Position numbers and translations under genes: made by a program
Shown: piece by piece, positions 1 through 64,000 of the stretch
How positions within the stretch are numbered: position 1 is the stretch's first letter
Layout of the letters: each line of letters opens with the position of its first letter
IMG/VR virus record: IMGVR_UViG_3300032116_010476
Span: 1-64,000 of that record
Reading direction: 5' to 3' (one strand)
From: a virus
Length of the DNA: 64,000 nt
Notes under the pieces: model-generated
Told to the model about the DNA's origin: nothing
The model's database searches: none
What the model saw: the letters and a program-made list of their open reading frames with translations, nothing else

Positions 1-908
1 GAACATCCACATCGACTTGCAATTTCAAACAAAACTGATTCATCTATAGAATAATCGTGTTGTGGATTTGTCCATAACCTATCTCCACTTTTCTGATAAT
101 GTAAAAACATAGATAGATTAAGATCTTTTGCCAATTTATATGCACCGTATCCACTATGAATATTGATGTGGATACCGTTTATTCCCATATTATGGACTTT
201 ACGTATACGGTCCTCTAAATATAAATGGTCACACGTTATCGATGGTGCATAGACCATCTTAATGTTGTTGGTTCTAAGATAATCACCAATCTTTTCAAGT
301 CGTTTTTCAATTGAACAAAACGATTGATTTGATAAAATTTCATCCTCTTTGATAAAATTACATCCATTATCCGCATAAATTTTAACAACTTCTACATAAT
401 CATTTACATTAAGTCCGATTTTCGGTTTGATAATTCCACCAAATAACGGTGTTTTATCATTGATGTTACACAACTGCCGCATTTCATATAAACCAAGATT
501 CGGTCCATTAAATATGGATGTGAATTTATTTGAAAACTGTATGTTTGTTATTCGACATTTTTGAATGATGTCAATATCAACTTGTCCACCCATAATAGTG
601 GTTAAAAAATGTGTTATTCCATCTTCTTGATAATTGAAATTGGAGTCTGGATAATAAATATCAACCGATCCTTCATTTTTAGAAAAATCAACGTCGTCTA
701 TAATAACTTTGGCACAAAATGTTTCAAACAATTCGTTGCTTTCAAATTCGGATCTTTTTTCTGGGTTCCCAACACTTTGTCCCAATGCAATAGCTTTAGC
801 CGCATCAAATAAATCCGTTTTAGATTTAATATAATATGTAACAATGTTACCAGAAAACACAGTGTTCCGGTTAACAAAAATAAGTTCTTTTATCGATTTG
901 GTTATCAT
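1..908 (-). CDS. RuBisCO-like protein (large-subunit family), 3' end cut by window edge
   Basis: The reverse strand is open from ATG at 908-906 to the left edge, giving 302 residues without a stop. Seen: the RuBisCO core signature KPKIGL at residues 161-166, 20 residues downstream NFIKEDE (184-190), and before it FNGPNLG (133-139). By eye these align with the family's F-x-GP-x-x-G, KPKLGL and (D)FTKDDE segments. Equivalents of spinach Lys175, Lys177, carbamylated Lys201, Asp203 and Glu204 are K161, K163, K187, D189 and E190. The N-domain loop of true RuBisCO (E60, T65, W66) aligns with GQSVGNP and N123 with G, so carboxylase residues look replaced. This is typical of form IV RuBisCO-like proteins, which act as enolases, isomerases or sugar-acid decarboxylases. 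The C-terminal part of the barrel lies outside the window. Family assignment is strong; the reaction is unknown. No clear Shine-Dalgarno sequence precedes the ATG. Confidence 0.85.
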   Translation of the reverse strand, partial: MITKSIKELIFVNRNTVFSGNIVTYYIKSKTDLFDAAKAIALGQSVGNPEKRSEFESNELFETFCAKVIIDDVDFSKNEGSVDIYYPDSNFNYQEDGITHFLTTIMGGQVDIDIIQKCRITNIQFSNKFTSIFNGPNLGLYEMRQLCNINDKTPLFGGIIKPKIGLNVNDYVEVVKIYADNGCNFIKEDEILSNQSFCSIEKRLEKIGDYLRTNNIKMVYAPSITCDHLYLEDRIRKVHNMGINGIHINIHSGYGAYKLAKDLNLSMFLHYQKSGDRLWTNPQHDYSIDESVLFEIASRCGC

Positions 909-939
909 AACAATTATAACTAATTTATATTTAATCGTT

Positions 940-1044
940 TTACTTAATATAATTTTTTACTCTTCTAGTTTTCCCACCCCACATATTTTCAATATTTGTT
1001 TCAACCAAAACTTTATCCAAATCAAAAATAATTAACTCAATCAC
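940..1044 (-). pseudogene. HAD-phosphatase N-terminal stub (34 codons)
   Basis: GTG at 1044 begins three bases after the stop of the upstream gene and runs 34 codons to TAA at 942-940. The product starts with a hydrophobic strand ending in IIFDLDKVLVET. That is the DxD nucleophile motif I of the haloacid dehalogenase phosphatases (family form FDLDGVLVDT), but with Lys in place of the usual Gly. Nothing after it resembles the rest of a HAD fold, which normally needs 200 or more residues. I read it as a decayed or truncated HAD gene between the glycosyltransferase-like gene and the RuBisCO-like gene. A functional micro-protein is possible but less likely. Confidence 0.4.
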
Positions 1045-1046
1045 AC

Positions 1047-1817
1047 TTACCGGGTAACACCAAAATTTGGGTACACATATTCAAAGTAAGTAAACAGTTG
1101 TATACCCATATGGGTTTTATGAACTATAATTAATGGCGAATTAGGAAGCAATGTTTTTATATTCTTCAATTCAAATTGTTTTTTAAACAACAAATGAGAT
1201 ATACAGTTCTGACACATATCACAGAGTGACAGTATATCATCGTAGACACTACAATAGACCTCAAATGGATGTTGTTTAGCAATACAGAAATTGTCATCTA
1301 TCCATCCTTCTCCACACCCATATATCTTACCACCCGAATTAACTACGTGGTCAACGTGGGTAATAATAGAATCATCCGTTAAGTGATTTAAATCATCTAC
1401 ATTAAATGGATATCTCAATCCAACGTCAGGACGAATACGAACATAATAGTCATATTTTATACTATTCATACGTTCATACTGTTTAACAATTTTATATAAA
1501 CGATTCAACTTATAAAGCCAATACAATGTATTTGAAAGTTTACTATCATTTTGATACTTCTTAATACGTTCTTCATGTTCGTTAAAATTATTAATCATAC
1601 CACAAGTGAAAGGTGTAAACGTTTCAATGTCAGTAACTTTCAAATGGGGTTGAAATGCGTGAATACATGATTCTGTATCATGTTCATCCCAGAAAGATCC
1701 AAACATATCAACTTTATGACCCGAATCCAAAAGTGGTTGGATCAAATTGCTTTTATTCAAATCTAAAACAAAATTAAACCGTTCGGTTCTTCCTGACATC
1801 AAAATAGCAATATTCAT
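1047..1817 (-). CDS. putative glycosyltransferase-like protein (256 aa)
   Basis: It starts at ATG 1817, just past the stop of the DNA polymerase gene; a TTG two codons upstream is less likely. The N-terminus (NIAILMSGRTERF) and a central YDYYVRIRPDVGL segment are typical of phage and bacterial proteins filed as putative glycosyltransferases with a GT-A-like core. R-x-R-x-D would take the place of the usual DxD. C-terminal Cys residues (CDMCQNC) are present but form no zinc motif I recognise. It is the only glycosylation-type gene on this arm and is separated from the main cluster at 6.6-22.6 kb. Function is inferred from weak similarity and should be read as tentative. Confidence 0.5.
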   Translation of the reverse strand: MNIAILMSGRTERFNFVLDLNKSNLIQPLLDSGHKVDMFGSFWDEHDTESCIHAFQPHLKVTDIETFTPFTCGMINNFNEHEERIKKYQNDSKLSNTLYWLYKLNRLYKIVKQYERMNSIKYDYYVRIRPDVGLRYPFNVDDLNHLTDDSIITHVDHVVNSGGKIYGCGEGWIDDNFCIAKQHPFEVYCSVYDDILSLCDMCQNCISHLLFKKQFELKNIKTLLPNSPLIIVHKTHMGIQLFTYFEYVYPNFGVTR

Positions 1818-1819
1818 AA

Positions 1820-4366
1820 TCAAAACTCAAAAAATGCAGATGCAGCTTTCCAATTTGAATTTGGGTACTCCCAATTTAACACCTCGTAAAAATCAACAAG
1901 TTTACTCTTCAACTCTTGTTCATACATGGTATCACGATCCATATACTTTGTGATAATATCCATAATCGGTTGAGGATCAGTACCGTCCGCCTTCATAGCA
2001 AGACACTCAATACCATACTCATTCTGTTTTAGATATACCCACTTAATCTTCTGACCATGAAATATCGGAGGAATAATCTTGGTCAAATTAAACTGTGCCA
2101 ATAGATCGTTATAATACAATGCTGCCTTAACCTGAGCAGGAGTACCTGAAATGATTTGAAAAGGTTGACGACTCTTAGGATTGTAATCCACCTTTTTTGT
2201 CGCATCACTCTTAAACTTTACACTGGTATTCTTCGCCAGTTCAATAACACCAAAGTCCTTCATGTCCTCTTTGAACTGTAGAATGTTGTTGTTAATGGTC
2301 TCCTGATCAACCTTCTTCAAAAGATCAATCAAGAACTGTTTCATAAAGGTACGAAACTTGGCAGGAAACGACGTTCTAACAACGTCAATACCCTTAACTT
2401 CCAATTCGTCACACTCAACTCCACCCTTGTTAATAATGAACTGACAATACCGTTTCTTCGCCAACCAAAACGATGACTTGGCAATCACCTCTTGTTTTGC
2501 GTCAAACCTATGTTTCTTCACGTTAAACAAACGAAGTGACATAATGTCAAACATCTTGTTGACATAAGTCTGAGCTTCTCCAGTTACCTTGAGAATCGCC
2601 TCCGTCATTTGTTTTTCATCTTCCATATCAATATCCGGCATCGTTTTCTTGATAATAGGCAACGCACTGGCAAAACAAGAATCGGTATCAACGTAGATAA
2701 CATAATCGTTACCCTTAGCCTCTTCACCCAAGACATTCTTGTAATACTGGTTGATTGCCATATTCGCAGTCTTAATGATGCTGACACCACTCAAGGTAAC
2801 TGCCTCAGCGTTGTCCTTATCATAAAAACGAAACACGGGAAGACCCAAACACCCATAAATGGAGTTTAACAAGATCTTTTGAACCTTCTGACGTTGATCG
2901 TAGAACTCATACATTTCCCATTCTTTAGCATCAGCGTGTTTCTTGGCCAACTTACGCATTTCTTTACGTTCATTGAACCACTTGATAAGAATACTTGGAA
3001 TAGTACCCTCTTCACCTTCTCCCTTTGGAAGTTTATACACTGCTCCGTTACTAGCAACGCTGAGGTTATTCTGAATCAACATTTCACTGAAATCCTGAGC
3101 AGAATACTTTTGACCACTGAGAATTACCTCGGTCAATTTACCACGAACAAAATCTTCAGCGTTCCAGTTTTCGACCTTAGCTATCTTGGTCTCAGGACTG
3201 ATGTTAAGACTGATGATGATATTCGGATACATTGATGTGAGATCCAAATCAAACACCCAATCATAACGACCCGGAACAGGAGGTTTAACATAAGCTCCTT
3301 CAAATCCTTCTTCACCGTCTTCCATTCGTTGTTCATATTCTTCACGTCCTTCCAATGGTTTATTAGGAGCAACACGACCTTGACGACGTAGATACATCAA
3401 TATAGCACCTTCAAGATAACGTGATGAAGTTCCAAACTGTTCATAACCAACATGTCCAGTATGACAAATACGACGTGCAAGATCGATGAATTGTAGTTTC
3501 TTATCAAGAGCAACCACGATCTTAACGTCATTCAGGTTGTACTCAATGTACTTTTGAATGTCATCCCGGTACAAATCATTAAGACTTCCGGTATAAGTGA
3601 TCTTGTCAATATTGACCACTTTCTTACCAATCGCACCGAGTGTATAACTTGGTTCGTTTTTGCCACTGAACTTCTTGTATAGTTCGATATAGTCCATACA
3701 CGAAATACCAGCAACAACCATTCGTTTAGAGAAATTGTTGTAGTAACATTCACGGATAGGACTCAACCTCTTAGCGAAGTTTGTACCCATCACCCGTTTG
3801 ATTCGATTATACAGATAAGGAACGTCAAACCCGTCGATGTTCCAACCGGTGATAATTGTGGGTTGAATTTCCTCCCACTTATTCATAAAGTGACTGATCA
3901 ACGATTCCTCATTATCAAAACTTTGAATAATCGTATCGGAAGTTTCACTGTCTTTAAGTTTTCCATCTTTATCCAAGATGAACGCTGTATACTTGGATGC
4001 AGCACCGTCATACAAAGCAATAGCCGTCAGTTCCTTGTCACCTTCTTCAATAACAGGAAATCCACCTTCAGAACTGACCTCAATGTCGAAAAACACCACA
4101 CGATGTCCTTTGGAAGGTTCATCACTATCTTCGTAAGCGTCAATCAATACCCGTGTTTCGGGAGGAACATCACCTTCAAAGATTGAAGGATCATTACGAT
4201 TAAAATTGGTGACCTTTTCTAGCTCGTCGCCATAAACAGAACGATAACGTCCACCCGTCTTCTTACGGTACGCATACTTAGGCATCGGGAACGTAACATA
4301 TCCCTTTTGGTCATCCCAAAGGTGTACGGTTTCAGTCTTCTTGTCGATATAAATATTTTGATACAT
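1820..4366 (-). CDS. 43: DNA polymerase, family B (T4 gp43-like)
   Basis: Replicative DNA polymerase with 3'-5' proofreading, 848 aa (T4 gp43 is 898). Motifs run in the expected order. Exo I is FFDIEV with D94/E96, Exo II is GFDVPY with D181, and Exo III is YNLND with D280. Polymerase motif A is DLTSMYP (D375), motif B is KILLNSIYG (about 498-505), and motif C is YVDTDS (558-563). All catalytic acids are present, so polymerase and exonuclease should both be active. It would act with the clamp-loader subunit (27200), helicase (40156) and SSB (43937) in this window. The ATG lies 3 bp after the stop of the small gene upstream, suggesting co-transcription from the TTGACT promoter near 4610-4638. 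Confidence 0.97.
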   Translation of the reverse strand: MYQNIYIDKKTETVHLWDDQKGYVTFPMPKYAYRKKTGGRYRSVYGDELEKVTNFNRNDPSIFEGDVPPETRVLIDAYEDSDEPSKGHRVVFFDIEVSSEGGFPVIEEGDKELTAIALYDGAASKYTAFILDKDGKLKDSETSDTIIQSFDNEESLISHFMNKWEEIQPTIITGWNIDGFDVPYLYNRIKRVMGTNFAKRLSPIRECYYNNFSKRMVVAGISCMDYIELYKKFSGKNEPSYTLGAIGKKVVNIDKITYTGSLNDLYRDDIQKYIEYNLNDVKIVVALDKKLQFIDLARRICHTGHVGYEQFGTSSRYLEGAILMYLRRQGRVAPNKPLEGREEYEQRMEDGEEGFEGAYVKPPVPGRYDWVFDLDLTSMYPNIIISLNISPETKIAKVENWNAEDFVRGKLTEVILSGQKYSAQDFSEMLIQNNLSVASNGAVYKLPKGEGEEGTIPSILIKWFNERKEMRKLAKKHADAKEWEMYEFYDQRQKVQKILLNSIYGCLGLPVFRFYDKDNAEAVTLSGVSIIKTANMAINQYYKNVLGEEAKGNDYVIYVDTDSCFASALPIIKKTMPDIDMEDEKQMTEAILKVTGEAQTYVNKMFDIMSLRLFNVKKHRFDAKQEVIAKSSFWLAKKRYCQFIINKGGVECDELEVKGIDVVRTSFPAKFRTFMKQFLIDLLKKVDQETINNNILQFKEDMKDFGVIELAKNTSVKFKSDATKKVDYNPKSRQPFQIISGTPAQVKAALYYNDLLAQFNLTKIIPPIFHGQKIKWVYLKQNEYGIECLAMKADGTDPQPIMDIITKYMDRDTMYEQELKSKLVDFYEVLNWEYPNSNWKAASAFFEF

Positions 4367-4369
4367 AAC

Positions 4370-4603
4370 TTATTTGATATAACCCAACTTGGATGTCAGA
4401 CTCTCATAGATAGGAAGGTGTTCCGGTTTAACAGAATCTTTAGATGCCAAAATCTTTTCTGCCAACCAAAAACGACTAATTGATGGAAATACTGATGGTT
4501 CCAATTCTATACCATAGATGGCAGGTCTTCCAATTTTATTTACCATGTACCATAACATGGCAGTTTCATCCTCGTTAAGGGACTGCAATTCTTCTAATGT
4601 CAT
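4370..4603 (-). CDS. hypothetical protein, 77 aa, upstream of DNA polymerase
   Basis: A small acidic-to-neutral protein with no motif I recognise. Its N-terminus (LEELQSLNEDE) is probably helical and a Trp/Tyr-rich stretch follows. It begins at ATG 4603, 7 nt downstream of a plausible TTGACT/TAAGGT promoter, and ends 3 bp before the polymerase start. It is therefore the first gene of the polymerase transcript. The position suggests a replication accessory or leader gene, but nothing in the sequence proves a role. Confidence 0.7.
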   Translation of the reverse strand: MTLEELQSLNEDETAMLWYMVNKIGRPAIYGIELEPSVFPSISRFWLAEKILASKDSVKPEHLPIYESLTSKLGYIK

Positions 4604-4609
4604 CTTATA

Positions 4610-4638
4610 ACCTTATTCTATGGTGGTCAAAAAGTCAA
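4610..4638 (-). promoter_or_regulatory. sigma70-like promoter for the 77-aa gene and DNA polymerase
   Basis: On the minus strand TTGACT (4638-4633) is followed after 17 bp by TAAGGT (4615-4610). The -35 box overlaps the stop codon of the FecR-like gene. The same TTGACTTTT start is seen at the promoters of the vWA and MoxR genes (34309-34337 and 35316-35343). The -10 box is poor, so this is a sequence-based guess strengthened by the shared motif. Confidence 0.45.
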
Positions 4639-5390
4639 TTAATTTTAACACCACGAACGTTTTTGTCGATTATACAAAATCGAACGTTCTTGGAATCTTC
4701 AACTACGGCATTAACTCCCAATAGATAGGACTCAGAGTCACCATTCACAGTTTCTTTAATTGAGAAAATATTGCCACGACGCATGGTATCCACTCCACGT
4801 CCTTGAAACTTTGGAGCGGGTACAATCACCACGGTTTGGTTGGCTTTAACGCTTTCTTTTCTCTTGGATGAATTATCCAAAATAACAGCGGACCCTTCAA
4901 GAACAATAATCACGGTGGTACGATCATCGGCTTGTACGACGAATTTGCCCTTGGACAGTATAATCGATGCAAGTTTGGTGTTGATGGTAGAGATTGATTC
5001 GGAATTGCCACCTTGATCTGAGTAGACATCAAGTTCACCTTCGATTAACGATAACGATTTTGAGTATGTCTCGTACTTAGCTTTTTCTGGTAGAGAAGAG
5101 ATATTGATGAAGGTTTGATCAAAATTATCAAGGGTTACATGGGCCGATTCTTTGACTTTAACAAACACGTCGTTGGAAAATGCCACAGTTACTTCCGAGT
5201 TGGTTGAAGTTTTGAAAGCATAATTTTGTCCGTTGGCGGTGTATGTTTGACCCACAACCGGAGAATTAGTGGACAAAACATTATTTGCCACATTTTCCAA
5301 AACGGTTTCTCCACTTGATTTTTGGACATAAAAGACACCGTTGGCGTAAGTGGTTAAAGTAAACAGTAGGGTAAATATTATATTTCGCAT
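4635..5390 (-). CDS. exported FecR-like domain protein
   Basis: The product has 251 aa and starts with a short secretion signal (residues 1-16, basic then hydrophobic, ending TTYA). The middle and C-terminal part has the beta-rich pattern of FecR domains. A SLSLIEGELDVYSD strand pair is followed by FVVQADDRTTVIIVLEGSAVILD, as in periplasmic FecR proteins that sense signals for anti-sigma control. There is no transmembrane anchor or N-terminal anti-sigma domain, so it is a free periplasmic or surface protein. Phage-encoded FecR-like proteins are unusual. It could alter host envelope signalling or receptor regulation; that is inference. It starts at ATG 5390, only 33 bp from the divergent nuclease gene. 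Confidence 0.65.
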   Translation of the reverse strand: MRNIIFTLLFTLTTYANGVFYVQKSSGETVLENVANNVLSTNSPVVGQTYTANGQNYAFKTSTNSEVTVAFSNDVFVKVKESAHVTLDNFDQTFINISSLPEKAKYETYSKSLSLIEGELDVYSDQGGNSESISTINTKLASIILSKGKFVVQADDRTTVIIVLEGSAVILDNSSKRKESVKANQTVVIVPAPKFQGRGVDTMRRGNIFSIKETVNGDSESYLLGVNAVVEDSKNVRFCIIDKNVRGVKIN

Positions 5391-5423
5391 AGAATTAGAA
5401 GATGTAGACTTTCAAGTTCGTAC
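5391..5423. promoter_or_regulatory. divergent intergenic region between minus and plus arms
   Basis: Only about 33-51 bp separate the FecR-like gene (minus) from the nuclease gene (plus), so both transcription units must initiate here or inside the neighbouring genes. I see no convincing -35/-10 pair on either strand. TGTATATAAGT just before ATG 5442 is the only TATA-like element. Confidence 0.3.
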
Positions 5424-5441
5424 ATGATACTGTATATAAGT

Positions 5442-6359
5442 ATGTCTGAAATTATAGAAGAAAAAAACAAAAAGACGGTCAGCTTTTCACAATATTCAGG
5501 ATGGTTCAAGTGTCCTCATAGTTGGTATCTTAATTATTTGAAAGGTTTGCGTGTATATGAGTCGAGTCTAAACACTTGTTTTGGTACCGCTATTCATAAT
5601 ACACTTCAAGATTATATTAAGTCATTGTACACCGATGGTGCAGAAGTGGCAGACGAAATAGATTTGGTTAAAAAGTTCCGTGAGGAATTTACCCGTATTC
5701 TTTCCGAAGAAAAAGATAACATGAAGGAACCATATACGGATGATGACGTTACCGAATTCATGTTTGATGGTGAAGATATTCTAAAGACCTTTAGTAGTTC
5801 CGCCAACCGTATCAAGTATTTTCCGAGTCGGAAGTATGAATTCATTGGAGTTGAAGTTCCATTGGATGTACCGATCAAGAATAACGTTCGGTTTATTGCG
5901 TATGTTGACTTGATTCTACGTGATAAGACTTCTGGTAAATACAAGATTTGGGACTTCAAAACAAGTTCGATGGGGTGGAACAAGTATCAGGTTGCTGATG
6001 AAAGTAAGTATTCACAGTTATTGTTGTACAAGGCGTTTTACTCCAAACAGTTCAATGTTCCTTTGGATTCCATTGATGTCGAGTTTTTTATTCTAAAGCG
6101 TAAGTTGTATGAGAATGTTGCGTTTCCACAAAATCGAATTCAAATCTTTGAACCGGCTAATGCTAAGAACTATGTTTCAAAGTCGTTGGTGACGTTTACA
6201 TCCTTTATTGATGAATGTTTTACACCGGAAGGAACTTATAAGGAAGATGGTTATTATCCAAAAGTTCCGGGTAAAGCTAAAAAGAACTGTAAGTATTGTA
6301 CACACTACAAGACAAACTGTGACGGAAAAGAAACCAAAGACGATAAAGACGACAATTAA
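5442..6359 (+). CDS. PD-(D/E)XK nuclease, Cas4/RecB-like
   Basis: A 305-aa nuclease of the RecB/Cas4-type PD-(D/E)XK family. Seen: a SFSQYSGWFKCPHSW start with the first Cys, then CFGTAIHNTLQDYI carrying the conserved His. The core follows, with FIAYVDLILRD giving the Asp and WDFKTS giving the D-x-K catalytic residues. Next comes a YSQLLLYKAFY helix, the Q-x3-Y-like motif. The C-terminus has C-x2-C-x5-C (CKYCTHYKTNC), which with the N-terminal Cys could bind a 4Fe-4S cluster as in Cas4/AddB. It probably processes DNA ends in recombination or host DNA degradation. I prefer ATG 5442 (SEIIEEKN...) over the upstream ATG 5424; neither has a good ribosome binding site. Confidence 0.85.
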   Translation: MSEIIEEKNKKTVSFSQYSGWFKCPHSWYLNYLKGLRVYESSLNTCFGTAIHNTLQDYIKSLYTDGAEVADEIDLVKKFREEFTRILSEEKDNMKEPYTDDDVTEFMFDGEDILKTFSSSANRIKYFPSRKYEFIGVEVPLDVPIKNNVRFIAYVDLILRDKTSGKYKIWDFKTSSMGWNKYQVADESKYSQLLLYKAFYSKQFNVPLDSIDVEFFILKRKLYENVAFPQNRIQIFEPANAKNYVSKSLVTFTSFIDECFTPEGTYKEDGYYPKVPGKAKKNCKYCTHYKTNCDGKETKDDKDDN

Positions 6360-6381
6360 AAATAACCATTTGTATTGCGTA

Positions 6382-6395
6382 TATATACGTATATA
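6382..6395. promoter_or_regulatory. 14-bp perfect palindrome, likely operator of the RHH gene
   Basis: TATATACGTATATA is a perfect inverted repeat ending 7 bp before the ATG of the ribbon-helix-helix gene. RHH proteins of the CopG/Arc/MetJ type bind short palindromes and often repress their own promoter. Self-regulation is a reasonable inference. Confidence 0.45.
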
Positions 6396-6402
6396 CAAAG
6401 TT

Positions 6403-6633
6403 ATGGCAAAAGTTCTAACCAGCGTCAAGATCGAACCGGAGGTGTACGATCAATTTAAACAAAACACCTCCAATATCAAGTTTCATTTGCAAGATCTAGT
6501 CAATAGGTCTATGCATTTGTTTTTAACTGATACAAACTTTAGAGACACAGTATTGAATTATCATATTCCAGTATTGTCAACCGAAAGTCAAAAAATAAAA
6601 CTATCAAGTGTAACACAATCAGAAACAGTATAA
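6403..6633 (+). CDS. ribbon-helix-helix (CopG/Arc-type) DNA-binding protein
   Basis: 76 aa from ATG 6403; the longer reading frame upstream overlaps the nuclease gene and is not needed. The N-terminus KVLTSVKIEPEVYDQFKQ looks like the RHH beta strand and first helix, and FHLQDLVNRSMHLFLTD like the second helix. The remainder is a polar tail. It is a likely small dimeric transcriptional regulator. It sits directly upstream of the glycosyltransferase run and behind a 14-bp palindrome, so it may control that run. Confidence 0.6.
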   Translation: MAKVLTSVKIEPEVYDQFKQNTSNIKFHLQDLVNRSMHLFLTDTNFRDTVLNYHIPVLSTESQKIKLSSVTQSETV

Positions 6634-6639
6634 TAAGTT

Positions 6640-7191
6640 ATGGCAAAAAAGAAAATTCTTTTATTGAGTGATGATTTGCGTATGCATAGTGGTGTATCTA
6701 CTATGAGTCGTGAATTGGTCATTGGTACAGTTCATCATTATGATTGGGTTCAAATCGCAGGAGCGATTAACCATCCCGATCAAGGAAAGATTATAAATCT
6801 TAGTGATGAAATTAAGAAAAATACAAACGTACAAGATGCGTATGTTACATTATATCCCACCGCAGGATATGGTAACGAAGATATATTGTATACAGTTATT
6901 GCAAGAGAAAATCCTCACGCAATTATGCATTTTACAGATCCTCGTTATTGGGGATGGTTATACGCGATTGAACGTGAACTTCGTAAGAAGATTCCCATCA
7001 CATATCTTAATATTTGGGATGATCTACCATATCCTATGTGGAATCGTCCATTCTACGAAAGCTGTGATGCGTTGTTTAGTATCAGCAAACAAACTTATAA
7101 CATCAATAAGTGGGTACTTGGACCTGAAAACTGTACCACTTTAGACGGTGATTTTGACAAAGACGGTAACATTATCAAGGAGAACGTTTAA
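6640..7191 (+). CDS. glycosyltransferase GT4-like, N-terminal half (split gene)
   Basis: 183 aa covering only the N-terminal Rossmann domain of a GT-B glycosyltransferase. KKILLLSDDLRMHSGVST is the donor-side entry loop of GT4 enzymes, and NIWDDLPYPMWNRPFY and CDALFSISK are typical of the interdomain side. It ends in TAA (7189-7191), and the next gene begins at ATG 7195 in the same frame and supplies the missing C-terminal domain. Together they equal one normal-sized GT4 enzyme of about 508 aa. Either the halves associate as two polypeptides, the stop is read through, or the gene is broken. Confidence 0.8.
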   Translation: MAKKKILLLSDDLRMHSGVSTMSRELVIGTVHHYDWVQIAGAINHPDQGKIINLSDEIKKNTNVQDAYVTLYPTAGYGNEDILYTVIARENPHAIMHFTDPRYWGWLYAIERELRKKIPITYLNIWDDLPYPMWNRPFYESCDALFSISKQTYNINKWVLGPENCTTLDGDFDKDGNIIKENV

Positions 7192-7194
7192 TAT

Positions 7195-8166
7195 ATGCCA
7201 ATCAAAGGAAAAACACTTTTACATTATGTACCCCACGGAATTAATAGTGAGGTATTTCGACCAGTAGATACGTCCGATAAAAACCTAATTGAAGGAAAGA
7301 AGAGATTCTTTAACGGTAACGAATACGATTATACAATCTTTTTCAATAGTCGTAACGTCAAACGTAAACAGGTTTCAAATGTAATTCTCGCATACCGAAT
7401 TTTCTGTGATAGTCTTTCTAAAGAAGACGCAAAGAAGGTGTGTTTGATTCTACATACTGAAGTCGTTGGTCAAAACGGTCACGGTACTGATCTTCCCGCA
7501 GTCAAGGAAGCCATTTGTCGTGATTATGTCGTATACTTCTCTCAACGTAAAATCACACCGGGAGAAATGAACTTGATGTATAACTTGGCAGATGTAACAA
7601 TTAACGCTTCCAGTAACGAAGGATTCGGATTGAGCGTCAACGAGTCCATTATGTCAGGTACTCCTGTTATTGTGAGTGTTACCGGTGGTCTACAAGATCA
7701 AATTGGACAAGTGGATGACAATGGTAACCCTGTTGAATTCACCAAAGAGTTTGGAACCAATAACGTTGGAAAGTATAAGAAACACGGTGTGTGGGCAAAG
7801 CCAGTGTGGCCAAGGGTTCACGATATGCATGGTAGTAATCAAACTCCATACATTTTTGATGATATGGTTGACCCCCGTGATTTGGCAGAAGCCATGATGT
7901 ATTGGTACCTAATTCCAAACGAAGAACGTACTCGTCGTGGTGAAGAAGGACGTAGATGGGCACTAAACGAAGGTGGATTGAACGCCGTAAATATGTGTAA
8001 CCAGTTTATCAAAGCCATGGATTACACGTTGGCAAATTTCACACCAAGTGAAAAGTTCACTCTGCACACCACCAAAGAACAAGTTGGACAGATACAACCA
8101 GATAATTGTATGGGAGTAGATTTCGGTAAAGTTGATATTGAAAAAGTTCAAAAGGAAATTGTATGA
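7195..8166 (+). CDS. glycosyltransferase GT4-like, C-terminal half (split gene)
   Basis: 323 aa with the nucleotide-sugar binding half of a GT4/GT-B enzyme. YVPHGINSEVF is the domain-entry motif and EGFGLSVNESIMSGTPVIVS the E-x7-E phosphate/ribose-binding motif. NSRNVKRKQVSNVILAY resembles the usual strand after the linker. It is in frame with the preceding gene and separated by TAA-TAT. AAGGAG (7178-7183 area) lies about 12 nt before the ATG and could drive separate initiation. It ends by overlapping the dUTPase start (ATGA). Confidence 0.85.
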   Translation: MPIKGKTLLHYVPHGINSEVFRPVDTSDKNLIEGKKRFFNGNEYDYTIFFNSRNVKRKQVSNVILAYRIFCDSLSKEDAKKVCLILHTEVVGQNGHGTDLPAVKEAICRDYVVYFSQRKITPGEMNLMYNLADVTINASSNEGFGLSVNESIMSGTPVIVSVTGGLQDQIGQVDDNGNPVEFTKEFGTNNVGKYKKHGVWAKPVWPRVHDMHGSNQTPYIFDDMVDPRDLAEAMMYWYLIPNEERTRRGEEGRRWALNEGGLNAVNMCNQFIKAMDYTLANFTPSEKFTLHTTKEQVGQIQPDNCMGVDFGKVDIEKVQKEIV

Positions 8167-8852
8167 AAATTCAAATATTAAAAAATGAAACATATCAAAC
8201 AGTGGATAACCTGCCTAAGAAAGGAACTGATAGAGCAACAGGTTATGATATCATCGCAACGAGTGGACCTGAAATTGTTGGTGAAAAAAATTATGAAATT
8301 GGAGGATATAAACGTATTGACTATATTCAATATCGCACTAATCTAAAACTTGCAGTTCAAAAAGATCGTGTATATAGTAATTTTGGTTATACAGATATCG
8401 ATCATGATGTACTTGCATTTCCTCGTAGCAGTGTCAGTAAATACAATTTAATCCTAGCTAACTGTATTGGATTGGTTGATGCAGATTATCGTGGTGAAGT
8501 TCTACTTCGATTTAAGTATATATTTCAACCAGAGGATTATAGTATTATTTCCCAACAAATTGTGGGCAACGTCAACGAAACTAAGATTTACAATATGGGT
8601 GATAAAATCTGTCAACTTAAAGTTACCAGAGTTGAAAACATCGAATTTGTTCTTGTTGACGAATTAGATGCTACAAATCGTGGTGAAGGTGGATTTGGAA
8701 GTACAGATACAAACACACCACCCGCAACACAACCAAAGTCCGGAAAAACTATTGAAGATTTAATGAAACAAAAGGAAGGGTACTTTGCATCTAATGCGCA
8801 AAAGTATTCTGACATGATCAAGGAAAGAGACAACAAACTTTTTGGAAATTAA
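8163..8852 (+). CDS. dut: dUTP pyrophosphatase-like (trimeric dUTPase) with C-terminal extension
   Basis: 229 aa. The five dUTPase motifs are visible: ATGYDIIA (motif 1, D for substrate metal), PRSSVSKY (motif 2), LVDADYRGEV (motif 3), GDKICQLKV (motif 4) and GEGGFGSTD (motif 5, the P-loop-like C-terminal arm). The enzyme converts dUTP to dUMP and keeps uracil out of phage DNA. It is longer than the usual 150 aa: there is an insert between motifs 1 and 2, and about 45 residues follow motif 5, ending in a charged helix. It overlaps the preceding glycosyltransferase by ATGA and sits oddly inside the sugar cluster. Confidence 0.9.
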   Translation: MKIQILKNETYQTVDNLPKKGTDRATGYDIIATSGPEIVGEKNYEIGGYKRIDYIQYRTNLKLAVQKDRVYSNFGYTDIDHDVLAFPRSSVSKYNLILANCIGLVDADYRGEVLLRFKYIFQPEDYSIISQQIVGNVNETKIYNMGDKICQLKVTRVENIEFVLVDELDATNRGEGGFGSTDTNTPPATQPKSGKTIEDLMKQKEGYFASNAQKYSDMIKERDNKLFGN

Positions 8853-8853
8853 T

Positions 8854-10167
8854 ATGAGCAAACCATTATGTGTTATACAAGGTCCAGTCTTTAGTCGCAG
8901 TGGCTATGGAGATTGGGCAAGAGAAGTTGCTAAAAGCATTCTTCGTTACAATAAATTCGATCTTCGCATCGCAACAACAAAGTGGGGTGGAAATCCCATC
9001 AAACGTTTTCAGGATGAATTGGATTCAAATGATCCACTCAATCTTGCATTGTTCGATAAGATGTTGAAAGAACCTTTGAATAGACAACCAGACTTGTTTA
9101 TTCAGATCTCAATACCCAATGAGTTCAAACCAATTGGCAAGTACAACATTGGAATGACCGCTGGTATTGAAACCACCGCTGCAGCTGGAGAGTGGATCGA
9201 AGGATTGAACAAGATGGACATGAATATTGTCACATCACGTCATTCCAAGAAGGTCTTTGACGATGCAGACTATACCAAGGAATATAAGGATGGTAGTGGA
9301 CGTAAAGAACAACTACGTAATACCAAACCAATCGAAGTGTGTTTCTGGGGTGCCAATACCGATATCTACAAGATCACCGATCAAAAGGTTGATTCTGTCG
9401 AAACGGTAATGAGTCAGATTCCTGAAAACTTTGCGTTTTTGTTCGTTGGTCAATGGACACATGATAATCCATTTCATGATCGTAAAGACATTGGCAACTT
9501 AATTAAGACATTCTTGAACACATTTAAGAACCGTCCTCAAAAGCCATGTTTGATTCTAAAGACCAGCGGTACAAACTATTCAAAGGTCGATAAAGATGCT
9601 ATCTTGAAGAAAATCAAAATCGCAGAATCACAGGTTGATGGTGATAAACCAAACGTGTATTTGATTCACGGTGAACTAAATGATGTGGAAATGAACGCTC
9701 TTTTCAACCATGAAAAGGTGAAGTGTCACGTTAGTTTCACACACGGTGAGGGTTTTGGTCATCCATTGTTGTTAGCATCTCTTAGCGGAAAACCCATACT
9801 TGCATCAGATTGGAGTGGTCACTTGGATTTCTTGGATTCTAATAGAGAGTGTTTGTTGCCAGGAAAGGTGGATGTAATCAATCCGGCATCAGCTAACCAA
9901 TGGTTAATCAAGGAATCTGCGTGGTTTACTGTGTCATACAGTCTGGCAGAAGAACGGTTGAAACAGTATTATTTCAGCATGAATCAAAAGACCAAGGATA
10001 ATGCTATTGCTTTAGCCGAACGTAATGCTCAACTATTTTCAACTCAAGCAATGGATCAAAAGTTACACGCTATTTTGGACAAGTATATTCCAGAATTTGC
10101 GGTTGAACAGAAAATCATGATTCCACAATTGAAGATGCCAAACAGTCCAAAACCAAACCTCAAATAA
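8854..10167 (+). CDS. glycosyltransferase, GT4 family
   Basis: 437 aa from ATG 8854; a TTG four codons upstream overlaps the dUTPase and is less likely. GT-B fold: the N-terminus has the glycine loop in GPVFSRSGYGDWAREV, and the C-domain has THGEGFGHPLLLASLSGKP, the GT4 E-x7-E region in which the second acid is replaced. FLFVGQWTHDNPF marks the strand at the start of the C-domain. It transfers a sugar from an activated nucleotide donor; the acceptor cannot be told. It is the second complete GT4-type unit of the cluster. Confidence 0.85.
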   Translation: MSKPLCVIQGPVFSRSGYGDWAREVAKSILRYNKFDLRIATTKWGGNPIKRFQDELDSNDPLNLALFDKMLKEPLNRQPDLFIQISIPNEFKPIGKYNIGMTAGIETTAAAGEWIEGLNKMDMNIVTSRHSKKVFDDADYTKEYKDGSGRKEQLRNTKPIEVCFWGANTDIYKITDQKVDSVETVMSQIPENFAFLFVGQWTHDNPFHDRKDIGNLIKTFLNTFKNRPQKPCLILKTSGTNYSKVDKDAILKKIKIAESQVDGDKPNVYLIHGELNDVEMNALFNHEKVKCHVSFTHGEGFGHPLLLASLSGKPILASDWSGHLDFLDSNRECLLPGKVDVINPASANQWLIKESAWFTVSYSLAEERLKQYYFSMNQKTKDNAIALAERNAQLFSTQAMDQKLHAILDKYIPEFAVEQKIMIPQLKMPNSPKPNLK

Positions 10168-10170
10168 CAT

Positions 10171-11379
10171 ATGGGAGCATATAGAGACAGATATTTGTTA
10201 GAACATACGTTGAAATTAAAAGAGAAATTTAAATCCAACGTTTTTATTGAAACTGGAACCAATGATGGAGATTCTATGGGAATTTTATCTCCTCATTTTC
10301 AGGAACTATATTCATGTGAAATCGTACCTGCAACGTATGAGTTGGCTAAAAACAACTTACAACATGCTAAAAACGTTACGGTGACAAATGAGTCATCTAT
10401 TACATTTTTGGAAACAATATGTCAGAAGTTTCAAGGACGAGAGGATGTAATCTTTTTCTTGGACGCCCATTGGGAAAAGTATTGGCCGTTGTTGGATGAA
10501 CTCAAAATCATCAAAAAGTATGGATTTGAATGTCCTATCATTATTCATGATTTTTATATCCCAGACGGTAAAGGTAATTCGAAGTTTAACTATGATTCAT
10601 ATGAAGATCAAAACTTGGACTTAAATTACGTCAAGAATGATATTTACAATGTATTCAATGGTAAATATGACATCTATTATCCAGACTACGTTACAGAACC
10701 GTCTGGATATGCGGTGTTTACTAAACAGTCAACTCCATTTGTGTCATTTCTTGTAACATGTCACAATGAAGGTGAACAACTGCGTAGTTTATTGACTCTC
10801 TTGTCAAAATACATTACCGGTAATGAAATCGTTGTGTTAGATGATTATTCAGATGACGAAGTTACACTCAATGTATTGAAAGACCACGAATTGGTTAATG
10901 GAATCAAAATTTCCAAACATCACCTAAATAAAGACTATGGTTCTCATAAGAACTTTGGAACTTCACAGTGTAGTGGCAAATACATATTTCAAATTGACGC
11001 AGATGAACTTCCCAACGAGATTCTTCTTGAAAATCTTAGAGACCTCATCGAATCAAACCTTAGTTGTGAAATGTTTTGGGTACCAAGAGTCAATAACTTT
11101 ATTGGTGTAACCTCAGAAGACATCAAAAATTATGGGTGGAGAGTCAATGAAAAGGGATATATCATGTGGCCTGACTATCAGTCCCGCATATACAAAAATC
11201 AACCTCATATTAAATGGGAACGTAAATTGCATGAAACCATCGTAGGATTCAAAGAGTTTACACGTATTCCTGCAATGGAAGAATTATCATTGTATCATAC
11301 AAAGACGATTGAAAAACAACGTAAAGATAATAGTAGATACATGAACGAATTCTCATTAGAAGATAATATTAGAAAGTGA
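10171..11379 (+). CDS. methyltransferase-like / GT2 glycosyltransferase fusion
   Basis: 402 aa with two domains. Residues 1-185 resemble a class I SAM-dependent methyltransferase: FIETGTNDGDSMG is glycine loop I, followed by CEIVPATYELAK and FFLDAHWE. Residues 188-402 are a GT-A domain of family GT2: VSFLVTCHNEGEQL, VLDDYSDDE and a QIDADE DxD motif at D276/D278. The fused enzyme could methylate and glycosylate the same glycan. Its stop overlaps the next start region. Confidence 0.8.
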   Translation: MGAYRDRYLLEHTLKLKEKFKSNVFIETGTNDGDSMGILSPHFQELYSCEIVPATYELAKNNLQHAKNVTVTNESSITFLETICQKFQGREDVIFFLDAHWEKYWPLLDELKIIKKYGFECPIIIHDFYIPDGKGNSKFNYDSYEDQNLDLNYVKNDIYNVFNGKYDIYYPDYVTEPSGYAVFTKQSTPFVSFLVTCHNEGEQLRSLLTLLSKYITGNEIVVLDDYSDDEVTLNVLKDHELVNGIKISKHHLNKDYGSHKNFGTSQCSGKYIFQIDADELPNEILLENLRDLIESNLSCEMFWVPRVNNFIGVTSEDIKNYGWRVNEKGYIMWPDYQSRIYKNQPHIKWERKLHETIVGFKEFTRIPAMEELSLYHTKTIEKQRKDNSRYMNEFSLEDNIRK

Positions 11380-11381
11380 TT

Positions 11382-12098
11382 ATGGAAAAAACTCCGGTAT
11401 ATTGTTTATACTCTCCTCAAATGGATGAAATATTTAACAAACACTTTTATCCATCATTTATAAAGTTTAATGAAAATAACTACGATCTTCGTATATTTGA
11501 AACTACTGTTGATGGAAATGGTGATTATAATACGGATGGATACATCGACTGTTTACATAATAAAACAAGATTGATGCTACAAACAACCAAAGAAAATCTG
11601 GGACGAAAAATTATATGGACAGATGTTGACATTAAATTCTTTTCTCCAATTGATTTAACATCATATGATAAAATGTTTACTGTTTTAAAAGAAGATGAAG
11701 ATCCATCAGATACATTTGTAAATCCAGCATTTTGTAAAATAGAATGTAACGATACGATGGTGGACTTTTTTGAAAAATTATTAACTAGTTGTAAACATAA
11801 TGATGTTCATGATATGGACGTTATTAATTACTTTTCGAATACCATTCCTTCAATAGAAATTGGTATATTTGATTTTAGATATCTTCAATATACGTCTTTA
11901 TCGTATAGAGATGACACGATACAATGTAACGTATGTTCAAATAACCATGGATGTTATAAATGTACACATCAACTATCAAATTTAGATACAATAGACACGT
12001 CGAAAATAATACTTTATCATGCAAATTGTACAATCAATACCGATAGATGTACCAGCATGGAACTAAAACTAGAACAACTAAATTATCTATCAAAATGA
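11382..12098 (+). CDS. GT-A type glycosyltransferase (nucleotide-sugar transferase-like)
   Basis: 238 aa from ATG 11382; an upstream GTG 11376 overlaps the previous stop. IIWTDVDIKFFSP carries a DVD metal-binding motif after a hydrophobic strand, as in nucleotide-diphospho-sugar transferases. The sequence ends in a Cys-rich loop (CNVCSNNHGCYKC) that may be a small zinc site, unusual for this class. Its last bases overlap the fucosyltransferase ATG (ATGA). Confidence 0.65.
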   Translation: MEKTPVYCLYSPQMDEIFNKHFYPSFIKFNENNYDLRIFETTVDGNGDYNTDGYIDCLHNKTRLMLQTTKENLGRKIIWTDVDIKFFSPIDLTSYDKMFTVLKEDEDPSDTFVNPAFCKIECNDTMVDFFEKLLTSCKHNDVHDMDVINYFSNTIPSIEIGIFDFRYLQYTSLSYRDDTIQCNVCSNNHGCYKCTHQLSNLDTIDTSKIILYHANCTINTDRCTSMELKLEQLNYLSK

Positions 12099-12907
12099 TT
12101 ACCATTACAATTGGACTAAATGGAAGATTTGGAAATCAAATGTTTCAATATGCATCATTGATGGGTATTGCAGATAAACAAAACTGTTTATATGGAATTG
12201 ACTATTCTATCGGAAATAAAATTCCTTGGTACGATTTTACTGACAATGAGATTGTTAACAAACAAACTTTTGTACTACCAAAAGCATTTCATCTATCTGC
12301 TTTACAATGTAATGAAAAATATAGAATGGTTCATGAAGGAAACCATTTTCATTTTAACCAAGAACTTTTTAACGTTGGTGATGATGTACATTTACATGGT
12401 TACTTTCAAACTGAAAAATATTTTAAACATATAGAATCAACAGTTAGATCCGAATTTACATTTAGACATGATATAGTTAATACAGTAAAAGAGTATTTAA
12501 AAGATAAACAATCATACGAAACTGTTTCTATTCATGTACGTAGAGGTGATTATGTACATTTATCACATCACGGTACATGTGATTTAACATATTATAGCAA
12601 TGCGTTAAGTCATTTTACCGATAAATCATATAATTTTATAGTGGTGTCAGATGATATCGAATGGGCAAAATCAACCTTTACCGGAAATGATAACTTTTTC
12701 GTATCCGAGTCTTGTAACCAATTTGTTGATATGTGCATTATGACCCAGTGTAGTCATAACATTATTGCCAACAGTACATTTAGTTGGTGGGGGGCGTGGT
12801 TGAACGCCAATCCAAATAAAAAAGTTATTGCACCTTCACGTTGGTTCGGTCCAGATGTAACTTTAAACACTAAAGATTTATATGTACCAAGTTGGATTGT
12901 AATATGA
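12095..12907 (+). CDS. alpha-1,2-fucosyltransferase (GT11)
   Basis: 270 aa, starting at the ATG overlapping the previous stop (ATGA); a longer frame starting at 12047 is not needed. The GT11 motifs are clear: GRFGNQMFQYA (residues 10-20), IHVRRGDY (146-153, the GDP-fucose binding HxRRGDY) and NSTFSWWGAWLN near the C-terminus. Family knowledge: GT11 enzymes transfer fucose from GDP-fucose to the 2-OH of galactose, making the H-type (Fuc-alpha1,2-Gal) epitope. No GDP-fucose synthesis genes are seen here, so the donor must come from the host or from outside this window. Two genes downstream lies a GT6 enzyme, whose mammalian relatives act on exactly this product. Confidence 0.93.
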   Translation: MITITIGLNGRFGNQMFQYASLMGIADKQNCLYGIDYSIGNKIPWYDFTDNEIVNKQTFVLPKAFHLSALQCNEKYRMVHEGNHFHFNQELFNVGDDVHLHGYFQTEKYFKHIESTVRSEFTFRHDIVNTVKEYLKDKQSYETVSIHVRRGDYVHLSHHGTCDLTYYSNALSHFTDKSYNFIVVSDDIEWAKSTFTGNDNFFVSESCNQFVDMCIMTQCSHNIIANSTFSWWGAWLNANPNKKVIAPSRWFGPDVTLNTKDLYVPSWIVI

Positions 12908-13734
12908 AAATTCCTAAAGAAATTCAAACAATACAAAAAGCAAAAACCATCACAGATGGTTTGATTCCATTACAAGAGTGTACGTTTATCATACCTGTTT
13001 GCATTGAAAGTGACGACAGAAAGAAAAACTTTAGCATAATATACGACTATCTACGTCGTAATTTTGAGACTAACATTATTGTTTATGAGTGTTCTAAAGA
13101 ACCAATCGTGTCATCTTTAATCAAAGACGATGTGACTTATATACATCAAAACATACCAGATGAATCGTTTCATAGAACACGATATTTAAACCGTATGTTG
13201 GCATTATCAGACACCACAGTTACAGTAAATTATGACGCTGACGTGATTCTCCCAATCGAATCTTACCTAATGGCATACAAAAAGATTACTCGTCAAAATC
13301 ATGACTTGGTATATCCATTTGCTATGGGAAAATTTCAAAAGAAGATTGGTACGTCTGGAAGAGAAAAGTTGTTAAACCAAGCGTCCGTGGTAGAACTCAC
13401 CTCTCAAGACTATTCAGATTGTGTTGCGGAATATGGTCATTGTCAATTTTTCAAAACATCATCATATAAAAAATACGGGTGGGAAAATGAAAACTTTATA
13501 TCGTATGGTCCAGAAGATCGTGAAAGATACGAACGGTTCAAAAAATTCAATACCACCGTTACACACCTTGATAAAGGATTTGTATATCACATAGAACATA
13601 GTCGTGGATCAGACTCTAGCGATAAAAATCCTTATTTCAAGTCGAACAATGATTTATATAAAAAATTGGGTGATATGAATCAAGATCAGTTAAATACCTA
13701 TTACAAAGACGTTGAGTATTTGAAGAATTATTAA
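12904..13734 (+). CDS. glycosyltransferase, galactosyltransferase-like GT-A
   Basis: 276 aa from ATG 12904, overlapping the fucosyltransferase stop. An N-terminal helix precedes FIIPVCIESDDRKKNF, the GT2-like start, then VNYDADVILP with a DAD metal site. FISYGPEDRERYERF matches the G-x-E-D catalytic motif seen in beta-galactosyl/GalNAc transferases and chondroitin polymerase-type domains. It could make the galactose-containing acceptor for the fucosyltransferase, but that is inferred from order only. Confidence 0.75.
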   Translation: MKIPKEIQTIQKAKTITDGLIPLQECTFIIPVCIESDDRKKNFSIIYDYLRRNFETNIIVYECSKEPIVSSLIKDDVTYIHQNIPDESFHRTRYLNRMLALSDTTVTVNYDADVILPIESYLMAYKKITRQNHDLVYPFAMGKFQKKIGTSGREKLLNQASVVELTSQDYSDCVAEYGHCQFFKTSSYKKYGWENENFISYGPEDRERYERFKKFNTTVTHLDKGFVYHIEHSRGSDSSDKNPYFKSNNDLYKKLGDMNQDQLNTYYKDVEYLKNY

Positions 13735-13737
13735 GTT

Positions 13738-14448
13738 ATGAAAATTGCCGTTATTACGTTAGCGACCAACAAATATAAATCATTTTTACATCCTTTGTGG
13801 ACTTCGGTTAAGAAACATTTCATACCAAGTGCGCAAAAGGATTTTTACTTTTTCACGGACGAAAAGTTAGAGTGGTTTGATGAATCGGTCAAATGGTATA
13901 AGATAGAACACCAACCTTGGCCATATATTACTTTGAAACGTTTTGAATTCATTTCATCGTGTATCAAAGAACTATCCGATTACGATTACGTGTTCTATAT
14001 TGATAGCGACATGGAATTTGTAGATACACTTCTCACATTTGATATTAACAATAAAAAATATTATGCAGTTTGTCATCCGTCAGTTGTCTCTAACTTAAAC
14101 TTCTGGCCAATAGAAACAAATCCAAATTCCACCGCATATATTCCAGAACGACACCGTTGTGTTTATGTTCAAGGATGTGTATGGGGAGCGAAAGGCAATC
14201 ACATAGAATATATGGTTAACGTGATGAAAAACAACATCGACACTGACCTTAAAAACAATATTATTGCTGTTTGGCATGATGAATCACATCTTAACAAGTT
14301 TATCGTAGACCATCGAAAAGAAGCTGCTATTTTAAGTCCGAGTATGGCATACCCAGAACATTGGAATTTGCCAGTTAACAAATTGATGATTCATAAAGAT
14401 AAAAACATGGAAGAATATCCACGATTCAAAGGAGCGTCACCTTCATGA
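13738..14448 (+). CDS. GT6 family glycosyltransferase (histo-blood-group ABO type)
   Basis: 236 aa, catalytic domain only, as in bacterial GT6. Seen: PWPYITLKRFEF, then YVFYIDSDMEF with DSD (D89/D91) in place of the mammalian DVD, and WHDESHLNK at 179-187. The last is almost identical to the ABO catalytic loop (WHDESHLNKY), followed by the LSP segment. Known family role: retaining alpha-1,3 transfer of Gal or GalNAc, in many members onto Fuc-alpha1,2-Gal. Many bacterial GT6 have NxN instead of DxD, so the metal site here is of the vertebrate type. A GT6 homologue is known from a cyanophage, so phage carriage has precedent. It starts 3 bp after the previous stop. Confidence 0.93.
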   Translation: MKIAVITLATNKYKSFLHPLWTSVKKHFIPSAQKDFYFFTDEKLEWFDESVKWYKIEHQPWPYITLKRFEFISSCIKELSDYDYVFYIDSDMEFVDTLLTFDINNKKYYAVCHPSVVSNLNFWPIETNPNSTAYIPERHRCVYVQGCVWGAKGNHIEYMVNVMKNNIDTDLKNNIIAVWHDESHLNKFIVDHRKEAAILSPSMAYPEHWNLPVNKLMIHKDKNMEEYPRFKGASPS

Positions 14449-15407
14449 AAATAGTTATATGGGGTCATCCTTTGTATTCGCATACACATTCGTATGTTCA
14501 TTCATCTTATTATAAGGCAGCATCTCACATGGGACATGAAGTTTATTGGTTTCATGACAAAGACTATCCCAAAGATTTTGATTACTCCAATTGTGTTTTT
14601 ATAACAGAAGGATTTGCAGACAACAACATTCCGTTGAATTCTAGCAGTACGTATTTTGTGATGTATTGTCCGTCACCCAAAAAGTATTTGAACGCTGGAG
14701 TTAAACGATATATTGATGTTCGATGTGCCGCTAAAAATCATAAGGACCATATACACGATTATTCAGTAGATAAAACTACCACTCAAAAAATAGGACCATC
14801 TTGTTATTATGTTCCTAAAACCAATCAAAAAGTACATATCAAAAACAATTATGTAGACTATACCATTGACGATTTTGATAAGTTCTACTTGAGTTGGGCA
14901 ACTAACCTATTACCAGAAGAATTTGATTTAAATGATGTTTATCGTCAACGAGAAAACTCCATTTATTTTTGTGGAAGTCTTTCCAACTCTGGTATATGTG
15001 AAAACATGAGCAATTGGCTTCCATTTATACAGGAATGTAAACGTAATAATATTACCTTTTATCATAATGATCCATGGAGAAATCCAATATCAGATGATAA
15101 AGTGAAAGAATTGGTACAAAAATCAATACTGGGAATTGATATTCGTGGATCAGAACATGCTAGAACCGGCATTGTTACGTGCAGAATATTCAAAAATGTT
15201 AGCTATGGTCATTTGGGTTTAACAAACTCTCAAGAGATATACAACGAAATGGAAGGACATTGTTTGTATCACTCAAATCCCGTGGAATTATTTAACATCG
15301 GTATGCAACATCGAACAGACTATGATTTCATAAAAAAATCAATGTTGTATGTAAAAGAAAATCATACCTATATAAACAGAATCAACAGTTTATTTTCAAT
15401 TTTATAA
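14445..15407 (+). CDS. putative GT-B glycosyltransferase
   Basis: 320 aa. The N-terminus KIVIWGHPLYSHTHSYVHSSY begins like a GT-B Rossmann domain. A C-terminal region with GHLGLTNSQEIYNE and VELFN resembles the donor-binding end of GT-B enzymes that lack the classic E-x7-E. No precise family is recognised. It overlaps the GT6 stop by ATGA. The role as a transferase rests partly on its neighbours. Confidence 0.55.
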   Translation: MKIVIWGHPLYSHTHSYVHSSYYKAASHMGHEVYWFHDKDYPKDFDYSNCVFITEGFADNNIPLNSSSTYFVMYCPSPKKYLNAGVKRYIDVRCAAKNHKDHIHDYSVDKTTTQKIGPSCYYVPKTNQKVHIKNNYVDYTIDDFDKFYLSWATNLLPEEFDLNDVYRQRENSIYFCGSLSNSGICENMSNWLPFIQECKRNNITFYHNDPWRNPISDDKVKELVQKSILGIDIRGSEHARTGIVTCRIFKNVSYGHLGLTNSQEIYNEMEGHCLYHSNPVELFNIGMQHRTDYDFIKKSMLYVKENHTYINRINSLFSIL

Positions 15408-15410
15408 TTT

Positions 15411-16016
15411 ATGTTTAAATCAGACGCTTTTCAAGATCAGTTTGTACACAAAATTCTTAACGGAAAACGTAATGGTTATTTCGTAGACATCGGAAGTTGT
15501 GGTGCAATTAATTCTAACAACACATACTTCTTTGAATCACTTGGATGGAAAGGTATATGCATAGAAATCGAAAAAGGTTATGCGGACAGTTATCATAGTA
15601 GATCGTGTACTTTTATAAATCAAAATGCATTAACCATCAATTATAAAGATTTATTTGAACACCAAAATTCTCCAAAATGGATAGATTATCTATCGGTGGA
15701 TATAGATGAACTTAGTATTGATGCTTTAAAACTATTGCCACATGACATATATAAATTCGGCGTTATCACCATTGAACATGACGGATACATTTATGGTGAC
15801 AAATATAGAAATCAACAACGTGATTTTTTGAATAATCTTGGATATCACCTATTAGGATCAAACGTTCGTGTACCAGATCGTCATTTTAGGTCGTTAAGCA
15901 CGTTAAATCATTTGAATAATAATGGATTTGAAGATTGGTGGATACATCCTACTTTAAATGTAAACAACTATAAATTTGATCAAATATTTCCGGAAGATTT
16001 GATTTCTCAAATATGA
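15411..16016 (+). CDS. FkbM-type SAM-dependent methyltransferase
   Basis: 201 aa. FVDIGSCGAINSNNTYFFE is the SAM glycine loop, WKGICIEIEKGY the acid that binds the ribose, and DYLSVDIDELSIDAL the FkbM-type strand 4, with a long C-terminal part. FkbM enzymes O-methylate sugars or polyketides. In a glycan operon this likely caps or decorates a sugar. It is the second of three methyltransferase-type domains in the cluster. Confidence 0.8.
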   Translation: MFKSDAFQDQFVHKILNGKRNGYFVDIGSCGAINSNNTYFFESLGWKGICIEIEKGYADSYHSRSCTFINQNALTINYKDLFEHQNSPKWIDYLSVDIDELSIDALKLLPHDIYKFGVITIEHDGYIYGDKYRNQQRDFLNNLGYHLLGSNVRVPDRHFRSLSTLNHLNNNGFEDWWIHPTLNVNNYKFDQIFPEDLISQI

Positions 16017-16951
16017 AAATATTCTTGGTTAACCATAAAATACAAAACTGCGGCGTATACCAATATGGTAAACGCGTATCGTCTATTATTTCCAAATCAA
16101 ATAACTTAGTTGTTCATTATTTGGAAATGGACAATCGTGAAGAATTTCAAAAAGAAGTTGACACTCATAAACCTCAAGTTATTGTATACAATCATCTTAC
16201 GGGTACGATGCCTTGGGTTGATAAAATGTATGTAGATGAACTACGTCAATTAGGCATCAAACAAGGAACGATAGTTCATAATGTTGCATATTCGACATTC
16301 TTTGATTTTTACTTACACCAAGACCCCAATTATCAACCAAATGAAAATAACTATCGTCTGTTGAGACCCTTGTTTGAATACACCAACAACCTTAATTTGA
16401 ATCCAAACGTACTTAAAATTGGATCTTTTGGATTTGGCTTTGCATCCAAACAATATGAAACGTTATGCGCATGTGTTAGAGATAACTTTTATAGGACAAC
16501 GTTTCCTATCGAACTACGATTACATCTAACACATTCTCATTTTTGTGAAAATACAAGAGATATTGAAACAATCAAATTTGTGGCAAATCGTATTATCAAC
16601 AATCCTAACATAACGTTGAAGATTACTACAAACTTTATAAGTGACGATGAATTATTAACATTTCTTGCTGGCAATGACCTTAATATCTTCTTCTACCAAA
16701 AATACACCAGTTATAACGGAATATCATCATCTATAGATTACGCTTTATCAGTCAAACGTCCGATTGCAATTTGTCGTAGTAATATGTTTTCACACATTTG
16801 GAATACTCAACCATCTATTTGTGCAGAAGATAATTCGTTAAAAGAAATCATAAATAACGGTTTTGGTCCGTTGGAAAAATACTATAATGAGTGGTCTCAT
16901 GAAAACTTCATTAAAGTTTTTGAAGACAATATTAATAATGTTATAAAATGA
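16013..16951 (+). CDS. putative GT-B glycosyltransferase
   Basis: 312 aa. The start KIFLVNHKIQNCGVYQYGKRV has the G-x-x-x-Y-G loop of GT-B enzymes, and NIFFYQKYTSYNGISSSIDYALSVKRPIAI has the layout of a GT4-type donor site with S replacing the acid. It overlaps the methyltransferase upstream and the next gene by ATGA. Donor and acceptor are unknown. Confidence 0.65.
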   Translation: MKIFLVNHKIQNCGVYQYGKRVSSIISKSNNLVVHYLEMDNREEFQKEVDTHKPQVIVYNHLTGTMPWVDKMYVDELRQLGIKQGTIVHNVAYSTFFDFYLHQDPNYQPNENNYRLLRPLFEYTNNLNLNPNVLKIGSFGFGFASKQYETLCACVRDNFYRTTFPIELRLHLTHSHFCENTRDIETIKFVANRIINNPNITLKITTNFISDDELLTFLAGNDLNIFFYQKYTSYNGISSSIDYALSVKRPIAICRSNMFSHIWNTQPSICAEDNSLKEIINNGFGPLEKYYNEWSHENFIKVFEDNINNVIK

Positions 16952-17694
16952 GTACGTTGGGTGTATTAGTTACGTGTTACAACGAAGTACGAGCATTGGA
17001 ATTTTCATTACCAATGTTCAGAAAAATATATCCATATTCCAAAATTTATCTAACCACAGAAAGTTCAAATACCAATTTTGATTCGTTGTTATCTTTAAAC
17101 AATATTAAAATAAACCATGTAGAAGATACAATGTATATAATCAAACAAGTAAACGATCAAAACTTTGTAGAACCATACTTTCAAGAAAAAATATTATTCG
17201 CAACACGTTCATTTTTAAACCGCGTCAAACAAGCAATAGAATTCTGTCAATCTGATTATTTATTGTTGATGGATCCTGATACTCTTGTTCGTGGTCCATT
17301 GTCTTTGCCAGAAGGTGCCAAATTATTGGGATCCAGAATTAACTGGGGATTGCCTTCGGCACTAAGAACTATACTTGCACAAACTCCCGGTGCGATTGAT
17401 ATTAACTGTTGGGGAGCAACCCCGGCAATAATCCATTGTGAAACCTTTTTAAAATCATATAAGTATGTGACCGAACAAGATCCTACTTTTTTACCACGTA
17501 TAACAAAAACATTTTACGCTGTTTTTGCACACGATGTAATACTTCCTATTTTATTTGCACTGCAAGGAGAACATGAAATATACAATCCGGAAATAATCGA
17601 ATGTCACAGAAACCATTATTGGAGACAGACCTCTCATCCTTTGGTTCATCAATTTAAATATCTTTATGACAACAATCGTAACGGCACTTTATAA
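16948..17694 (+). CDS. GT-A type glycosyltransferase
   Basis: 248 aa. GVLVTCYNEVRALEFSLPMF is a GT2-like start and YLLLMDPDTLVRGP gives a DPD metal motif (two Asp spaced by Pro). WGATPAIIHCETF and AHDVILPILFAL resemble the acceptor half. Its 3' end overlaps the next gene by about 28 nt in a different frame, the largest overlap in the cluster. Confidence 0.7.
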   Translation: MSTLGVLVTCYNEVRALEFSLPMFRKIYPYSKIYLTTESSNTNFDSLLSLNNIKINHVEDTMYIIKQVNDQNFVEPYFQEKILFATRSFLNRVKQAIEFCQSDYLLLMDPDTLVRGPLSLPEGAKLLGSRINWGLPSALRTILAQTPGAIDINCWGATPAIIHCETFLKSYKYVTEQDPTFLPRITKTFYAVFAHDVILPILFALQGEHEIYNPEIIECHRNHYWRQTSHPLVHQFKYLYDNNRNGTL

Positions 17695-18415
17695 CATCAA
17701 TCGTGAACAACGTGGTGACGGTAGACCTTTTAGAGACTATCTTAAATGGCTTCCAGAAACATTATCTCTTTCATGCAACTATGTTATATACACCGAATCG
17801 GGTGTGGTTCCATACATTCCACAAAAACCTAATATTAAGGTTATTGTGACTTCACCCGATCAAATACCTTTATATAACAAATGTGGGACAATACAGAGTA
17901 TATTGAACAATCCTGAGTATCTACAAAAAATCAAACATCCAAATAGAGTTGAGTGTGTATTGCCAATGTATAACATTATTCAATACTCTAAATTTGAATG
18001 GTTGAAACGTACTATAAAAGAAAATCCATTCAATTCAGAGTATTTCTTTTGGATGGACGCTGGGTGTAGTCGTTTTTTTGAGAATCTTCCAAAATCGTTT
18101 CCAAATCCCGACAAACTTCCACCAAAATTTTTGATTCAAGGTAATTATAATACCAACAGAATTCCCATTGACGATAACTATAAATGGATGTCGGATTGTG
18201 TATTGGTAGGAACTTTCTTTGGTGGCCATCATGAATACGTAACTCAAGTATCAGATCTTACATTGAAATTTTTACAAGAAGAAATGTTAGATCAAAACAT
18301 GATTAATAACGAACAAATTGCATTAGCTTATATTTGTAAGCGTAATCCGTCATTGTTTAATGTATATATACAGTTGAACGGACAACATTTACCCGTACTA
18401 AAAATACTTGTATGA
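17666..18415 (+). CDS. HtrL/YibB-like glycosyltransferase
   Basis: 249 aa. The opening TTIVTALYNINREQRGDGR with RPFRDYLKW, and the central FFWMDAGCSRFF, are characteristic of the HtrL/YibB family. That family is linked to lipopolysaccharide or capsule sugar transfer in enteric bacteria and nematodes. The DAG triad probably replaces DxD. It overlaps its upstream neighbour by 28 nt and the downstream methyltransferase by ATGA. Confidence 0.8.
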   Translation: MTTIVTALYNINREQRGDGRPFRDYLKWLPETLSLSCNYVIYTESGVVPYIPQKPNIKVIVTSPDQIPLYNKCGTIQSILNNPEYLQKIKHPNRVECVLPMYNIIQYSKFEWLKRTIKENPFNSEYFFWMDAGCSRFFENLPKSFPNPDKLPPKFLIQGNYNTNRIPIDDNYKWMSDCVLVGTFFGGHHEYVTQVSDLTLKFLQEEMLDQNMINNEQIALAYICKRNPSLFNVYIQLNGQHLPVLKILV

Positions 18416-19035
18416 ACGAATCATTTTTTGCAGAACATAAAGAAGACCAATTTCTTAGATCAAAATACTTTCCAGATTATGGTTACAAAGGTACATTGGT
18501 TGAAGTCGGCGGTGCAACTCCAGAGTTTATATCTGTATCTCGTCACTTTACATTAAACGGATGGAGAACTGTTATTGTAGAACCAAATCCGACATTTGCT
18601 AAACAACACCGTGATATTGGAAATGAAATATATGAATATGCCGCGTCTGAGACTGACGAAGATGATGTAGATTTTACAATAGTTCATATCACAGGTGGCA
18701 GTGTTACCGATCATGCCTTTTCTTCTTTAAAGATCAAAGAATCATATCAGTCAATATCAAAAGGTTGGGTAAATAAATTAAACAAAACCCAAATTAAAGT
18801 TAAACAACGTCGTTTGGATACAATAATTAAAGAAGCGAATATCGAACAAATCGATATTCTTTCAGTTGATACTGAAGGTTGGGAGTTAGAAGTCATGAAC
18901 GGACTTAGTTTACTCAAACCCAAAGTTATCATGTTGGAAAACATTTTTAATGAAGACTCTTATCGTGAATATATGGCCCTAAAAGGTTATATGTTTGACG
19001 CTAGAATTAAAGATAACGACGTTTATATATCATGA
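18412..19035 (+). CDS. FkbM family methyltransferase
   Basis: 207 aa. TLVEVGGATPEFISVSRHF is the SAM loop, RTVIVEPNP the ribose acid strand, VKQRRLDTIIKEANIEQIDILSVDTEGWE the signature FkbM segment (L-D-x5-VDxEG), and LKPKVIMLEN the following strand. It is expected to O-methylate a sugar hydroxyl. It overlaps both neighbours by ATGA. Distinct from the enzyme at 15411, which lacks the EGxE ending. Confidence 0.88.
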   Translation: MNESFFAEHKEDQFLRSKYFPDYGYKGTLVEVGGATPEFISVSRHFTLNGWRTVIVEPNPTFAKQHRDIGNEIYEYAASETDEDDVDFTIVHITGGSVTDHAFSSLKIKESYQSISKGWVNKLNKTQIKVKQRRLDTIIKEANIEQIDILSVDTEGWELEVMNGLSLLKPKVIMLENIFNEDSYREYMALKGYMFDARIKDNDVYIS

Positions 19036-19979
19036 AAATTTCAATTATTGGACCGGGAATTATGCCCATTCCTCCAAAAGGATGGGGTGCTGTAGAATCT
19101 CTCATATGGGATTATAATATCGAATTGACTAAATTGGGTCACGAAGTACAAATTGTTAATACTCAGGACCGTCGAGAGATTGTCAATCAAGTTAACCAAT
19201 ACAACCCTGACTTCGTACATCTTCAATATGACGATTTGTACGACGTGTTACCGTATATTAATTGTAAACACAAGGCTGCAACTACTCACTATGGTTATTT
19301 AGAACAACCACATCGTTATGGTGGTTACGTTAGAATCTTTGAAGCGTTTGTTCGTGGAGATTTCAACATCGTTTGTTTATCAGAAGGCATCAAGAACGTA
19401 TATAAACACTATGGTGTAAACGATAATAGACTATACGTTGTATGTAATGGCGCTAGACAAGACCTGTTTAAATATACATCGACACCTTCTAAACCCGGAA
19501 AGAGCGTGTATCTAGCTAAGATCACCGATAGAAAACGTCAATGGTTGTATCAAAACATCAACGGCATTGATTTTGTTGGAAATAAAGACGACAATCGTTT
19601 TGATTTTTCACGTACAAACTATATTGGTGAGTGGGATAAACCAACACTATATGAAAATCTAACCAATTATGCCAATTTGGTCTTGTTAAGCGATGGAGAA
19701 GCAGATCCTCTTGTTACCAAAGAAGCGTTGATGGCAGGACTTGGAGTGGTTATTTCAGAATGTTCTGTCGCTAATTTGGATTTGACAAAACCATATATCA
19801 GCGTAGTCTCTGAAAATAAGATCTATGATTTGAATTATATTCGTGGTGTTATTGAAACAAATAGACAGCAATCTTTGTTACACCGTGAAGAAATTCGTCA
19901 GTATGGAATTACGAATTTTGCATGGGAAAATGTCGTAAAACATTATCTTAATGTGGTGAATCAAATTGTTTCAAAATAA
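19032..19979 (+). CDS. glycosyltransferase, GT4 family
   Basis: 315 aa. KISIIGPGIMPIPPKGWGAVE is the classic GT4 N-terminal loop. NIVCLSEGIKNVYKHYGV and YVVCNGARQDLF mark the hinge, and LSDGEADPLVTKEALMAGLGVVISE carries the donor-site acids (ExDPLVTKEALM). It lies 3 bp before the mutase gene and could use the UDP-galactofuranose made there; that pairing is inferred. Confidence 0.85.
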   Translation: MKISIIGPGIMPIPPKGWGAVESLIWDYNIELTKLGHEVQIVNTQDRREIVNQVNQYNPDFVHLQYDDLYDVLPYINCKHKAATTHYGYLEQPHRYGGYVRIFEAFVRGDFNIVCLSEGIKNVYKHYGVNDNRLYVVCNGARQDLFKYTSTPSKPGKSVYLAKITDRKRQWLYQNINGIDFVGNKDDNRFDFSRTNYIGEWDKPTLYENLTNYANLVLLSDGEADPLVTKEALMAGLGVVISECSVANLDLTKPYISVVSENKIYDLNYIRGVIETNRQQSLLHREEIRQYGITNFAWENVVKHYLNVVNQIVSK

Positions 19980-19982
19980 GTT

Positions 19983-21068
19983 ATGTACGATTATCTGATT
20001 GTAGGAAGCGGTTTGTTTGGATCAGTATGTGCGCATGAACTAACCAAAAAAGGCAACAAATGTTTGGTTATTGATAAACGCAACCATATTGGAGGCAACT
20101 GTTATACCGAAAACAAAGACGGTATCAATGTTCATGTTTACGGACCTCACATCTTTCATACATCCAACAAAGAAATTTGGGATTACGTAAACCAGTTTGC
20201 TAAGTTTAATAACTTTATCAACCGTCCAAAGGTATTTTATAAGAACTCACTATACTCTTTTCCGATTAATCTGTTTACATTACATCAAATTTATGGCGTA
20301 ACTACACCAGAAGAAGCAAAAAAGAAACTAGAAGAAGTTCGGGTCAAAAACGACAACCCTAAAAACTTGGAAGAGTGGATCGTATCCCAAGTTGGAGTAG
20401 ACATTTATATGATGTTTATAAAAGGGTATACAACCAAACAGTGGGGAAGACATCCAATTGATTTACCAGCATCCATTATCAAACGATTGCCGATACGTTT
20501 TAACCACGATGATAATTACTTTAACGACACGTATCAAGGTATTCCTATTGGAGGATACACTCAGATATTTGAAAAGTTATTGAATGGAATTGAAGTACGA
20601 TTAAATGAAGATTATTTGCAAAACAAAGAGTCGTTTAATAGTATAGCAAAAAAAGTAATTTATACCGGTCCAATTGACGCTTATTATAACTACAGATTCG
20701 GTCAATTAAATTACAGAAGTCTTAAATTTGAAACCGAGCGAGTTGAGGTTCCAGATTATCAAGGTAATGCGGTTGTTAATTATACCGAATTACATCATCC
20801 AGAAACCCGTATAGTTGAACATAAACATTTTGATCCTGTCAATACAGACTTCACCTATATTACCCGTGAATATCCAAGAGAGTACGGAGAGGGTCTTGAA
20901 CCGTATTATCCCGTCAATGATAAAGTTAATACGCCTGTATATGAAAAGTATAAAGCGTTGACCGAAAATGAAATCAATGTTATATTTGGAGGTAGATTGG
21001 CAGAATACCGATACTATGACATGCATCAAGTAATTGGATCTGCACTACATACCTGTAAAAAACTATGA
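19983..21068 (+). CDS. glf: UDP-galactopyranose mutase
   Basis: 361 aa, full length. The FAD-binding start is YLIVGSGLFGSVCAHEL, with NHIGGNCYTE and VYGPHIFHTSN (substrate His) behind it. YTTKQWGRHP and the tail LAEYRYYDMHQVIGSAL are standard Glf segments. The enzyme converts UDP-Galp to UDP-Galf, the donor for galactofuranose. It is a soluble flavoprotein and needs reduced FAD. Its presence shows the phage prepares a specific donor, so at least one neighbouring transferase probably adds Galf. Confidence 0.95.
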   Translation: MYDYLIVGSGLFGSVCAHELTKKGNKCLVIDKRNHIGGNCYTENKDGINVHVYGPHIFHTSNKEIWDYVNQFAKFNNFINRPKVFYKNSLYSFPINLFTLHQIYGVTTPEEAKKKLEEVRVKNDNPKNLEEWIVSQVGVDIYMMFIKGYTTKQWGRHPIDLPASIIKRLPIRFNHDDNYFNDTYQGIPIGGYTQIFEKLLNGIEVRLNEDYLQNKESFNSIAKKVIYTGPIDAYYNYRFGQLNYRSLKFETERVEVPDYQGNAVVNYTELHHPETRIVEHKHFDPVNTDFTYITREYPREYGEGLEPYYPVNDKVNTPVYEKYKALTENEINVIFGGRLAEYRYYDMHQVIGSALHTCKKL

Positions 21069-21970
21069 AAATACAAATTGTTACACATCTTCTACCTCAT
21101 GAGTTAGACGAATTTGAACGTCAGTTGACCGTGCTGAGTCAAGAGATGATTGATTCGTCAGAAATAACCTTGGATGTTACGCTCAATCTGAATACGGTTG
21201 ACTGGAATAAGACCAAGATACCCAAGGATTTTTTTATTGATAAGTTTGAGTCAATGAGTAAATATGTGACTCACACTAGTTGGGCGAGAAACTATATCTT
21301 TGATGTTGATGACCACGGTAGTTGTAGAGGTATCAACGACAAACGTCGTAATAGCGTTCGTAAGTATGGCAAAGATGTAGATGCGTTTCTATATTTGGAT
21401 TCGGATTTGGTATTTCCATCTGGTATTCTAGCGTATTCTATACATTGTGCAAAACAGGTTAAGAATCAATACTACATTATTACACCTCAAATCACCAAGA
21501 TTTGGGATCAAACGTGGGATCACTTGGTGAATCATCAGTTTATCAACAACAAATATGGAAGTGAACGAAACATCAATCCGTATTTTGAAGTAAACCGCAA
21601 GTCATATAGTGAAGATGTAAATCTTATCAAGTGTGATCCAACCAAGTTTGGAGGTGGGTGGTTCAATCTAATTAGTTCCAATCTACTTACGTTTACCGAT
21701 ATACCAGACGTTCTTGGTCCCTACGGTGTGGATGATACCTATGTCATGTTTGCAGCACAAATAATGAAACTCAATAAAGTAGATTTTCAACAATATTTAA
21801 TGGAAAACATCATTGTGGCAGAAAACTATTTATTGAGACACAATCCATACAAGGAATACATCACTTATTTTGAAGATAGAAATAACTTTAAAAGCAAAGC
21901 CGAATCAGAACTAGGAAACTGCTTGAGAGAGTTTGTTAACAAGAATAACTACGCATTTAAATCATTATGA
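21065..21970 (+). CDS. GT-A type glycosyltransferase-like protein
   Basis: 301 aa. IQIVTHLLPHELDEFERQL begins like a GT-A enzyme and VDAFLYLDSDLVFPSGIL carries a DSD motif. GGGWFNLISSNLL and GPYGVDDTYVMFA resemble the acceptor and catalytic side (DD-x-Y). It overlaps Glf by ATGA, so Galf transfer is a candidate activity. Family not fixed. Confidence 0.65.
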   Translation: MKIQIVTHLLPHELDEFERQLTVLSQEMIDSSEITLDVTLNLNTVDWNKTKIPKDFFIDKFESMSKYVTHTSWARNYIFDVDDHGSCRGINDKRRNSVRKYGKDVDAFLYLDSDLVFPSGILAYSIHCAKQVKNQYYIITPQITKIWDQTWDHLVNHQFINNKYGSERNINPYFEVNRKSYSEDVNLIKCDPTKFGGGWFNLISSNLLTFTDIPDVLGPYGVDDTYVMFAAQIMKLNKVDFQQYLMENIIVAENYLLRHNPYKEYITYFEDRNNFKSKAESELGNCLREFVNKNNYAFKSL

Positions 21971-22311
21971 TCGACATACTAAATACAATATTTATCGGAG
22001 TTACGTTTTTGGTTGTGTGGTTTCATACAGAAGCGTTTGTTGAATACTGCAACCTATTTAATTTGAAACGTCTGTTTAAAATTGGTGAATTTGAAAAAGC
22101 ACAAGAAAGTGATTTCAGTTTGGAATATTTGTCGTGGCTAAAACAAACATATCCAAACTTTTTTACCAAACTTGTTAATTGTCCATGGTGTATTGGATTC
22201 TGGTTTACTCTACTATCTTCATGGATTTTCTCCACATTTTACATATTTCCGGTAATTTATGTGTTTACACTTGTTATATATTTACTGATCGTAAATAAGT
22301 TTTTTAGATAA
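21967..22311 (+). CDS. small membrane protein with CPWCIGFW motif
   Basis: 114 aa with an N-terminal hydrophobic helix (residues 4-20) and two more helices in the last 45 residues, joined by a Cys-pair loop NCPWCIGFW. The pattern recalls DUF1360-type membrane proteins, known in bacteria and phages, of unknown function. It is translationally coupled to the last transferase and could anchor or export the product, but this is speculative. Confidence 0.6.
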   Translation: MIDILNTIFIGVTFLVVWFHTEAFVEYCNLFNLKRLFKIGEFEKAQESDFSLEYLSWLKQTYPNFFTKLVNCPWCIGFWFTLLSSWIFSTFYIFPVIYVFTLVIYLLIVNKFFR

Positions 22312-22312
22312 T

Positions 22313-22606
22313 ATGATCCTCGTCCAAAACTTCACAGAATTTTATAACATACTAAAGACGCACAATAACATACCCAATTCAGTCTCTAAGCTGAAAGAGT
22401 ATGTGTTATTGGTAGAACGTTTTAAAAATACTTGCAGTTGTAGAGGAACTGAAAAACAACGTGTAAAAAATGATTGTGAAATGCAATACAGATCGTTGGT
22501 TTTAACTGAAGTAAGTAATAATATAAACTTATTCAAAAACTCCTTGGGTGATGGTCATATTAAATTTATTCAAAATAATGCCATCATCCAAGAGTTTAAT
22601 GTTTAA
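22313..22606 (+). CDS. hypothetical protein, 97 aa
   Basis: The product has a helical N-terminus, a central CSCR motif followed by basic residues, and no recognised domain. It is the last gene of the plus-strand run. Its TAA (22604-22606) directly abuts the stop of the convergent RmlB gene with no spacer and no hairpin, so transcripts from both sides must run into each other's coding region. Confidence 0.65.
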   Translation: MILVQNFTEFYNILKTHNNIPNSVSKLKEYVLLVERFKNTCSCRGTEKQRVKNDCEMQYRSLVLTEVSNNINLFKNSLGDGHIKFIQNNAIIQEFNV

Positions 22607-23566
22607 TCAGATATAACTTTCAATAGTTGTCTTTAACGCTGTTTTGAAATCAGTCAATTTCATTTTTCCAAACTTTTGTTCATACTCAAAAGTTTCAATA
22701 GCGTATCGTAAATCGTGTCCCTTACGATCAGTGACATAACTTATGTAGTCGTAATCTACCTTGGTATTTGTTACTTCTTCAAACGTTGATTTAATGTATT
22801 CAATCAATTCAAGATTGGTCAATTCGTTGTTACCGCCAATCAAATATTGACTTCCTACATCACCATTTTCAAGTACATCCCAAATACAGTTAACGTGATC
22901 TTTTACATAGATCCAATCACGTACATTCTGACCAGTACCATATACCGGAATTTGTTCTCGGTTTTTTAACTTACGAATACAGGTCGGAATCAATTTCTCA
23001 GCGTTTTGTCGAGGTCCAAAATTGTTGCTACAATTGGTAATAATAGTTGGTAGTTTATATGTTTTGTTGTAACTACGTACCAACAAATCACTTGCAGCCT
23101 TTGTGGCAGAATAAGGACTATTTGGACGATATGGACTTTCAACCGTGAAGGATGACTCCTTGGCACCCAAAGACCCATAAACTTCGTCAGTTGAAATATG
23201 AATAAACTTTTCAAGTTTACCATAGTCATATATGGCTTTAATCAAATTGTATGTTCCAAGAACATTTGTTGTTACAAATGGATCAGGAGCATAAATTGAA
23301 TTATCAACATGAGTTTCCGCAGCAAAATTAATTACATGAGTAATCTCAAACTTATTTAGTGTCTGCCACAAAATAACTCCATCATTAATATCTGCAACAT
23401 AATGTTTATATCGTTGGTCTACATTGAACTTCAAATCCCTATTGGCTGCATATGTTAGTTTGTCAACGTTAATAATGCAACCAATATCGGGATCATTCAA
23501 TAACTTTTCTACAAAGTGTGATCCAATAAAACCACACCCACCTGTAACTAAAATATTTTTCTTCAT
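22607..23566 (-). CDS. rfbB: dTDP-glucose 4,6-dehydratase
   Basis: 319 aa, typical SDR length. TGGCGFIGSHF binds NAD, STDEVYG carries the active-site Thr/Asp/Glu, and YSATKAASD is the YxxxK pair. NNFGPRQNAEKLIP and RDWIYVKDH are standard RmlB segments. It converts dTDP-glucose to dTDP-4-keto-6-deoxyglucose. It is the last gene of the four-gene minus-strand sugar module and overlaps the methyltransferase gene by 4 nt. Confidence 0.95.
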   Translation of the reverse strand: MKKNILVTGGCGFIGSHFVEKLLNDPDIGCIINVDKLTYAANRDLKFNVDQRYKHYVADINDGVILWQTLNKFEITHVINFAAETHVDNSIYAPDPFVTTNVLGTYNLIKAIYDYGKLEKFIHISTDEVYGSLGAKESSFTVESPYRPNSPYSATKAASDLLVRSYNKTYKLPTIITNCSNNFGPRQNAEKLIPTCIRKLKNREQIPVYGTGQNVRDWIYVKDHVNCIWDVLENGDVGSQYLIGGNNELTNLELIEYIKSTFEEVTNTKVDYDYISYVTDRKGHDLRYAIETFEYEQKFGKMKLTDFKTALKTTIESYI

Positions 23567-24825
23567 ACAATTTCAAATACTGGACATGGAACTATAAAAT
23601 GACCACCCGTCATTAGATATGTTGACTCACGTCTCTTAAATTCATCAATAAAATGCCAAGGCAATACCAAAAGATAATCCGGATTAGCCTTTCTCATATC
23701 TTGTTCGGAATAAATTGTAATGTCAGTTCCAACTGTCTTTAATCCAAACTTATATGGACTACGTTCTGCCGCACCATCAATCAACGTTTTATCCAATCCA
23801 AAATATTGAAGAAGAGTGTTTCCTTTGGTTGACGCTCCGTATACCCAAATACTCTTACCCTTTTCCTTTTCTTGTTTGATGAAATTATAAGTCTTTTCCT
23901 TTAACTCTTGAAGTTTCCTATAAAAGTCCATGTAAAACTCAATGGTATTTGCACCGATCTTGTTTTCATATTCTAAAGTGGAATTTACACGATAACGTGC
24001 AACATCACGATAAGGAGCAGTAGCATATGATGTAACTTTAGCAATATTCTTCTGCAAATAAACTCTGAACGATCCTCCATTGACATCGTTCAACTCACAA
24101 TCAACAATCTTAAAATTAGCCTTTTCGGCAACATACTTGAAAGAGTGTAAAGAATAATACATCAAGTGTTCGTGACAGATATTATCAAACGCCATCTGTT
24201 GAATCATCAATGGAGTGTAACTCATTTGTACTACGAACAATCCTTCATCGTGTAATACTTCATGAACCTCGTTTAAAAAGGAAACTGGATCTGGTAGATC
24301 ATAAAACATTGCGATACAAGTGATTACATCACACTTACGTCCTTTGAATAAACTTCTATCAAACGCTGATTTTGAAAAATAATCCTGTACTACTTGATCT
24401 GCGAACTTAACACTCTCTTTGGTATAAGAGTCATCGGCAGGATCAATCCCTAACCTTGAATATGGTGTCGGCACATAACTCAATAGTGTTCCATCATTAC
24501 ACGCAATGTCCAACCATAGAGGATTGTCAGACTTTGGGCTGTGAACCATCATACAGCTGTCAACCACATTCTTGAGTTGATTACGCATAGTTTGATTTGT
24601 ACCTGAACGATACCAATATTGACCATACATTTTGTTTGGATCAGCGCCCTGTTCCAACTGAACCAACTTTGATGTAGGTGAATACATCAACTTCATTTCA
24701 GACTTGAAATCATCTGATGGTTGATCCTTAACAAAGTTTGAAATGAATAAATTTCCCAATGTAAACAATGGAACAAGTTGATCATTTGATACTCGACAAT
24801 TTGTAACTTTTTCTGTATATTTCAT
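23563..24825 (-). CDS. sugar C-methyltransferase-like (TylCIII/NovU type)
   Basis: 420 aa, the usual length of the class I sugar C-methyltransferases that methylate dTDP-4-keto-deoxysugars. WLDIACNDGTLLSYV is the SAM loop (family form GSNDGTLL), HEHLMYYSLHSF the catalytic His region, and SIWVYGASTKGNTLLQYFGL the C-terminal domain hallmark. The N-terminal zinc-binding domain is present in outline, but only one Cys (NCRVSND) remains: where C-x2-C is expected the chain reads YSPTSKLVQL. The zinc site therefore looks lost. With RmlA and RmlB it could make a branched 6-deoxysugar. Confidence 0.85.
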   Translation of the reverse strand: MKYTEKVTNCRVSNDQLVPLFTLGNLFISNFVKDQPSDDFKSEMKLMYSPTSKLVQLEQGADPNKMYGQYWYRSGTNQTMRNQLKNVVDSCMMVHSPKSDNPLWLDIACNDGTLLSYVPTPYSRLGIDPADDSYTKESVKFADQVVQDYFSKSAFDRSLFKGRKCDVITCIAMFYDLPDPVSFLNEVHEVLHDEGLFVVQMSYTPLMIQQMAFDNICHEHLMYYSLHSFKYVAEKANFKIVDCELNDVNGGSFRVYLQKNIAKVTSYATAPYRDVARYRVNSTLEYENKIGANTIEFYMDFYRKLQELKEKTYNFIKQEKEKGKSIWVYGASTKGNTLLQYFGLDKTLIDGAAERSPYKFGLKTVGTDITIYSEQDMRKANPDYLLVLPWHFIDEFKRRESTYLMTGGHFIVPCPVFEIV

Positions 24826-24826
24826 A

Positions 24827-25690
24827 TTATTTCCAATTTTCTAAACAATAGTTCAAGGCTTCATCGACCGTTCTCATAGTAATACCAGTTGACAGTAGTT
24901 TTTCATTGCTCATAACACAGTTTGACCGTGGAGTCTTTGCAGCAATCTTATAAAAATCTTCTTCATTATCAAAAAACTCAAAGACTTTATCCTTGGCAAT
25001 AGTCTTTTGCATCTTTTCAATTACTTGTTTTGTAGTAACAAATCCAGTATTAGTCACATTGTATGTGCCATATGGAATATTCTTTTTTAACGACTGAACG
25101 CACGCATTGACAAAATCATACTTGTTGGATATCGAATTCTCGGCATCCAACAACTTCTTATAATTCAACATCTTAGACAGATAGTTTCTCGGATTGTTAT
25201 TTTCCTCAAACGGTATACGTAATCTCCAAATATAATGATTTCCCCAGTTCTGTCTAATAACATCTTCAGCCATAGCTTTAGTACCACTATAAAAGCTACA
25301 GTTATTGTGTTCAAAACTAAAGTTAGGACGATCTTTTTCTGTAAATGGTTTTCCGTCTGACCTACGTCCTGTGTAAATACACCCAGACGATACATGTCCC
25401 AGTGTAATTCCATGATTACGACAAAACAACGACAACATTTCTGGTACGACTACGTTGCCATAAATCGTATTGTGTTTGTCTGTCTCACATGCATCTACAT
25501 TTGGTTTACCTGTATACCCAGCACAATTAACGATTGCAGTTAATTTTAATGATTTGTGCATCAGTTCCAAATGCGTATATGTCAACTCTTTTGTTGACAC
25601 TCCACACGTTCTAACAGGCACGTTATTTTGAAATAACTGTTTGTTGAACTCTTTACCAATATAACCGGACGCACCTAATAATAAAATCAT
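24827..25690 (-). CDS. RmlD-like NAD(P)-dependent sugar reductase/epimerase
   Basis: 287 aa. LLLGASGYIGKEF binds the cofactor, SSGCIYTGRR is the strand with the active-site Ser/Thr, and FYSGTKAMAED gives YxxxK. The length and the order next to RmlA/RmlB suggest a dTDP-4-keto-6-deoxysugar reductase of the RmlD type. It could also be a related epimerase. RmlC (3,5-epimerase) is not found in the window, so the end product is not necessarily rhamnose. Confidence 0.8.
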   Translation of the reverse strand: MILLLGASGYIGKEFNKQLFQNNVPVRTCGVSTKELTYTHLELMHKSLKLTAIVNCAGYTGKPNVDACETDKHNTIYGNVVVPEMLSLFCRNHGITLGHVSSGCIYTGRRSDGKPFTEKDRPNFSFEHNNCSFYSGTKAMAEDVIRQNWGNHYIWRLRIPFEENNNPRNYLSKMLNYKKLLDAENSISNKYDFVNACVQSLKKNIPYGTYNVTNTGFVTTKQVIEKMQKTIAKDKVFEFFDNEEDFYKIAAKTPRSNCVMSNEKLLSTGITMRTVDEALNYCLENWK

Positions 25691-25705
25691 AACCGGTAAT
25701 ATATA

Positions 25706-26545
25706 TCAAATGATCGATTCCAAATAATTTCTATATTCGGATTTCGGTGTTTTTTCAATTATATTCTTGTATTGATCCAATCGTATAAATCCATTATTCA
25801 AACAATCTTCTTCAATACACGCAATTTTGATACCTTGACGTTCCTGAATAGTTTGTACATAACTACTAGCTTGTGCCAATGTTGTGGGTGTACCAGCGTC
25901 CAACCATACAGATCCTCGTTTCATTAACGTAGCATACAACTCATTTCTTTCAAGATATACCTTGTTAACGTCGGTGATTTCCAATTCCCCTCTAGCCGAA
26001 GGTTTCAACTTCTTGGCTATACCAATCACCGTATTGTCATAAAAATACAACCCCGGAACCGCGTATTTACTCTTAGGCACTTCGGGTTTCTCTTCTATGG
26101 ACTTTACCCTTCCATCATAAGAAAACTCAACCACGCCATAATCCCGTGGGTTTGTGACGGGATACGCAAGTATGTGTGCGGGTGAAAACAAAGTTTCAAT
26201 CGATGTGCCAAAAATAATGTTATCACCCAAGATCAATGATATAGAATCCTTCTTAATGAAATCTTCCGCAATCAAAAATGATTGAGCAATGCCTTTTGGT
26301 TGTGGTTGTACACCATATACAATCTTTAACCCCAACTGTTTTCCATTTCCAAACAACGCTTTATACTCTGTGATCCATTTGGGTGTTGATATGATCATGA
26401 TTTCACGTATCCCTTTGTTAATCAACGTTGACAAGGGATAATAAATCATAGGTTTATCAAATACAGGCAATAACTGTTTGTTACTCGCACATGTAAGTGG
26501 ATACAACCTACTCCCGGTACCTCCAGATAAAATAATACCTTTCAT
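25706..26545 (-). CDS. rfbA: glucose-1-phosphate thymidylyltransferase
   Basis: 279 aa. GIILSGGTGSRLYPLT is the nucleotide-binding loop. YPLSTLINKGIREIMIIS, ILGDNI with the metal Asp, and RGELEITDVN match RmlA. It makes dTDP-glucose from dTTP and glucose-1-phosphate. It is slightly shorter than the bacterial enzymes (about 290), missing only C-terminal residues. Start ATG 26545 overlaps the dNMP kinase stop. Confidence 0.95.
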   Translation of the reverse strand: MKGIILSGGTGSRLYPLTCASNKQLLPVFDKPMIYYPLSTLINKGIREIMIISTPKWITEYKALFGNGKQLGLKIVYGVQPQPKGIAQSFLIAEDFIKKDSISLILGDNIIFGTSIETLFSPAHILAYPVTNPRDYGVVEFSYDGRVKSIEEKPEVPKSKYAVPGLYFYDNTVIGIAKKLKPSARGELEITDVNKVYLERNELYATLMKRGSVWLDAGTPTTLAQASSYVQTIQERQGIKIACIEEDCLNNGFIRLDQYKNIIEKTPKSEYRNYLESII

Positions 26546-27207
26546 TTTTTGAACAGTGTTTCGTAAATAGGAGATACAATCTTGTTTAGATTTTCATCAT
26601 TCACAATATCTTGGTATGTTTTTCCGTCTGACTTGATATGTTCCCATTCAACAATAAAATCGGATTCGGCTTTAACCTTGGGATCGTTCCAACGTTCATG
26701 GTCATTCGCTGGTTCTGTCCAAATTTTCTGAGTTGTATTGGCAATATCACTACGAATACGTCGGCCATCAGTAGGGAAACCATAAGTATACTTAGAAACG
26801 TGAATCAAATGACCATGTAAATCATTGTAAATCCAAAACACTTCATCTTTCGGGTAAAAGTTATAACGAATATCAGTTATAAAAATTACATCCGAAGTAT
26901 CCTTTTCCAAATCAAGTTGTAGCTTCTCAGTCCAATAACGTCCTTGGGTTTGTTTACGTTTTACATCTCCATACCACACAAGCATTTCTCTAAATACTTT
27001 TTTGTCTTCTGTATTTTCTGTAAAAACATCCAATCCTAACTTGTCTTGTACAAATTCTTTACAATCATTCTTGAGATAATATGCCAACGCATAAGAACTA
27101 CATGATAGTCCATATGTTTCAGTGACAATTTTCTTCGAAATGTCGCAAAACAAGTTTTTACCACTTCTTGCAACACCAGATATTCCAATATAAACTTTTT
27201 TACTCAT
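26542..27207 (-). CDS. deoxynucleoside monophosphate kinase-like (T4 gp1 type)
   Basis: 221 aa. GISGVARSGKNLF is the P-loop. IFITDIRYNF, RRIRSDIAN and a late WEHIKSDG hairpin follow, as in phage dNMP kinases. It phosphorylates dNMPs for replication. It lies between the clamp-loader gene and RmlA (which consumes dTTP), overlapping both neighbours. Confidence 0.75.
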   Translation of the reverse strand: MSKKVYIGISGVARSGKNLFCDISKKIVTETYGLSCSSYALAYYLKNDCKEFVQDKLGLDVFTENTEDKKVFREMLVWYGDVKRKQTQGRYWTEKLQLDLEKDTSDVIFITDIRYNFYPKDEVFWIYNDLHGHLIHVSKYTYGFPTDGRRIRSDIANTTQKIWTEPANDHERWNDPKVKAESDFIVEWEHIKSDGKTYQDIVNDENLNKIVSPIYETLFKK

Positions 27208-27718
27208 TTGTCATCAATCCTTCTACTTCTTCCTCAGTCAAACCATACGCTTTACATATATTGATCATTTCGGTCAAACCACTATCTGTTTGACTTAAAA
27301 TTTCGGCATATTCTTCTGCCTCTGACGAAGAACATTCATACCATTGTGCCAACATCTGATAAAACTCAAGTGAGTATTTAGTCTTGGCTGGTTTGATATA
27401 AGGATGAAAATATTTAGTACGAGGTACAGTTGCAATCAACACCTGATAAAAGTTCTCAGATGGCATACCGTCTTGATACTTTCCAATATAAGATAGTGAA
27501 TCAAGAGCGTTACGATCCATCGATAAAAACTTCATCAACATCACGTGAGCAAAACTCTTTTTATCAGCGTCACTCAGTGTTGAAAAATACTTGGGGTTTT
27601 GAACATTACGTATGTGGTTAACATGATCAAACAACCCCAAGGCTTTAACAGTAGGTGTACTACTCTCTTCGGCTGTTGTTTTTTTGGATTTCTTTGTTGA
27701 TGCTTTTCTTGTCGCCAT
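27200..27718 (-). CDS. 62: clamp-loader small subunit (T4 gp62-like)
   Basis: 172 aa, near the 187 of T4 gp62. FDHVNHIRNVQNPKYF is followed by a middle SFAHVMLMKFLSMD. The core VLIATVPRTKYFHPYIK lines up with AAVPRGKRYGKWAK of T4 gp62, and the following Y-x-MLAQWYECS segment also matches. It would form the sliding-clamp loader with a gp44 ATPase not present here. There is a lysine-rich N-terminal tail. Confidence 0.8.
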   Translation of the reverse strand: MATRKASTKKSKKTTAEESSTPTVKALGLFDHVNHIRNVQNPKYFSTLSDADKKSFAHVMLMKFLSMDRNALDSLSYIGKYQDGMPSENFYQVLIATVPRTKYFHPYIKPAKTKYSLEFYQMLAQWYECSSSEAEEYAEILSQTDSGLTEMINICKAYGLTEEEVEGLMTNE

Positions 27719-27962
27719 GATTTATATTTCTTAACAGTTTAAGATCAGAAGATAACACCTTTTGGTTGTTTAGTAAAGTTGTTATAAGTCTGTTCATGTC
27801 ATCATTATTTTCATCAATAACTTGTTTGTTGATAAGTAACATCTTGTGAACCTGATATAAATAAAATACCACTAGGACGAATCCCAGTGGTATTAGTACT
27901 TCAAACTTATAGGTTAACAAAGATAATACTACCATTATGGTTAGTATAGTCTTTTTAAGCAT
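27660..27962 (-). CDS. small single-pass membrane protein, 100 aa
   Basis: Residues 3-37 form one long or two short hydrophobic helices, followed by a charged, coiled-coil-like cytoplasmic part. Its 3' end overlaps the gp62-like gene by 59 nt in another frame, and its ATG overlaps the stop of the basic 49-aa gene by 8 nt. The topology recalls phage spanin or Rz-like partners or other membrane-anchored accessory proteins, but no family is clear. Confidence 0.55.
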   Translation of the reverse strand: MLKKTILTIMVVLSLLTYKFEVLIPLGFVLVVFYLYQVHKMLLINKQVIDENNDDMNRLITTLLNNQKVLSSDLKLLRNINHGDKKSINKEIQKNNSRRE

Positions 27963-28104
27963 ATTCTTCTTCGTCTCTTCCGAATGGTCGATTCTTATCG
28001 AATTTTCCTGGCTTGGACTTGTTCTTACTCAGACTTTGTTCAAACCTACGATTCCTTTTCTTGCGTTCAAAAGAATCCGAATTCTTTCTATAAGTCTTTC
28101 CCAT
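27955..28104 (-). CDS. very basic 49-aa protein
   Basis: ATG 28104 preceded by AGACAGAGAT. The chain is rich in Lys, Arg, Ser and Asn (GKTYRKNSDSFERKKRNRR) with an acidic tail (GRDEEEYA). A longer frame upstream lacks support because it runs across the neighbouring gene. It resembles small nucleic-acid binding phage proteins; function unknown. Confidence 0.6.
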   Translation of the reverse strand: MGKTYRKNSDSFERKKRNRRFEQSLSKNKSKPGKFDKNRPFGRDEEEYA

Positions 28105-28126
28105 ATCTCTGTCTATGTTAGTAGTT

Positions 28127-28411
28127 TTACTTGGTCTTAACCGGCTTAGCAGGCTTAGCAGGCTTTGTCGGCTTGGCAGCCTTAATCGCCGTACGGGTAC
28201 GAACTCCAGCAAGAGCCTTACTCGTATCGAGGACATTACGAAGAGCACGAATCTGACGACCGTTGAGGTCAAGTCGGGTCTTGCCGACATGAAGGGTCAA
28301 ACGGGTCGCTCGATGAGCGCCATTGGTTGGTCCCGCAATATAAGTATTGATTGCGGCGTTCTTACGTTGAACAAAATACGTCTTACGACGTGCGTCATTA
28401 ATAATCTTCAT
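28127..28411 (-). CDS. basic protein with histone-H1-like AKP tail, 94 aa
   Basis: The first 70 residues are a compact basic domain (NDARRKTYFVQRKN, TRLTLHVGKTRLDLNGRQIRALRN). The tail is KAAKPTKPAKPAKPVKTK, a repeat of Ala/Pro/Lys as in histone H1 tails and bacterial nucleoid proteins. It has its own strong promoter (28473-28500) and a hairpin in the leader, so it is likely made in quantity. Nucleic-acid compaction or transcript binding is inferred. Confidence 0.65.
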   Translation of the reverse strand: MKIINDARRKTYFVQRKNAAINTYIAGPTNGAHRATRLTLHVGKTRLDLNGRQIRALRNVLDTSKALAGVRTRTAIKAAKPTKPAKPAKPVKTK

Positions 28412-28472
28412 AACTTTATTATATTTAGTATTTTAGTTTTTTATTTTGTTAGTTTTGTAACTAACGTCTCCT

Positions 28473-28500
28473 ATCATATCATACATACTCAGGATGTCAA
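28473..28500 (-). promoter_or_regulatory. strong sigma70 promoter for the basic-protein operon
   Basis: Minus strand: TTGACA (28500-28495), 16-bp spacer, TATGAT (28478-28473). This is one of the best sigma70 matches in the window. A GTTAGTT-ACAA-AACTAAC hairpin (about 28447-28464) lies in the leader before the ATG at 28411. It probably drives the 94-, 49- and 100-aa genes and the clamp-loader gene. Confidence 0.7.
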
Positions 28501-28513
28501 CAGAATTGTTTTT

Positions 28514-29440
28514 TTATTTCAACTCAGATTGAAATTTTTCAATGGCGTAATCTTTGGCTTTAAACTCCATCTCCAAATCCAAATTGCCATCATACGTGGC
28601 ATATTCCACTGGAATATCCCTAACATATTGTCCATGTGACCGAGGATTCTTTTCAGAAGGATCGTTATCGCTAAAGTGAAACAATGGAATGTACGTAGAC
28701 CACGTAGTTGTAGCCATTTTCAACGCTTCAGTAGCAGTTTGACGACCCGGATTACACCGAAAATGAAGATTGTCGTAAGTAATTGGAATACCAGTCTGTT
28801 GATAAATGTGTTCATACAACTGTTCCACATTCCAACTGTTAGGCTTGTCTTCGTTCTCCAAAACCAGTCTACGCTTCACCGACACAGAAAGATCGTTGTA
28901 TACGTCAATAAAACGTTTTGCGATGTCTTTTAGATCAGCACCTTTGAAACAATTCATATGAATGTTGATGGGAGCCTCATATGATTGAGGAAGACCCAAA
29001 TAATCCATCATTTTTCCATGAGATTCCAATTCGATGACAGACTTTTGAGCCACAGCAGGATTTGCGCTGGCAGGAACCACAAATTGGTCAGGATGCGTTG
29101 AACAACGAATGTTGTGTTGTTTGATCACTGACGCACACAAATCAAACTCTTGTTTGATTTTGTCAAAGTTGTAGGTAGTTTCAATTGAAAGATTGGCTTC
29201 AGGAAGAGTTTCCAGAGGCATCAAACCGCTACTGACACGGTAATTCCACTTACGAGTTGCGCAAAACTCAAGGGTCTTACGAGTTACAAATACGTTGTTG
29301 AGAGTACGATCTGCAACAATACGTTCAGCGTTGACACGTTCCAACTGAAGAAACCGTGTTTTGGTCATGGTAGACGCTTGAATACCCTGATCTTGGAGTT
29401 GAAGAGAAATACAACACAGACTATAACGATGATTACGCAT
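28514..29440 (-). CDS. uvsE: UV damage endonuclease (UvdE/UVDE)
   Basis: 308 aa TIM-barrel endonuclease. Seen: YRVSSGLMPL, the metal His in STHPDQFVVPASANPAV, NIHMNCFKGA, RRLVLENEDK and HFRCNPGRQ, all conserved in the family. It nicks DNA 5' of cyclobutane dimers and 6-4 products, starting excision repair of UV-damaged phage DNA. Its start codon lies 5 nt after a perfect 8-bp inverted repeat (29446-29468). Confidence 0.95.
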   Translation of the reverse strand: MRNHRYSLCCISLQLQDQGIQASTMTKTRFLQLERVNAERIVADRTLNNVFVTRKTLEFCATRKWNYRVSSGLMPLETLPEANLSIETTYNFDKIKQEFDLCASVIKQHNIRCSTHPDQFVVPASANPAVAQKSVIELESHGKMMDYLGLPQSYEAPINIHMNCFKGADLKDIAKRFIDVYNDLSVSVKRRLVLENEDKPNSWNVEQLYEHIYQQTGIPITYDNLHFRCNPGRQTATEALKMATTTWSTYIPLFHFSDNDPSEKNPRSHGQYVRDIPVEYATYDGNLDLEMEFKAKDYAIEKFQSELK

Positions 29441-29445
29441 GAGAT

Positions 29446-29468
29446 GACGGTATCATAAAAATACCGTC
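29446..29468 (-). promoter_or_regulatory. perfect 8-bp inverted repeat before uvsE start
   Basis: GACGGTAT-TTTTATG-ATACCGTC forms a perfect stem-loop ending 5 nt before the ATG. No T-run follows in the direction of transcription, so it is not a usual terminator. A translational or operator role is possible. No other promoter is seen before uvsE. Confidence 0.4.
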
Positions 29469-29482
29469 GTGTACAGACTTTT

Positions 29483-29674
29483 TTAAGAATATGTGCTAAA
29501 CTCACCACGTTTCCACTGAACACCGTCATACACGTAGATGTAGTTTTCACAAATGATGATTTGACCAAATGTACCGGTGGTGCTTGAAGTAGGAGTGCAT
29601 GAGCCAGAATCATTCACAATCAAAGTGGTGATTGTAGCTGTACTGGCACTTATTTCAGTATACGTTGTTGACAT
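29483..29674 (-). CDS. small structural-type protein, paralogue of next gene's C-terminus
   Basis: 63 aa from ATG 29674. TTLIVNDSGSCTPTS, FGQIIICENYIYVYDGVQWKR and FSTY repeat, at clearly similar spacing, the last 60 residues of the gene immediately upstream (29677). The ending is typical of a beta-rich fibre or neck module. The two starts and stops are separated by 2 bp. Likely a tandem partial duplication. Confidence 0.6.
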   Translation of the reverse strand: MSTTYTEISASTATITTLIVNDSGSCTPTSSTTGTFGQIIICENYIYVYDGVQWKRGEFSTYS

Positions 29675-29676
29675 AA

Positions 29677-30285
29677 TCAATAATAAGTCGAAAGTTCAAA
29701 ACGTTTCCATTTAGTACCATCGTAAATATACAGGTAATTTTCACATATACTCACTTGTCCAAATGAACCAGAGCCGGTCGGTGGACATGGCGTATTACTG
29801 TCAACAATTAACGTAGTTACTCGTAATGTACCAACAACAATATCACCATAATAAGTATATGGAGATGGAGTAGGTGTAGGTGTAATATAACTGATAATTG
29901 GTGTTGTACATGGCGCAGCAGGTGTAATTTCACAAATTACACATATCTGACTGTTAACACCTTTATTTTCCCATTTTGTGCCCGGACTGTTATCCTTTTT
30001 GACCCACGTTACATTCTTATTTACACCACTGTTTAATACCACAGAATAGTTATTACACAACCTTTCAATGGTGTTATTGGTATAATTGATGACAGTAAAA
30101 TCGGGATCGTTGGGATATTTGTACGAAAAGATATTACCACGCTTTTGAAGAATGGTACCAACAGGTCCAGTAAATAAACCGTTTGCGGAGTTATCCACGT
30201 ATGATGGCGAAACTTGGGTTTTTCTCACCACCAACAAACGTTCTATAAACGTGTTAAATCTGTTATAAGAAATAAAATCTAGCAC
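29677..30285 (-). CDS. putative virion/fibre-associated protein, 202 aa
   Basis: GTG start at 30285 behind AGGACTCTTT, a good Shine-Dalgarno at the right distance. The chain has an N-terminal domain of unknown type, a Pro/Thr linker (TPTPTPSP) and a C-terminal module (TTLIVDSNTP ... CENYLYIYDGTKWKR). That module recurs in the next gene. The linker-plus-beta-module layout suggests an adhesin or fibre accessory. Confidence 0.55.
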   Translation of the reverse strand: MLDFISYNRFNTFIERLLVVRKTQVSPSYVDNSANGLFTGPVGTILQKRGNIFSYKYPNDPDFTVINYTNNTIERLCNNYSVVLNSGVNKNVTWVKKDNSPGTKWENKGVNSQICVICEITPAAPCTTPIISYITPTPTPSPYTYYGDIVVGTLRVTTLIVDSNTPCPPTGSGSFGQVSICENYLYIYDGTKWKRFELSTYY

Positions 30286-30321
30286 AAAGAGTCCTATTTA
30301 TTGTACATTATAAATATGAAC

Positions 30322-31512
30322 TCATCGGCCAACTTCTTTAAAAAACTTTTCCTTAGCGTCTTGATATGACAGGTCGATCATAGGACTATAATACAAAACG
30401 TCATTTTTAAGATTATTTTCCGATTTTAACTTCAAATAACGGTCTTTTGCCTTAGATTTCCACCAATTCATTATAACATTCGTGTCATCCACGAACAATT
30501 TTTTCATTACCAATCGATCTTCAGTAATCTCGTTCTTCAAGAACTCCTTGGTATTTTCATAAAAACAACTATAATAAACACCTCTTTCATACCCATGAAC
30601 GTAATCTTGAGTTTTAATCTTTAACTCTTGAAAGATCATACTCAATACACGTTGTTTAGCGCCAGTTACAGGTCCAGAGACATCATCCTTTTGAGTCATC
30701 TTTTTGATGTATTCATTAGATTTATTCTCCTTGATCCAATCGTGCCAAATTTGATAGAAGGTGTCATCTGGCTTAATAGGGATCTTACCAGCGCTGGTTC
30801 CACATTTGTGCCACCACTTCAAACTGTTGTACATACTGTAACTACCATATAGACTGGTTGTCGTCATACCTACCAAAGTTTGTCCGTACAACTTCTTCCA
30901 TACATCACGTACTGCAGAAGATGTAACCAAACACGCTATCAACTTACCACCAAGAAAGTTATATCCAAAAGGTTGAGTTGACATAATACAACTTCCAATT
31001 GCACTATGAACCAGTTTACCATCTTCCAACTTGTTCTTGGGTGTCCATCCTAGATAAACATCTCTATCCTGAATCGTAATAACGTCACTTGATACAGATA
31101 CCGCTCCCAGATACTTGGGATTATCCTCGTTACCATCAGTAATAAGAAACTTTAGAAACCTACCCGGAGTTTGACTAAACTCCATCGTATGACAAAACAC
31201 ACGCAACATCAACCAATCCAACTCTTGTTGTTCAGTTTCCACATGAACCATAGTTGGATTCATTTTCTCCAATTGCTGCAACGTCAACTCTTCGTTGTTA
31301 AGATCCTTGGGTTTCCAAATCTTACAAAAGACATCATCAGACTTAGTTGCAAACTTACTATATTCTTTTACTTCCTCCCACTTCTTATAGAACGTTGACT
31401 CTTCGACACTCATAGATTTCAAAAAGTTCATATTGTCTATGAACTTTCTTTTTTCTACTTCCTTATCGAATTTAAATACGTCTAAATCAAAAAATTGATG
31501 TTCTGTGTTCAT
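30322..31512 (-). CDS. DUF4338/DruA-like domain protein
   Basis: 396 aa. The core YLGAVSVSSDVITIQDRDVYLGWT, followed by FLGGKLIACLVTSSAVRDVWKKLYG and GMTTTSLYG, is laid out like the DUF4338 domain of phage proteins and of DruA in the Druantia defence system. Family knowledge is thin and no catalytic residues are established. It starts by overlapping the stop of the small upstream gene (TAATG). I am moderately sure of the domain, not of the role. Confidence 0.5.
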   Translation of the reverse strand: MNTEHQFFDLDVFKFDKEVEKRKFIDNMNFLKSMSVEESTFYKKWEEVKEYSKFATKSDDVFCKIWKPKDLNNEELTLQQLEKMNPTMVHVETEQQELDWLMLRVFCHTMEFSQTPGRFLKFLITDGNEDNPKYLGAVSVSSDVITIQDRDVYLGWTPKNKLEDGKLVHSAIGSCIMSTQPFGYNFLGGKLIACLVTSSAVRDVWKKLYGQTLVGMTTTSLYGSYSMYNSLKWWHKCGTSAGKIPIKPDDTFYQIWHDWIKENKSNEYIKKMTQKDDVSGPVTGAKQRVLSMIFQELKIKTQDYVHGYERGVYYSCFYENTKEFLKNEITEDRLVMKKLFVDDTNVIMNWWKSKAKDRYLKLKSENNLKNDVLYYSPMIDLSYQDAKEKFFKEVGR

Positions 31513-31790
31513 TAGGTTTTCTTCTTGTTTCTATCTTCAAAGTCTATAGTAGTACCACGCTTAAAGTCAAATACTATCTTAGATGACTCTATTTTTACAT
31601 TTAGTAATTCAGAATAAGTTACTATTGGCAATTTGTCATTTTTATCTTTAGGAAGTTTTGTTACAGCCAATTTAACTTCACGTTCATTGCCAATAGAAAG
31701 AGGAGAGTCCAATTTTATTAGACTCTCCCCATCGTATAACAAATACGCATCTCCTTTTGCCAATTCAAAATAGTAATAGTGTTTTCTCAT
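31512..31790 (-). CDS. hypothetical protein, 92 aa
   Basis: A small beta-rich, lysine-rich protein with no recognised family. It starts at ATG 31790 behind an A/T-rich leader with AAAGG about 14 nt upstream, and overlaps the DUF4338-like gene by one base. Confidence 0.6.
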   Translation of the reverse strand: MRKHYYYFELAKGDAYLLYDGESLIKLDSPLSIGNEREVKLAVTKLPKDKNDKLPIVTYSELLNVKIESSKIVFDFKRGTTIDFEDRNKKKT

Positions 31791-31842
31791 AATACCAAAG
31801 TTACCTTTGATATATATAGAAAGTGAACACCGTTACTTTATT

Positions 31843-32253
31843 TTAAACCGCAGAGACGGCAGTCTTGTCAGTCTGACTCACATGATCAACCACCTCTGAA
31901 ACCTCCTCAGTAGCAGGAGACACACTCATGACATTCACAACGTGAGGAATGTTATCGTTGAGCGTAACGCCAGCTGCACGAGCAGATTCAATGGTTTCTT
32001 GAGACACCGGAGTGTTGGCAAAAACCAACTTAGGACGACCCTTGGAACCCTTAATGGTACCCAGAGAAACCACCTGATTTGCCTCAATTGCATTCGTCAA
32101 CCTAACCCGAAGCGTAATCAAAGCAGCAAAATGCTGATTCTGACTCCACAAACTGGTAATGTTAGGATGTGATTCACTGGTCTCCATCGTGTAAAAGCCA
32201 GTTGGCCAATTCACGCTAAGTCCAGTCTTATTCTGTCGATTTGTCTTCTTCAT
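31843..32253 (-). CDS. hypothetical protein, 136 aa
   Basis: ATG 32253 follows GAAAGGAAATATATAAC, a clear Shine-Dalgarno. The chain has a short basic start, a central part with Val/Leu-rich strands, and a Glu/Val/Ser-rich tail that is probably flexible. It follows directly on the vWA protein gene and may share its transcript. No family recognised. Confidence 0.6.
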   Translation of the reverse strand: MKKTNRQNKTGLSVNWPTGFYTMETSESHPNITSLWSQNQHFAALITLRVRLTNAIEANQVVSLGTIKGSKGRPKLVFANTPVSQETIESARAAGVTLNDNIPHVVNVMSVSPATEEVSEVVDHVSQTDKTAVSAV

Positions 32254-32280
32254 GTTATATATTTCCTTTCTTGTTAATTG

Positions 32281-34299
32281 TTAAACTTTACTGTTACTGT
32301 TCAAAAACATTTCATTCATCGTCTTAGCAACGCTAACGATATTCGTTACATCAATGTACCGAGAATCTTTACCGTACATCGTCTTAAAAACGTTAAAACT
32401 ATTAAATTCACCAAGTCTCTTTAGAGTTTTACTTTCGGTAATGTAATATGCCAACACCTTGTATCCCTTCTCACGAATCTTACCAACTTGTTTACGAGTG
32501 TGTTTTGCCCCATTATCGGTAGAATAATGGATAAACTGTCCAACCTTTGGAGAATTATAACAATATGCCGGTTCGCCATCAGAGAAATTAAGGAAATAAT
32601 AATCCTCGTTTTCTCCACAGTCTTTCAACATATTCATAATTGCCTCAAAACAAAGACCTTCTGGTGTACTTCCACTTGGACCCAAATACGGAAACAGATT
32701 AATCACCTTGGCAAATGAATCCTTAGCAGAATCGTAAACCATAGCAATATAAGGATGACCGGAACTCATACTGGTAGTACGAACACTTACACTAACCCGA
32801 ATGTTCGAAATCATAGACGCTGCCTTACAAATTGCAGTGACACAAGTTATGGTATTATTCCACTTTTTACCCTGCATACTTGCACTAGCATCAACTGAAA
32901 TATGAATGAACGCCTTCTTATACAAGTCAGTTTCAATTCTATAGAAAACGTTGTCATTGTCAAATCCCAATTCAGACAAAACACGTCGATCAATTTTGCC
33001 AACAGACTTACGCATATACTTCGTAGTATTAATCTCACTACGAATACTCAAACGTTTTCCAAGCAAAACACCAAGTTGAACACCCCGTTCAACTGCCATC
33101 TTGGTCTCCGAGGTGGGATTCTTTTTATCATCGTATTGTGTACAAGGACAAATATCAGAAAAAATCAAGTCACGGGTAAAATTCTTGACAACAATACAGT
33201 CAACACCAGCAGTAATAGGAGTATTGTCGCCAAGTTGATTTCCAACGTTAACAATAGTAACACCTGCGTTTTCCAAACTATCAAGAATCTTCTTTTGAGT
33301 AGCCGAAATCTTCGACTTCTTAATGTTACCCAAAACAAAGATCTTTTGTTTCTTCAAAGCACGATCCACAGCATCACGTTTTGACTTTGAAACACCACTT
33401 TGTTCATTAGCCTTCTTAGTGACTTCATCAGAATTGATTGTAGAAGAAGTGACCGATGTAGAAGTGCCTCCAATAACATCATCTTCTGGGACAATAACAA
33501 CAGTGGCATTTTCACCGGATCCTTTTCCAGTCTTTGAAGAACCATCCTCTGACTTTTGTTGGTCAGCATCAATGTTCTTGAAAATCAGTTCACAGACTTT
33601 AATAGCCACATTAAGACGATCCTGAGGCGTAACCAATCGGTCAATAGTGGAAATACCAATTAATTCGGCAATATTACGGAAATCAGGCAACGCATCCAGA
33701 TCAGTATTCTTGTTGGTCAAGTTAATCAACCGAGCTTCATACGACTGAAGAGTAGCGCTACGATACATCTGTGATTCGAGCATCATGTCAATGCTCTTGT
33801 TGTTGAAGAACTTATCGTACAGTGCCAAATAATAACCACGATAACCCGGAGCATTCTTATACACAAACTGATCAATATAACGATCCTCAATAACGTTGAG
33901 GACAGTCTTGAGAAAAGACGCCACATCAGTCTTGGAAAAACCCTTTGGTTCAGCAATGTTATAAAGACTACGAGGAATATTCTGCCACAGATCAACCACC
34001 AACCGAAAATCAGACAACAACACGTGAGAACCTTCGTGAAGAGCCAATCCAACCAGACTATCAAAGTCCTCTGGTTGATCAATATCAGAAGAAAGATACA
34101 CGACCTTACCATCGGTCATGTTTTCACCACTATCACTAAAAATAACAGGGATGTTCTTTCCGGTGAGGATACTAACAAAATTGGCAACAGCCCTACGAGT
34201 CATGTTCAGACGAATAAGACGAGTTGTAGCATCAACCTCGACGGTTGAGTCAAAGTCATCAAATTCATCCAACCAAAATTCGGAATGTACATGTTTCAT
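32281..34299 (-). CDS. zincin-like/von Willebrand A domain protein, partner of MoxR ATPase
   Basis: 672 aa. The N-terminal domain contains ALHEGSHVLL, an HExxH metallopeptidase-type helix. The C-terminal domain is a vWA fold with the MIDAS DxSxS (VDASASMQG), the middle Thr region GPSGSTPEG, and the late Asp in NFSDGEP. A low-complexity Ser/Thr/Gly linker (about residues 245-300) joins them. Bacterial MoxR ATPases work with vWA proteins to remodel or metallate target complexes. This gene sits beside the MoxR gene and both have the same promoter type. The target is unknown. Confidence 0.8.
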   Translation of the reverse strand: MKHVHSEFWLDEFDDFDSTVEVDATTRLIRLNMTRRAVANFVSILTGKNIPVIFSDSGENMTDGKVVYLSSDIDQPEDFDSLVGLALHEGSHVLLSDFRLVVDLWQNIPRSLYNIAEPKGFSKTDVASFLKTVLNVIEDRYIDQFVYKNAPGYRGYYLALYDKFFNNKSIDMMLESQMYRSATLQSYEARLINLTNKNTDLDALPDFRNIAELIGISTIDRLVTPQDRLNVAIKVCELIFKNIDADQQKSEDGSSKTGKGSGENATVVIVPEDDVIGGTSTSVTSSTINSDEVTKKANEQSGVSKSKRDAVDRALKKQKIFVLGNIKKSKISATQKKILDSLENAGVTIVNVGNQLGDNTPITAGVDCIVVKNFTRDLIFSDICPCTQYDDKKNPTSETKMAVERGVQLGVLLGKRLSIRSEINTTKYMRKSVGKIDRRVLSELGFDNDNVFYRIETDLYKKAFIHISVDASASMQGKKWNNTITCVTAICKAASMISNIRVSVSVRTTSMSSGHPYIAMVYDSAKDSFAKVINLFPYLGPSGSTPEGLCFEAIMNMLKDCGENEDYYFLNFSDGEPAYCYNSPKVGQFIHYSTDNGAKHTRKQVGKIREKGYKVLAYYITESKTLKRLGEFNSFNVFKTMYGKDSRYIDVTNIVSVAKTMNEMFLNSNSKV

Positions 34300-34308
34300 T
34301 GTGTTAAT

Positions 34309-34337
34309 ACCCTACACCGGAATTATACAAAAGTCAA
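34309..34337 (-). promoter_or_regulatory. promoter of vWA gene
   Basis: TTGACT (34337-34332), 17 bp, TAGGGT (34314-34309), 9 nt before ATG 34299. The string CCGGTGTAGG is shared with the MoxR promoter. Two neighbouring genes carrying near-copies supports a real element. Confidence 0.65.
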
Positions 34338-34346
34338 CAACTTTTT

Positions 34347-35297
34347 TTAGAAAGGAGGTTGAGTGTTCTTGAGCGGATCATTCATCAAAGGAGAATTGGT
34401 AGATTCAGCCGGAATATATTTTTGAACAACCTGTTTGATATAAGTACGTTCACTGTCAACACCACCATCAACAGAAAACTCTGGATAAATGGCACTCTCC
34501 GCAATTTCACGAAGGTTAAATCCATCCTTAACCAATTCTGCCATCTCACACACAGCACGTGTAGACACAAAGTTGGTAATCTTACCATCATCCTGACGAT
34601 ACTGATCACGGGTATGAGATGCAATCTCACAAATGGCAGAAATGGTGTTGAACAATTCAGAGTTCTTGGTATCAATCTTGAACCGATTAACAACCAAGTT
34701 GATCTCAGACTCCTTATCGAGGAAATCCATCTCAATCTTGACAGAAAAACGATCCATCAACGCTCGATCCATAACACGGGTTGCGGTATACTGGTTACCA
34801 ATGTTTGCGGTGCCAATAAAACACACACCCTTGGCAACATTCACGATGGCATTATCCTTCTTTTCATCCAATCGAAGATAACGCTGAAGAGTATCCAAGA
34901 CAGTCATCATGATATTTGCAGCATCATGATGAGCACGACTGATTTCATCCAAAAGAATGACTGCATTGGGAGTCTGAATGGCCCTGACAAACGTAGACTC
35001 GCTGAAAATGGTACCGGTATCCTTTTCAAAGTGAGTATTGCCAATAAGGGCACTACGAGCATCTTGAGTAGAACCCATGTTAAAGTAGAAGAAAGGACGA
35101 TTAAAGACTTTTGCAACAGTTTGCGCAGCAAGAGTCTTACCACAACCGGTGGGTCCGATCATGAGGACGTTCTTACCATAGAGAACGGATCGAACAAGGT
35201 ACTTCCACTTGAGATCCGAAATGATGACATCGGCCGGCTTCATAGACACGGCGGAATTGAGGATTTCGTTGACGGAGGTGAGTTTGGTATTGCTCAT
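34347..35297 (-). CDS. MoxR-like AAA+ ATPase
   Basis: 316 aa. Walker A is MIGPTGCGKT, Walker B is VILLDEISRA, and sensor 1 is FIGTANIGNQ; the arginine-finger region RALMDRFSV follows. MoxR family ATPases act with vWA partners as chaperones for complex assembly or metal insertion. The partner here is the gene immediately downstream. It has its own promoter and follows a strong terminator. Confidence 0.9.
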   Translation of the reverse strand: MSNTKLTSVNEILNSAVSMKPADVIISDLKWKYLVRSVLYGKNVLMIGPTGCGKTLAAQTVAKVFNRPFFYFNMGSTQDARSALIGNTHFEKDTGTIFSESTFVRAIQTPNAVILLDEISRAHHDAANIMMTVLDTLQRYLRLDEKKDNAIVNVAKGVCFIGTANIGNQYTATRVMDRALMDRFSVKIEMDFLDKESEINLVVNRFKIDTKNSELFNTISAICEIASHTRDQYRQDDGKITNFVSTRAVCEMAELVKDGFNLREIAESAIYPEFSVDGGVDSERTYIKQVVQKYIPAESTNSPLMNDPLKNTQPPF

Positions 35298-35315
35298 ATA
35301 TATTTAATTTTCACT

Positions 35316-35343
35316 ATCCTACACCGGTTCTAGAAAAAGTCAA
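35316..35343 (-). promoter_or_regulatory. promoter of MoxR gene
   Basis: TTGACT (35343-35338), 16 bp, TAGGAT (35321-35316). The shared ACCGGTGTAGG core with the vWA promoter suggests co-regulation by the same phage-time factor. Confidence 0.65.
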
Positions 35344-35344
35344 C

Positions 35345-35375
35345 AAAAAATCCGCTGTTTTTATCAGCGGATTTT
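35345..35375 (-). terminator. rho-independent terminator after the exported 102-aa gene
   Basis: Minus-strand hairpin AAAATCCGCTG-loop-CAGCGGATTTT (35375-35347) followed by a T-run. The stem is 11 bp and perfect. It insulates the exported-protein gene from the MoxR promoter immediately downstream. Confidence 0.85.
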
Positions 35376-35392
35376 CGAGGAATCTATGGATT

Positions 35393-35701
35393 TTATCGTC
35401 TATGACCGTGATGATGATGACCACCACCAACCCAAATTGTCGGTGCCGGATAGTAAATCACCGGTGGTGGTGCAACGACAACTACTGGTTGAGAATATAC
35501 AACATGACGAACTATTGGTTGAGGAACCACAACCACTTGTGGGTGATATACCACAGGTGAATAGATTACTGGTTGTGGCGGAGGACAATATACTGGAAAT
35601 CCAAGGTTAATTGAAACTCCCCAACTGAAATGTCCGGCATTAACCGTTACTGAACTGAGTAATGACGCAACAAGTAATGATTTAATTATAATTCTTTTCA
35701 T
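35393..35701 (-). CDS. exported Pro/Val/Tyr/His-rich protein, 102 aa
   Basis: Start at ATG 35701 (MKRIIIKSLLVASLLSSVTVNA), a strong signal peptide of about 22 residues. An upstream ATG ten codons earlier would bury it and is less likely. The mature part is repeats of P-x-V/Y (PPPQPVIYSP, VVYHPQVVVVPQP) with a His tail GGGHHHHGHRR. The tail could bind metal ions. It is likely secreted or outer-membrane associated; function unknown. Confidence 0.7.
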   Translation of the reverse strand: MKRIIIKSLLVASLLSSVTVNAGHFSWGVSINLGFPVYCPPPQPVIYSPVVYHPQVVVVPQPIVRHVVYSQPVVVVAPPPVIYYPAPTIWVGGGHHHHGHRR

Positions 35702-35755
35702 AGGTTTTATCCGACAGTAGTTTGACCTCACCGGATATACCCGTATTCGATCAAC

Positions 35756-36430
35756 TTACTTAAATTTGACAGTCAAGTCATCGTCCTTTTGCTTAGGAAA
35801 CTTATACTTGGCCTTTTCACCCTTCAAAGAGTGATCAACTTGTTTTTCAACCTTCTTAAGGTTTACATCTTGCATTGGCTGATCTGGTAGATCTTCTTTC
35901 TTTTCAACTGCATCAACCACTTTTTCATCAGTCTTTTGTGGTCCGTCCTCTTGTTTCTTCTTCTTTTCCTTATCAAGACTGTTGTCTGCAACCTTATTAT
36001 ATGCGGAATTGACATAGTTTTCTTTATCACTTGTCAAATATGACTTGATAAAGTCTTTTACTTCGTCATAGGTCAAACCAATCTTCTTGGTACGATCTGT
36101 TTTGTCTTTATAAGCCAAAACTTCAAAACTGTTGTTCCAACGTGGACGTACATGAACGTGGTATGGGTCACATCCACACAATTCAAAATTACCAGCGTCA
36201 TTTTTGGTCACACTATAACTCTTATTGATCTTCTTGGCCTCTTTGTCCAACTCTTCGGCAATTTGTGAACATGTTTTATCGAACTCTACGCTCTTTTCTT
36301 CGATGACTTCCATCACAAGCTTCTTCAAAAGACCAGAGATCTTGTTTTTTTCATCCAAACGCTTCTTTCGTTCGGCAAGAACTTCTTGGATTCCTTCAGA
36401 AATGAGTGTACGCAATTGATCGATTTTCAT
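35756..36430 (-). CDS. hypothetical lysine-rich protein with CTS-like N-terminus, 224 aa
   Basis: The N-terminal amphipathic helix (MKIDQLRTLISEGIQEVLAE) looks like the short leader helices common in T4-like internal head and structural proteins, with possible I/L-x-E protease sites. The middle has a CGCDPYHVHVRPRW patch, and the last 80 residues are charged and low-complexity. No domain recognised. It is a candidate internal or scaffold protein. Confidence 0.55.
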   Translation of the reverse strand: MKIDQLRTLISEGIQEVLAERKKRLDEKNKISGLLKKLVMEVIEEKSVEFDKTCSQIAEELDKEAKKINKSYSVTKNDAGNFELCGCDPYHVHVRPRWNNSFEVLAYKDKTDRTKKIGLTYDEVKDFIKSYLTSDKENYVNSAYNKVADNSLDKEKKKKQEDGPQKTDEKVVDAVEKKEDLPDQPMQDVNLKKVEKQVDHSLKGEKAKYKFPKQKDDDLTVKFK

Positions 36431-36475
36431 ATTATGACTATAAATATATACAGATTAGATATAACAACAAAAAAA

Positions 36476-36497
36476 GAACACCCAGTAAAGGGTGTTC
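36476..36497 (-). terminator. rho-independent terminator after 46-aa gene
   Basis: Minus-strand GAACACCC-TTTACT-GGGTGTTC, followed by a T-run (TTTTTTTG). The 8-bp stem and T-run are clear. It ends transcription of the small repeat protein gene. Confidence 0.8.
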
Positions 36498-36518
36498 TTG
36501 TGACCGTTATTAACTTTA

Positions 36519-36659
36519 TTAACGCTTCTTTCCACTAGACCCACTAGAACCGCTTGATCCAGCTGATCCCGTTGGCTTTGGAGTACCAGTTGGCTTTGGC
36601 TTGGAACCGCTTGTTCCGGCCGTACCACTTGGTGTTGGCGTTGGTGTTGGCTTTGGCAT
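36519..36659 (-). CDS. 46-aa Pro/Thr/Gly/Ser-rich peptide
   Basis: ATG 36659 follows AAAGAAAGGAATAAATT, a strong Shine-Dalgarno. The product begins MPKPTPTPTPSG, continues with TGTPKPTGS and ends in GSSGSSGSSGKKR. It is wholly low-complexity and likely unfolded. It lies between the ribonucleotide reductase genes and a strong terminator. The good start, stop and terminator argue that it is expressed. Confidence 0.6.
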   Translation of the reverse strand: MPKPTPTPTPSGTAGTSGSKPKPTGTPKPTGSAGSSGSSGSSGKKR

Positions 36660-36689
36660 AATTTATTCCTTTCTTTTGATATATAGTGT

Positions 36690-37748
36690 TTATAGTTTGA
36701 AACCAACAAAACTATCTTCATTGATTGTACTATCTACACCCTTTACATAACTACTCAATTCAGTTTCCTGAGGAGCAACTTGTAATTTTTTACTGTCGTA
36801 ATAACTATCCAACCATCCAGATAGCGGATTGTTCTTGGCATTTGGATAAATCTTCTTATATCCCAAACTTGAAAGTCGGTTATTAGCCAACCATTCAATA
36901 TAGTGTTTGAGACTTTCAGATGTCAATCCAACCAAGTTGCCCTTACTGAACAAATAATCGGCCCAATCCTTTTCAGCATTGACTGCCATTTCATAGGCAG
37001 CATAAACCTTATCTTCGTTCTTCTTGACAATATCTTGGAATCCTTCATCTGGATTATTCATCCAGTTTTTCATAATGTTTTGAGTAATCGCAACATGAAG
37101 GTTTTCATCACGACTAATAAACTTGATAATCTTTGAGTTACCTTCCATCTTTCCACGGTAACCAAAGTAAAAACTACATGCAAAGCTCACATAGAAAATC
37201 AATCCTTCAGTGATTTGAGTGGCCAGAATAGCATCATACAAACGTTGACGTTCATCTGAACCACCGCCCAACAGTTGATCATACTTTCCAGAGATAGCTG
37301 TTGCACGTTTAACAATTTCAGGATCTTCCAATACGCTATTAAAGAACTTAGTAGCGTCAGGATAGACGTTGTTCAAAATATATGTATAACTGTTGCTGTG
37401 AATCGTTTCAAAAAACGACCACGTATTCATACAAATCTCCAACTCGGGATTTGTAACGTATTTCATCAACTCATGAATGCTTCGACTCAACATCGAATCA
37501 GTCATCGTTTGGAATTTAAGATTGCTATCAAACACAAAACGTTCTTCGTCTGATAGAGCCTTATAGTCACTGATATCTTTTACCAAAGAAACCTCTTGCG
37601 GTCTCCAGAAAAAGTTCAGTTGTTGATCATAAAGATCATAGAACTTTTGATATTTGATCTGATCATATCTTTGAAGAGATAGATCATCACCAAAAAACAT
37701 GGGGTTCTTTAGTTGATCAATGTTCTTCTTGTTTAGTACGGTTTTCAT
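36690..37748 (-). CDS. nrdB: ribonucleotide reductase class I, beta subunit
   Basis: 352 aa. The metal ligands and radical Tyr are present: SDEERFVFD, then FETIHSNSYTYI (Glu, His and the radical Tyr, as E. coli Y122), and FISRDENLH. The C-terminus ends in NEDSFVGFKL, the alpha-binding tail. It supplies the tyrosyl radical for NrdA, encoded 12 bp upstream in the same direction. It converts ribo- to deoxyribonucleotides during phage replication. Confidence 0.96.
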   Translation of the reverse strand: MKTVLNKKNIDQLKNPMFFGDDLSLQRYDQIKYQKFYDLYDQQLNFFWRPQEVSLVKDISDYKALSDEERFVFDSNLKFQTMTDSMLSRSIHELMKYVTNPELEICMNTWSFFETIHSNSYTYILNNVYPDATKFFNSVLEDPEIVKRATAISGKYDQLLGGGSDERQRLYDAILATQITEGLIFYVSFACSFYFGYRGKMEGNSKIIKFISRDENLHVAITQNIMKNWMNNPDEGFQDIVKKNEDKVYAAYEMAVNAEKDWADYLFSKGNLVGLTSESLKHYIEWLANNRLSSLGYKKIYPNAKNNPLSGWLDSYYDSKKLQVAPQETELSSYVKGVDSTINEDSFVGFKL

Positions 37749-37760
37749 AGTTTTATTATT

Positions 37761-40058
37761 TTACATTGCACATGCACCGCTAGTACAACCAGACTGTTCA
37801 CCTTCAATCTTAGGTTCAACCTTCACAGTCTCTTTATCTTCTGACATTGCTGTCTGTTTATCGCCATCATCGGTGTTAGCATAATACAGATTTTTCAATC
37901 CATACTTATATGCCAACATCATATCCATAATCACTGCCTGAGCCGGTACCTTATTTTGGGGATACCGTGATGGAATATAATAAGTGTTGGTACTAATACT
38001 CATATCAGTAAACTTCTGAATGGCCGCAGCTACCTTAAGATATCCCGAATTATCAGGCATGTCAAACGCAAAGGTGTAATTGTCTTTGTATTTCTCCACA
38101 CCCGGAACAACCACAGGTAGAATATTAGTCTTACTTCCCTTGTGACTAATCAAACTACGTGGAGGTTCAATTCCGTTGGTACTACTCTGAATAACACTGC
38201 TGGATTCAACAGGCATACAAGCAGTCAACGTACTATGACGCATTCCATATTGTTTAATCTTTTCACGCAAACCTTCCCAGTCCATATGAAGAGGTTCAGT
38301 AATGAACTCATCAACGTCCTTCTTATAAGTATCAATTGGCAAAATGCCAGAACTAAACTTGGTACGATCAAACTTTTCACACTTACCAAATTCCTTGGCC
38401 ATTTCAGCACTTGCATCAATCAGATAATAACTCATCTTCTCCATCCAACGAGCCGCAATATTAGGAGCCTCAGGATCCCAGTACTTTACACCCTCTCTGG
38501 CAAGAATAGCCGCCAAGTTGGTAACACCAACTCCAAGACTACGACGCTTCTTGGCAAAATTCTCAGCAGCCGGAACAAAATAATTCTGGTGATCAATCAA
38601 TGAATCAAGCATTCGAACAATAACATCACAAACACTCTTCATTTCATCATCCGAGGTAATCTCCAACCAATTAACCGCTGCCAAAATACACACTCCAATT
38701 TCACCATTAGGATCGTTAACGTCCTCAATAGGAATCAAAGGATGATTCACTTCAAGACAAAGGTTACTGGTATCAACTTGGTCAACCCAACTACCATGTG
38801 AATTGGCATGATCAACAAACATCGTGTAGATACGACCGGTCTCAAGACGCTCTTTTGCCAAAAGCATCATCAAATCCCGTGCCTTAACCGTCTTCTTGAA
38901 CTTGATGTTCTTGTTGTTCTCTGCCTTTTCGTACTTCTCCTTAAAATCTTCATAACCAAATCGATTCCAAAGACTCTGACACTCATGATAACTGAAAAGA
39001 GTAACTTCCTTGTTTTCCATGAATCGTTCAAAGATCAACTTATCAAGACCAATACAATAATCCAACTTACGAACACGATTATCATCAGTACCAGCGTTGT
39101 TTTTCAACACCAAAATTTCCATGATATCATAATGGAACCACGCAAAGTTGACCGTAGCACTTCCACCACGAATACCGTTCTGATGACAACTCTTTACAGT
39201 TGATTCGAACGCCTTGGCAAACGGAATTGGACCGGTATGAATCACTTCACCGTTACGAATTGGAGCATTTGTAGCACGTAGACGTGACAAATTGAGTCCG
39301 ATACCATAACGACTTGCGGTTGCATATCCAACTGCGCTGTTGTTACTGAAAATACTCTTGAGAGTATCATCGACGGTAAACAACGAACATGAAGCGTAAC
39401 TCTTCATGACAGAACGAACACCCGCCATAATTGGTGTGGGTAGATTGATCTTGTGTTTACTGAAATAGTTGTACGCCTTCTTGACATACTCCAAACGATT
39501 CTCCTTATAGTTCTTGAAGAACGTCATGGCAATCAACATATATGCAAACTGTGGAGTCTCATAAATCTCCTTGGTACTACGATTTTGAATCAAGTACTTA
39601 TCGCATAACTGTTTGATGCCAGCATAAGAAAAATCAAGATCACGATCATGCTTAAGATATTCATCCAGCTTATCGAAATCTTTCTTGGAATACCATTCCA
39701 AGATTTGTTCGTCATAAACAAACTTCTCAATGTTTGTCTTAACAAGATCATACAACTTTGGAGGATTCTTTCCACCCCAAACACGTTTACGAAGTTGATA
39801 ATTCAACAAACGTGACGCAACGTATTGATAATTTGGCTTCTCAACAGAGATCTGTTGTGCTGCCGCTTCGATCAACGATATATGAATATTATCAGATGTC
39901 ATTCCATCGAAGAATGACAGATGTGCATTCATTGCAACTTCTTCAAACGAAACATTTTTGATTCCTTCGGTAGCCCATTGCAACACCTTATTGATTTTAT
40001 CTGCATTGAATTTCTCCAATGCACCTCCTCTTTTTTTGATAAAGATTTCTTTGTTCAT
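37761..40058 (-). CDS. nrdA: ribonucleotide reductase class I, alpha subunit
   Basis: 765 aa. An ATP-cone regulatory domain (KKRGGALEKFNADKINK) comes first. The active-site Cys lie in SYASCSLF, in NLCLEVNHP and in GVCILAAVN. NGIEPPRSLIS and a Tyr pair in STNTYYIPSRYP serve radical transfer. The C-terminal redox pair is in GCTSGACAM. It is the catalytic partner of NrdB and probably shares its transcript. Upstream, 97 bp of A/T-rich DNA contain no clear promoter. Confidence 0.96.
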   Translation of the reverse strand: MNKEIFIKKRGGALEKFNADKINKVLQWATEGIKNVSFEEVAMNAHLSFFDGMTSDNIHISLIEAAAQQISVEKPNYQYVASRLLNYQLRKRVWGGKNPPKLYDLVKTNIEKFVYDEQILEWYSKKDFDKLDEYLKHDRDLDFSYAGIKQLCDKYLIQNRSTKEIYETPQFAYMLIAMTFFKNYKENRLEYVKKAYNYFSKHKINLPTPIMAGVRSVMKSYASCSLFTVDDTLKSIFSNNSAVGYATASRYGIGLNLSRLRATNAPIRNGEVIHTGPIPFAKAFESTVKSCHQNGIRGGSATVNFAWFHYDIMEILVLKNNAGTDDNRVRKLDYCIGLDKLIFERFMENKEVTLFSYHECQSLWNRFGYEDFKEKYEKAENNKNIKFKKTVKARDLMMLLAKERLETGRIYTMFVDHANSHGSWVDQVDTSNLCLEVNHPLIPIEDVNDPNGEIGVCILAAVNWLEITSDDEMKSVCDVIVRMLDSLIDHQNYFVPAAENFAKKRRSLGVGVTNLAAILAREGVKYWDPEAPNIAARWMEKMSYYLIDASAEMAKEFGKCEKFDRTKFSSGILPIDTYKKDVDEFITEPLHMDWEGLREKIKQYGMRHSTLTACMPVESSSVIQSSTNGIEPPRSLISHKGSKTNILPVVVPGVEKYKDNYTFAFDMPDNSGYLKVAAAIQKFTDMSISTNTYYIPSRYPQNKVPAQAVIMDMMLAYKYGLKNLYYANTDDGDKQTAMSEDKETVKVEPKIEGEQSGCTSGACAM

Positions 40059-40155
40059 ATAGACAAAAAATAACTATGATTTTGTATTACTAAATTCCTC
40101 CAGTTGATGTTCATTTTGATAAATTTTTTTTACGTTTTTTGATCGTAACATACTA

Positions 40156-41541
40156 TCACTCGTCATCACCATCACTGATATGAGCATTCCATTTATTGCT
40201 CAATGCTTTCTTGACAAGATTCTCACTGTCACCCATTTCATTGAGAATTGCCACACCATCCTTGGAGTTTTCAGCATAAATCTGAATATCACCACATCCG
40301 GCATTCATTCGACTTGGGAATGTCAAACCATCGGGTCCAAAACGGTTCTTAATGATGTGAAACCGTGCAGTATTCGCCACTTTATCGGTAACTTTACGGC
40401 TAAGTGACATAACAAAGTCTGCCGTCATGATCTTTCGATAGGAATCAGAAATGTTATTTGCCTGAATAATGTCTTCATCCATAGCCGCACGGTTACTTTG
40501 TGAGGCACTCCAAATAGGAACTTGGAGTTCACCGGCAATACTACGAAGTTCTTCATAGATACCACCAGCTTCACTATAACTGTTGCTGTTACGTTCACTC
40601 TGATATGGACGTAGAATGTCAGCGTAATCGACAATAATCATGTCAATCTTACTTCCCAACATCATAATACGTTCGGTGTGCATCTTTAGATGATGTGCGC
40701 TGACGGTTTTGATTGGAAAGTACTTGATGAACAGTTTACCGGGAACCTGTTCAATCTTCTTACGAACGATATCAACGTTATTACGAATGTTTTGGAAATC
40801 AATTCCGGTAAAACAACTATCATAACGAAGACCCACGTAGTTTTCATTCAACTCAAGAGTAAAATGAACAACGTTCTTTCCCTGTTTCATGGCTTCAGCA
40901 CCAATCTTTGCCAAAACCCAACTCTTACCACTACCCGCACAAGCAGTAATGATTCCAAGTTCACCGCCAGCCAATCCACCATCCATGATAGTATCAACCT
41001 CGGTCCAGTTAGTCTTAACAGTATTACGTGCCATAACACTCATACGTTTGTCAACCTCAGTCATATAGTCATGACCAATGTTACGTTCCATACCGGCCTT
41101 CATTGCACTGTCAACCAGTGCCTTGACTTGTTCGTAGTTACCAGTCTTAAGATGTTCAACACTATCAATAATAGCGTTCTTGAGCTTCTGACTCTTACAG
41201 AACTCCAAATACTGTTCCTTGACGAACTTGAGATCACTATCAGTGATCTTTTGATATACGTTTCGTAGTTGTGAAACGACTGCTTCTTTTAGAATTGAGT
41301 TTTCAATACTATCAACCTTAATCTTAAAAACATTAAGGGTAGGCAAATCCTTATATTGCATAAAGTATGCAACGGTCTGCTTTACAATCCATTGATGGGC
41401 ATCAGATTCGAACGATGATGGATCAATGATATCCGACAATCTTTCCAAGAAAGACTTATCGCTGAGAATTCCGGAGATACACTTGATCTGGAATTCGGAA
41501 CCAAACTTCTTCAAATTATCGATTACATGGTTTTCACTCAT
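40156..41541 (-). CDS. 41: replicative DNA helicase (DnaB/gp41-like)
   Basis: 461 aa. The N-terminal helical domain is followed by Walker A ITACAGSGKS, Walker B MIIVDYADIL, and the DnaB-type SASQSNRAA and HIIKNRFGP (arginine finger region). It unwinds the fork ahead of the polymerase. An acidic C-terminal tail (SDGDDE) is present. No separate primase gene is seen in this window. Confidence 0.93.
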   Translation of the reverse strand: MSENHVIDNLKKFGSEFQIKCISGILSDKSFLERLSDIIDPSSFESDAHQWIVKQTVAYFMQYKDLPTLNVFKIKVDSIENSILKEAVVSQLRNVYQKITDSDLKFVKEQYLEFCKSQKLKNAIIDSVEHLKTGNYEQVKALVDSAMKAGMERNIGHDYMTEVDKRMSVMARNTVKTNWTEVDTIMDGGLAGGELGIITACAGSGKSWVLAKIGAEAMKQGKNVVHFTLELNENYVGLRYDSCFTGIDFQNIRNNVDIVRKKIEQVPGKLFIKYFPIKTVSAHHLKMHTERIMMLGSKIDMIIVDYADILRPYQSERNSNSYSEAGGIYEELRSIAGELQVPIWSASQSNRAAMDEDIIQANNISDSYRKIMTADFVMSLSRKVTDKVANTARFHIIKNRFGPDGLTFPSRMNAGCGDIQIYAENSKDGVAILNEMGDSENLVKKALSNKWNAHISDGDDE

Positions 41542-41611
41542 AATTAATATTCTTCTATTACACGACCACAGTATAGGTCATGTATCATCTGTAGTATACT
41601 TATTTTAACTT

Positions 41612-42676
41612 TTATCTTACCAGCGTGGTCAACTTACCAAAACACTCGTTGAGCCAAATTTGGTAGTTGGGAATGTTATTCCACATTTTATCTTCGGTAA
41701 CCAGTTTGGAAAAGCCAATACGGTCCAACTTCTTATTTGGCAAATCCAATATTTCGTTGATACGGAGTTGTGAAAAACTCTGAATTTCAGTTTCTTTCAA
41801 TTGCATGAGCGTATAGTTTCTTTCAACAATATCTTTATTGTCCAGAATTGTTCTATACAGCTTGTATTTACTGGAATTATTTTCACAGTAATTATAAATC
41901 TCATTCAGTTCTACATGTCGATTCTCGGCAAAAAATGGAAAACACTTGATGATGGTTTTTAGTCCAGCACCATTGATTCCATCAATATTATCTGATACAT
42001 CACCTTCCAAAACTCGGTACCAAATAAAATTTTGACAGCCAATACCATACTCATTCAAAATCTCAGCACATCCATACAACTTTTTCTTTGTAGGACTCCA
42101 TACCTTGATCTTATCACTTGCCAACTGTAGGAAATCTTTATCAGCACTCATAATGCTGACATTGCTATCTTTATAATATTGTTGAGCGATGTATGCAATT
42201 GTATCATCTGCTTCAACGTGATCAATTGCCATTGTTGAGATTGGCAAACAATCCAAATAATGCACAGAACGCATTAACTGTGCTTTCATATTCTTTTCTT
42301 CCAAATCACTTGTTGAAAGTTCTGAATATGCTCGATTCAAACGAATCTTGGTGTGACGTTTTTCCTTATAAGGTGGGTAAATCTTTCTACGTTTCATACT
42401 ACCACCGTTACCATCAAAAATAATAACACAACGAGTGGGGTTAAGCAATTTGATTGCATAACCCACACTCTTTAAGAAACCGGCGATGCCGCCCGTGTGA
42501 AGTCCATCTTCATTCATGGACGGCATCACCGAATATGCGCGGATAAATGTATTTAGTCCATCAACCAAGAGAATATCCGAATTTTGACTTCGGTTTGATA
42601 AACTGTCTCTGTCTTCTTGTGAAACGTTCTCAAAAATAGAGAACAATCTTTTCTTTTCATCTTGGTTAAAACTCAT
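41612..42676 (-). CDS. rnh: 5'-3' exonuclease / RNase H (FEN family)
   Basis: 354 aa. The metal acids lie in LLVDGLNTFIRAY, IIFDGNGGS, DHVEADDTIAY and SADKDFLQL. The helix-3-turn-helix DNA-binding element is GDVSDNIDGINGAG. It removes RNA primers and flaps from lagging-strand fragments, as T4 RNase H does. Its start is 5 bp after the recombinase stop region, in one transcript. Confidence 0.92.
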   Translation of the reverse strand: MSFNQDEKKRLFSIFENVSQEDRDSLSNRSQNSDILLVDGLNTFIRAYSVMPSMNEDGLHTGGIAGFLKSVGYAIKLLNPTRCVIIFDGNGGSMKRRKIYPPYKEKRHTKIRLNRAYSELSTSDLEEKNMKAQLMRSVHYLDCLPISTMAIDHVEADDTIAYIAQQYYKDSNVSIMSADKDFLQLASDKIKVWSPTKKKLYGCAEILNEYGIGCQNFIWYRVLEGDVSDNIDGINGAGLKTIIKCFPFFAENRHVELNEIYNYCENNSSKYKLYRTILDNKDIVERNYTLMQLKETEIQSFSQLRINEILDLPNKKLDRIGFSKLVTEDKMWNNIPNYQIWLNECFGKLTTLVR

Positions 42677-42681
42677 AACAT

Positions 42682-43872
42682 TTATTCTTCTCCACCAACT
42701 TCTTCTGCATCTTCGGAAGAATCAACTTCCACATCCTCACGAATTTCACTATCAGGTGACTTATACTTCATGATCGTAACCTCGGCAATCTTTTGATACA
42801 ACTCCTCACGAAGTTCTGCATCAGTCTTCATGTCCTTGGCAAACGTCTTGGTATCAATCTTGACAGTTTCACCATTGTTCTTGGTGTAATTGTAAGGTGA
42901 CTTGGCTCCAGTGATAATTGAGTGCTTCTTCAACACTTCAATCCAGTTGCCATAATTATCAATGCCACTATCAAAGAATATGCTAAAATCAGCAAATCTC
43001 ATAGGTGGTCCCATACGGTTCTTGACAACAACTGCCCTTGTCTTGACACCAATATGTGCAGGTTCTCCATTTTGAGTAACCTTCAATGCTCCCATACCCT
43101 TCAAACGAAGACGTACACTAGCATGATATTGAATAGCCTTACCACCACTGGTAATATACTTGTCTCCAAACATCGCTGCCTGAAGATTTACACGTAGTTG
43201 ATTGGTGAAAACCAACGCAATACGTTGCTTACCAATCATATCATTGATCTTGCGCATTGCCTTGGAAATGATAATGGCTTTTCCGGTAGCAAAACCGTCC
43301 TTACCATGATCCGCTTCCAATTCTGCCTTGGTTGAAGCAGCAGCAACACTATCGACAACGATTGTAACAAGACGATCACGGTTCGACTTACGAACGTGCG
43401 CAATCAAAGTCTCAATCTTTTCAAAGATATCTTCTACTGTGTGAGCAGCAACATACAACATCTTTGGAACATCAACTCCAATTGCAGCCAAAAAGTCCTG
43501 AGAAACAGATTGTTCTGTATCGATAAATACAGCAAGTCCGCCCTTCTTCTGGGTTTCAGCAAGCAAATGTGCAGCCAACAAACTCTTACCAGAGGCTTCA
43601 AGTCCGGTAATTTCTGTAATACGTCCAACAGGAATACCTGCATGTGGACGATTTGAAATTGCGAGATCCAAGATATCGCAACCTGTACTGATCCAATCCG
43701 TAATTGTAGACGGATCTTCCTTTTGATCCAAGAAGAACGCACACTTACCCGCGTCCTTGTTGGCCTTGTTTAGAACATCAGCAAGAGATTCAACTAGTTC
43801 ATCTCTCTGTGACGAAACTTCATGGGTAACATGTGTTGTTCCCTTTTTCTTTTTCGGTGTTTCTTCTGCCAT
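42682..43872 (-). CDS. uvsX: RecA/UvsX-type recombinase
   Basis: 396 aa. Walker A GLEASGKS, the RecA-type FIDTEQSVSQDFL, Walker B IVVDSVAAAS, the loop GKDGFATGKA and FTNQLRVN are all present. The C-terminus is very acidic (EDVEVDSSEDAEEVGGEE). It drives strand exchange and recombination-dependent replication. It lacks a visible UvsY partner in the window. Confidence 0.93.
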   Translation of the reverse strand: MAEETPKKKKGTTHVTHEVSSQRDELVESLADVLNKANKDAGKCAFFLDQKEDPSTITDWISTGCDILDLAISNRPHAGIPVGRITEITGLEASGKSLLAAHLLAETQKKGGLAVFIDTEQSVSQDFLAAIGVDVPKMLYVAAHTVEDIFEKIETLIAHVRKSNRDRLVTIVVDSVAAASTKAELEADHGKDGFATGKAIIISKAMRKINDMIGKQRIALVFTNQLRVNLQAAMFGDKYITSGGKAIQYHASVRLRLKGMGALKVTQNGEPAHIGVKTRAVVVKNRMGPPMRFADFSIFFDSGIDNYGNWIEVLKKHSIITGAKSPYNYTKNNGETVKIDTKTFAKDMKTDAELREELYQKIAEVTIMKYKSPDSEIREDVEVDSSEDAEEVGGEE

Positions 43873-43892
43873 AACTTTTATTGAAATGAAAA

Positions 43893-43925
43893 AGGAGAGG
43901 TGGCAGTTTACCCACCACCTCTCCT
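43893..43925 (-). terminator. rho-independent terminator between SSB and recombinase genes
   Basis: Minus-strand AGGAGAGGTGG-loop-CCACCTCTCCT followed by TTTTTC. The 11-bp stem is perfect. It lies after the SSB gene and about 20 nt before the recA-type start, so the downstream operon must depend on read-through or another promoter. Confidence 0.8.
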
Positions 43926-43936
43926 ATTAGTGTTGT

Positions 43937-44779
43937 TTAACTATTGAACAAATTGTCAAACGCCTTGGTAAGGTCGTCTGTATTTGTCTTTGCGGCACTA
44001 GCAGTAGGAGACTTGCTGGTTGCCTTTGGAGGCGTAGCAGCTTGAACCGCAGCGGCGGCTGCAACTGGCTGAGTATCATCCTCGTCAACAACAGCGTTGC
44101 TAACGGTCTCAGCAGGAGCATTCTCCGGATTTAGCCAAGAGGTCATAACCTCCTTAAGTTCCTCGTACTTAGGTTCGGGGAACAAATCAAGAATGTCAGT
44201 CTGATTCTTGATCGACTCAATCAACCTCGTATCCTTCGGATCAACAGCGGGTGTAGCGTTAGGCTTCACACGAATTGAAGTTTCGGGATAATTCTTACCA
44301 CTCTCCTCGGCGGTACGGAACTCTACGACGATATCTCGTCCAGAGGCGAGATCGGTAATATCACCGTAATCAGGATCGGCCATAACAGAAAGGATCTCCT
44401 GATAGACCTGCTTTCCGAATCCCCAGAACTTCACACCCTCATGCTCTTCACCACGAACGATGACAGGAGCGAAAGTACGCATCTTGGGTTCCATCTTACG
44501 ACCAGTCTGCCAATCTTCCTTGGAACCAGTCTTCTTGAGTCGATTGCTAAACTCAACGATAGGATCGGGACGATTGAAACTATCCGGAGACAGATAGGTC
44601 TTGTTGTTGATACCGTAATGGAACTTGAGTTCGATGAACGGCGCATCAGGTTGGTACTTATATGGGACGATACGAATTGTTTGCTTACCCGGCTTTGGCT
44701 TCCAAATGAGTTGGGTCTTGGAATTCGTGTTTGAAAGAGAGTTCAAACGGCTCTTAATCTTCGACAAGTCAATTGCCAT
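43937..44779 (-). CDS. 32: ssDNA-binding protein (T4 gp32-like)
   Basis: 280 aa, near T4 gp32 (301). A basic N-terminus (DLSKIKSRLNSLSN) precedes the OB-fold core with FHYGINNKTYLSP, KFWGFGKQVYQEI and DITDLASGRDIVVEF. T4's Cys/His zinc site is not visible. An Ala/Thr/Pro-rich linker leads to an acidic tail ending in DDLTKAFDNLF, the kind of tail that recruits replication partners. Confidence 0.85.
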   Translation of the reverse strand: MAIDLSKIKSRLNSLSNTNSKTQLIWKPKPGKQTIRIVPYKYQPDAPFIELKFHYGINNKTYLSPDSFNRPDPIVEFSNRLKKTGSKEDWQTGRKMEPKMRTFAPVIVRGEEHEGVKFWGFGKQVYQEILSVMADPDYGDITDLASGRDIVVEFRTAEESGKNYPETSIRVKPNATPAVDPKDTRLIESIKNQTDILDLFPEPKYEELKEVMTSWLNPENAPAETVSNAVVDEDDTQPVAAAAAVQAATPPKATSKSPTASAAKTNTDDLTKAFDNLFNS

Positions 44780-44866
44780 AATTGTTTATTTATTAATTGT
44801 TAATTAGTAATTAGCTAACTGTTTGTATCCACTCGGACACACCCACGTGTAACTAATTCTGGTATA

Positions 44867-44895
44867 ACTATAGTACGGATTTCCCAAACTTTCAA
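44867..44895 (-). promoter_or_regulatory. sigma70-like promoter for SSB
   Basis: TTGAAA (44895-44890), 17 bp, TATAGT (44872-44867). It lies about 90 bp upstream of the SSB ATG and overlaps the end of the preceding gene. The leader that follows is strikingly A/U-rich with no Shine-Dalgarno. Confidence 0.65.
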
Positions 44896-45284
44896 CTTAT
44901 AATATCGAAAATTTTGAGGGGAATTATTTTAACTGAGACCTCATTTGTTATAATTAAAGAGTTGTTATAATATTCCCAATTCAACTGGTATGTTTTATCA
45001 AAAACGCCATTATTTTCCTCGGTAATGAGTTTATTCATGGCATTTAAAGTATACAAAGTATTGGTTTGTTTTTTACGATGTATAGAAATAGTGTTAGGCA
45101 GCTTTTGACGAGCTGCCTCACCGTGTAAGATATTATATGTCAGATACAATTCATTGTTATTTTTCTCATTATTGAACACAAAAATCTTATTATTGGATAA
45201 TGTGTAAAATGATTTAATCTGTTCCACCAAGGGTTTGTATTCAGTAGGAACCGCAAACGTACAAAGTAATTGTGTATCTTTCAT
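44892..45284 (-). CDS. conserved phage protein of unknown function, 130 aa
   Basis: The pattern LLCTFAVPTEYKPLVEQI, ELYLTYNIL, IHRKKQTNTLYTLNAMNKLI and QLNWEYYNNSLII matches a small protein I know from T4-like genomes without a name or assigned role. The start is coupled to the previous stop (ATGA). Confidence 0.6.
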   Translation of the reverse strand: MKDTQLLCTFAVPTEYKPLVEQIKSFYTLSNNKIFVFNNEKNNNELYLTYNILHGEAARQKLPNTISIHRKKQTNTLYTLNAMNKLITEENNGVFDKTYQLNWEYYNNSLIITNEVSVKIIPLKIFDIIS

Positions 45285-45958
45285 CTAACAGATAATATTG
45301 TTGTTTTGTGGCTGTCTACATTGTACCACTCATATCCCACCAATTGACCATCGGCATTATACCACCGATTTTTGTTACGAATCCAATTGTGAGTTGCGGC
45401 TTCTTCCAACGTAAATTCAGTCGTTAAGATTTTTTCGACTTCCTCTGCGTCTTTTTCTTTTTGATCGGGGCTTCTTGTGGCAAGATCATCGGTTTGACTT
45501 CCGGTTGAACTTCCACCTTGTCCTTGCATTGGGTCTTGCCCTTGAACTTGTTGATTAGATTGTTGAGCACCTGGCTCAATTTCGATAGGTTTTTCATTAG
45601 GTGATGTTGGTTCTTGTACTGGTTGTGCAGGAGCGTTAAAATCCAAGTTGGTTTGGCCTTTTGTAGGATCCTCTTCAAAATGAGTTCCACGCTTTATCGC
45701 ACGTTGTTTGTATTCCGGGTTCGGAAACGTGACCAATATACCCTTTGAGTTATAAGCTTGTCTCTCTGGGTATTTACCTTCAATAACTTTATTTGCCAAT
45801 TCAACAACTTCTCCTTTTGGAATTCCCATTTCAGAGAGCTTCTCTCTTAGGATATCCATATGATCGTTGTTGAAAATATCAAATATGCCGTCATCAACTC
45901 GTCTATCAAGACAAAGTTCCGACAACAACTCAGAAACATTCTTATAAATCTTTTTCAT
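45281..45958 (-). CDS. hypothetical structural-type protein, 225 aa
   Basis: The N-terminal helical part (KNVSELLSELCLDRRVDDGIF) and a C-terminal domain with NWIRNKNRWYNADGQL are separated by a long Gln/Pro/Gly/Ser linker (about residues 108-165). The linker suggests a tethered virion component. No family recognised. Confidence 0.5.
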   Translation of the reverse strand: MKKIYKNVSELLSELCLDRRVDDGIFDIFNNDHMDILREKLSEMGIPKGEVVELANKVIEGKYPERQAYNSKGILVTFPNPEYKQRAIKRGTHFEEDPTKGQTNLDFNAPAQPVQEPTSPNEKPIEIEPGAQQSNQQVQGQDPMQGQGGSSTGSQTDDLATRSPDQKEKDAEEVEKILTTEFTLEEAATHNWIRNKNRWYNADGQLVGYEWYNVDSHKTTILSVR

Positions 45959-45959
45959 G

Positions 45960-47630
45960 TTATTTCTTTAGATTTACGGATGAGCTGCCTACTTTTGCTA
46001 AAGGCCATACAACTACTCTGAACTTCATAAACATATATTCATCATTACCAAACTTTAATACCGCTGCTTCGTCTGTTCCAGATCTGCAACTAAGAGTTGG
46101 TCGGTATTTCAAAATAGGATCAGCCGCGTCTTTTGGAAGAGGTAGATTTGGATTAAACCAAAGTTGACCACCTTCAGTGGTACTAATCAACAAATGACTT
46201 TCGCTTGTGGCATTTGAAGCGTTTGCTTTAACCCAGTTAATAGAACCAATATCTTTTGGATCACGTGAAGGCATCGTTTCCATATCTTCTGGATGAATTA
46301 CCTTCATTTCCACAGTGGCGTGACTGTGCATCAAAATACTACAATTGTTTTGTCCAAACGGCGCTTTACCTTTAATATCAAAGTCACGTCCGTAAATTGT
46401 TTTACCAGCTATGATTCTGGTTGCTTCACTACCATCCAAGAAATCAAGATGGCCTTCAAACTTGTCACCCATATAGTACAAATACTTCTTACCGGAAGAA
46501 GGCGTGGTTACGAAGTCATAAAACATCTTACGGAAATCTGAAGTTAACCGAGTGTAAAATTCAGCATTTGGACCGATGGTTTCAAGTGCAGATTTTCCAT
46601 TAAGATTTATTACCACTTTATTTTCATCAAACGTGGTCTTCCTTGGGTTAATCAACAATGGTGGAACAGTATAGTTTTTCTTAATTCCATTCAAAAACGT
46701 CATTTTAATACTATCCCACGCTGCTTTTACTTTTCCATCAGTAAACGAATCGTCCAATCCCAACATTCCCGAATACTGTGGGAAATCTACTCTATCTACA
46801 CGTTGTACGAATTGTCTTGGATCAAACTCAGCTCCTTTAAATGAAATCCAAAATACTTCTGAGTTTTGATTACGTAGAGCAATATCTGCTTTATTCTTAC
46901 CAACGATATGAACAGCGTCATCAACTTCAACTCCTGTTGGAACACGTTCAGTCTTATCCCAAAAATGCAATCTGAATGGTTGTTGTTCTGGATTATTCTT
47001 TTTAAACCAGTCGTTTATATGATTAACTGCAATGACTTCCCCGGTTAAGCCAGGTGCGGCTGACTCAATACCCAGAGTAATCATGTTTTTGTGTTCTTTT
47101 GCCAATTTCAAAAACAACATAAGTTGTCCGAAAGTTTTGCTGCCATCTTTAATACCATGTGTGGTATTGATATTAGAAAGACGACGACCACCTTTGACTG
47201 TGGCAATTCTCAATGAACTTGGACTATGAAGTATCTTTAATCCGCCATTATCTTTTCCAATCTGTATCAATTCATTGTAAGTTAACTCCGCTTGTCCACG
47301 GTCTTTTGGAAATAATGTAGCAGGTTTATTACGTGGATCATCCAAATCAAGTGTCTTTAAATCATCGTCATCAAATAATACACGTGATTGTTGAGCAGAT
47401 CCTTTGCCTATAATTTGATTGATCAACGCAATATCATCATTAGATAATCCGGGGTTTTCTTTCTTACTTTCAATTTCGTTGACCAATTTTGGTATTGAAA
47501 AATAAGAAGCATAACCACAATTTTCGATTGCAGTAACCAACAAATCATGATCCAATTTGTCAATACCGCCAGTTTTTGAAAGCACTGAATACTCTAAAAG
47601 TATATCTTTGATGATTTTATCTTTATTCAT
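45960..47630 (-). CDS. large protein of unknown function with possible PD-(D/E)XK-like core, 556 aa
   Basis: The N-terminus has an ILLEYS leader-type helix. A central block reads DDAVHIVGKNKADIALRNQN followed by SEVFWISFKGAEFDP. The spacing of Asp, the strand and S-x-K is like restriction-type nuclease cores. A beta-rich C-terminal half follows. It could be a structural protein or a nuclease; the motif is suggestive only. Confidence 0.45.
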   Translation of the reverse strand: MNKDKIIKDILLEYSVLSKTGGIDKLDHDLLVTAIENCGYASYFSIPKLVNEIESKKENPGLSNDDIALINQIIGKGSAQQSRVLFDDDDLKTLDLDDPRNKPATLFPKDRGQAELTYNELIQIGKDNGGLKILHSPSSLRIATVKGGRRLSNINTTHGIKDGSKTFGQLMLFLKLAKEHKNMITLGIESAAPGLTGEVIAVNHINDWFKKNNPEQQPFRLHFWDKTERVPTGVEVDDAVHIVGKNKADIALRNQNSEVFWISFKGAEFDPRQFVQRVDRVDFPQYSGMLGLDDSFTDGKVKAAWDSIKMTFLNGIKKNYTVPPLLINPRKTTFDENKVVINLNGKSALETIGPNAEFYTRLTSDFRKMFYDFVTTPSSGKKYLYYMGDKFEGHLDFLDGSEATRIIAGKTIYGRDFDIKGKAPFGQNNCSILMHSHATVEMKVIHPEDMETMPSRDPKDIGSINWVKANASNATSESHLLISTTEGGQLWFNPNLPLPKDAADPILKYRPTLSCRSGTDEAAVLKFGNDEYMFMKFRVVVWPLAKVGSSSVNLKK

Positions 47631-47680
47631 GATGACACAATATTTAATAAATATTGCGTCTTACATGAAAACCTTCCTTT

Positions 47681-49024
47681 TTAAATAGATACTGGAGTCA
47701 TGTCATGATAGTTCTTACCAGTATAACACTTTGTTGGAAATCCTTGATTTTCCATTAACCGTATAATCTCCAGTAAAACCCCTTGTTTACCTTCACTCTT
47801 GTGTACATCAAACAACATCGAATCGTAAGTGTACAAAATAGGTTTGGTCTGTTTATCACTAAGATAACGATTTACATCCATCAAACTTTGCATCGAATAC
47901 TCAGTTTCAGACGCTTGAAGAATGTAGTTAAATAACTTGTTTGGATTGGAATCCTTCAAATGATTTGACGTTATGGGACGTTTAAAGATAGGAGTCTCAA
48001 TATACCCAAAGTTCTTGAAGAAATCCCACCGGTGATCAATGTACTCACGGATCTTCGCAAAATACGGAATCTTGAGGTATTCATCAGAGATAGAACCATA
48101 CAATTGTTGGAACGTTAACGTTTTCGACTTCTTCACAAGATCTTCGGAAAGATCTTCGGATTTGAAGTAATATCGACCCAAATATTGATAAATGTTAACA
48201 TCTTTAGGAAAGTCGTATCGAATCAACTTGCCAATAATATGAGGATGGTACGCACTATAATCCAACATCACCAAAACACCGTCATCCCCAAACCTTGATA
48301 CAAAACTCTTACGACATTCGTTTTCCTTGTTCAACGCTGAATAGTTGATACCACCAAAACGATTGCTGGGACGACCAGTTGAAGTAAAAATATTATACTC
48401 GGTATATATGCGGTTATTTACCACCAAATGTTTCTTGTCAGCAAAGTGTTTCTCAAACTCCGTCATATCAACACACAGTCCATGTGATTCAATAGACTGT
48501 AAAGTTTCTATAATCGAAGTATTAACTTTGTGATAAGAATCATCATACGTCTTCTTAATATGAACCTCTACATCTTCACACATGTCAAGAAATCGTGAGA
48601 TGTGATTATTAACAGGTACAATCTTATTCAGTTCAATATGATGATTATACTTGTTTCTAAAAAAGATATGTGACGCGGTGTCATATTCGTCTTGATCAAC
48701 AATATCACCGGATTCAATAAATGATGCCAAAGACAAATCATGAAGGTTGTTTATCTTCAACATATGAAGTACCTTCCGTTTGGAAAAGCAAAAGATACGT
48801 CCACGAACATTATTGAGTTGATCAACAACATCATCTTTTGACACAAACTCTGTGGTGTCATATGTGTTGATATGAATAGTATACCACTTACTACTTGATA
48901 CAACCTTGATCAACACCAAACACGGATCGTTTGACGCTGGATGTCTAAAATCAGACATCGGAACCACATCCAAAATGATGTCTTTCTTTCCAATCTCCGA
49001 TACAATTTTTTTAAGACGATTCAC
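47681..49024 (-). CDS. short family A DNA polymerase-like protein, 447 aa
   Basis: GTG start at 49024 behind a promoter. The C-terminal 250 residues have the pol I palm and fingers pattern. STGRPSNRFGGINYS equals the TGR/N-x-QN region, LVMLDYSAYHP is motif A (D255 = Pol I D705), and KTLTFQQLYG is the O-helix (K301, F305, Y309 = K758, F762, Y766). YTYDSM is motif C (D401 = D882). Changed: R754, E710, H881 and E883 equivalents. The N-terminal 170 residues do not show an intact exonuclease. The phage also has a family B polymerase, so this is a second, possibly repair or translesion, polymerase. It lies among tail genes. Confidence 0.75.
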   Translation of the reverse strand: MNRLKKIVSEIGKKDIILDVVPMSDFRHPASNDPCLVLIKVVSSSKWYTIHINTYDTTEFVSKDDVVDQLNNVRGRIFCFSKRKVLHMLKINNLHDLSLASFIESGDIVDQDEYDTASHIFFRNKYNHHIELNKIVPVNNHISRFLDMCEDVEVHIKKTYDDSYHKVNTSIIETLQSIESHGLCVDMTEFEKHFADKKHLVVNNRIYTEYNIFTSTGRPSNRFGGINYSALNKENECRKSFVSRFGDDGVLVMLDYSAYHPHIIGKLIRYDFPKDVNIYQYLGRYYFKSEDLSEDLVKKSKTLTFQQLYGSISDEYLKIPYFAKIREYIDHRWDFFKNFGYIETPIFKRPITSNHLKDSNPNKLFNYILQASETEYSMQSLMDVNRYLSDKQTKPILYTYDSMLFDVHKSEGKQGVLLEIIRLMENQGFPTKCYTGKNYHDMTPVSI

Positions 49025-49033
49025 TCAACGGTG

Positions 49034-49062
49034 ACGATAACATTAACTTGGTCAAATGTCAA
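49034..49062 (-). promoter_or_regulatory. promoter of the pol A-like gene
   Basis: TTGACA (49062-49057), 17 bp, TATCGT (49039-49034), about 10 nt before the GTG start. Match is good at -35, weaker at -10. Confidence 0.6.
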
Positions 49063-49436
49063 CCTTTAAAACCGTTCAAATAATTTTCACTGATCTTCAA
49101 CGTTAGTCCCGACATGTATTTTTCAGCCAACGCTACCTGTTTACGGTTATACTCGTAAGCACCCTCCTGAATAACTTTACCATTTTTTATAAGGTTTCTT
49201 TCAATTCCAGAAACTTGCCAAGTAATACTTGTCTTTTGATAGATGTTTTCCGGAATAGTTTTAAAGTTATCACCTTTCACTTCCACAATGTCATTGTCGT
49301 TAACCTTTTTTACAAAATAACGACGAGTATATTGAATGCTATAATCAATATCCGCAGATGAAAACAAATACGCCCGTGGAAATACAGACGGTATTATATC
49401 CCCCGCTAAATTAATGTATTTACTAAGTTCAATCAT
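49059..49436 (-). CDS. hypothetical protein after baseplate gene, 125 aa
   Basis: ATG 49436 overlaps the upstream stop (ATGA); a longer frame upstream is not needed. MIELSKYINLAGDIIPSV starts a mixed alpha/beta chain with no known family. It is translationally coupled to the 817-aa baseplate gene, so a tail role is likely. Confidence 0.6.
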   Translation of the reverse strand: MIELSKYINLAGDIIPSVFPRAYLFSSADIDYSIQYTRRYFVKKVNDNDIVEVKGDNFKTIPENIYQKTSITWQVSGIERNLIKNGKVIQEGAYEYNRKQVALAEKYMSGLTLKISENYLNGFKG

Positions 49437-51886
49437 AACTTGACATTCAATCCTTTTGTAGGACGTATACCAGCCGTAATAGTCGTAGTCCACTGTCCAT
49501 TGCTCTGTAAACTGTGTTTCACATCTTCAATCTGAAACAATATATCTTTATCATACGGTTCTGGCAAATTGTCAATTCCGAAAATTTGGAATGTTTTCAT
49601 TCCACCAATGCCAGTAACCGTTATTTCCGCTTTGATTCCCGGTTGTGGAAAGGAGTTAATTGATCCATTTGCTGGATCTTTATCGTTAACTAATAGGGTA
49701 AACAAATCCTTTTCAGTCAATACCAACTTACGAATATACGTCTTTTCTTGACCGTTTTCACGGGTTATAACACCATAGATATACGCTCCATCTTTAACAT
49801 CACGTTCCTTTTTGATTTGATCTCTACGTTTGTCATCCAAACGTTTACGTTCTGCTTCAAGATTCTGATTCTGTTTTGTCAAAAGTTCTTTATCGTATGG
49901 TGTCAAATACGAAGCGTCATTTGTAATTTGAAAAAATCTATCTCTGGTGACGAACCCAAATGGATTCTTCAACGGTACAGATGTTTTGTTATCCTTCGGA
50001 GAATTATACAATACAGTAGTCGCAACCTTATCACTCAACTTAACACTAAAGTTTAGTGCCTGAATATTGTTTCTGCTAGCTCTATTCTTGAAAAAGTATA
50101 AGTAAGGACGTTTATCAGAATTCAATTCTTGTAAACGTTTCAAACTAAAACACTCGGTATCAATAATAGACAATAAAGAATTGGATGGACCATATTGAAT
50201 CAAACTAAACTTCCAAAAACCATTTACTGCCTCTGAAATTTTGTTCAATACAAAGTTCAATATGTCAGTTACCGTTTCAGATTTTTCAATTGCTTTGATA
50301 ACTAAATCTTTATGAATATATAAGTTTTCTAGTTTACCCAGAGTATAATCGTATGATTTGGAAGGAAATTCTACGTCCGCTGGATTTTGTCCACCGTTGT
50401 TTATTCTAAAATAGTTAACGATCTCATTTAGATCTTGACGAGTGTTGCTACCAAATACTGAATCTAATGTTTTATCAGGCTCACTCACTGCAGCTGGATC
50501 TGGACCACTCTTTTGAGTATCAGGAGTATTATAAAATTTTGAATTGCCACGATCTTGAACAGACGGTGAAATATTTGGTGCCTGTGAATTTGGTATCAAT
50601 AACACTTTGCCATCAGTACTAATCATGTTCTTATGTCCACCAATCCATGATGATTTAATATCAACTTGATTAAATGTAGCACCAGTATTGTCAGATACTC
50701 CCTTACAGAATTTGTTAATCAAATCAACAAAAAGTCCCATGGTGATCCAGAACTCATCGTTTGCACCCGAATCAAAACTGTACTTGGTTACGTTATCAAC
50801 CTTTGTACGTGGATCGTTTGACGTGTCCAAATTACGTGGAATGAACACACGTGTTTCTGGCCCCGGCCATCCCGGTAATGGAAACAATGGTGTAGTACCA
50901 TTCAAACCGGTTAATACTGTCTTTGGCAACGATTTAAACTGTTTCTCAATATATCCCTTTAGATCTTGCACCGGTTCTGGCTTTTTATTTCCTTTGTTAT
51001 CCGCAGGTGAGGATGATGCCAAAGCGTTGCTACGTGTTTGTACACCGCTGTATATAAAACTATTACTCTTTACTTCGGTTGTACAATCGTAAGATCCATC
51101 TGGTTGAAGTGAATAATCAAAACTGGTGATGATACCGCAAGTCAAATCATATAGACCTTTACCATCTTCTACAATCAGTTGTTGTTCCAAAGGATCTGTA
51201 TAAATTCCCAATAGACCAAATCCTTTTGTTTTTCTAGGATCATCTGGATCACCGCTTGGGCCAGGCGTTTTATCCGAAGTAGAATCTTTCATTATTGCAG
51301 GACGACCAATATCAGTCAAATTCAACAATGACTGTGGATTATAATGATTCCACCCCCACTCAATAAACATCGAAACACCCGGAGACATTAAATATGGTGT
51401 CATGTAGTTCAAGTGATCTTTTGAATAACACTTCCACTTGATCGTAATTTGACGATACATTGACTTTTGCATCACAGCGTCAACGCTTATTATTCCGGGT
51501 GGTGGAACGTGTTTGTTTATGATACCGTTTGTGGTGTTTTCATTTTCAATAACGTGTGGAATTCCAGACGGAGTAAATCCCAATACCGTTTCGGTTTTAT
51601 TGTAGTCCTTTGGTTCAAATCCGTAATCTTTATAAAAACCATTTGCACCACCAAATACAAATCCTTCTTTGGATCCATATTTTACATCACCAATACCGTT
51701 TGAACACACACGGACCCAACAACGCATCGGTCCTTTGTATGTGTTCCAGTTTCCATTGTCATCCCAACTAGCGACTGTATTGGAAATGAAATTGACTCCA
51801 ACATCACGTTCACGACGTTCTAATTCGTCACGAATGTACTTTGGGAATGGTTGAATTTCAAATGGTGCTACGAATCTGGTAGACAT
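49433..51886 (-). CDS. putative baseplate structural protein, 817 aa
   Basis: MFIEWGWNHYNPQSLL and the repeated membrane-free beta-rich pattern are typical of large baseplate proteins of marine T4-like phages. A charged LEAERKRLDDKRRDQIKKERD stretch (about 665-685) forms a coiled coil. The C-terminus resembles a hub or wedge beta domain. No cell-wall hydrolase motif is seen. The name is from context and general pattern. Confidence 0.55.
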   Translation of the reverse strand: MSTRFVAPFEIQPFPKYIRDELERRERDVGVNFISNTVASWDDNGNWNTYKGPMRCWVRVCSNGIGDVKYGSKEGFVFGGANGFYKDYGFEPKDYNKTETVLGFTPSGIPHVIENENTTNGIINKHVPPPGIISVDAVMQKSMYRQITIKWKCYSKDHLNYMTPYLMSPGVSMFIEWGWNHYNPQSLLNLTDIGRPAIMKDSTSDKTPGPSGDPDDPRKTKGFGLLGIYTDPLEQQLIVEDGKGLYDLTCGIITSFDYSLQPDGSYDCTTEVKSNSFIYSGVQTRSNALASSSPADNKGNKKPEPVQDLKGYIEKQFKSLPKTVLTGLNGTTPLFPLPGWPGPETRVFIPRNLDTSNDPRTKVDNVTKYSFDSGANDEFWITMGLFVDLINKFCKGVSDNTGATFNQVDIKSSWIGGHKNMISTDGKVLLIPNSQAPNISPSVQDRGNSKFYNTPDTQKSGPDPAAVSEPDKTLDSVFGSNTRQDLNEIVNYFRINNGGQNPADVEFPSKSYDYTLGKLENLYIHKDLVIKAIEKSETVTDILNFVLNKISEAVNGFWKFSLIQYGPSNSLLSIIDTECFSLKRLQELNSDKRPYLYFFKNRASRNNIQALNFSVKLSDKVATTVLYNSPKDNKTSVPLKNPFGFVTRDRFFQITNDASYLTPYDKELLTKQNQNLEAERKRLDDKRRDQIKKERDVKDGAYIYGVITRENGQEKTYIRKLVLTEKDLFTLLVNDKDPANGSINSFPQPGIKAEITVTGIGGMKTFQIFGIDNLPEPYDKDILFQIEDVKHSLQSNGQWTTTITAGIRPTKGLNVKL

Positions 51887-51891
51887 AACTG

Positions 51892-52188
51892 TTACGAATT
51901 AAGAGCGGTGTAATTATTTAGTATTGTAGTCACGTTTGTAGGTATACGTAGTTGTAATCCTGCAGGTACCGACAACTTTCCTTTTCCAATATTATTTGCT
52001 TGTGCAATAATCCACCACAACGACGGATTCTTATAATATTTGAACGCCAAGTTATCCAACGTATCAGTTTCGTTGGTCACAACATAAATATCAGACGAAG
52101 TAACTGGTATGATTGGATACAATCTTGTTCCAAAATACCGTTTACCGTCCCATCTCTTCTTTATGTTTACGTTTCTGTCGTATCTCAT
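51892..52188 (-). CDS. 53: LysM-type baseplate wedge protein (gp53-like)
   Basis: 98 aa. The LysM pattern IYVVTNETDTLDNLAFKYY, then SLWWIIAQANNIG, then LSVPAGLQLRIP is complete. Phage tail LysM proteins (T4 gp53) join wedge and hub. It is shorter than T4 gp53 (196) and keeps essentially only the LysM unit. Confidence 0.8.
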   Translation of the reverse strand: MRYDRNVNIKKRWDGKRYFGTRLYPIIPVTSSDIYVVTNETDTLDNLAFKYYKNPSLWWIIAQANNIGKGKLSVPAGLQLRIPTNVTTILNNYTALNS

Positions 52189-52191
52189 ACG

Positions 52192-54837
52192 TTATTCTTC
52201 TACGTTAGTTATTGTTCTAGGAACCGCCAACCCTCTTGAGAAAGAGTTACCATCTCCACCAATAAAATCACCATTGGTCAAATCTCTTGGTGCGTGTCCA
52301 AAGTTTGCCATGCCAGTAACAGGGCGTTCTTTAAACAATGGAGTCATGTCCATCGATATTTCAACTTCTCTTGGAAATTGAGCAGATTTACCTTTTGAGC
52401 CAGTCCAAGTAATAATATTGTTTAAATATGACCAGTCTTGTTGTGACGTTTCATTTATTGTTTCCCACGCAGCACCATCTGGAATACTAAGACCAACACG
52501 GTTAATTACAATAGGTTGTTCTTTGTATATATCACCCAATGTCAACAAAACAAACGCCGGTACCATAAACTGATTTTCACTACCATCTTGTTGACTAGGC
52601 GCAGATGTATAATTTGCAGGCATTGTTAATCCGCACAAATAATTAATACGTGTCCACATTGGCAATAACTCTTTTATGCTATTGGCAATTACCTTGAATG
52701 AAAAACTCAACTGACGTGTTATACCATCGTAGGTATAAACCTTATCTGCACGTCCAATATACTTGTAGTTAACCCAGTCGGCTTGGAAACTATCATTGAT
52801 ACCAGTGACAGATGCTCTGAATGGTATATACTTTTCGTTAACCATATCGTAAAAGTAAAAGGCGATCAAATCATCATTATATGGTTCATAAGTTGTCCAA
52901 CCAGAAATGCCAGTATCGTCTGATATTTGTTTTTCTTTATTCAAAATAGTCAATCTGTTAATACCATCACCAGCGTTAGATGTTGCCATCTTACGACTAT
53001 TCTTACGGTCATGTTTTCCTAGACCATCCAACAGTTGTGTACTGTCTTTATAGTTATCAACCAACTTTTTATCATTGATATTTGATTGTTTAAGTTTATC
53101 GATGCCAAACAATGTGGTGTCAGGACTAGTAAATACACGTGTGTCAGCGTTGGTAAACGCAATTGAATATCCAGTATTCTTAATTTTTTCAACTAATCTG
53201 TTGAGATCCTTGATTTGTTCTTTATTAATTGGATCTTCTTTCTTGGTTTGAAGAGTAGAATTTATACGATCACCAACGTCATTAATTTCTGACGGAAGCC
53301 CTTTGAACTTTCCATCTTCCATGTTCTTATGAAAGTTGGCAAGATTACCGTTATCATTGGCATCTCTACGTTTTTTAGCGTAAGTTCCTTCAACTGCAAC
53401 CGCAGAACGTTTTTCATCACCACTTCCTTGACGAGTTGGTATATCGGTTATCGATTTGATAAAAAATACGCTTGGAACAGTGTCGAATCCATACTTTTTG
53501 AAGAAGTCTTCCTGTGGTTTAATAACAATAACGTCATTTGCGTTAGTTAAGTCCAATGGAGGACCGTCCATTTTTGTAGGAAATCTATTGGTCTTGTCGA
53601 GATACTTTTTATAGTTCATCAACATCACAGAGAACTTGAAATTGTTGGAAATATCCTTACGGTATGGTTCAATACCCACAGATTTTCCGTATTTTTCCAC
53701 GTTGTCTACGTCTTTTTCAAACTTAAATCCGGTTGTTCCACCATTAATTGTAGGTCCAGTTACTTCAGTTCCAGAAATTTTCTGTTCAGTACCATCAACA
53801 AATACAATTCTTCTGTTTTGTGGTGCTTCATTACCATCTTTACGAATGTTTTTTGGTCCGCCGTCGCTACTTCCAGCAATCCACAACTGATTCAACGTAA
53901 TTTCAGCGTCAGTGATAACATGATGTTTATTGAACTTTCCTTTTTTATCAGAAATCATCCAACCATATGCACCTTCATCTGCTCGATATCCAGTTTTTTC
54001 AGGTTGTTTGCTGTTAATAAATGAAGGAAATACTGATGCCGCAATGGATCTCAAGAAACTATTCTTTTTTGCATTACCACCCCAACGTGACGCAAGAGAA
54101 TTATAACCACCAGAAGCGGTTTTACCTCTCAAAAGACCCTTACCACCACCAATTGCTTGTTTTGATAAAGGTGAATTATCAGAGTCATCTTGAATTCCGG
54201 CACCTACAGTTCCTTTTGGTGATGATCTGCCGTTATTTACACCGAACCCCACAACACTTGCCAATGCGCCTAAAATACCGCCAGACAAATCAATATGTCT
54301 GGTTGGTCTAGGAAGTATACCCAATGAACCCGGACGCAACGTTGCGACTATAGGCATCAACGGATTATACAAATTGGTTTCGTTAAACGGTTGTAGATTC
54401 TGTAACAACAACTGTTTGAACAAAAAGATGACACCATTGCCAGATACGCTATATTTGGAGATACGAATTACGTCCTGTAAAGTGGATCCTATTGGAAACG
54501 CACGACTGTCGTACTTCTTAATTGCGTTTGTTCCACTGGTTCCTTCATTTGGATTATACCAAACAAACGGTTGACGTGGACCAAAACGTAACAAACCATT
54601 AGCATAATCAGTTTTTCCAGTAAATCTGGTTAAAATCTTCTGATTGTTGGCAATATAAAGTTTCTCGATTTTACCGGGAATACGTTCCGTAGGATAATCC
54701 AATGGTACCTTGTTGATAGGAGGTACCATATTACGTGGATTATTTGGATCATTTCCAGGCGTAGGTGCACTAGATGCGTTCTTGTAACGGGTTTCTAGTG
54801 GAAACGATATTGAGTTTCTTTGAATTTGATCTGCCAT
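52192..54837 (-). CDS. putative baseplate/tail structural protein, 881 aa
   Basis: The chain is beta-rich with many Asn/Gly/Pro turns, RTITN-type C-terminus, and a Ser/Lys/Gly-rich low-complexity centre (about residues 215-260). It lies between the gp53-like gene and the tape measure, so it is part of the baseplate or tail tip. No catalytic motif seen. Confidence 0.5.
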   Translation of the reverse strand: MADQIQRNSISFPLETRYKNASSAPTPGNDPNNPRNMVPPINKVPLDYPTERIPGKIEKLYIANNQKILTRFTGKTDYANGLLRFGPRQPFVWYNPNEGTSGTNAIKKYDSRAFPIGSTLQDVIRISKYSVSGNGVIFLFKQLLLQNLQPFNETNLYNPLMPIVATLRPGSLGILPRPTRHIDLSGGILGALASVVGFGVNNGRSSPKGTVGAGIQDDSDNSPLSKQAIGGGKGLLRGKTASGGYNSLASRWGGNAKKNSFLRSIAASVFPSFINSKQPEKTGYRADEGAYGWMISDKKGKFNKHHVITDAEITLNQLWIAGSSDGGPKNIRKDGNEAPQNRRIVFVDGTEQKISGTEVTGPTINGGTTGFKFEKDVDNVEKYGKSVGIEPYRKDISNNFKFSVMLMNYKKYLDKTNRFPTKMDGPPLDLTNANDVIVIKPQEDFFKKYGFDTVPSVFFIKSITDIPTRQGSGDEKRSAVAVEGTYAKKRRDANDNGNLANFHKNMEDGKFKGLPSEINDVGDRINSTLQTKKEDPINKEQIKDLNRLVEKIKNTGYSIAFTNADTRVFTSPDTTLFGIDKLKQSNINDKKLVDNYKDSTQLLDGLGKHDRKNSRKMATSNAGDGINRLTILNKEKQISDDTGISGWTTYEPYNDDLIAFYFYDMVNEKYIPFRASVTGINDSFQADWVNYKYIGRADKVYTYDGITRQLSFSFKVIANSIKELLPMWTRINYLCGLTMPANYTSAPSQQDGSENQFMVPAFVLLTLGDIYKEQPIVINRVGLSIPDGAAWETINETSQQDWSYLNNIITWTGSKGKSAQFPREVEISMDMTPLFKERPVTGMANFGHAPRDLTNGDFIGGDGNSFSRGLAVPRTITNVEE

Positions 54838-54846
54838 ATTTTATAA

Positions 54847-57800
54847 TTATGTACTTGCAAGAGCAAGTTGTTCACTTACTTTTCTACCGTCAAGATTTAC
54901 TGCAATACCACCACTCATCATCAAGTTAATCAAAGTATCAAGTTTTTGATTGGTTTTTTCTATTGCTGCAATTACGTTTTCTTGTGGTCCAGCGGCCGCA
55001 TCAGCACCAGCATTAATACCCCCGGTATCAACACCAATTAGTTTTCCAACAATCTTGAACGGTACACTCAATACGTTTTGTATAAACTGACCAATTGAAG
55101 AAAATCCTTTCATTATCATTTCGAAAATAAATTCAAAAGGAGAGGTGAAAATACTCAATATTGCAGATCCAACACCAACCAAACCCTTGATGATGCCATC
55201 ACCCAAAGTTGAATTGCTCTTTCCAACAAACAAGTTGGATACAAAATCCCACGCATCAACCCACGGTTGAATAAACAAATTATACCACAATTGTCCGAAC
55301 GAAGTTATTCCGGTCAATAATGCGTTACCAATCATTGATACAAATGATTTGGCGCCTTCAACAATTGAATCCCAAACACCCGAAAATCCTCCTTCAAACA
55401 TTCCAGTGATAGACGACCACAAATTAGGAAATAAAGCGGTAAATGTCTTGAATATTAATACAGGTAGGAAATAAACATATGAGAGTATCGCCTTTCCAAG
55501 AATAAACAAATTCTTCAAAATATCTTTGCCAGAAAATAACTCTTTCATTGCGTCAAATCCTTCTTTGAAATAACCAAATACAGACGACAAGGCTGATTTG
55601 ATAGCAGGAAACACCGGTTTTAACATTTCAAAGAACTTTCCTACTCCCGGTAGTTTAGCCAACAGATCGACTAATAATTCAAACGGACCAATAAATACGT
55701 CGTATAATGTTTCACCCAAAGCATCAAAGAACCCCATTCCTTTTTGAAGACGACTAAACAATCCCCAAATACCTTGTAATACAGCGATAACAGTTCCAGC
55801 AACTGGAATAGCTTTACCAGCGGTTCCCAATAATGTACCTATACGACCAATATTTCCAAATCCAGCCACAAATTTTCCAACTACACCTGACGCACTTCCA
55901 AATGCACTACTTATTCCACTGATTCGACCTAGTAAACGAGTCGCACCAGCATCAATTACAGAAAAGAATCCTCCGACAATTTTAAATACGATTGAAATCG
56001 GATTTAGAAACGTTCTGAATGATGCCCCAAATAACATCACTGCTGAATTTACTTTTAACAATAATACACCAATGTCAGTTGCGCCTTGTACAATCGTTTC
56101 AATACGTCCGTTTGCACCATCTAATGCATCACTAAATGCTTGTATAAGCGGTTCCAATGGTTCAAACATTTTATATAATGCATTTGCCAATATTTTAACT
56201 GGAACCAATATTGCATTAAAAACAAGAAGAGCTACTTTCAATGCAGGAATCAATAATTTGACTGCAACGTTTACAACCGGAGTCAAAATATCAGCAAGTA
56301 TCTGTTTGAATGCCATAAACGTATTACTCAATTGTGCCATTGCACTTTGCATCTGAGTACGCATCAACAACTCTTTGCCAGTCTCCTCGTTTTGCTCTTT
56401 CATTGCTTCAAGAGCTTTTTCGTATGATGCCTTTTCTTTGTCAGACAACTGTGCAAGTTTTTCTTCGTTCTTCAACATCTTGGTCAACTCAACTGCACTA
56501 TATCCAGTTGCCTTAGCAAGTGCCTCTTGTTGGAAGACATTCATCTTATTGAAGTCACCCATTGAACGTACTTGATTCAATATCTCCTTTTGAGCACCAG
56601 CAACATCTCCTTGGAATGCAAGTTGACGTGCGGCATTAAGATTGAGATTCTTGCCCAACAACACACTTGCTTCCATTTCATCCGATACACTCTGAGTGAA
56701 ATTCAACAATCCTTTTGCAGAACTTGCGGATTTATCCAAACTTACACCAAGTTGTTTTGCTTGAACTGCAGCTAAAGTCATTTGTTTGACGTTGCCTCTC
56801 ATCAACGTAACGGTATCATCAGATGCGTTGGCAACATCTCTCATCACTTCATCTAAATTGACACCAGCAGCGTTTGCTAAATTAGCGGTAAACCCAGCCA
56901 TTGCTGATGCTTGTTTATCAGTCATTCCACCGATAGATGACATCTTTTGTAAAAACCCAGCAGCGTTTGCTTCACTAACTCCGTAGTTTGCTGCCAATAA
57001 AGATGTGGTTTGTGCCAATTCTTTATTAATCAACAATGATGTACCAAATACGTTACCGAGAGCGGCAAGTGACTCATATGCCTTATCAATATTAACACCC
57101 AACGTGACAAACTGTTGATTCAACTCAAGTGCCGTCTTTTCCAACCCACGAGCAGCTTCTCTGCTCAATCCAAGTTTCTGTCTAAATGCACCAGCAGCTT
57201 TATCTAATTCAACAAAACGATCAAAGGCATCACTGAATGATGCAATCATATCTTTGATAAATCCGATTTGACTCTCCAGCTTCTTTTTTAACGCTTCCGC
57301 CTTTTTAACTTGTTCTTCTTGTTCTTTGACGATATCGTCGTTTAACTTTACATCATCGGTGAGTGCTTTTAATTTGTCACCTTCAGTCTTGAGTTGTTCT
57401 TCCAATGACTTAACTTTGTTTTCGTCACACTTTGTAACTCTATCGCACAAATCTTTTTCGTTCTTCAACTTTTCTTGAAGTTGTTTAACATTATCATCAC
57501 CAATCTTGATGCCTTCGTGACGTTGTTTCATCAACTCATCAAGTTTTTTCTTTTCTTTATCAAGTTCAGCGTTTGCCTTCTTTAATGGTTCATCGAACAC
57601 CAAACCAGCAATTGCACTAAATGTACGTAATAAATCTTCTCCTGTACTGACTCCTTTTTGTAAAAATCCACTAAAGGTCTCGGCTGGATTTGCAAACGCA
57701 TTGGTAACCAAATCTATTTCTCTGTGCAATTCTCTGGCTTGTTTCGCTGCCATTTTTGCAGCTTCACCCAAGTGATCAACTGAACGGTCCAAGATACGAA

Positions 57801-57900
57801 TCTGATCGGTTACCTCCTTTGAAGCGGCACCTCCCTTTTTAAGACTATCAGTAAGGTCTTTTACCGCTTTTTTAGTTTGATCTAGTGTATCGTCTGCCAT
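54847..57900 (-). CDS. tail tape measure protein, 1017 aa
   Basis: The protein has an N-terminal coiled-coil (about residues 1-230, Lys/Glu-rich), a central helical region, and long hydrophobic stretches from about 550 to 960, the usual pattern of tape measure proteins. Gene order (gp26-like protein, short overlapping ORF, then this) is that of tail operons. It sets tail length and probably crosses the inner membrane on injection. Length would predict a tail of roughly 150 nm by the usual 1.5 A per residue. Confidence 0.85.
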   Translation of the reverse strand: MADDTLDQTKKAVKDLTDSLKKGGAASKEVTDQIRILDRSVDHLGEAAKMAAKQARELHREIDLVTNAFANPAETFSGFLQKGVSTGEDLLRTFSAIAGLVFDEPLKKANAELDKEKKKLDELMKQRHEGIKIGDDNVKQLQEKLKNEKDLCDRVTKCDENKVKSLEEQLKTEGDKLKALTDDVKLNDDIVKEQEEQVKKAEALKKKLESQIGFIKDMIASFSDAFDRFVELDKAAGAFRQKLGLSREAARGLEKTALELNQQFVTLGVNIDKAYESLAALGNVFGTSLLINKELAQTTSLLAANYGVSEANAAGFLQKMSSIGGMTDKQASAMAGFTANLANAAGVNLDEVMRDVANASDDTVTLMRGNVKQMTLAAVQAKQLGVSLDKSASSAKGLLNFTQSVSDEMEASVLLGKNLNLNAARQLAFQGDVAGAQKEILNQVRSMGDFNKMNVFQQEALAKATGYSAVELTKMLKNEEKLAQLSDKEKASYEKALEAMKEQNEETGKELLMRTQMQSAMAQLSNTFMAFKQILADILTPVVNVAVKLLIPALKVALLVFNAILVPVKILANALYKMFEPLEPLIQAFSDALDGANGRIETIVQGATDIGVLLLKVNSAVMLFGASFRTFLNPISIVFKIVGGFFSVIDAGATRLLGRISGISSAFGSASGVVGKFVAGFGNIGRIGTLLGTAGKAIPVAGTVIAVLQGIWGLFSRLQKGMGFFDALGETLYDVFIGPFELLVDLLAKLPGVGKFFEMLKPVFPAIKSALSSVFGYFKEGFDAMKELFSGKDILKNLFILGKAILSYVYFLPVLIFKTFTALFPNLWSSITGMFEGGFSGVWDSIVEGAKSFVSMIGNALLTGITSFGQLWYNLFIQPWVDAWDFVSNLFVGKSNSTLGDGIIKGLVGVGSAILSIFTSPFEFIFEMIMKGFSSIGQFIQNVLSVPFKIVGKLIGVDTGGINAGADAAAGPQENVIAAIEKTNQKLDTLINLMMSGGIAVNLDGRKVSEQLALAST

Positions 57901-57960
57901 AAAAATCTATTGTGCCTTATAAATATAAAATTTATATGGTTATTGTTCGATTTTCTATGG

Positions 57961-58137
57961 TTATTTACCTTTGGGTTTTGATGCCTTTTCCATTTGTTCG
58001 TTCTCTTTTTTACGAACTTCGGCCAGTTTACGTAGATAAAATATGCGTAAGTGTACAGGTAGATTGTACACTATTTCGTGGTTGAACGCTCCCTCGGAGT
58101 AATATGCCAAATCGAAGATTTGGGAATGTAATGAAAT
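57961..58137 (-). CDS. second tail-assembly chaperone frame (no canonical start)
   Basis: The reverse frame is open from 58173 to TAA at 57963-57961. It encodes HSQIFDLAYYSEGAFNHEIVY, then NLPVHLRIFYLRKL, then a Lys/Glu-rich tail. The pattern (IFxLxYxxxGxF...VYxLPxxLRxFYxxKL) is that of a small protein following gp26 in T4-like phages. No ATG, GTG or TTG lies in the open window. Either ATT at 58137 is used (with GGAAGA a few bases upstream), or a +1 slip at TTT-T in the end of the 58139 gene extends it, as in lambda gpG-T. It directly precedes the tape measure. Confidence 0.6.
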   Translation of the reverse strand: MSLHSQIFDLAYYSEGAFNHEIVYNLPVHLRIFYLRKLAEVRKKENEQMEKASKPKGK

Positions 58138-58138
58138 C

Positions 58139-59017
58139 TTATCTTCCGGTGTCAGGCCAAAAGAACTGTGCCGTCATCGGCACAGACACCCTCTCTTCGT
58201 GCGAACATTCATCACATCCAAAGTCGAATGTCATATCTAAATCAGGCGTTTGTTCACGTACATGTTGTCTGAATGACAAACTATCTCTGGATGGCATTTC
58301 TTGAGTGACAAAACGTTGGATTGCAGTTCTATCAGAATTACCGTCGATTGATATAATCATGGTACGCAACCGTGTGGTAACATCGCTACTTGCATTTTTG
58401 TTAAGTTTTGCAAGTGCTTTTATTTCGGCATCGATTGCCATTTCATCACGGTGTGTCAACAACTTGTACTTGATAAGTTTCTTGGTATACGGAAGAAGAA
58501 ATTCAAACTCATTATGACCCTTTGGATACAAAGATAAATCCAATTCTTTTGACTTCATCAAACTAAGATCAATCTTTCTTTCACACTCAGTCTGACACTT
58601 TGGACAAGTAATCTTAACTGGACCATAAACATCACCATATGCGAGTCGTCTTGCGGCAAAGAAAGCAGCGTTCTTATCACCAATAAGAACATCATCAATT
58701 TTAACCGGGGTTACAATAAGTGACTCAAGAAGTTTGTCCAAAACAATTCCTTTACGAATAAGGTTTTGATTTGTAAGGATATCTTCCTCCTTTGCAGTCA
58801 TCATCTTCAATTCCAATTGTCCATTAGAAAGAGGATGTCCTTCTGGATAGAAATGACCCTGACTGGGCAACTCTATAGTTTCAGTAGGAAACTTGCTTAC
58901 CACCTTTTGTGACGCGTCAGTTTGATTAAATGGAACTGACATGGTTTGTGGTTTTTGAATTGGAGGTCCACCCACAATTGTTGAGGGTCTAGTAATAGAA
59001 ATGGTTTCGTCACTCAT
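58139..59017 (-). CDS. 26: T4 gp26-like baseplate hub assembly protein, zinc ribbon
   Basis: 292 aa. IELPSQGHFYPEGHPLSNG, MTAKEEDILTNQNLI, IGDKNAAFFAARRLAYG and the ending AQFFWPD match the T4 gp26 family. Unlike T4 gp26 (208 aa) it has two Cys pairs (CPKC...C and CDEC) forming a likely zinc ribbon. Its coding end overlaps the start-less frame, a hint that it plays the role of the first chaperone of the tape measure. Confidence 0.8.
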   Translation of the reverse strand: MSDETISITRPSTIVGGPPIQKPQTMSVPFNQTDASQKVVSKFPTETIELPSQGHFYPEGHPLSNGQLELKMMTAKEEDILTNQNLIRKGIVLDKLLESLIVTPVKIDDVLIGDKNAAFFAARRLAYGDVYGPVKITCPKCQTECERKIDLSLMKSKELDLSLYPKGHNEFEFLLPYTKKLIKYKLLTHRDEMAIDAEIKALAKLNKNASSDVTTRLRTMIISIDGNSDRTAIQRFVTQEMPSRDSLSFRQHVREQTPDLDMTFDFGCDECSHEERVSVPMTAQFFWPDTGR

Positions 59018-59074
59018 AATAACTTTTTGTTATAACAATATATATACCGTCTTTAAATTTTTGGGTTATTTTAA

Positions 59075-59428
59075 TTAAGAACTCGTTCCACCTTTTTGAG
59101 CAGCTTTCAAATTGTTCTCAGCAGCAGTCACACCATCTTCAGCATTTTCTTCCGATTTCCTTGCATTGTTCAACGTATCTTGTTCATTGCCACTATCATT
59201 GCCTCTAGCTTCTGCTGCGTCTACCGCATCTGACGCTTGTTGTGTACGACTTTGCGCCTGTTGTTCTTTTACTTTGGCAATAGCAACACGTGTTTGTTGA
59301 AGAGCAACATTTTGTGCCTTTGCTTTTTTGTTCAATGTTTCTAAAGCCTTTGTGAATTTATCACTATCAACCACTTCCGACAATACTTCGTTAATGATTG
59401 ACTTTAATTCAGCTCTGGTAATCTTCAT
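59075..59428 (-). CDS. coiled-coil protein with CTS-like N-terminus, 117 aa
   Basis: The N-terminus MKITRAELKSIINEVLSEVV is an amphipathic helix like those of other structural genes here (35756, 45960, 60762). The rest is Ala/Gln/Glu-rich heptads, an obvious coiled coil. Function unknown. The TATAAATA octamer on the opposite strand ends 4 bp before the start. Confidence 0.6.
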   Translation of the reverse strand: MKITRAELKSIINEVLSEVVDSDKFTKALETLNKKAKAQNVALQQTRVAIAKVKEQQAQSRTQQASDAVDAAEARGNDSGNEQDTLNNARKSEENAEDGVTAAENNLKAAQKGGTSS

Positions 59429-59454
59429 ATCGTATAAATAGTATACCGCATAAA

Positions 59455-59485
59455 AAACCTCCCAACTGTTTGAGTTGAGAGGTTT
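59455..59485 (-). terminator. rho-independent terminator after tail tube gene
   Basis: Minus-strand AAACCTCTCAACT-loop-AGTTGGGAGGTTT (one G-U pair) followed by TTT. It ends the tail tube transcript before the coiled-coil gene. Confidence 0.8.
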
Positions 59486-59506
59486 AAATCCAATCGATGT
59501 TTTATA

Positions 59507-59998
59507 TTAGAATTGTAGAATTGCGTAGTCGTAAGCAAGATTCATTGTGATATTCAACGAATCACCACCGCTTGACCAATCGAGACTACCGAACTCTGCG
59601 CTTACGATTTGAGCGCCTCTCAATTGCCACTCTTCAACCTTATCGCCTACTGGTCCAAGTACTGAAATGATACAATCTTTCTTGTAGAAGTCAAGATAAC
59701 CATCACGACCGGTAACAGATTCGTGGTGTAGACGAACCCATTCCATGACAGCTTGTGCACCAGATGGAGCAATTGGGTCATAAAGTTCCAATGAAATATC
59801 GTTCCAAACGCTCTTACCTTTGTAGTAACGTTGTACGTTGATATAATCAATGGTCTTCTTTTCTTGTGCTAGCTTTGGACGATCTGTCTTTTTGATCGTG
59901 AATGCTGGAATGCCATCGATGCTGAAAATGAAACGATTTTGAACTTTTGGCTCAAACACCGTGTAGAACATCTCATTTGGATTTAGTAGGTCTGCCAT
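59507..59998 (-). CDS. 19: tail tube protein (T4 gp19-like)
   Basis: 163 aa, equal to T4 gp19. Seen: RFIFSIDGIPAFTIKKTDRPKL, YYKGKSVWNDISLELYDP, and SLDWSSGGDSLNITMNLAYDYA, all typical of tail tube monomers. It forms the inner tube around which the sheath contracts. It is followed by a strong terminator. Confidence 0.93.
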   Translation of the reverse strand: MADLLNPNEMFYTVFEPKVQNRFIFSIDGIPAFTIKKTDRPKLAQEKKTIDYINVQRYYKGKSVWNDISLELYDPIAPSGAQAVMEWVRLHHESVTGRDGYLDFYKKDCIISVLGPVGDKVEEWQLRGAQIVSAEFGSLDWSSGGDSLNITMNLAYDYAILQF

Positions 59999-60070
59999 AT
60001 GTTATATTGGTTAGTTGATAATAAATATGAGTGATAAACTGTTATTATTCAAAAATTTTAGAAAAATACG

Positions 60071-60760
60071 TTATTTGGTTTCTTTCAAAGAAAGTTTTGC
60101 ATCATATACTTTGTTTACAGCGTTTTTTAGGTTATCCAAATGATTACGAGTTCTAAGCAATTTAAATACAATATTCTCTGAACTGAATTCTCCACCCTTG
60201 CTTAATCCAGATTCACGCATATCATACACTGATTTCAATACACGTTTTAAATCTTCAAGATTGTTGGATTTGATAGCGTTTTTAATTTGAAGAACCATGT
60301 CGGTATACTTCTTTTGAATAACATTTTTATCCAGATTCAACGTTAGTTTTTGTGGAAATTTAACCCATCGGTTATTCAAAATGCTATAAATACCCATCGC
60401 TCTATTTGCCTCTGTTATATCCTGTATGTACAGTTCTACACGATGTGCCTTTACTTGAATATTGTGATTTTTATTCCAGTTAGCTTTGATACTATCCACC
60501 ATCTTTTTTACAAGATCACGTTCCATAGACAACTTGTTAAAATCAATCAATACGTGAACGTCAATATCGCTACTTGGACCCCAGTTATAATTAGCAGCAC
60601 TACCTAACATATAAATGTCTTGTATTGGTGCGGTTAACTCGGATTCGGCGTAAAAGTCTTGCGCTACTTTCAACAATGCATCACGAACTTCTGGCTTTAT
60701 TGTATTATCAGGATTCCAGATATTCGGATTTAATGTATCGTTATAAATTCTTGCTTTCAT
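60071..60760 (-). CDS. nucleotidyltransferase-fold protein
   Basis: 229 aa. MLGSAANYNWGPSSDIDVHVLID contains the GS...DxD pattern of the pol-beta/NT superfamily, with the metal acids in SDIDVH. A helical C-terminal domain follows. Such genes occur in T4-like phages with unknown substrate. It overlaps the HAD gene's stop closely. Confidence 0.75.
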   Translation of the reverse strand: MKARIYNDTLNPNIWNPDNTIKPEVRDALLKVAQDFYAESELTAPIQDIYMLGSAANYNWGPSSDIDVHVLIDFNKLSMERDLVKKMVDSIKANWNKNHNIQVKAHRVELYIQDITEANRAMGIYSILNNRWVKFPQKLTLNLDKNVIQKKYTDMVLQIKNAIKSNNLEDLKRVLKSVYDMRESGLSKGGEFSSENIVFKLLRTRNHLDNLKNAVNKVYDAKLSLKETK

Positions 60761-60761
60761 A

Positions 60762-61388
60762 TTATATGTTAGACCAACTGTATCCGTAACTTTCTTGCGT
60801 CATTCCCAAAATCTTTTTGAGTTGTGATATGGTATCACTTGCGTTTTTATGTTCAATTGCAGTTCCTCCTTTTGATCTCCATTGAGCAATATTAGAAGGT
60901 AGATCGTCAATCAGTATGTGATTTGAGCCCAACGCGTATTGTTGTTTAGCTTCTGAACTATCTACCAAGATTATGTCTTGATCTTGTGGAGGAGGTACTA
61001 ATTGCGTAGCTAACCACTTACGTTTTCCAATATCAGCACTATTGCTCTTGGATCTTCTGGAAGAAGTGCTGCTTAAAATCTTGACTGGCAACTTCAATGA
61101 TGTTATAAATTTCCAAAGAACATCACCGTCCTGCAGTTTAGGCAATGTTGACCACCACGTTATACCTTTATCGGGTGGATTGTTTTGTATCAACGACCAC
61201 ATTTCACTAGTTCGTCCTTCGTTATCAAATTCATTAGGAGATTTACCACCTGAGATTTTCTTAAATCCCTCGTCGAAATCCACAAGAACACCATCCATAT
61301 CGCAGTAAATAACCGTAGCATTTTCATCTTCGGTTTCTAGAAGATTATGATCAAATACTTCAGGTAATGCGCTTTTTAACTGTATCAT
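60762..61388 (-). CDS. HAD-family nucleotidase/phosphatase-like
   Basis: 208 aa. Motif I CDMDGVLVDFD, motif II ILSSTS, motif III Lys in GKRKWL, and motif IV LIDDLPSN are all present. It resembles 5'(3')-deoxyribonucleotidases of phages. The N-terminal IQLKSALPEVFDHNLLE is a leader-like helix. The likely substrate is a nucleotide; unproven. Confidence 0.75.
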   Translation of the reverse strand: MIQLKSALPEVFDHNLLETEDENATVIYCDMDGVLVDFDEGFKKISGGKSPNEFDNEGRTSEMWSLIQNNPPDKGITWWSTLPKLQDGDVLWKFITSLKLPVKILSSTSSRRSKSNSADIGKRKWLATQLVPPPQDQDIILVDSSEAKQQYALGSNHILIDDLPSNIAQWRSKGGTAIEHKNASDTISQLKKILGMTQESYGYSWSNI

Positions 61389-61473
61389 TCGAATATAAAT
61401 ATCACTGAAATATCATAATATCTTGACAAAGTACAATCTTACCCCTAAGCATTGCAGCGCAATAAGCGAGTCA

Positions 61474-61668
61474 TTAAACTTTCAAAACGTTAATCAATAT
61501 ATTTTTAGAGTTTATGGCATTAATAGTTAAGTTATTATTTTGAGGTTTAGGCGCTTTAAGCGTCCATTTTAACTCTGTATTGCCAAGCTGACCATAATCT
61601 GGTCCAGCTATAACATGACTCAAATTATTGTCGTCATAAACCTCAAAATTATCTTCGTTTTCTTTCAC
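61474..61668 (-). CDS. small protein of unknown function, 64 aa
   Basis: GTG start at 61668. No ATG is available and no Shine-Dalgarno is clear. The chain is mixed with an Asn/Lys-rich end. It lies between the holin-like gene and the HAD gene. Confidence 0.45.
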   Translation of the reverse strand: MKENEDNFEVYDDNNLSHVIAGPDYGQLGNTELKWTLKAPKPQNNNLTINAINSKNILINVLKV

Positions 61669-61704
61669 TTATATAAATATGAAAACAAGTGTTAACGCAA
61701 TAAA

Positions 61705-61728
61705 AAACCCCGCTCAAAAGCGGGGTTT
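61705..61728 (-). terminator. terminator after holin-like gene
   Basis: Minus-strand AAACCCCGCT-TTTG-AGCGGGGTTT followed by TTT. The perfect 10-bp GC-rich stem sits just past the holin-like stop. Confidence 0.85.
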
Positions 61729-61742
61729 GTACAATGTTTATT

Positions 61743-61913
61743 TTAACTCTGTTTTTCAGGAGCGATAACTGACCACACACTGCCGATAAGAGCGAGTGCT
61801 GCGCCTATAATTGTTTCAGCTCCGTTGAGGTCTAACTTTCCGCTGGCTACTAAAAAGCCTGCACCGAAAGTTAGAACGTGTCTTATTATTCCTAGTATTT
61901 GAGTTTTGTTCAT
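61743..61913 (-). CDS. holin-like small membrane protein, 56 aa
   Basis: ATG 61913 to TAA 61745-61743. A helix with ILGIIRHVLTFGAGFLVASGKL is followed by a second IIGAALALIGSVWSVIAPEK, with a basic N-terminal stretch between. This is the two-helix pattern of Pam3-gp28-type holins. It is too short to be flagged by length filters. A possible lysis or pore function is inferred; no endolysin is seen nearby. Confidence 0.7.
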   Translation of the reverse strand: MNKTQILGIIRHVLTFGAGFLVASGKLDLNGAETIIGAALALIGSVWSVIAPEKQS

Positions 61914-61929
61914 TATTTTTTGTGTTAAA

Positions 61930-61957
61930 AAAACCCCGCTTTTTAGGGCGGGGTTTT
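61930..61957 (-). terminator. terminator after tail sheath gene
   Basis: Minus-strand AAAACCCCGC-loop-GCGGGGTTTT followed by T-run. It sits 19 bp beyond the sheath stop and nearly repeats the stem of the next terminator at 61705. Confidence 0.85.
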
Positions 61958-61975
61958 GAATTATTTTCAGTTCAA

Positions 61976-64000
61976 TTAAGCACCGAAACTTGCACCAGTT
62001 GGCAAGATGTTGAAGTCAAGAACGATGAATTCAGCAGTCTTGGTTGGTTGTAGGAAGATTTGTCCGTAGAGGATGTTTCTATCGATCAAATCAGGTGTGT
62101 TGTTGGTTTCGTCCATCTTAACTTGGAAGGCGTACAAACCACTACGTGATTGTACTTGTTCCAAATATGGATTAACGATACTCAAGAAACGATTACGTGT
62201 ATTTGCCACGTTCTGTTCGAATACCAAGAAACGTGAACTTGAAGCAATGAACTTCTTCAAGTTGATCATCAAACGACGAACGTTGATACGATCCAATGCG
62301 CTTGGTGCGATTTGAAGAGTCTTTTGACCCCATACACAGATACCCTGACCGGGGAATGCTGCGATTGGGTTAACACGACCTTCATAGAGTGTATCACGTT
62401 CACCGTGTGTCAAACGATCCAACACTTGAACAGCTTGAGTGATACCACCACGGTTCAAACCGGCTGGAGCAAACCATTCAGCAGATGCCTTATCGTTTGC
62501 TGCGTAGATAGCAGGTAGAACAACAGATGGAGGTACACTAATAATCTTGTTCAAGTTGGTGTCAAGAATCTTGACCCATGGATAGTAAGTAGCAGCGTAA
62601 CTGCTATCGATTGTGGCAGCAACGTTAATTGCGGCATCAATCAATCCAGTGCTTTGATTGCTCTTAGGAAACACCACGTTATCCATGATGTAGAAACAAT
62701 CACCACGTGCTTCACACATATCGATTACCAACTGAGCCACATAACTGTGGTGTTGGTAGAAGATACCCGGAGTAGCGATCAAGTTAATATCGAACTCATC
62801 AGCGTTACCCAATGCACCGACACACTGTCTGTAAGCAACACTGCCTGGGCTTGTAATGTTGGTACAATTCAAACCTTGTGTATTGCCTGGGATGATATCA
62901 GATCCAACATTAATTGGAATTGCTGGTGATTGACCATCAAATCCGCCTTGGAAACCAAAGACGAACTTACGCATCTTCACACGTGTTGATTCGTATGCAG
63001 CGTCATAAGTTGATGGAACACCACCGCTATCGTTTTGAACGTCTGGTTGTTTAGAACCAGTTGGATTGTATGTATCACCAGTTTCAAGATCGAATACAAC
63101 GTTATTGCCGATTGAAGTGAAACCTTCGTAAGCAGGCAATGGAGCGAAGTATTGAAGATTGTCGTTATGTACGCTATATACACCAACTGATGATGTAGGA
63201 TACAAGGCCAACAAATCGTCTGATGCACCAACTGGTGGCTCACCAAACACGATACCTGATGGATACTTACCCGGAGCAGATGAATATGTTGAAGCGCGGG
63301 TAAACTGTACTGGTGGCAAGAATCCACCAACGTTACCTCCGAGTGGTGTAGCAAGAGCATCAAATCCATAAGGAATTGCTGCTTCTGGATACACATTCTC
63401 GGTCATCTCAACACGAATATACTTACTCAAGTTAGCATAAGTACCAAACTCAATAATCTTACCAGAGTAAGCAATATAGTTGTAACGATCACCAATACGG
63501 CGAGCGATAAAGTTACTGCTATCTGGATCAAGATTCAAGTTTTGGAAACGTTCCAAGTACTTAGGATTCTTATCAGTGTCACTGAACTTACGTACACTCA
63601 ATGTGAATGAACCATAGTCACTACCAGCAACAGTACCAGCGAGTTTTACGTCACTGATTTCAACCTTGTAGGAAGTGTTTGTATTGGTTCCGTCAGCAAG
63701 TGTGTGTAGACGGAAGAGTGGGAAACGTTGTGGACGAGCAGTCACATCAGCTGTGCCAGTGAATGGTGCAACTTGTTGTGAGTTAACCCATGGAGTGGTT
63801 GCCCACTTCAAACTGAAGTCACTGTCACCAGTTGTTGGTGAGTAACCAAAGTCGTCAGTAAGCTTCAATGGATTACCAGTGAATTGAACCTTATTTTCAC
63901 CACCAGTTGGTGTATAAGGAGCTTCACTTCCTACAATCTTCCAACCATCGGAAGGATCGGTTGACTCTTCAGAAATACGAGCGATGGTATCCTTGAAGAT
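61976..64000 (-). CDS. 18: tail sheath protein (gp18-like), 5' end cut by window edge
   Basis: The frame is open to the right edge (674 residues seen), so the TTG at 63868 is only internal. Typical parts are the central SYVAQLVIDMCEARGDCFYIMD and the C-terminus with QGICVWGQKTLQ, LMINLKKFIASSSRFLVFEQN and RSGLYAFQVKMDETNN. These are conserved in sheath proteins, where the last third forms the attachment core. It forms the contractile outer tail around the tube protein encoded at 59507. It is followed by a strong terminator. Confidence 0.93.
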   Translation of the reverse strand: MFKDTIARISEESTDPSDGWKIVGSEAPYTPTGGENKVQFTGNPLKLTDDFGYSPTTGDSDFSLKWATTPWVNSQQVAPFTGTADVTARPQRFPLFRLHTLADGTNTNTSYKVEISDVKLAGTVAGSDYGSFTLSVRKFSDTDKNPKYLERFQNLNLDPDSSNFIARRIGDRYNYIAYSGKIIEFGTYANLSKYIRVEMTENVYPEAAIPYGFDALATPLGGNVGGFLPPVQFTRASTYSSAPGKYPSGIVFGEPPVGASDDLLALYPTSSVGVYSVHNDNLQYFAPLPAYEGFTSIGNNVVFDLETGDTYNPTGSKQPDVQNDSGGVPSTYDAAYESTRVKMRKFVFGFQGGFDGQSPAIPINVGSDIIPGNTQGLNCTNITSPGSVAYRQCVGALGNADEFDINLIATPGIFYQHHSYVAQLVIDMCEARGDCFYIMDNVVFPKSNQSTGLIDAAINVAATIDSSYAATYYPWVKILDTNLNKIISVPPSVVLPAIYAANDKASAEWFAPAGLNRGGITQAVQVLDRLTHGERDTLYEGRVNPIAAFPGQGICVWGQKTLQIAPSALDRINVRRLMINLKKFIASSSRFLVFEQNVANTRNRFLSIVNPYLEQVQSRSGLYAFQVKMDETNNTPDLIDRNILYGQIFLQPTKTAEFIVLDFNILPTGASFGA

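Follow-up and report, generated by a model that had tools for sequence, protein, structure and literature searches.

Enzymes of the GT11 and GT6 types make the blood-group H sugar and then the A or B sugars in humans and in some bacteria. E. coli O86, for example, has a full O-antigen locus with export machinery. As described, its alpha-1,2-fucosyltransferase forms Fuc-alpha-2-Gal, and the GT6 enzyme WbnI then completes the B determinant (PMC4202792). BoGT6a of Bacteroides ovatus forms A-antigen-like products on 2'-fucosyllactose (PMC3961637). A GT11-GT6 pair is already annotated in the cyanophages P-SSM2, S-CAM9 and DSL-LC02, and a search of open-access literature found no paper describing this pairing in phages. 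In the Kyanoviridae clusters of P-SSM2, S-CAM9, DSL-LC02, ACG-2014f, B23 and Bellamy, GT11 precedes GT6 on the same strand, and the two genes usually abut within a sugar-gene operon. The same gene order is seen in the window, the 64,000-nucleotide stretch of the aquatic phage record IMGVR_UViG_3300032116_010476 analysed here. The window virus differs from these clusters in that a middle gene is inserted between the pair, GDP-mannose 4,6-dehydratase (GMD) is encoded far from it and GDP-fucose synthase (Fcl) was not seen. It belongs to a myovirus lineage apart from the Kyanoviridae cyanophages, as its DNA polymerase matches that of Microcystis phage Mel-JY01 at 45% and those of Synechococcus phages at about 31%.

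The genes for GT11 (12095..12907, 270 aa), the middle protein (about 12904..13734) and GT6 (13738..14448, 236 aa) are all on the plus strand in a glycan operon spanning 5424..22606 (+). The interval 12095-14448 follows exact gene boundaries, from the ATG of GT11 at 12095 to the end of GT6 at 14448. Neighbouring genes either overlap by ATGA or are separated by 3 bases, which bears out the single operon of the preliminary description and is consistent with translational coupling. The gene immediately 5' of GT11 (11376..12098, +) is part of the same operon, has no Pfam family and is missing from the relative L038. Other genes of the operon encode GT4 proteins, a GT2, an FkbM methyltransferase, HtrL/YibB, a dUTPase and a UDP-galactopyranose mutase (Glf; 19983..21068, +; 416.7 bits to TIGR00031 against a cut-off of 303.75), and further genes of the operon have no assigned function. 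A dTDP-deoxysugar block occupies the minus strand at 22607..26545, with RmlB (22607-23566; TIGR01181, above cut-off), a sugar C-methyltransferase (23563-24825; PF08484), an RmlD-like protein (24827-25690; TIGR01214, 75.6 bits) and RmlA (25706-26545; TIGR01207, above cut-off).

GT11 matches Pfam PF01531 over profile positions 26-296 of 298 (E=2.1e-34; 119.5 bits, gathering cut-off 23.9) and PHROG 2644 (E=8e-79), and a sequence search of the PDB returned no useful match. Alignment with nine phage GT11s shows an intact GDP-fucose motif, HVRRGDY (HxRRxDY; 12533-12553, +), and an intact C-terminal NSTFSWWGAW (SWWGA; 12782-12796, +). The family does include an alpha-1,3-fucosyltransferase, HhFT2 (PMC4202792). 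The phage protein would likely act as an alpha-1,2-fucosyltransferase on a galactoside.

GT6 matches Pfam PF03414 (Glyco_transf_6) with E=1.8e-24 and 86.6 bits against a gathering cut-off of 25, and by PDB sequence search it is closest among solved structures to BoGT6a (E=1.8e-26), followed by the human ABO transferases (E~1e-22). Its AlphaFold model (pLDDT 91.8) superimposes on BoGT6a 4AYJ with a TM of 0.88 and on ABO structures with TM values of 0.75-0.83, so that the predicted fold is the GT-A fold of the ABO/BoGT6a type. The DSD metal motif (a DXD; 14002-14010, +), HP and WHDE (14272-14283, +) are intact, and the C-terminal lysine in HKDKN lines up with the DKN of BoGT6a. The family assignments and intact motifs reported previously for both enzymes thus held. 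BoGT6a and the phage GT6, at 29% identity, are both minimal catalytic domains with WHDE and the C-terminal lysine. BoGT6a, however, is metal-independent (NAN), carries Ala266/Gly268 and transfers GalNAc (PMC3961637), while the phage enzyme has DSD and Gln266/Cys268; bacterial GT6s are mostly NXN whereas phage GT6s are DXD. The human ABO transferases (GTA/GTB) have the GT6 fold, DXD, WHDE and His233 in common with the phage GT6, to which they are about 25-27% identical when the folds are aligned. At the acceptor site, His233 and Trp300 are kept and Ser235 is as in human B, but Phe236 is replaced by Val and Thr245 by Pro.

The donor site of the phage GT6 is unlike those of the characterised ABO-type enzymes compared here. 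Its Gln-Gly-Cys (14170-14178, +) corresponds to ABO positions 266-268, and Gln266/Cys268 differs from the residues of characterised A enzymes (Leu266/Gly268 in human A, or Ala/Gly) and B enzymes (Met266/Ala268 in human B). This pair of residues is present in 77/77 readable viral GT6s, while DXD and His233 are present in 78/78 and WHDE in every readable sequence; the Kyanoviridae GT6s also share DXD and, except for P-SSM2, Gln-Gly-Cys with the window GT6. A glycine at 266 or 268 has been proposed as a requirement for GalNAc (PMC4692239), and a bulky side chain at 266 is described as incompatible with GalNAc (PMC4202792). Gln266/Cys268 therefore suggests that the donor of the viral GT6s would be galactose rather than GalNAc. 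The A-type product considered in the preliminary description becomes less likely than one carrying galactose.

Phage glycosyltransferases that act on DNA exist, and these enzymes might in principle modify phage DNA bases against restriction. Such a role has been suggested for GT6 in DSL-LC02 and DSL-LC03 (PMC10611076). We regard it as very improbable for the locus studied here, given the close homology of GT6 to BoGT6a and ABO, which act on Fuc-Gal, the tight pairing with GT11 and the GDP-fucose genes that many of the viruses with the pair also carry; next to the pair, no gene for base hydroxylation was seen.

The pairing itself was examined in IMG/VR with non-redundant clusters at 90% identity. 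In 40/41 viral GT6 clusters, the same strand carried a GT11 no more than 2 kb upstream, and in 34 of them it was directly upstream. GT6 lay within 2 kb downstream of just 11/62 viral GT11 genes. This asymmetry (Fisher p~3e-17) fits a dependence of GT6 on the GT11 product. Among controls, a directly preceding GT11 was found for 4/34 viral GT25 genes (p~4e-10) and 8/38 genes of the middle family (p~3e-8). Phage glycan clusters often contain GT11, so nearness alone is weak, and the argument lies in the direct order and the asymmetry. In cellular genomes, GT11 was within 5 kb of GT6 in 51/80 cases, in either order. The GT6 family as a whole does not need GT11, as 13/16 cellular DXD/AGG GT6s are without it, and in the virus L043 GT6 has just a distant GT11, located downstream.

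The distances of GT11 and GT6 co-vary strongly (Mantel r 0.88), indicating that the pairs were largely inherited as a single unit and do not represent 40 independent events; the idea of dozens of independent recruitments of GT11 by GT6 is weakened accordingly. The same co-variation would be expected if the two enzymes served different branches of a larger glycan, with GT6 using an unfucosylated acceptor and the pair kept since it moves as a block. Mammalian alpha3GT, which belongs to the GT6 family and matches the phage GT6 model structurally, uses unfucosylated acceptors, the acceptor-site residues Thr245 and Phe236 are not kept in the phage GT6, and GT11 often neighbours other phage glycosyltransferases. 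Nevertheless, we consider separate branches rather unlikely in view of the asymmetry, the occurrence of either gene order in cells and two observations from the trees. The GT6 of P-SSM2 was separately acquired according to the GT6 tree, and it too has GT11 upstream, in an operon that also includes gmd and fcl. On the GT11 tree, the pairing label must change about 13 times, and well supported branches force at least 6 of these changes, meaning that GT11 partners were swapped, or GT6 was repeatedly gained or lost, while the pairing held. That GT6 acts on the acceptor made by GT11, previously only inferred, is supported by this asymmetric and recurrent pairing in viruses and cells.

The middle gene had been described as galactosyltransferase-like. 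Its start is probably the ATG at 12904, which overlaps the GT11 stop as ATGA, and not the TTG at 12892. The protein falls in PHROG 15655 (E=3.8e-66), contains the motifs NYDAD and ENENFxxYGPED and scores 19.5 bits against PF02709 (GT7C), below the cut-off of 23. Because a PDB sequence search gave no useful match, the protein was modelled (AlphaFold pLDDT 84.6). The model has a GT-A fold of the GT2/GT7C kind, as in chondroitin polymerase (K4CP; Foldseek E=2e-10) and beta-1,4-galactosyltransferase (B4GalT1). The middle gene could thus encode a beta-galactosyltransferase that makes the galactose acceptor, in which case the three genes would perform three consecutive steps. The GT7C-like C-terminal motif and the fold are in favour, as are the 38/38 viral middle-family clusters with a GT11 no more than 2 kb away and the relatives L116 and L117, in which GT11 is followed by the middle gene without GT6. 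However, fucosyl- and GlcNAc-transferases are equally close fold matches, the middle gene is missing from most viral GT11-GT6 pairs and its family is rarely associated with GT6. In the close relative L040, the GT11 and GT6 orthologues abut without it, which indicates that the GT11-GT6 pair is the core and the middle gene is dispensable. We therefore find three consecutive steps unlikely, and the gene is not a required member. Bellamy gp202 is a GT6 and not a member of the middle family.

The preliminary description had noted no GDP-fucose genes, which is correct for the window but not for the virus. GMD is encoded outside the window, on a more extended contig of this virus (L015:8671-9930), so that this enzyme occurs in the lineage; it scores 312 bits to TIGR01472, by far its best family, without reaching the equivalog cut-off of 415, and matches GMDs in the PDB with E values down to 2e-70. 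The gene at 22607-23566, a candidate GMD by PF16363, was rejected as it is RmlB above its own cut-off. A search for Fcl in the lineage, where the contig is perhaps incomplete, gave no match except a cross-hit to RmlB in G001. Both GMD and Fcl are present in the GT11-GT6 viruses G008, G010, G011 and G012, which are more distant from the window virus.

We propose, as more likely than not, that GT11 and GT6 are the committed last steps in a short branched H-to-B-like glycan. Phage GMD would make GDP-4-keto-6-deoxymannose, and a host reductase or a further phage gene would complete GDP-fucose. GT11 would use it to place an alpha-1,2-fucose on a terminal beta-galactoside, and GT6, requiring a divalent metal through DXD as well as the earlier GT11 step, would then transfer a hexose, most likely galactose, from a UDP-sugar onto the now fucosylated galactose in alpha-1,3 linkage. 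The likely outcome is a Fuc-Gal core extended by alpha-Gal, with the end Gal-alpha-1,3-(Fuc-alpha-1,2-)Gal; the middle gene may contribute a different or earlier sugar and would be optional.

The glycan would be built in the cytoplasm. The initiating transferase, flippase and polymerase/ligase families PF02397, PF01943, PF00953 and PF04932 were absent from five related viruses, whose contigs are perhaps incomplete. For this reason, the attachment site may be a virion protein or else a lipid-linked or LPS precursor of the host; the host would export that precursor, so that its surface changes and rival phages are blocked. That the whole operon glycosylates virion proteins, with the GT11-GT6 end as a capsid or tail decoration, is a real but lesser possibility, and it competes with the host-surface destination and not with the order of GT11 then GT6. 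The missing genes point to cytoplasmic assembly, and glycans on mycobacteriophage capsids and tail tubes are on record, as cited in PMC12619734. On the other hand, host export machinery could substitute, such cyanophage clusters have been read as modifying O-antigen or capsule against superinfection (PMC7824862), and for GT11-GT6 phages no data on virion glycoproteins were found.

Mimicry of vertebrate blood groups, raised previously, is unsupported because the named relatives infect aquatic cyanobacteria. We tentatively suggest, at somewhat less than even confidence, that an H/B-like trisaccharide with fucose is made during infections by aquatic phages through a virus-specific cassette, consisting of the Gln-Gly-Cys GT6 clade and a near-obligatory GT11, and that many of these phages bring GDP-fucose genes of their own. 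The analysis turns anecdotal annotation into a testable rule, namely that a GT6 in an aquatic phage is accompanied by a GT11. Should the product indeed be an H/B-like glycan with fucose, phages would join vertebrates and bacteria as a third group of producers. The unusual donor pocket of GT6 would then be useful for enzyme work, and a defined sugar would help to trace whether it is the host surface or the virion that cyanophage sugar clusters remodel.

The window is part of virus record G000 (72.6 kb) and is identical to a stretch of G001, a longer IMG/VR contig (126.8 kb) from this virus. Its glycan operon (about 5424–22606, + strand) holds a GT11 α-1,2-fucosyltransferase family gene (12095–12907, +), a GT2/GT7C-like "middle" glycosyltransferase gene (from a probable ATG start at 12904 to 13734, +) and a GT6 gene of the ABO/BoGT6a family (13738–14448, +). 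The preliminary description had placed GT11 and GT6 in one operon, and this is borne out by profile scores far above the cut-offs (PF01531, 119.5 bits; PF03414, 86.6 bits) and by tight junctions, with the three genes joined by ATGA overlaps or a 3-base gap. The GT6 model (pLDDT 91.8) gave TM scores of 0.88 to BoGT6a and 0.75–0.83 to ABO structures. The middle protein fell below the Pfam cut-off; its model shows a confident GT-A fold, with chondroitin polymerase nearest and B4GalT1 and other transferases close behind. The model points to a GT-A glycosyltransferase but does not single out the sugar transferred. Elsewhere in the window, a 396-aa protein (30322–31512, −) matches the Druantia defence protein DruA with 75.6 bits (PF14236).

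The association of GT6 with GT11 was examined at 78 viral loci fetched from the phage GT6 alignment, which form 41 clusters at 90% identity. A same-strand GT11 gene lies ≤2 kb upstream in 40 of the 41 clusters and within 100 bases upstream in 34; at the sole exception, L043, GT11 is distant and downstream. Conversely, GT6 lies ≤2 kb downstream in only 11 of 62 viral GT11 clusters. The controls in Fisher tests were two other glycosyltransferase families that occur in comparable gene clusters, with GT11 directly upstream in 4/34 GT25 clusters and 8/38 clusters of the middle family (viral relatives of the middle gene). GT11 is a general neighbour in such settings, being ≤2 kb from the middle-family gene in 38/38. 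This asymmetric dependence of GT6 on GT11, seen in several gene orders, fits the trace expected if GT11 makes the GT6 acceptor. A guess in one paper that GT6 glycosylates phage DNA (PMC10611076) fits poorly with the GT11 pairing. In Synechococcus phage Bellamy, gene 202 (L034, 5786–6502), labelled only glycosyltransferase, aligns as GT6 directly after GT11.

In cellular genomes, GT11 lies ≤5 kb from GT6, on either side, in 51/80 cases. Cellular GT6s without GT11 are enriched in a group with DXD and Ala-Gly-Gly, which includes Dependentiae and Chlamydiota (among loci L194–L273). Since GT11 is mostly missing near its members (13/16), the group is suggested to use another acceptor.

GT11 and GT6 distances are strongly correlated (r 0.88), and therefore the pair travels as a unit. 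Even so, the pairing label needs about 13 changes on the GT11 tree, and supported branches make 6 of these unavoidable; a few closely related GT6s have distant GT11 partners. In the GT6 tree, the viral GT6s and two cellular rows form one clade (support 98). The P-SSM2 GT6 falls outside as a separate acquisition, yet is also downstream of a GT11. The window GT6 falls in a viral subclade of just 8 rows (support 97), apart from the Kyanoviridae subclade. In L040, a close relative, orthologues of GT11 (77%) and GT6 (79%) abut without the middle gene, and L116 and L117 have GT11 and the middle gene without GT6; the GT11-GT6 pair is thus the core and the middle gene optional. When L040 (1–16702) is aligned to the window (5424–21970), the flanks, GT11 and GT6 are kept, but the genes that follow GT6 (roughly 14445–18415) have diverged or been exchanged for others. 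We infer that such turnover between kept flanks is typical of surface-sugar loci.

All 78 viral GT6s carry DXD, so metal dependence is likely; NXN occurs in most bacterial GT6s, where its replacement of DXD has been reported (PMC3961637). At ABO positions 266–268, 77/77 readable viral GT6s have Gln-Gly-Cys, unlike the Leu/Gly of human A, the Met/Ala of human B and the Ala/Gly of BoGT6a at the donor positions. By published reasoning, GalNAc use needs Gly at 266 or 268 (PMC4692239) and a bulky residue at 266 shuts GalNAc out (PMC4202792). Read against these rules, the phage residues predict Gal rather than GalNAc as donor. Half of the acceptor-site residues are retained (His233 and Trp300, but not Phe236 and Thr245), and a fucosylated acceptor is therefore backed more by genomics than by residues.

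The preliminary description saw no GDP-fucose genes, which is true of the window but not of the virus. G001 encodes a 419-aa homologue of GDP-mannose 4,6-dehydratase (GMD) that scores 312 bits to TIGR01472 and matches GMDs in the PDB with E-values as low as 2e-70; G002, G004, G005 and G007 carry it too. No separate GDP-fucose synthase (Fcl) turned up in this lineage; both genes occur in other GT11-GT6 viruses (G008, G010, G011, G012, P-SSM2 and DSL-LC02). At L015, a small protein (9936–10337) directly after the phage GMD looks by eye like a NifU/IscU-like iron-sulphur scaffold. The glycan operon itself includes a UDP-galactopyranose mutase gene and is adjoined by RmlA, RmlB, an RmlD-like reductase and a sugar C-methyltransferase (22607–26545, −), likely a pathway for a dTDP-branched or methylated deoxysugar. 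The sequences support the proposed H/A/B-like trisaccharide in part: GT6 would act on the GT11 product, as the asymmetric pairing suggests, but the middle gene is optional, Gal is predicted over GalNAc and the virus has a GMD.

Searches of five related viruses gave no initiating transferase, flippase or polymerase/ligase family, so the sugar is probably completed in the cytoplasm, with host machinery or a virion protein as its carrier. One published reading of such cyanophage clusters is that they modify the host surface against rival phages (PMC7824862). GT6 in two cyanophages is already in print (PMC3961637), GMD, Fcl and fucosyltransferases were reported in cyanophage S-SCSM1 (PMC9602691), and phage isolates are already annotated with adjacent GT11 and GT6. 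New here are the near-obligatory pairing of GT6 with GT11 and its asymmetry, a donor-site signature, Gln-Gly-Cys, common to viral GT6s, and the presence of the pair in a lineage of myoviruses with a polymerase closest to that of Microcystis phage Mel-JY01.
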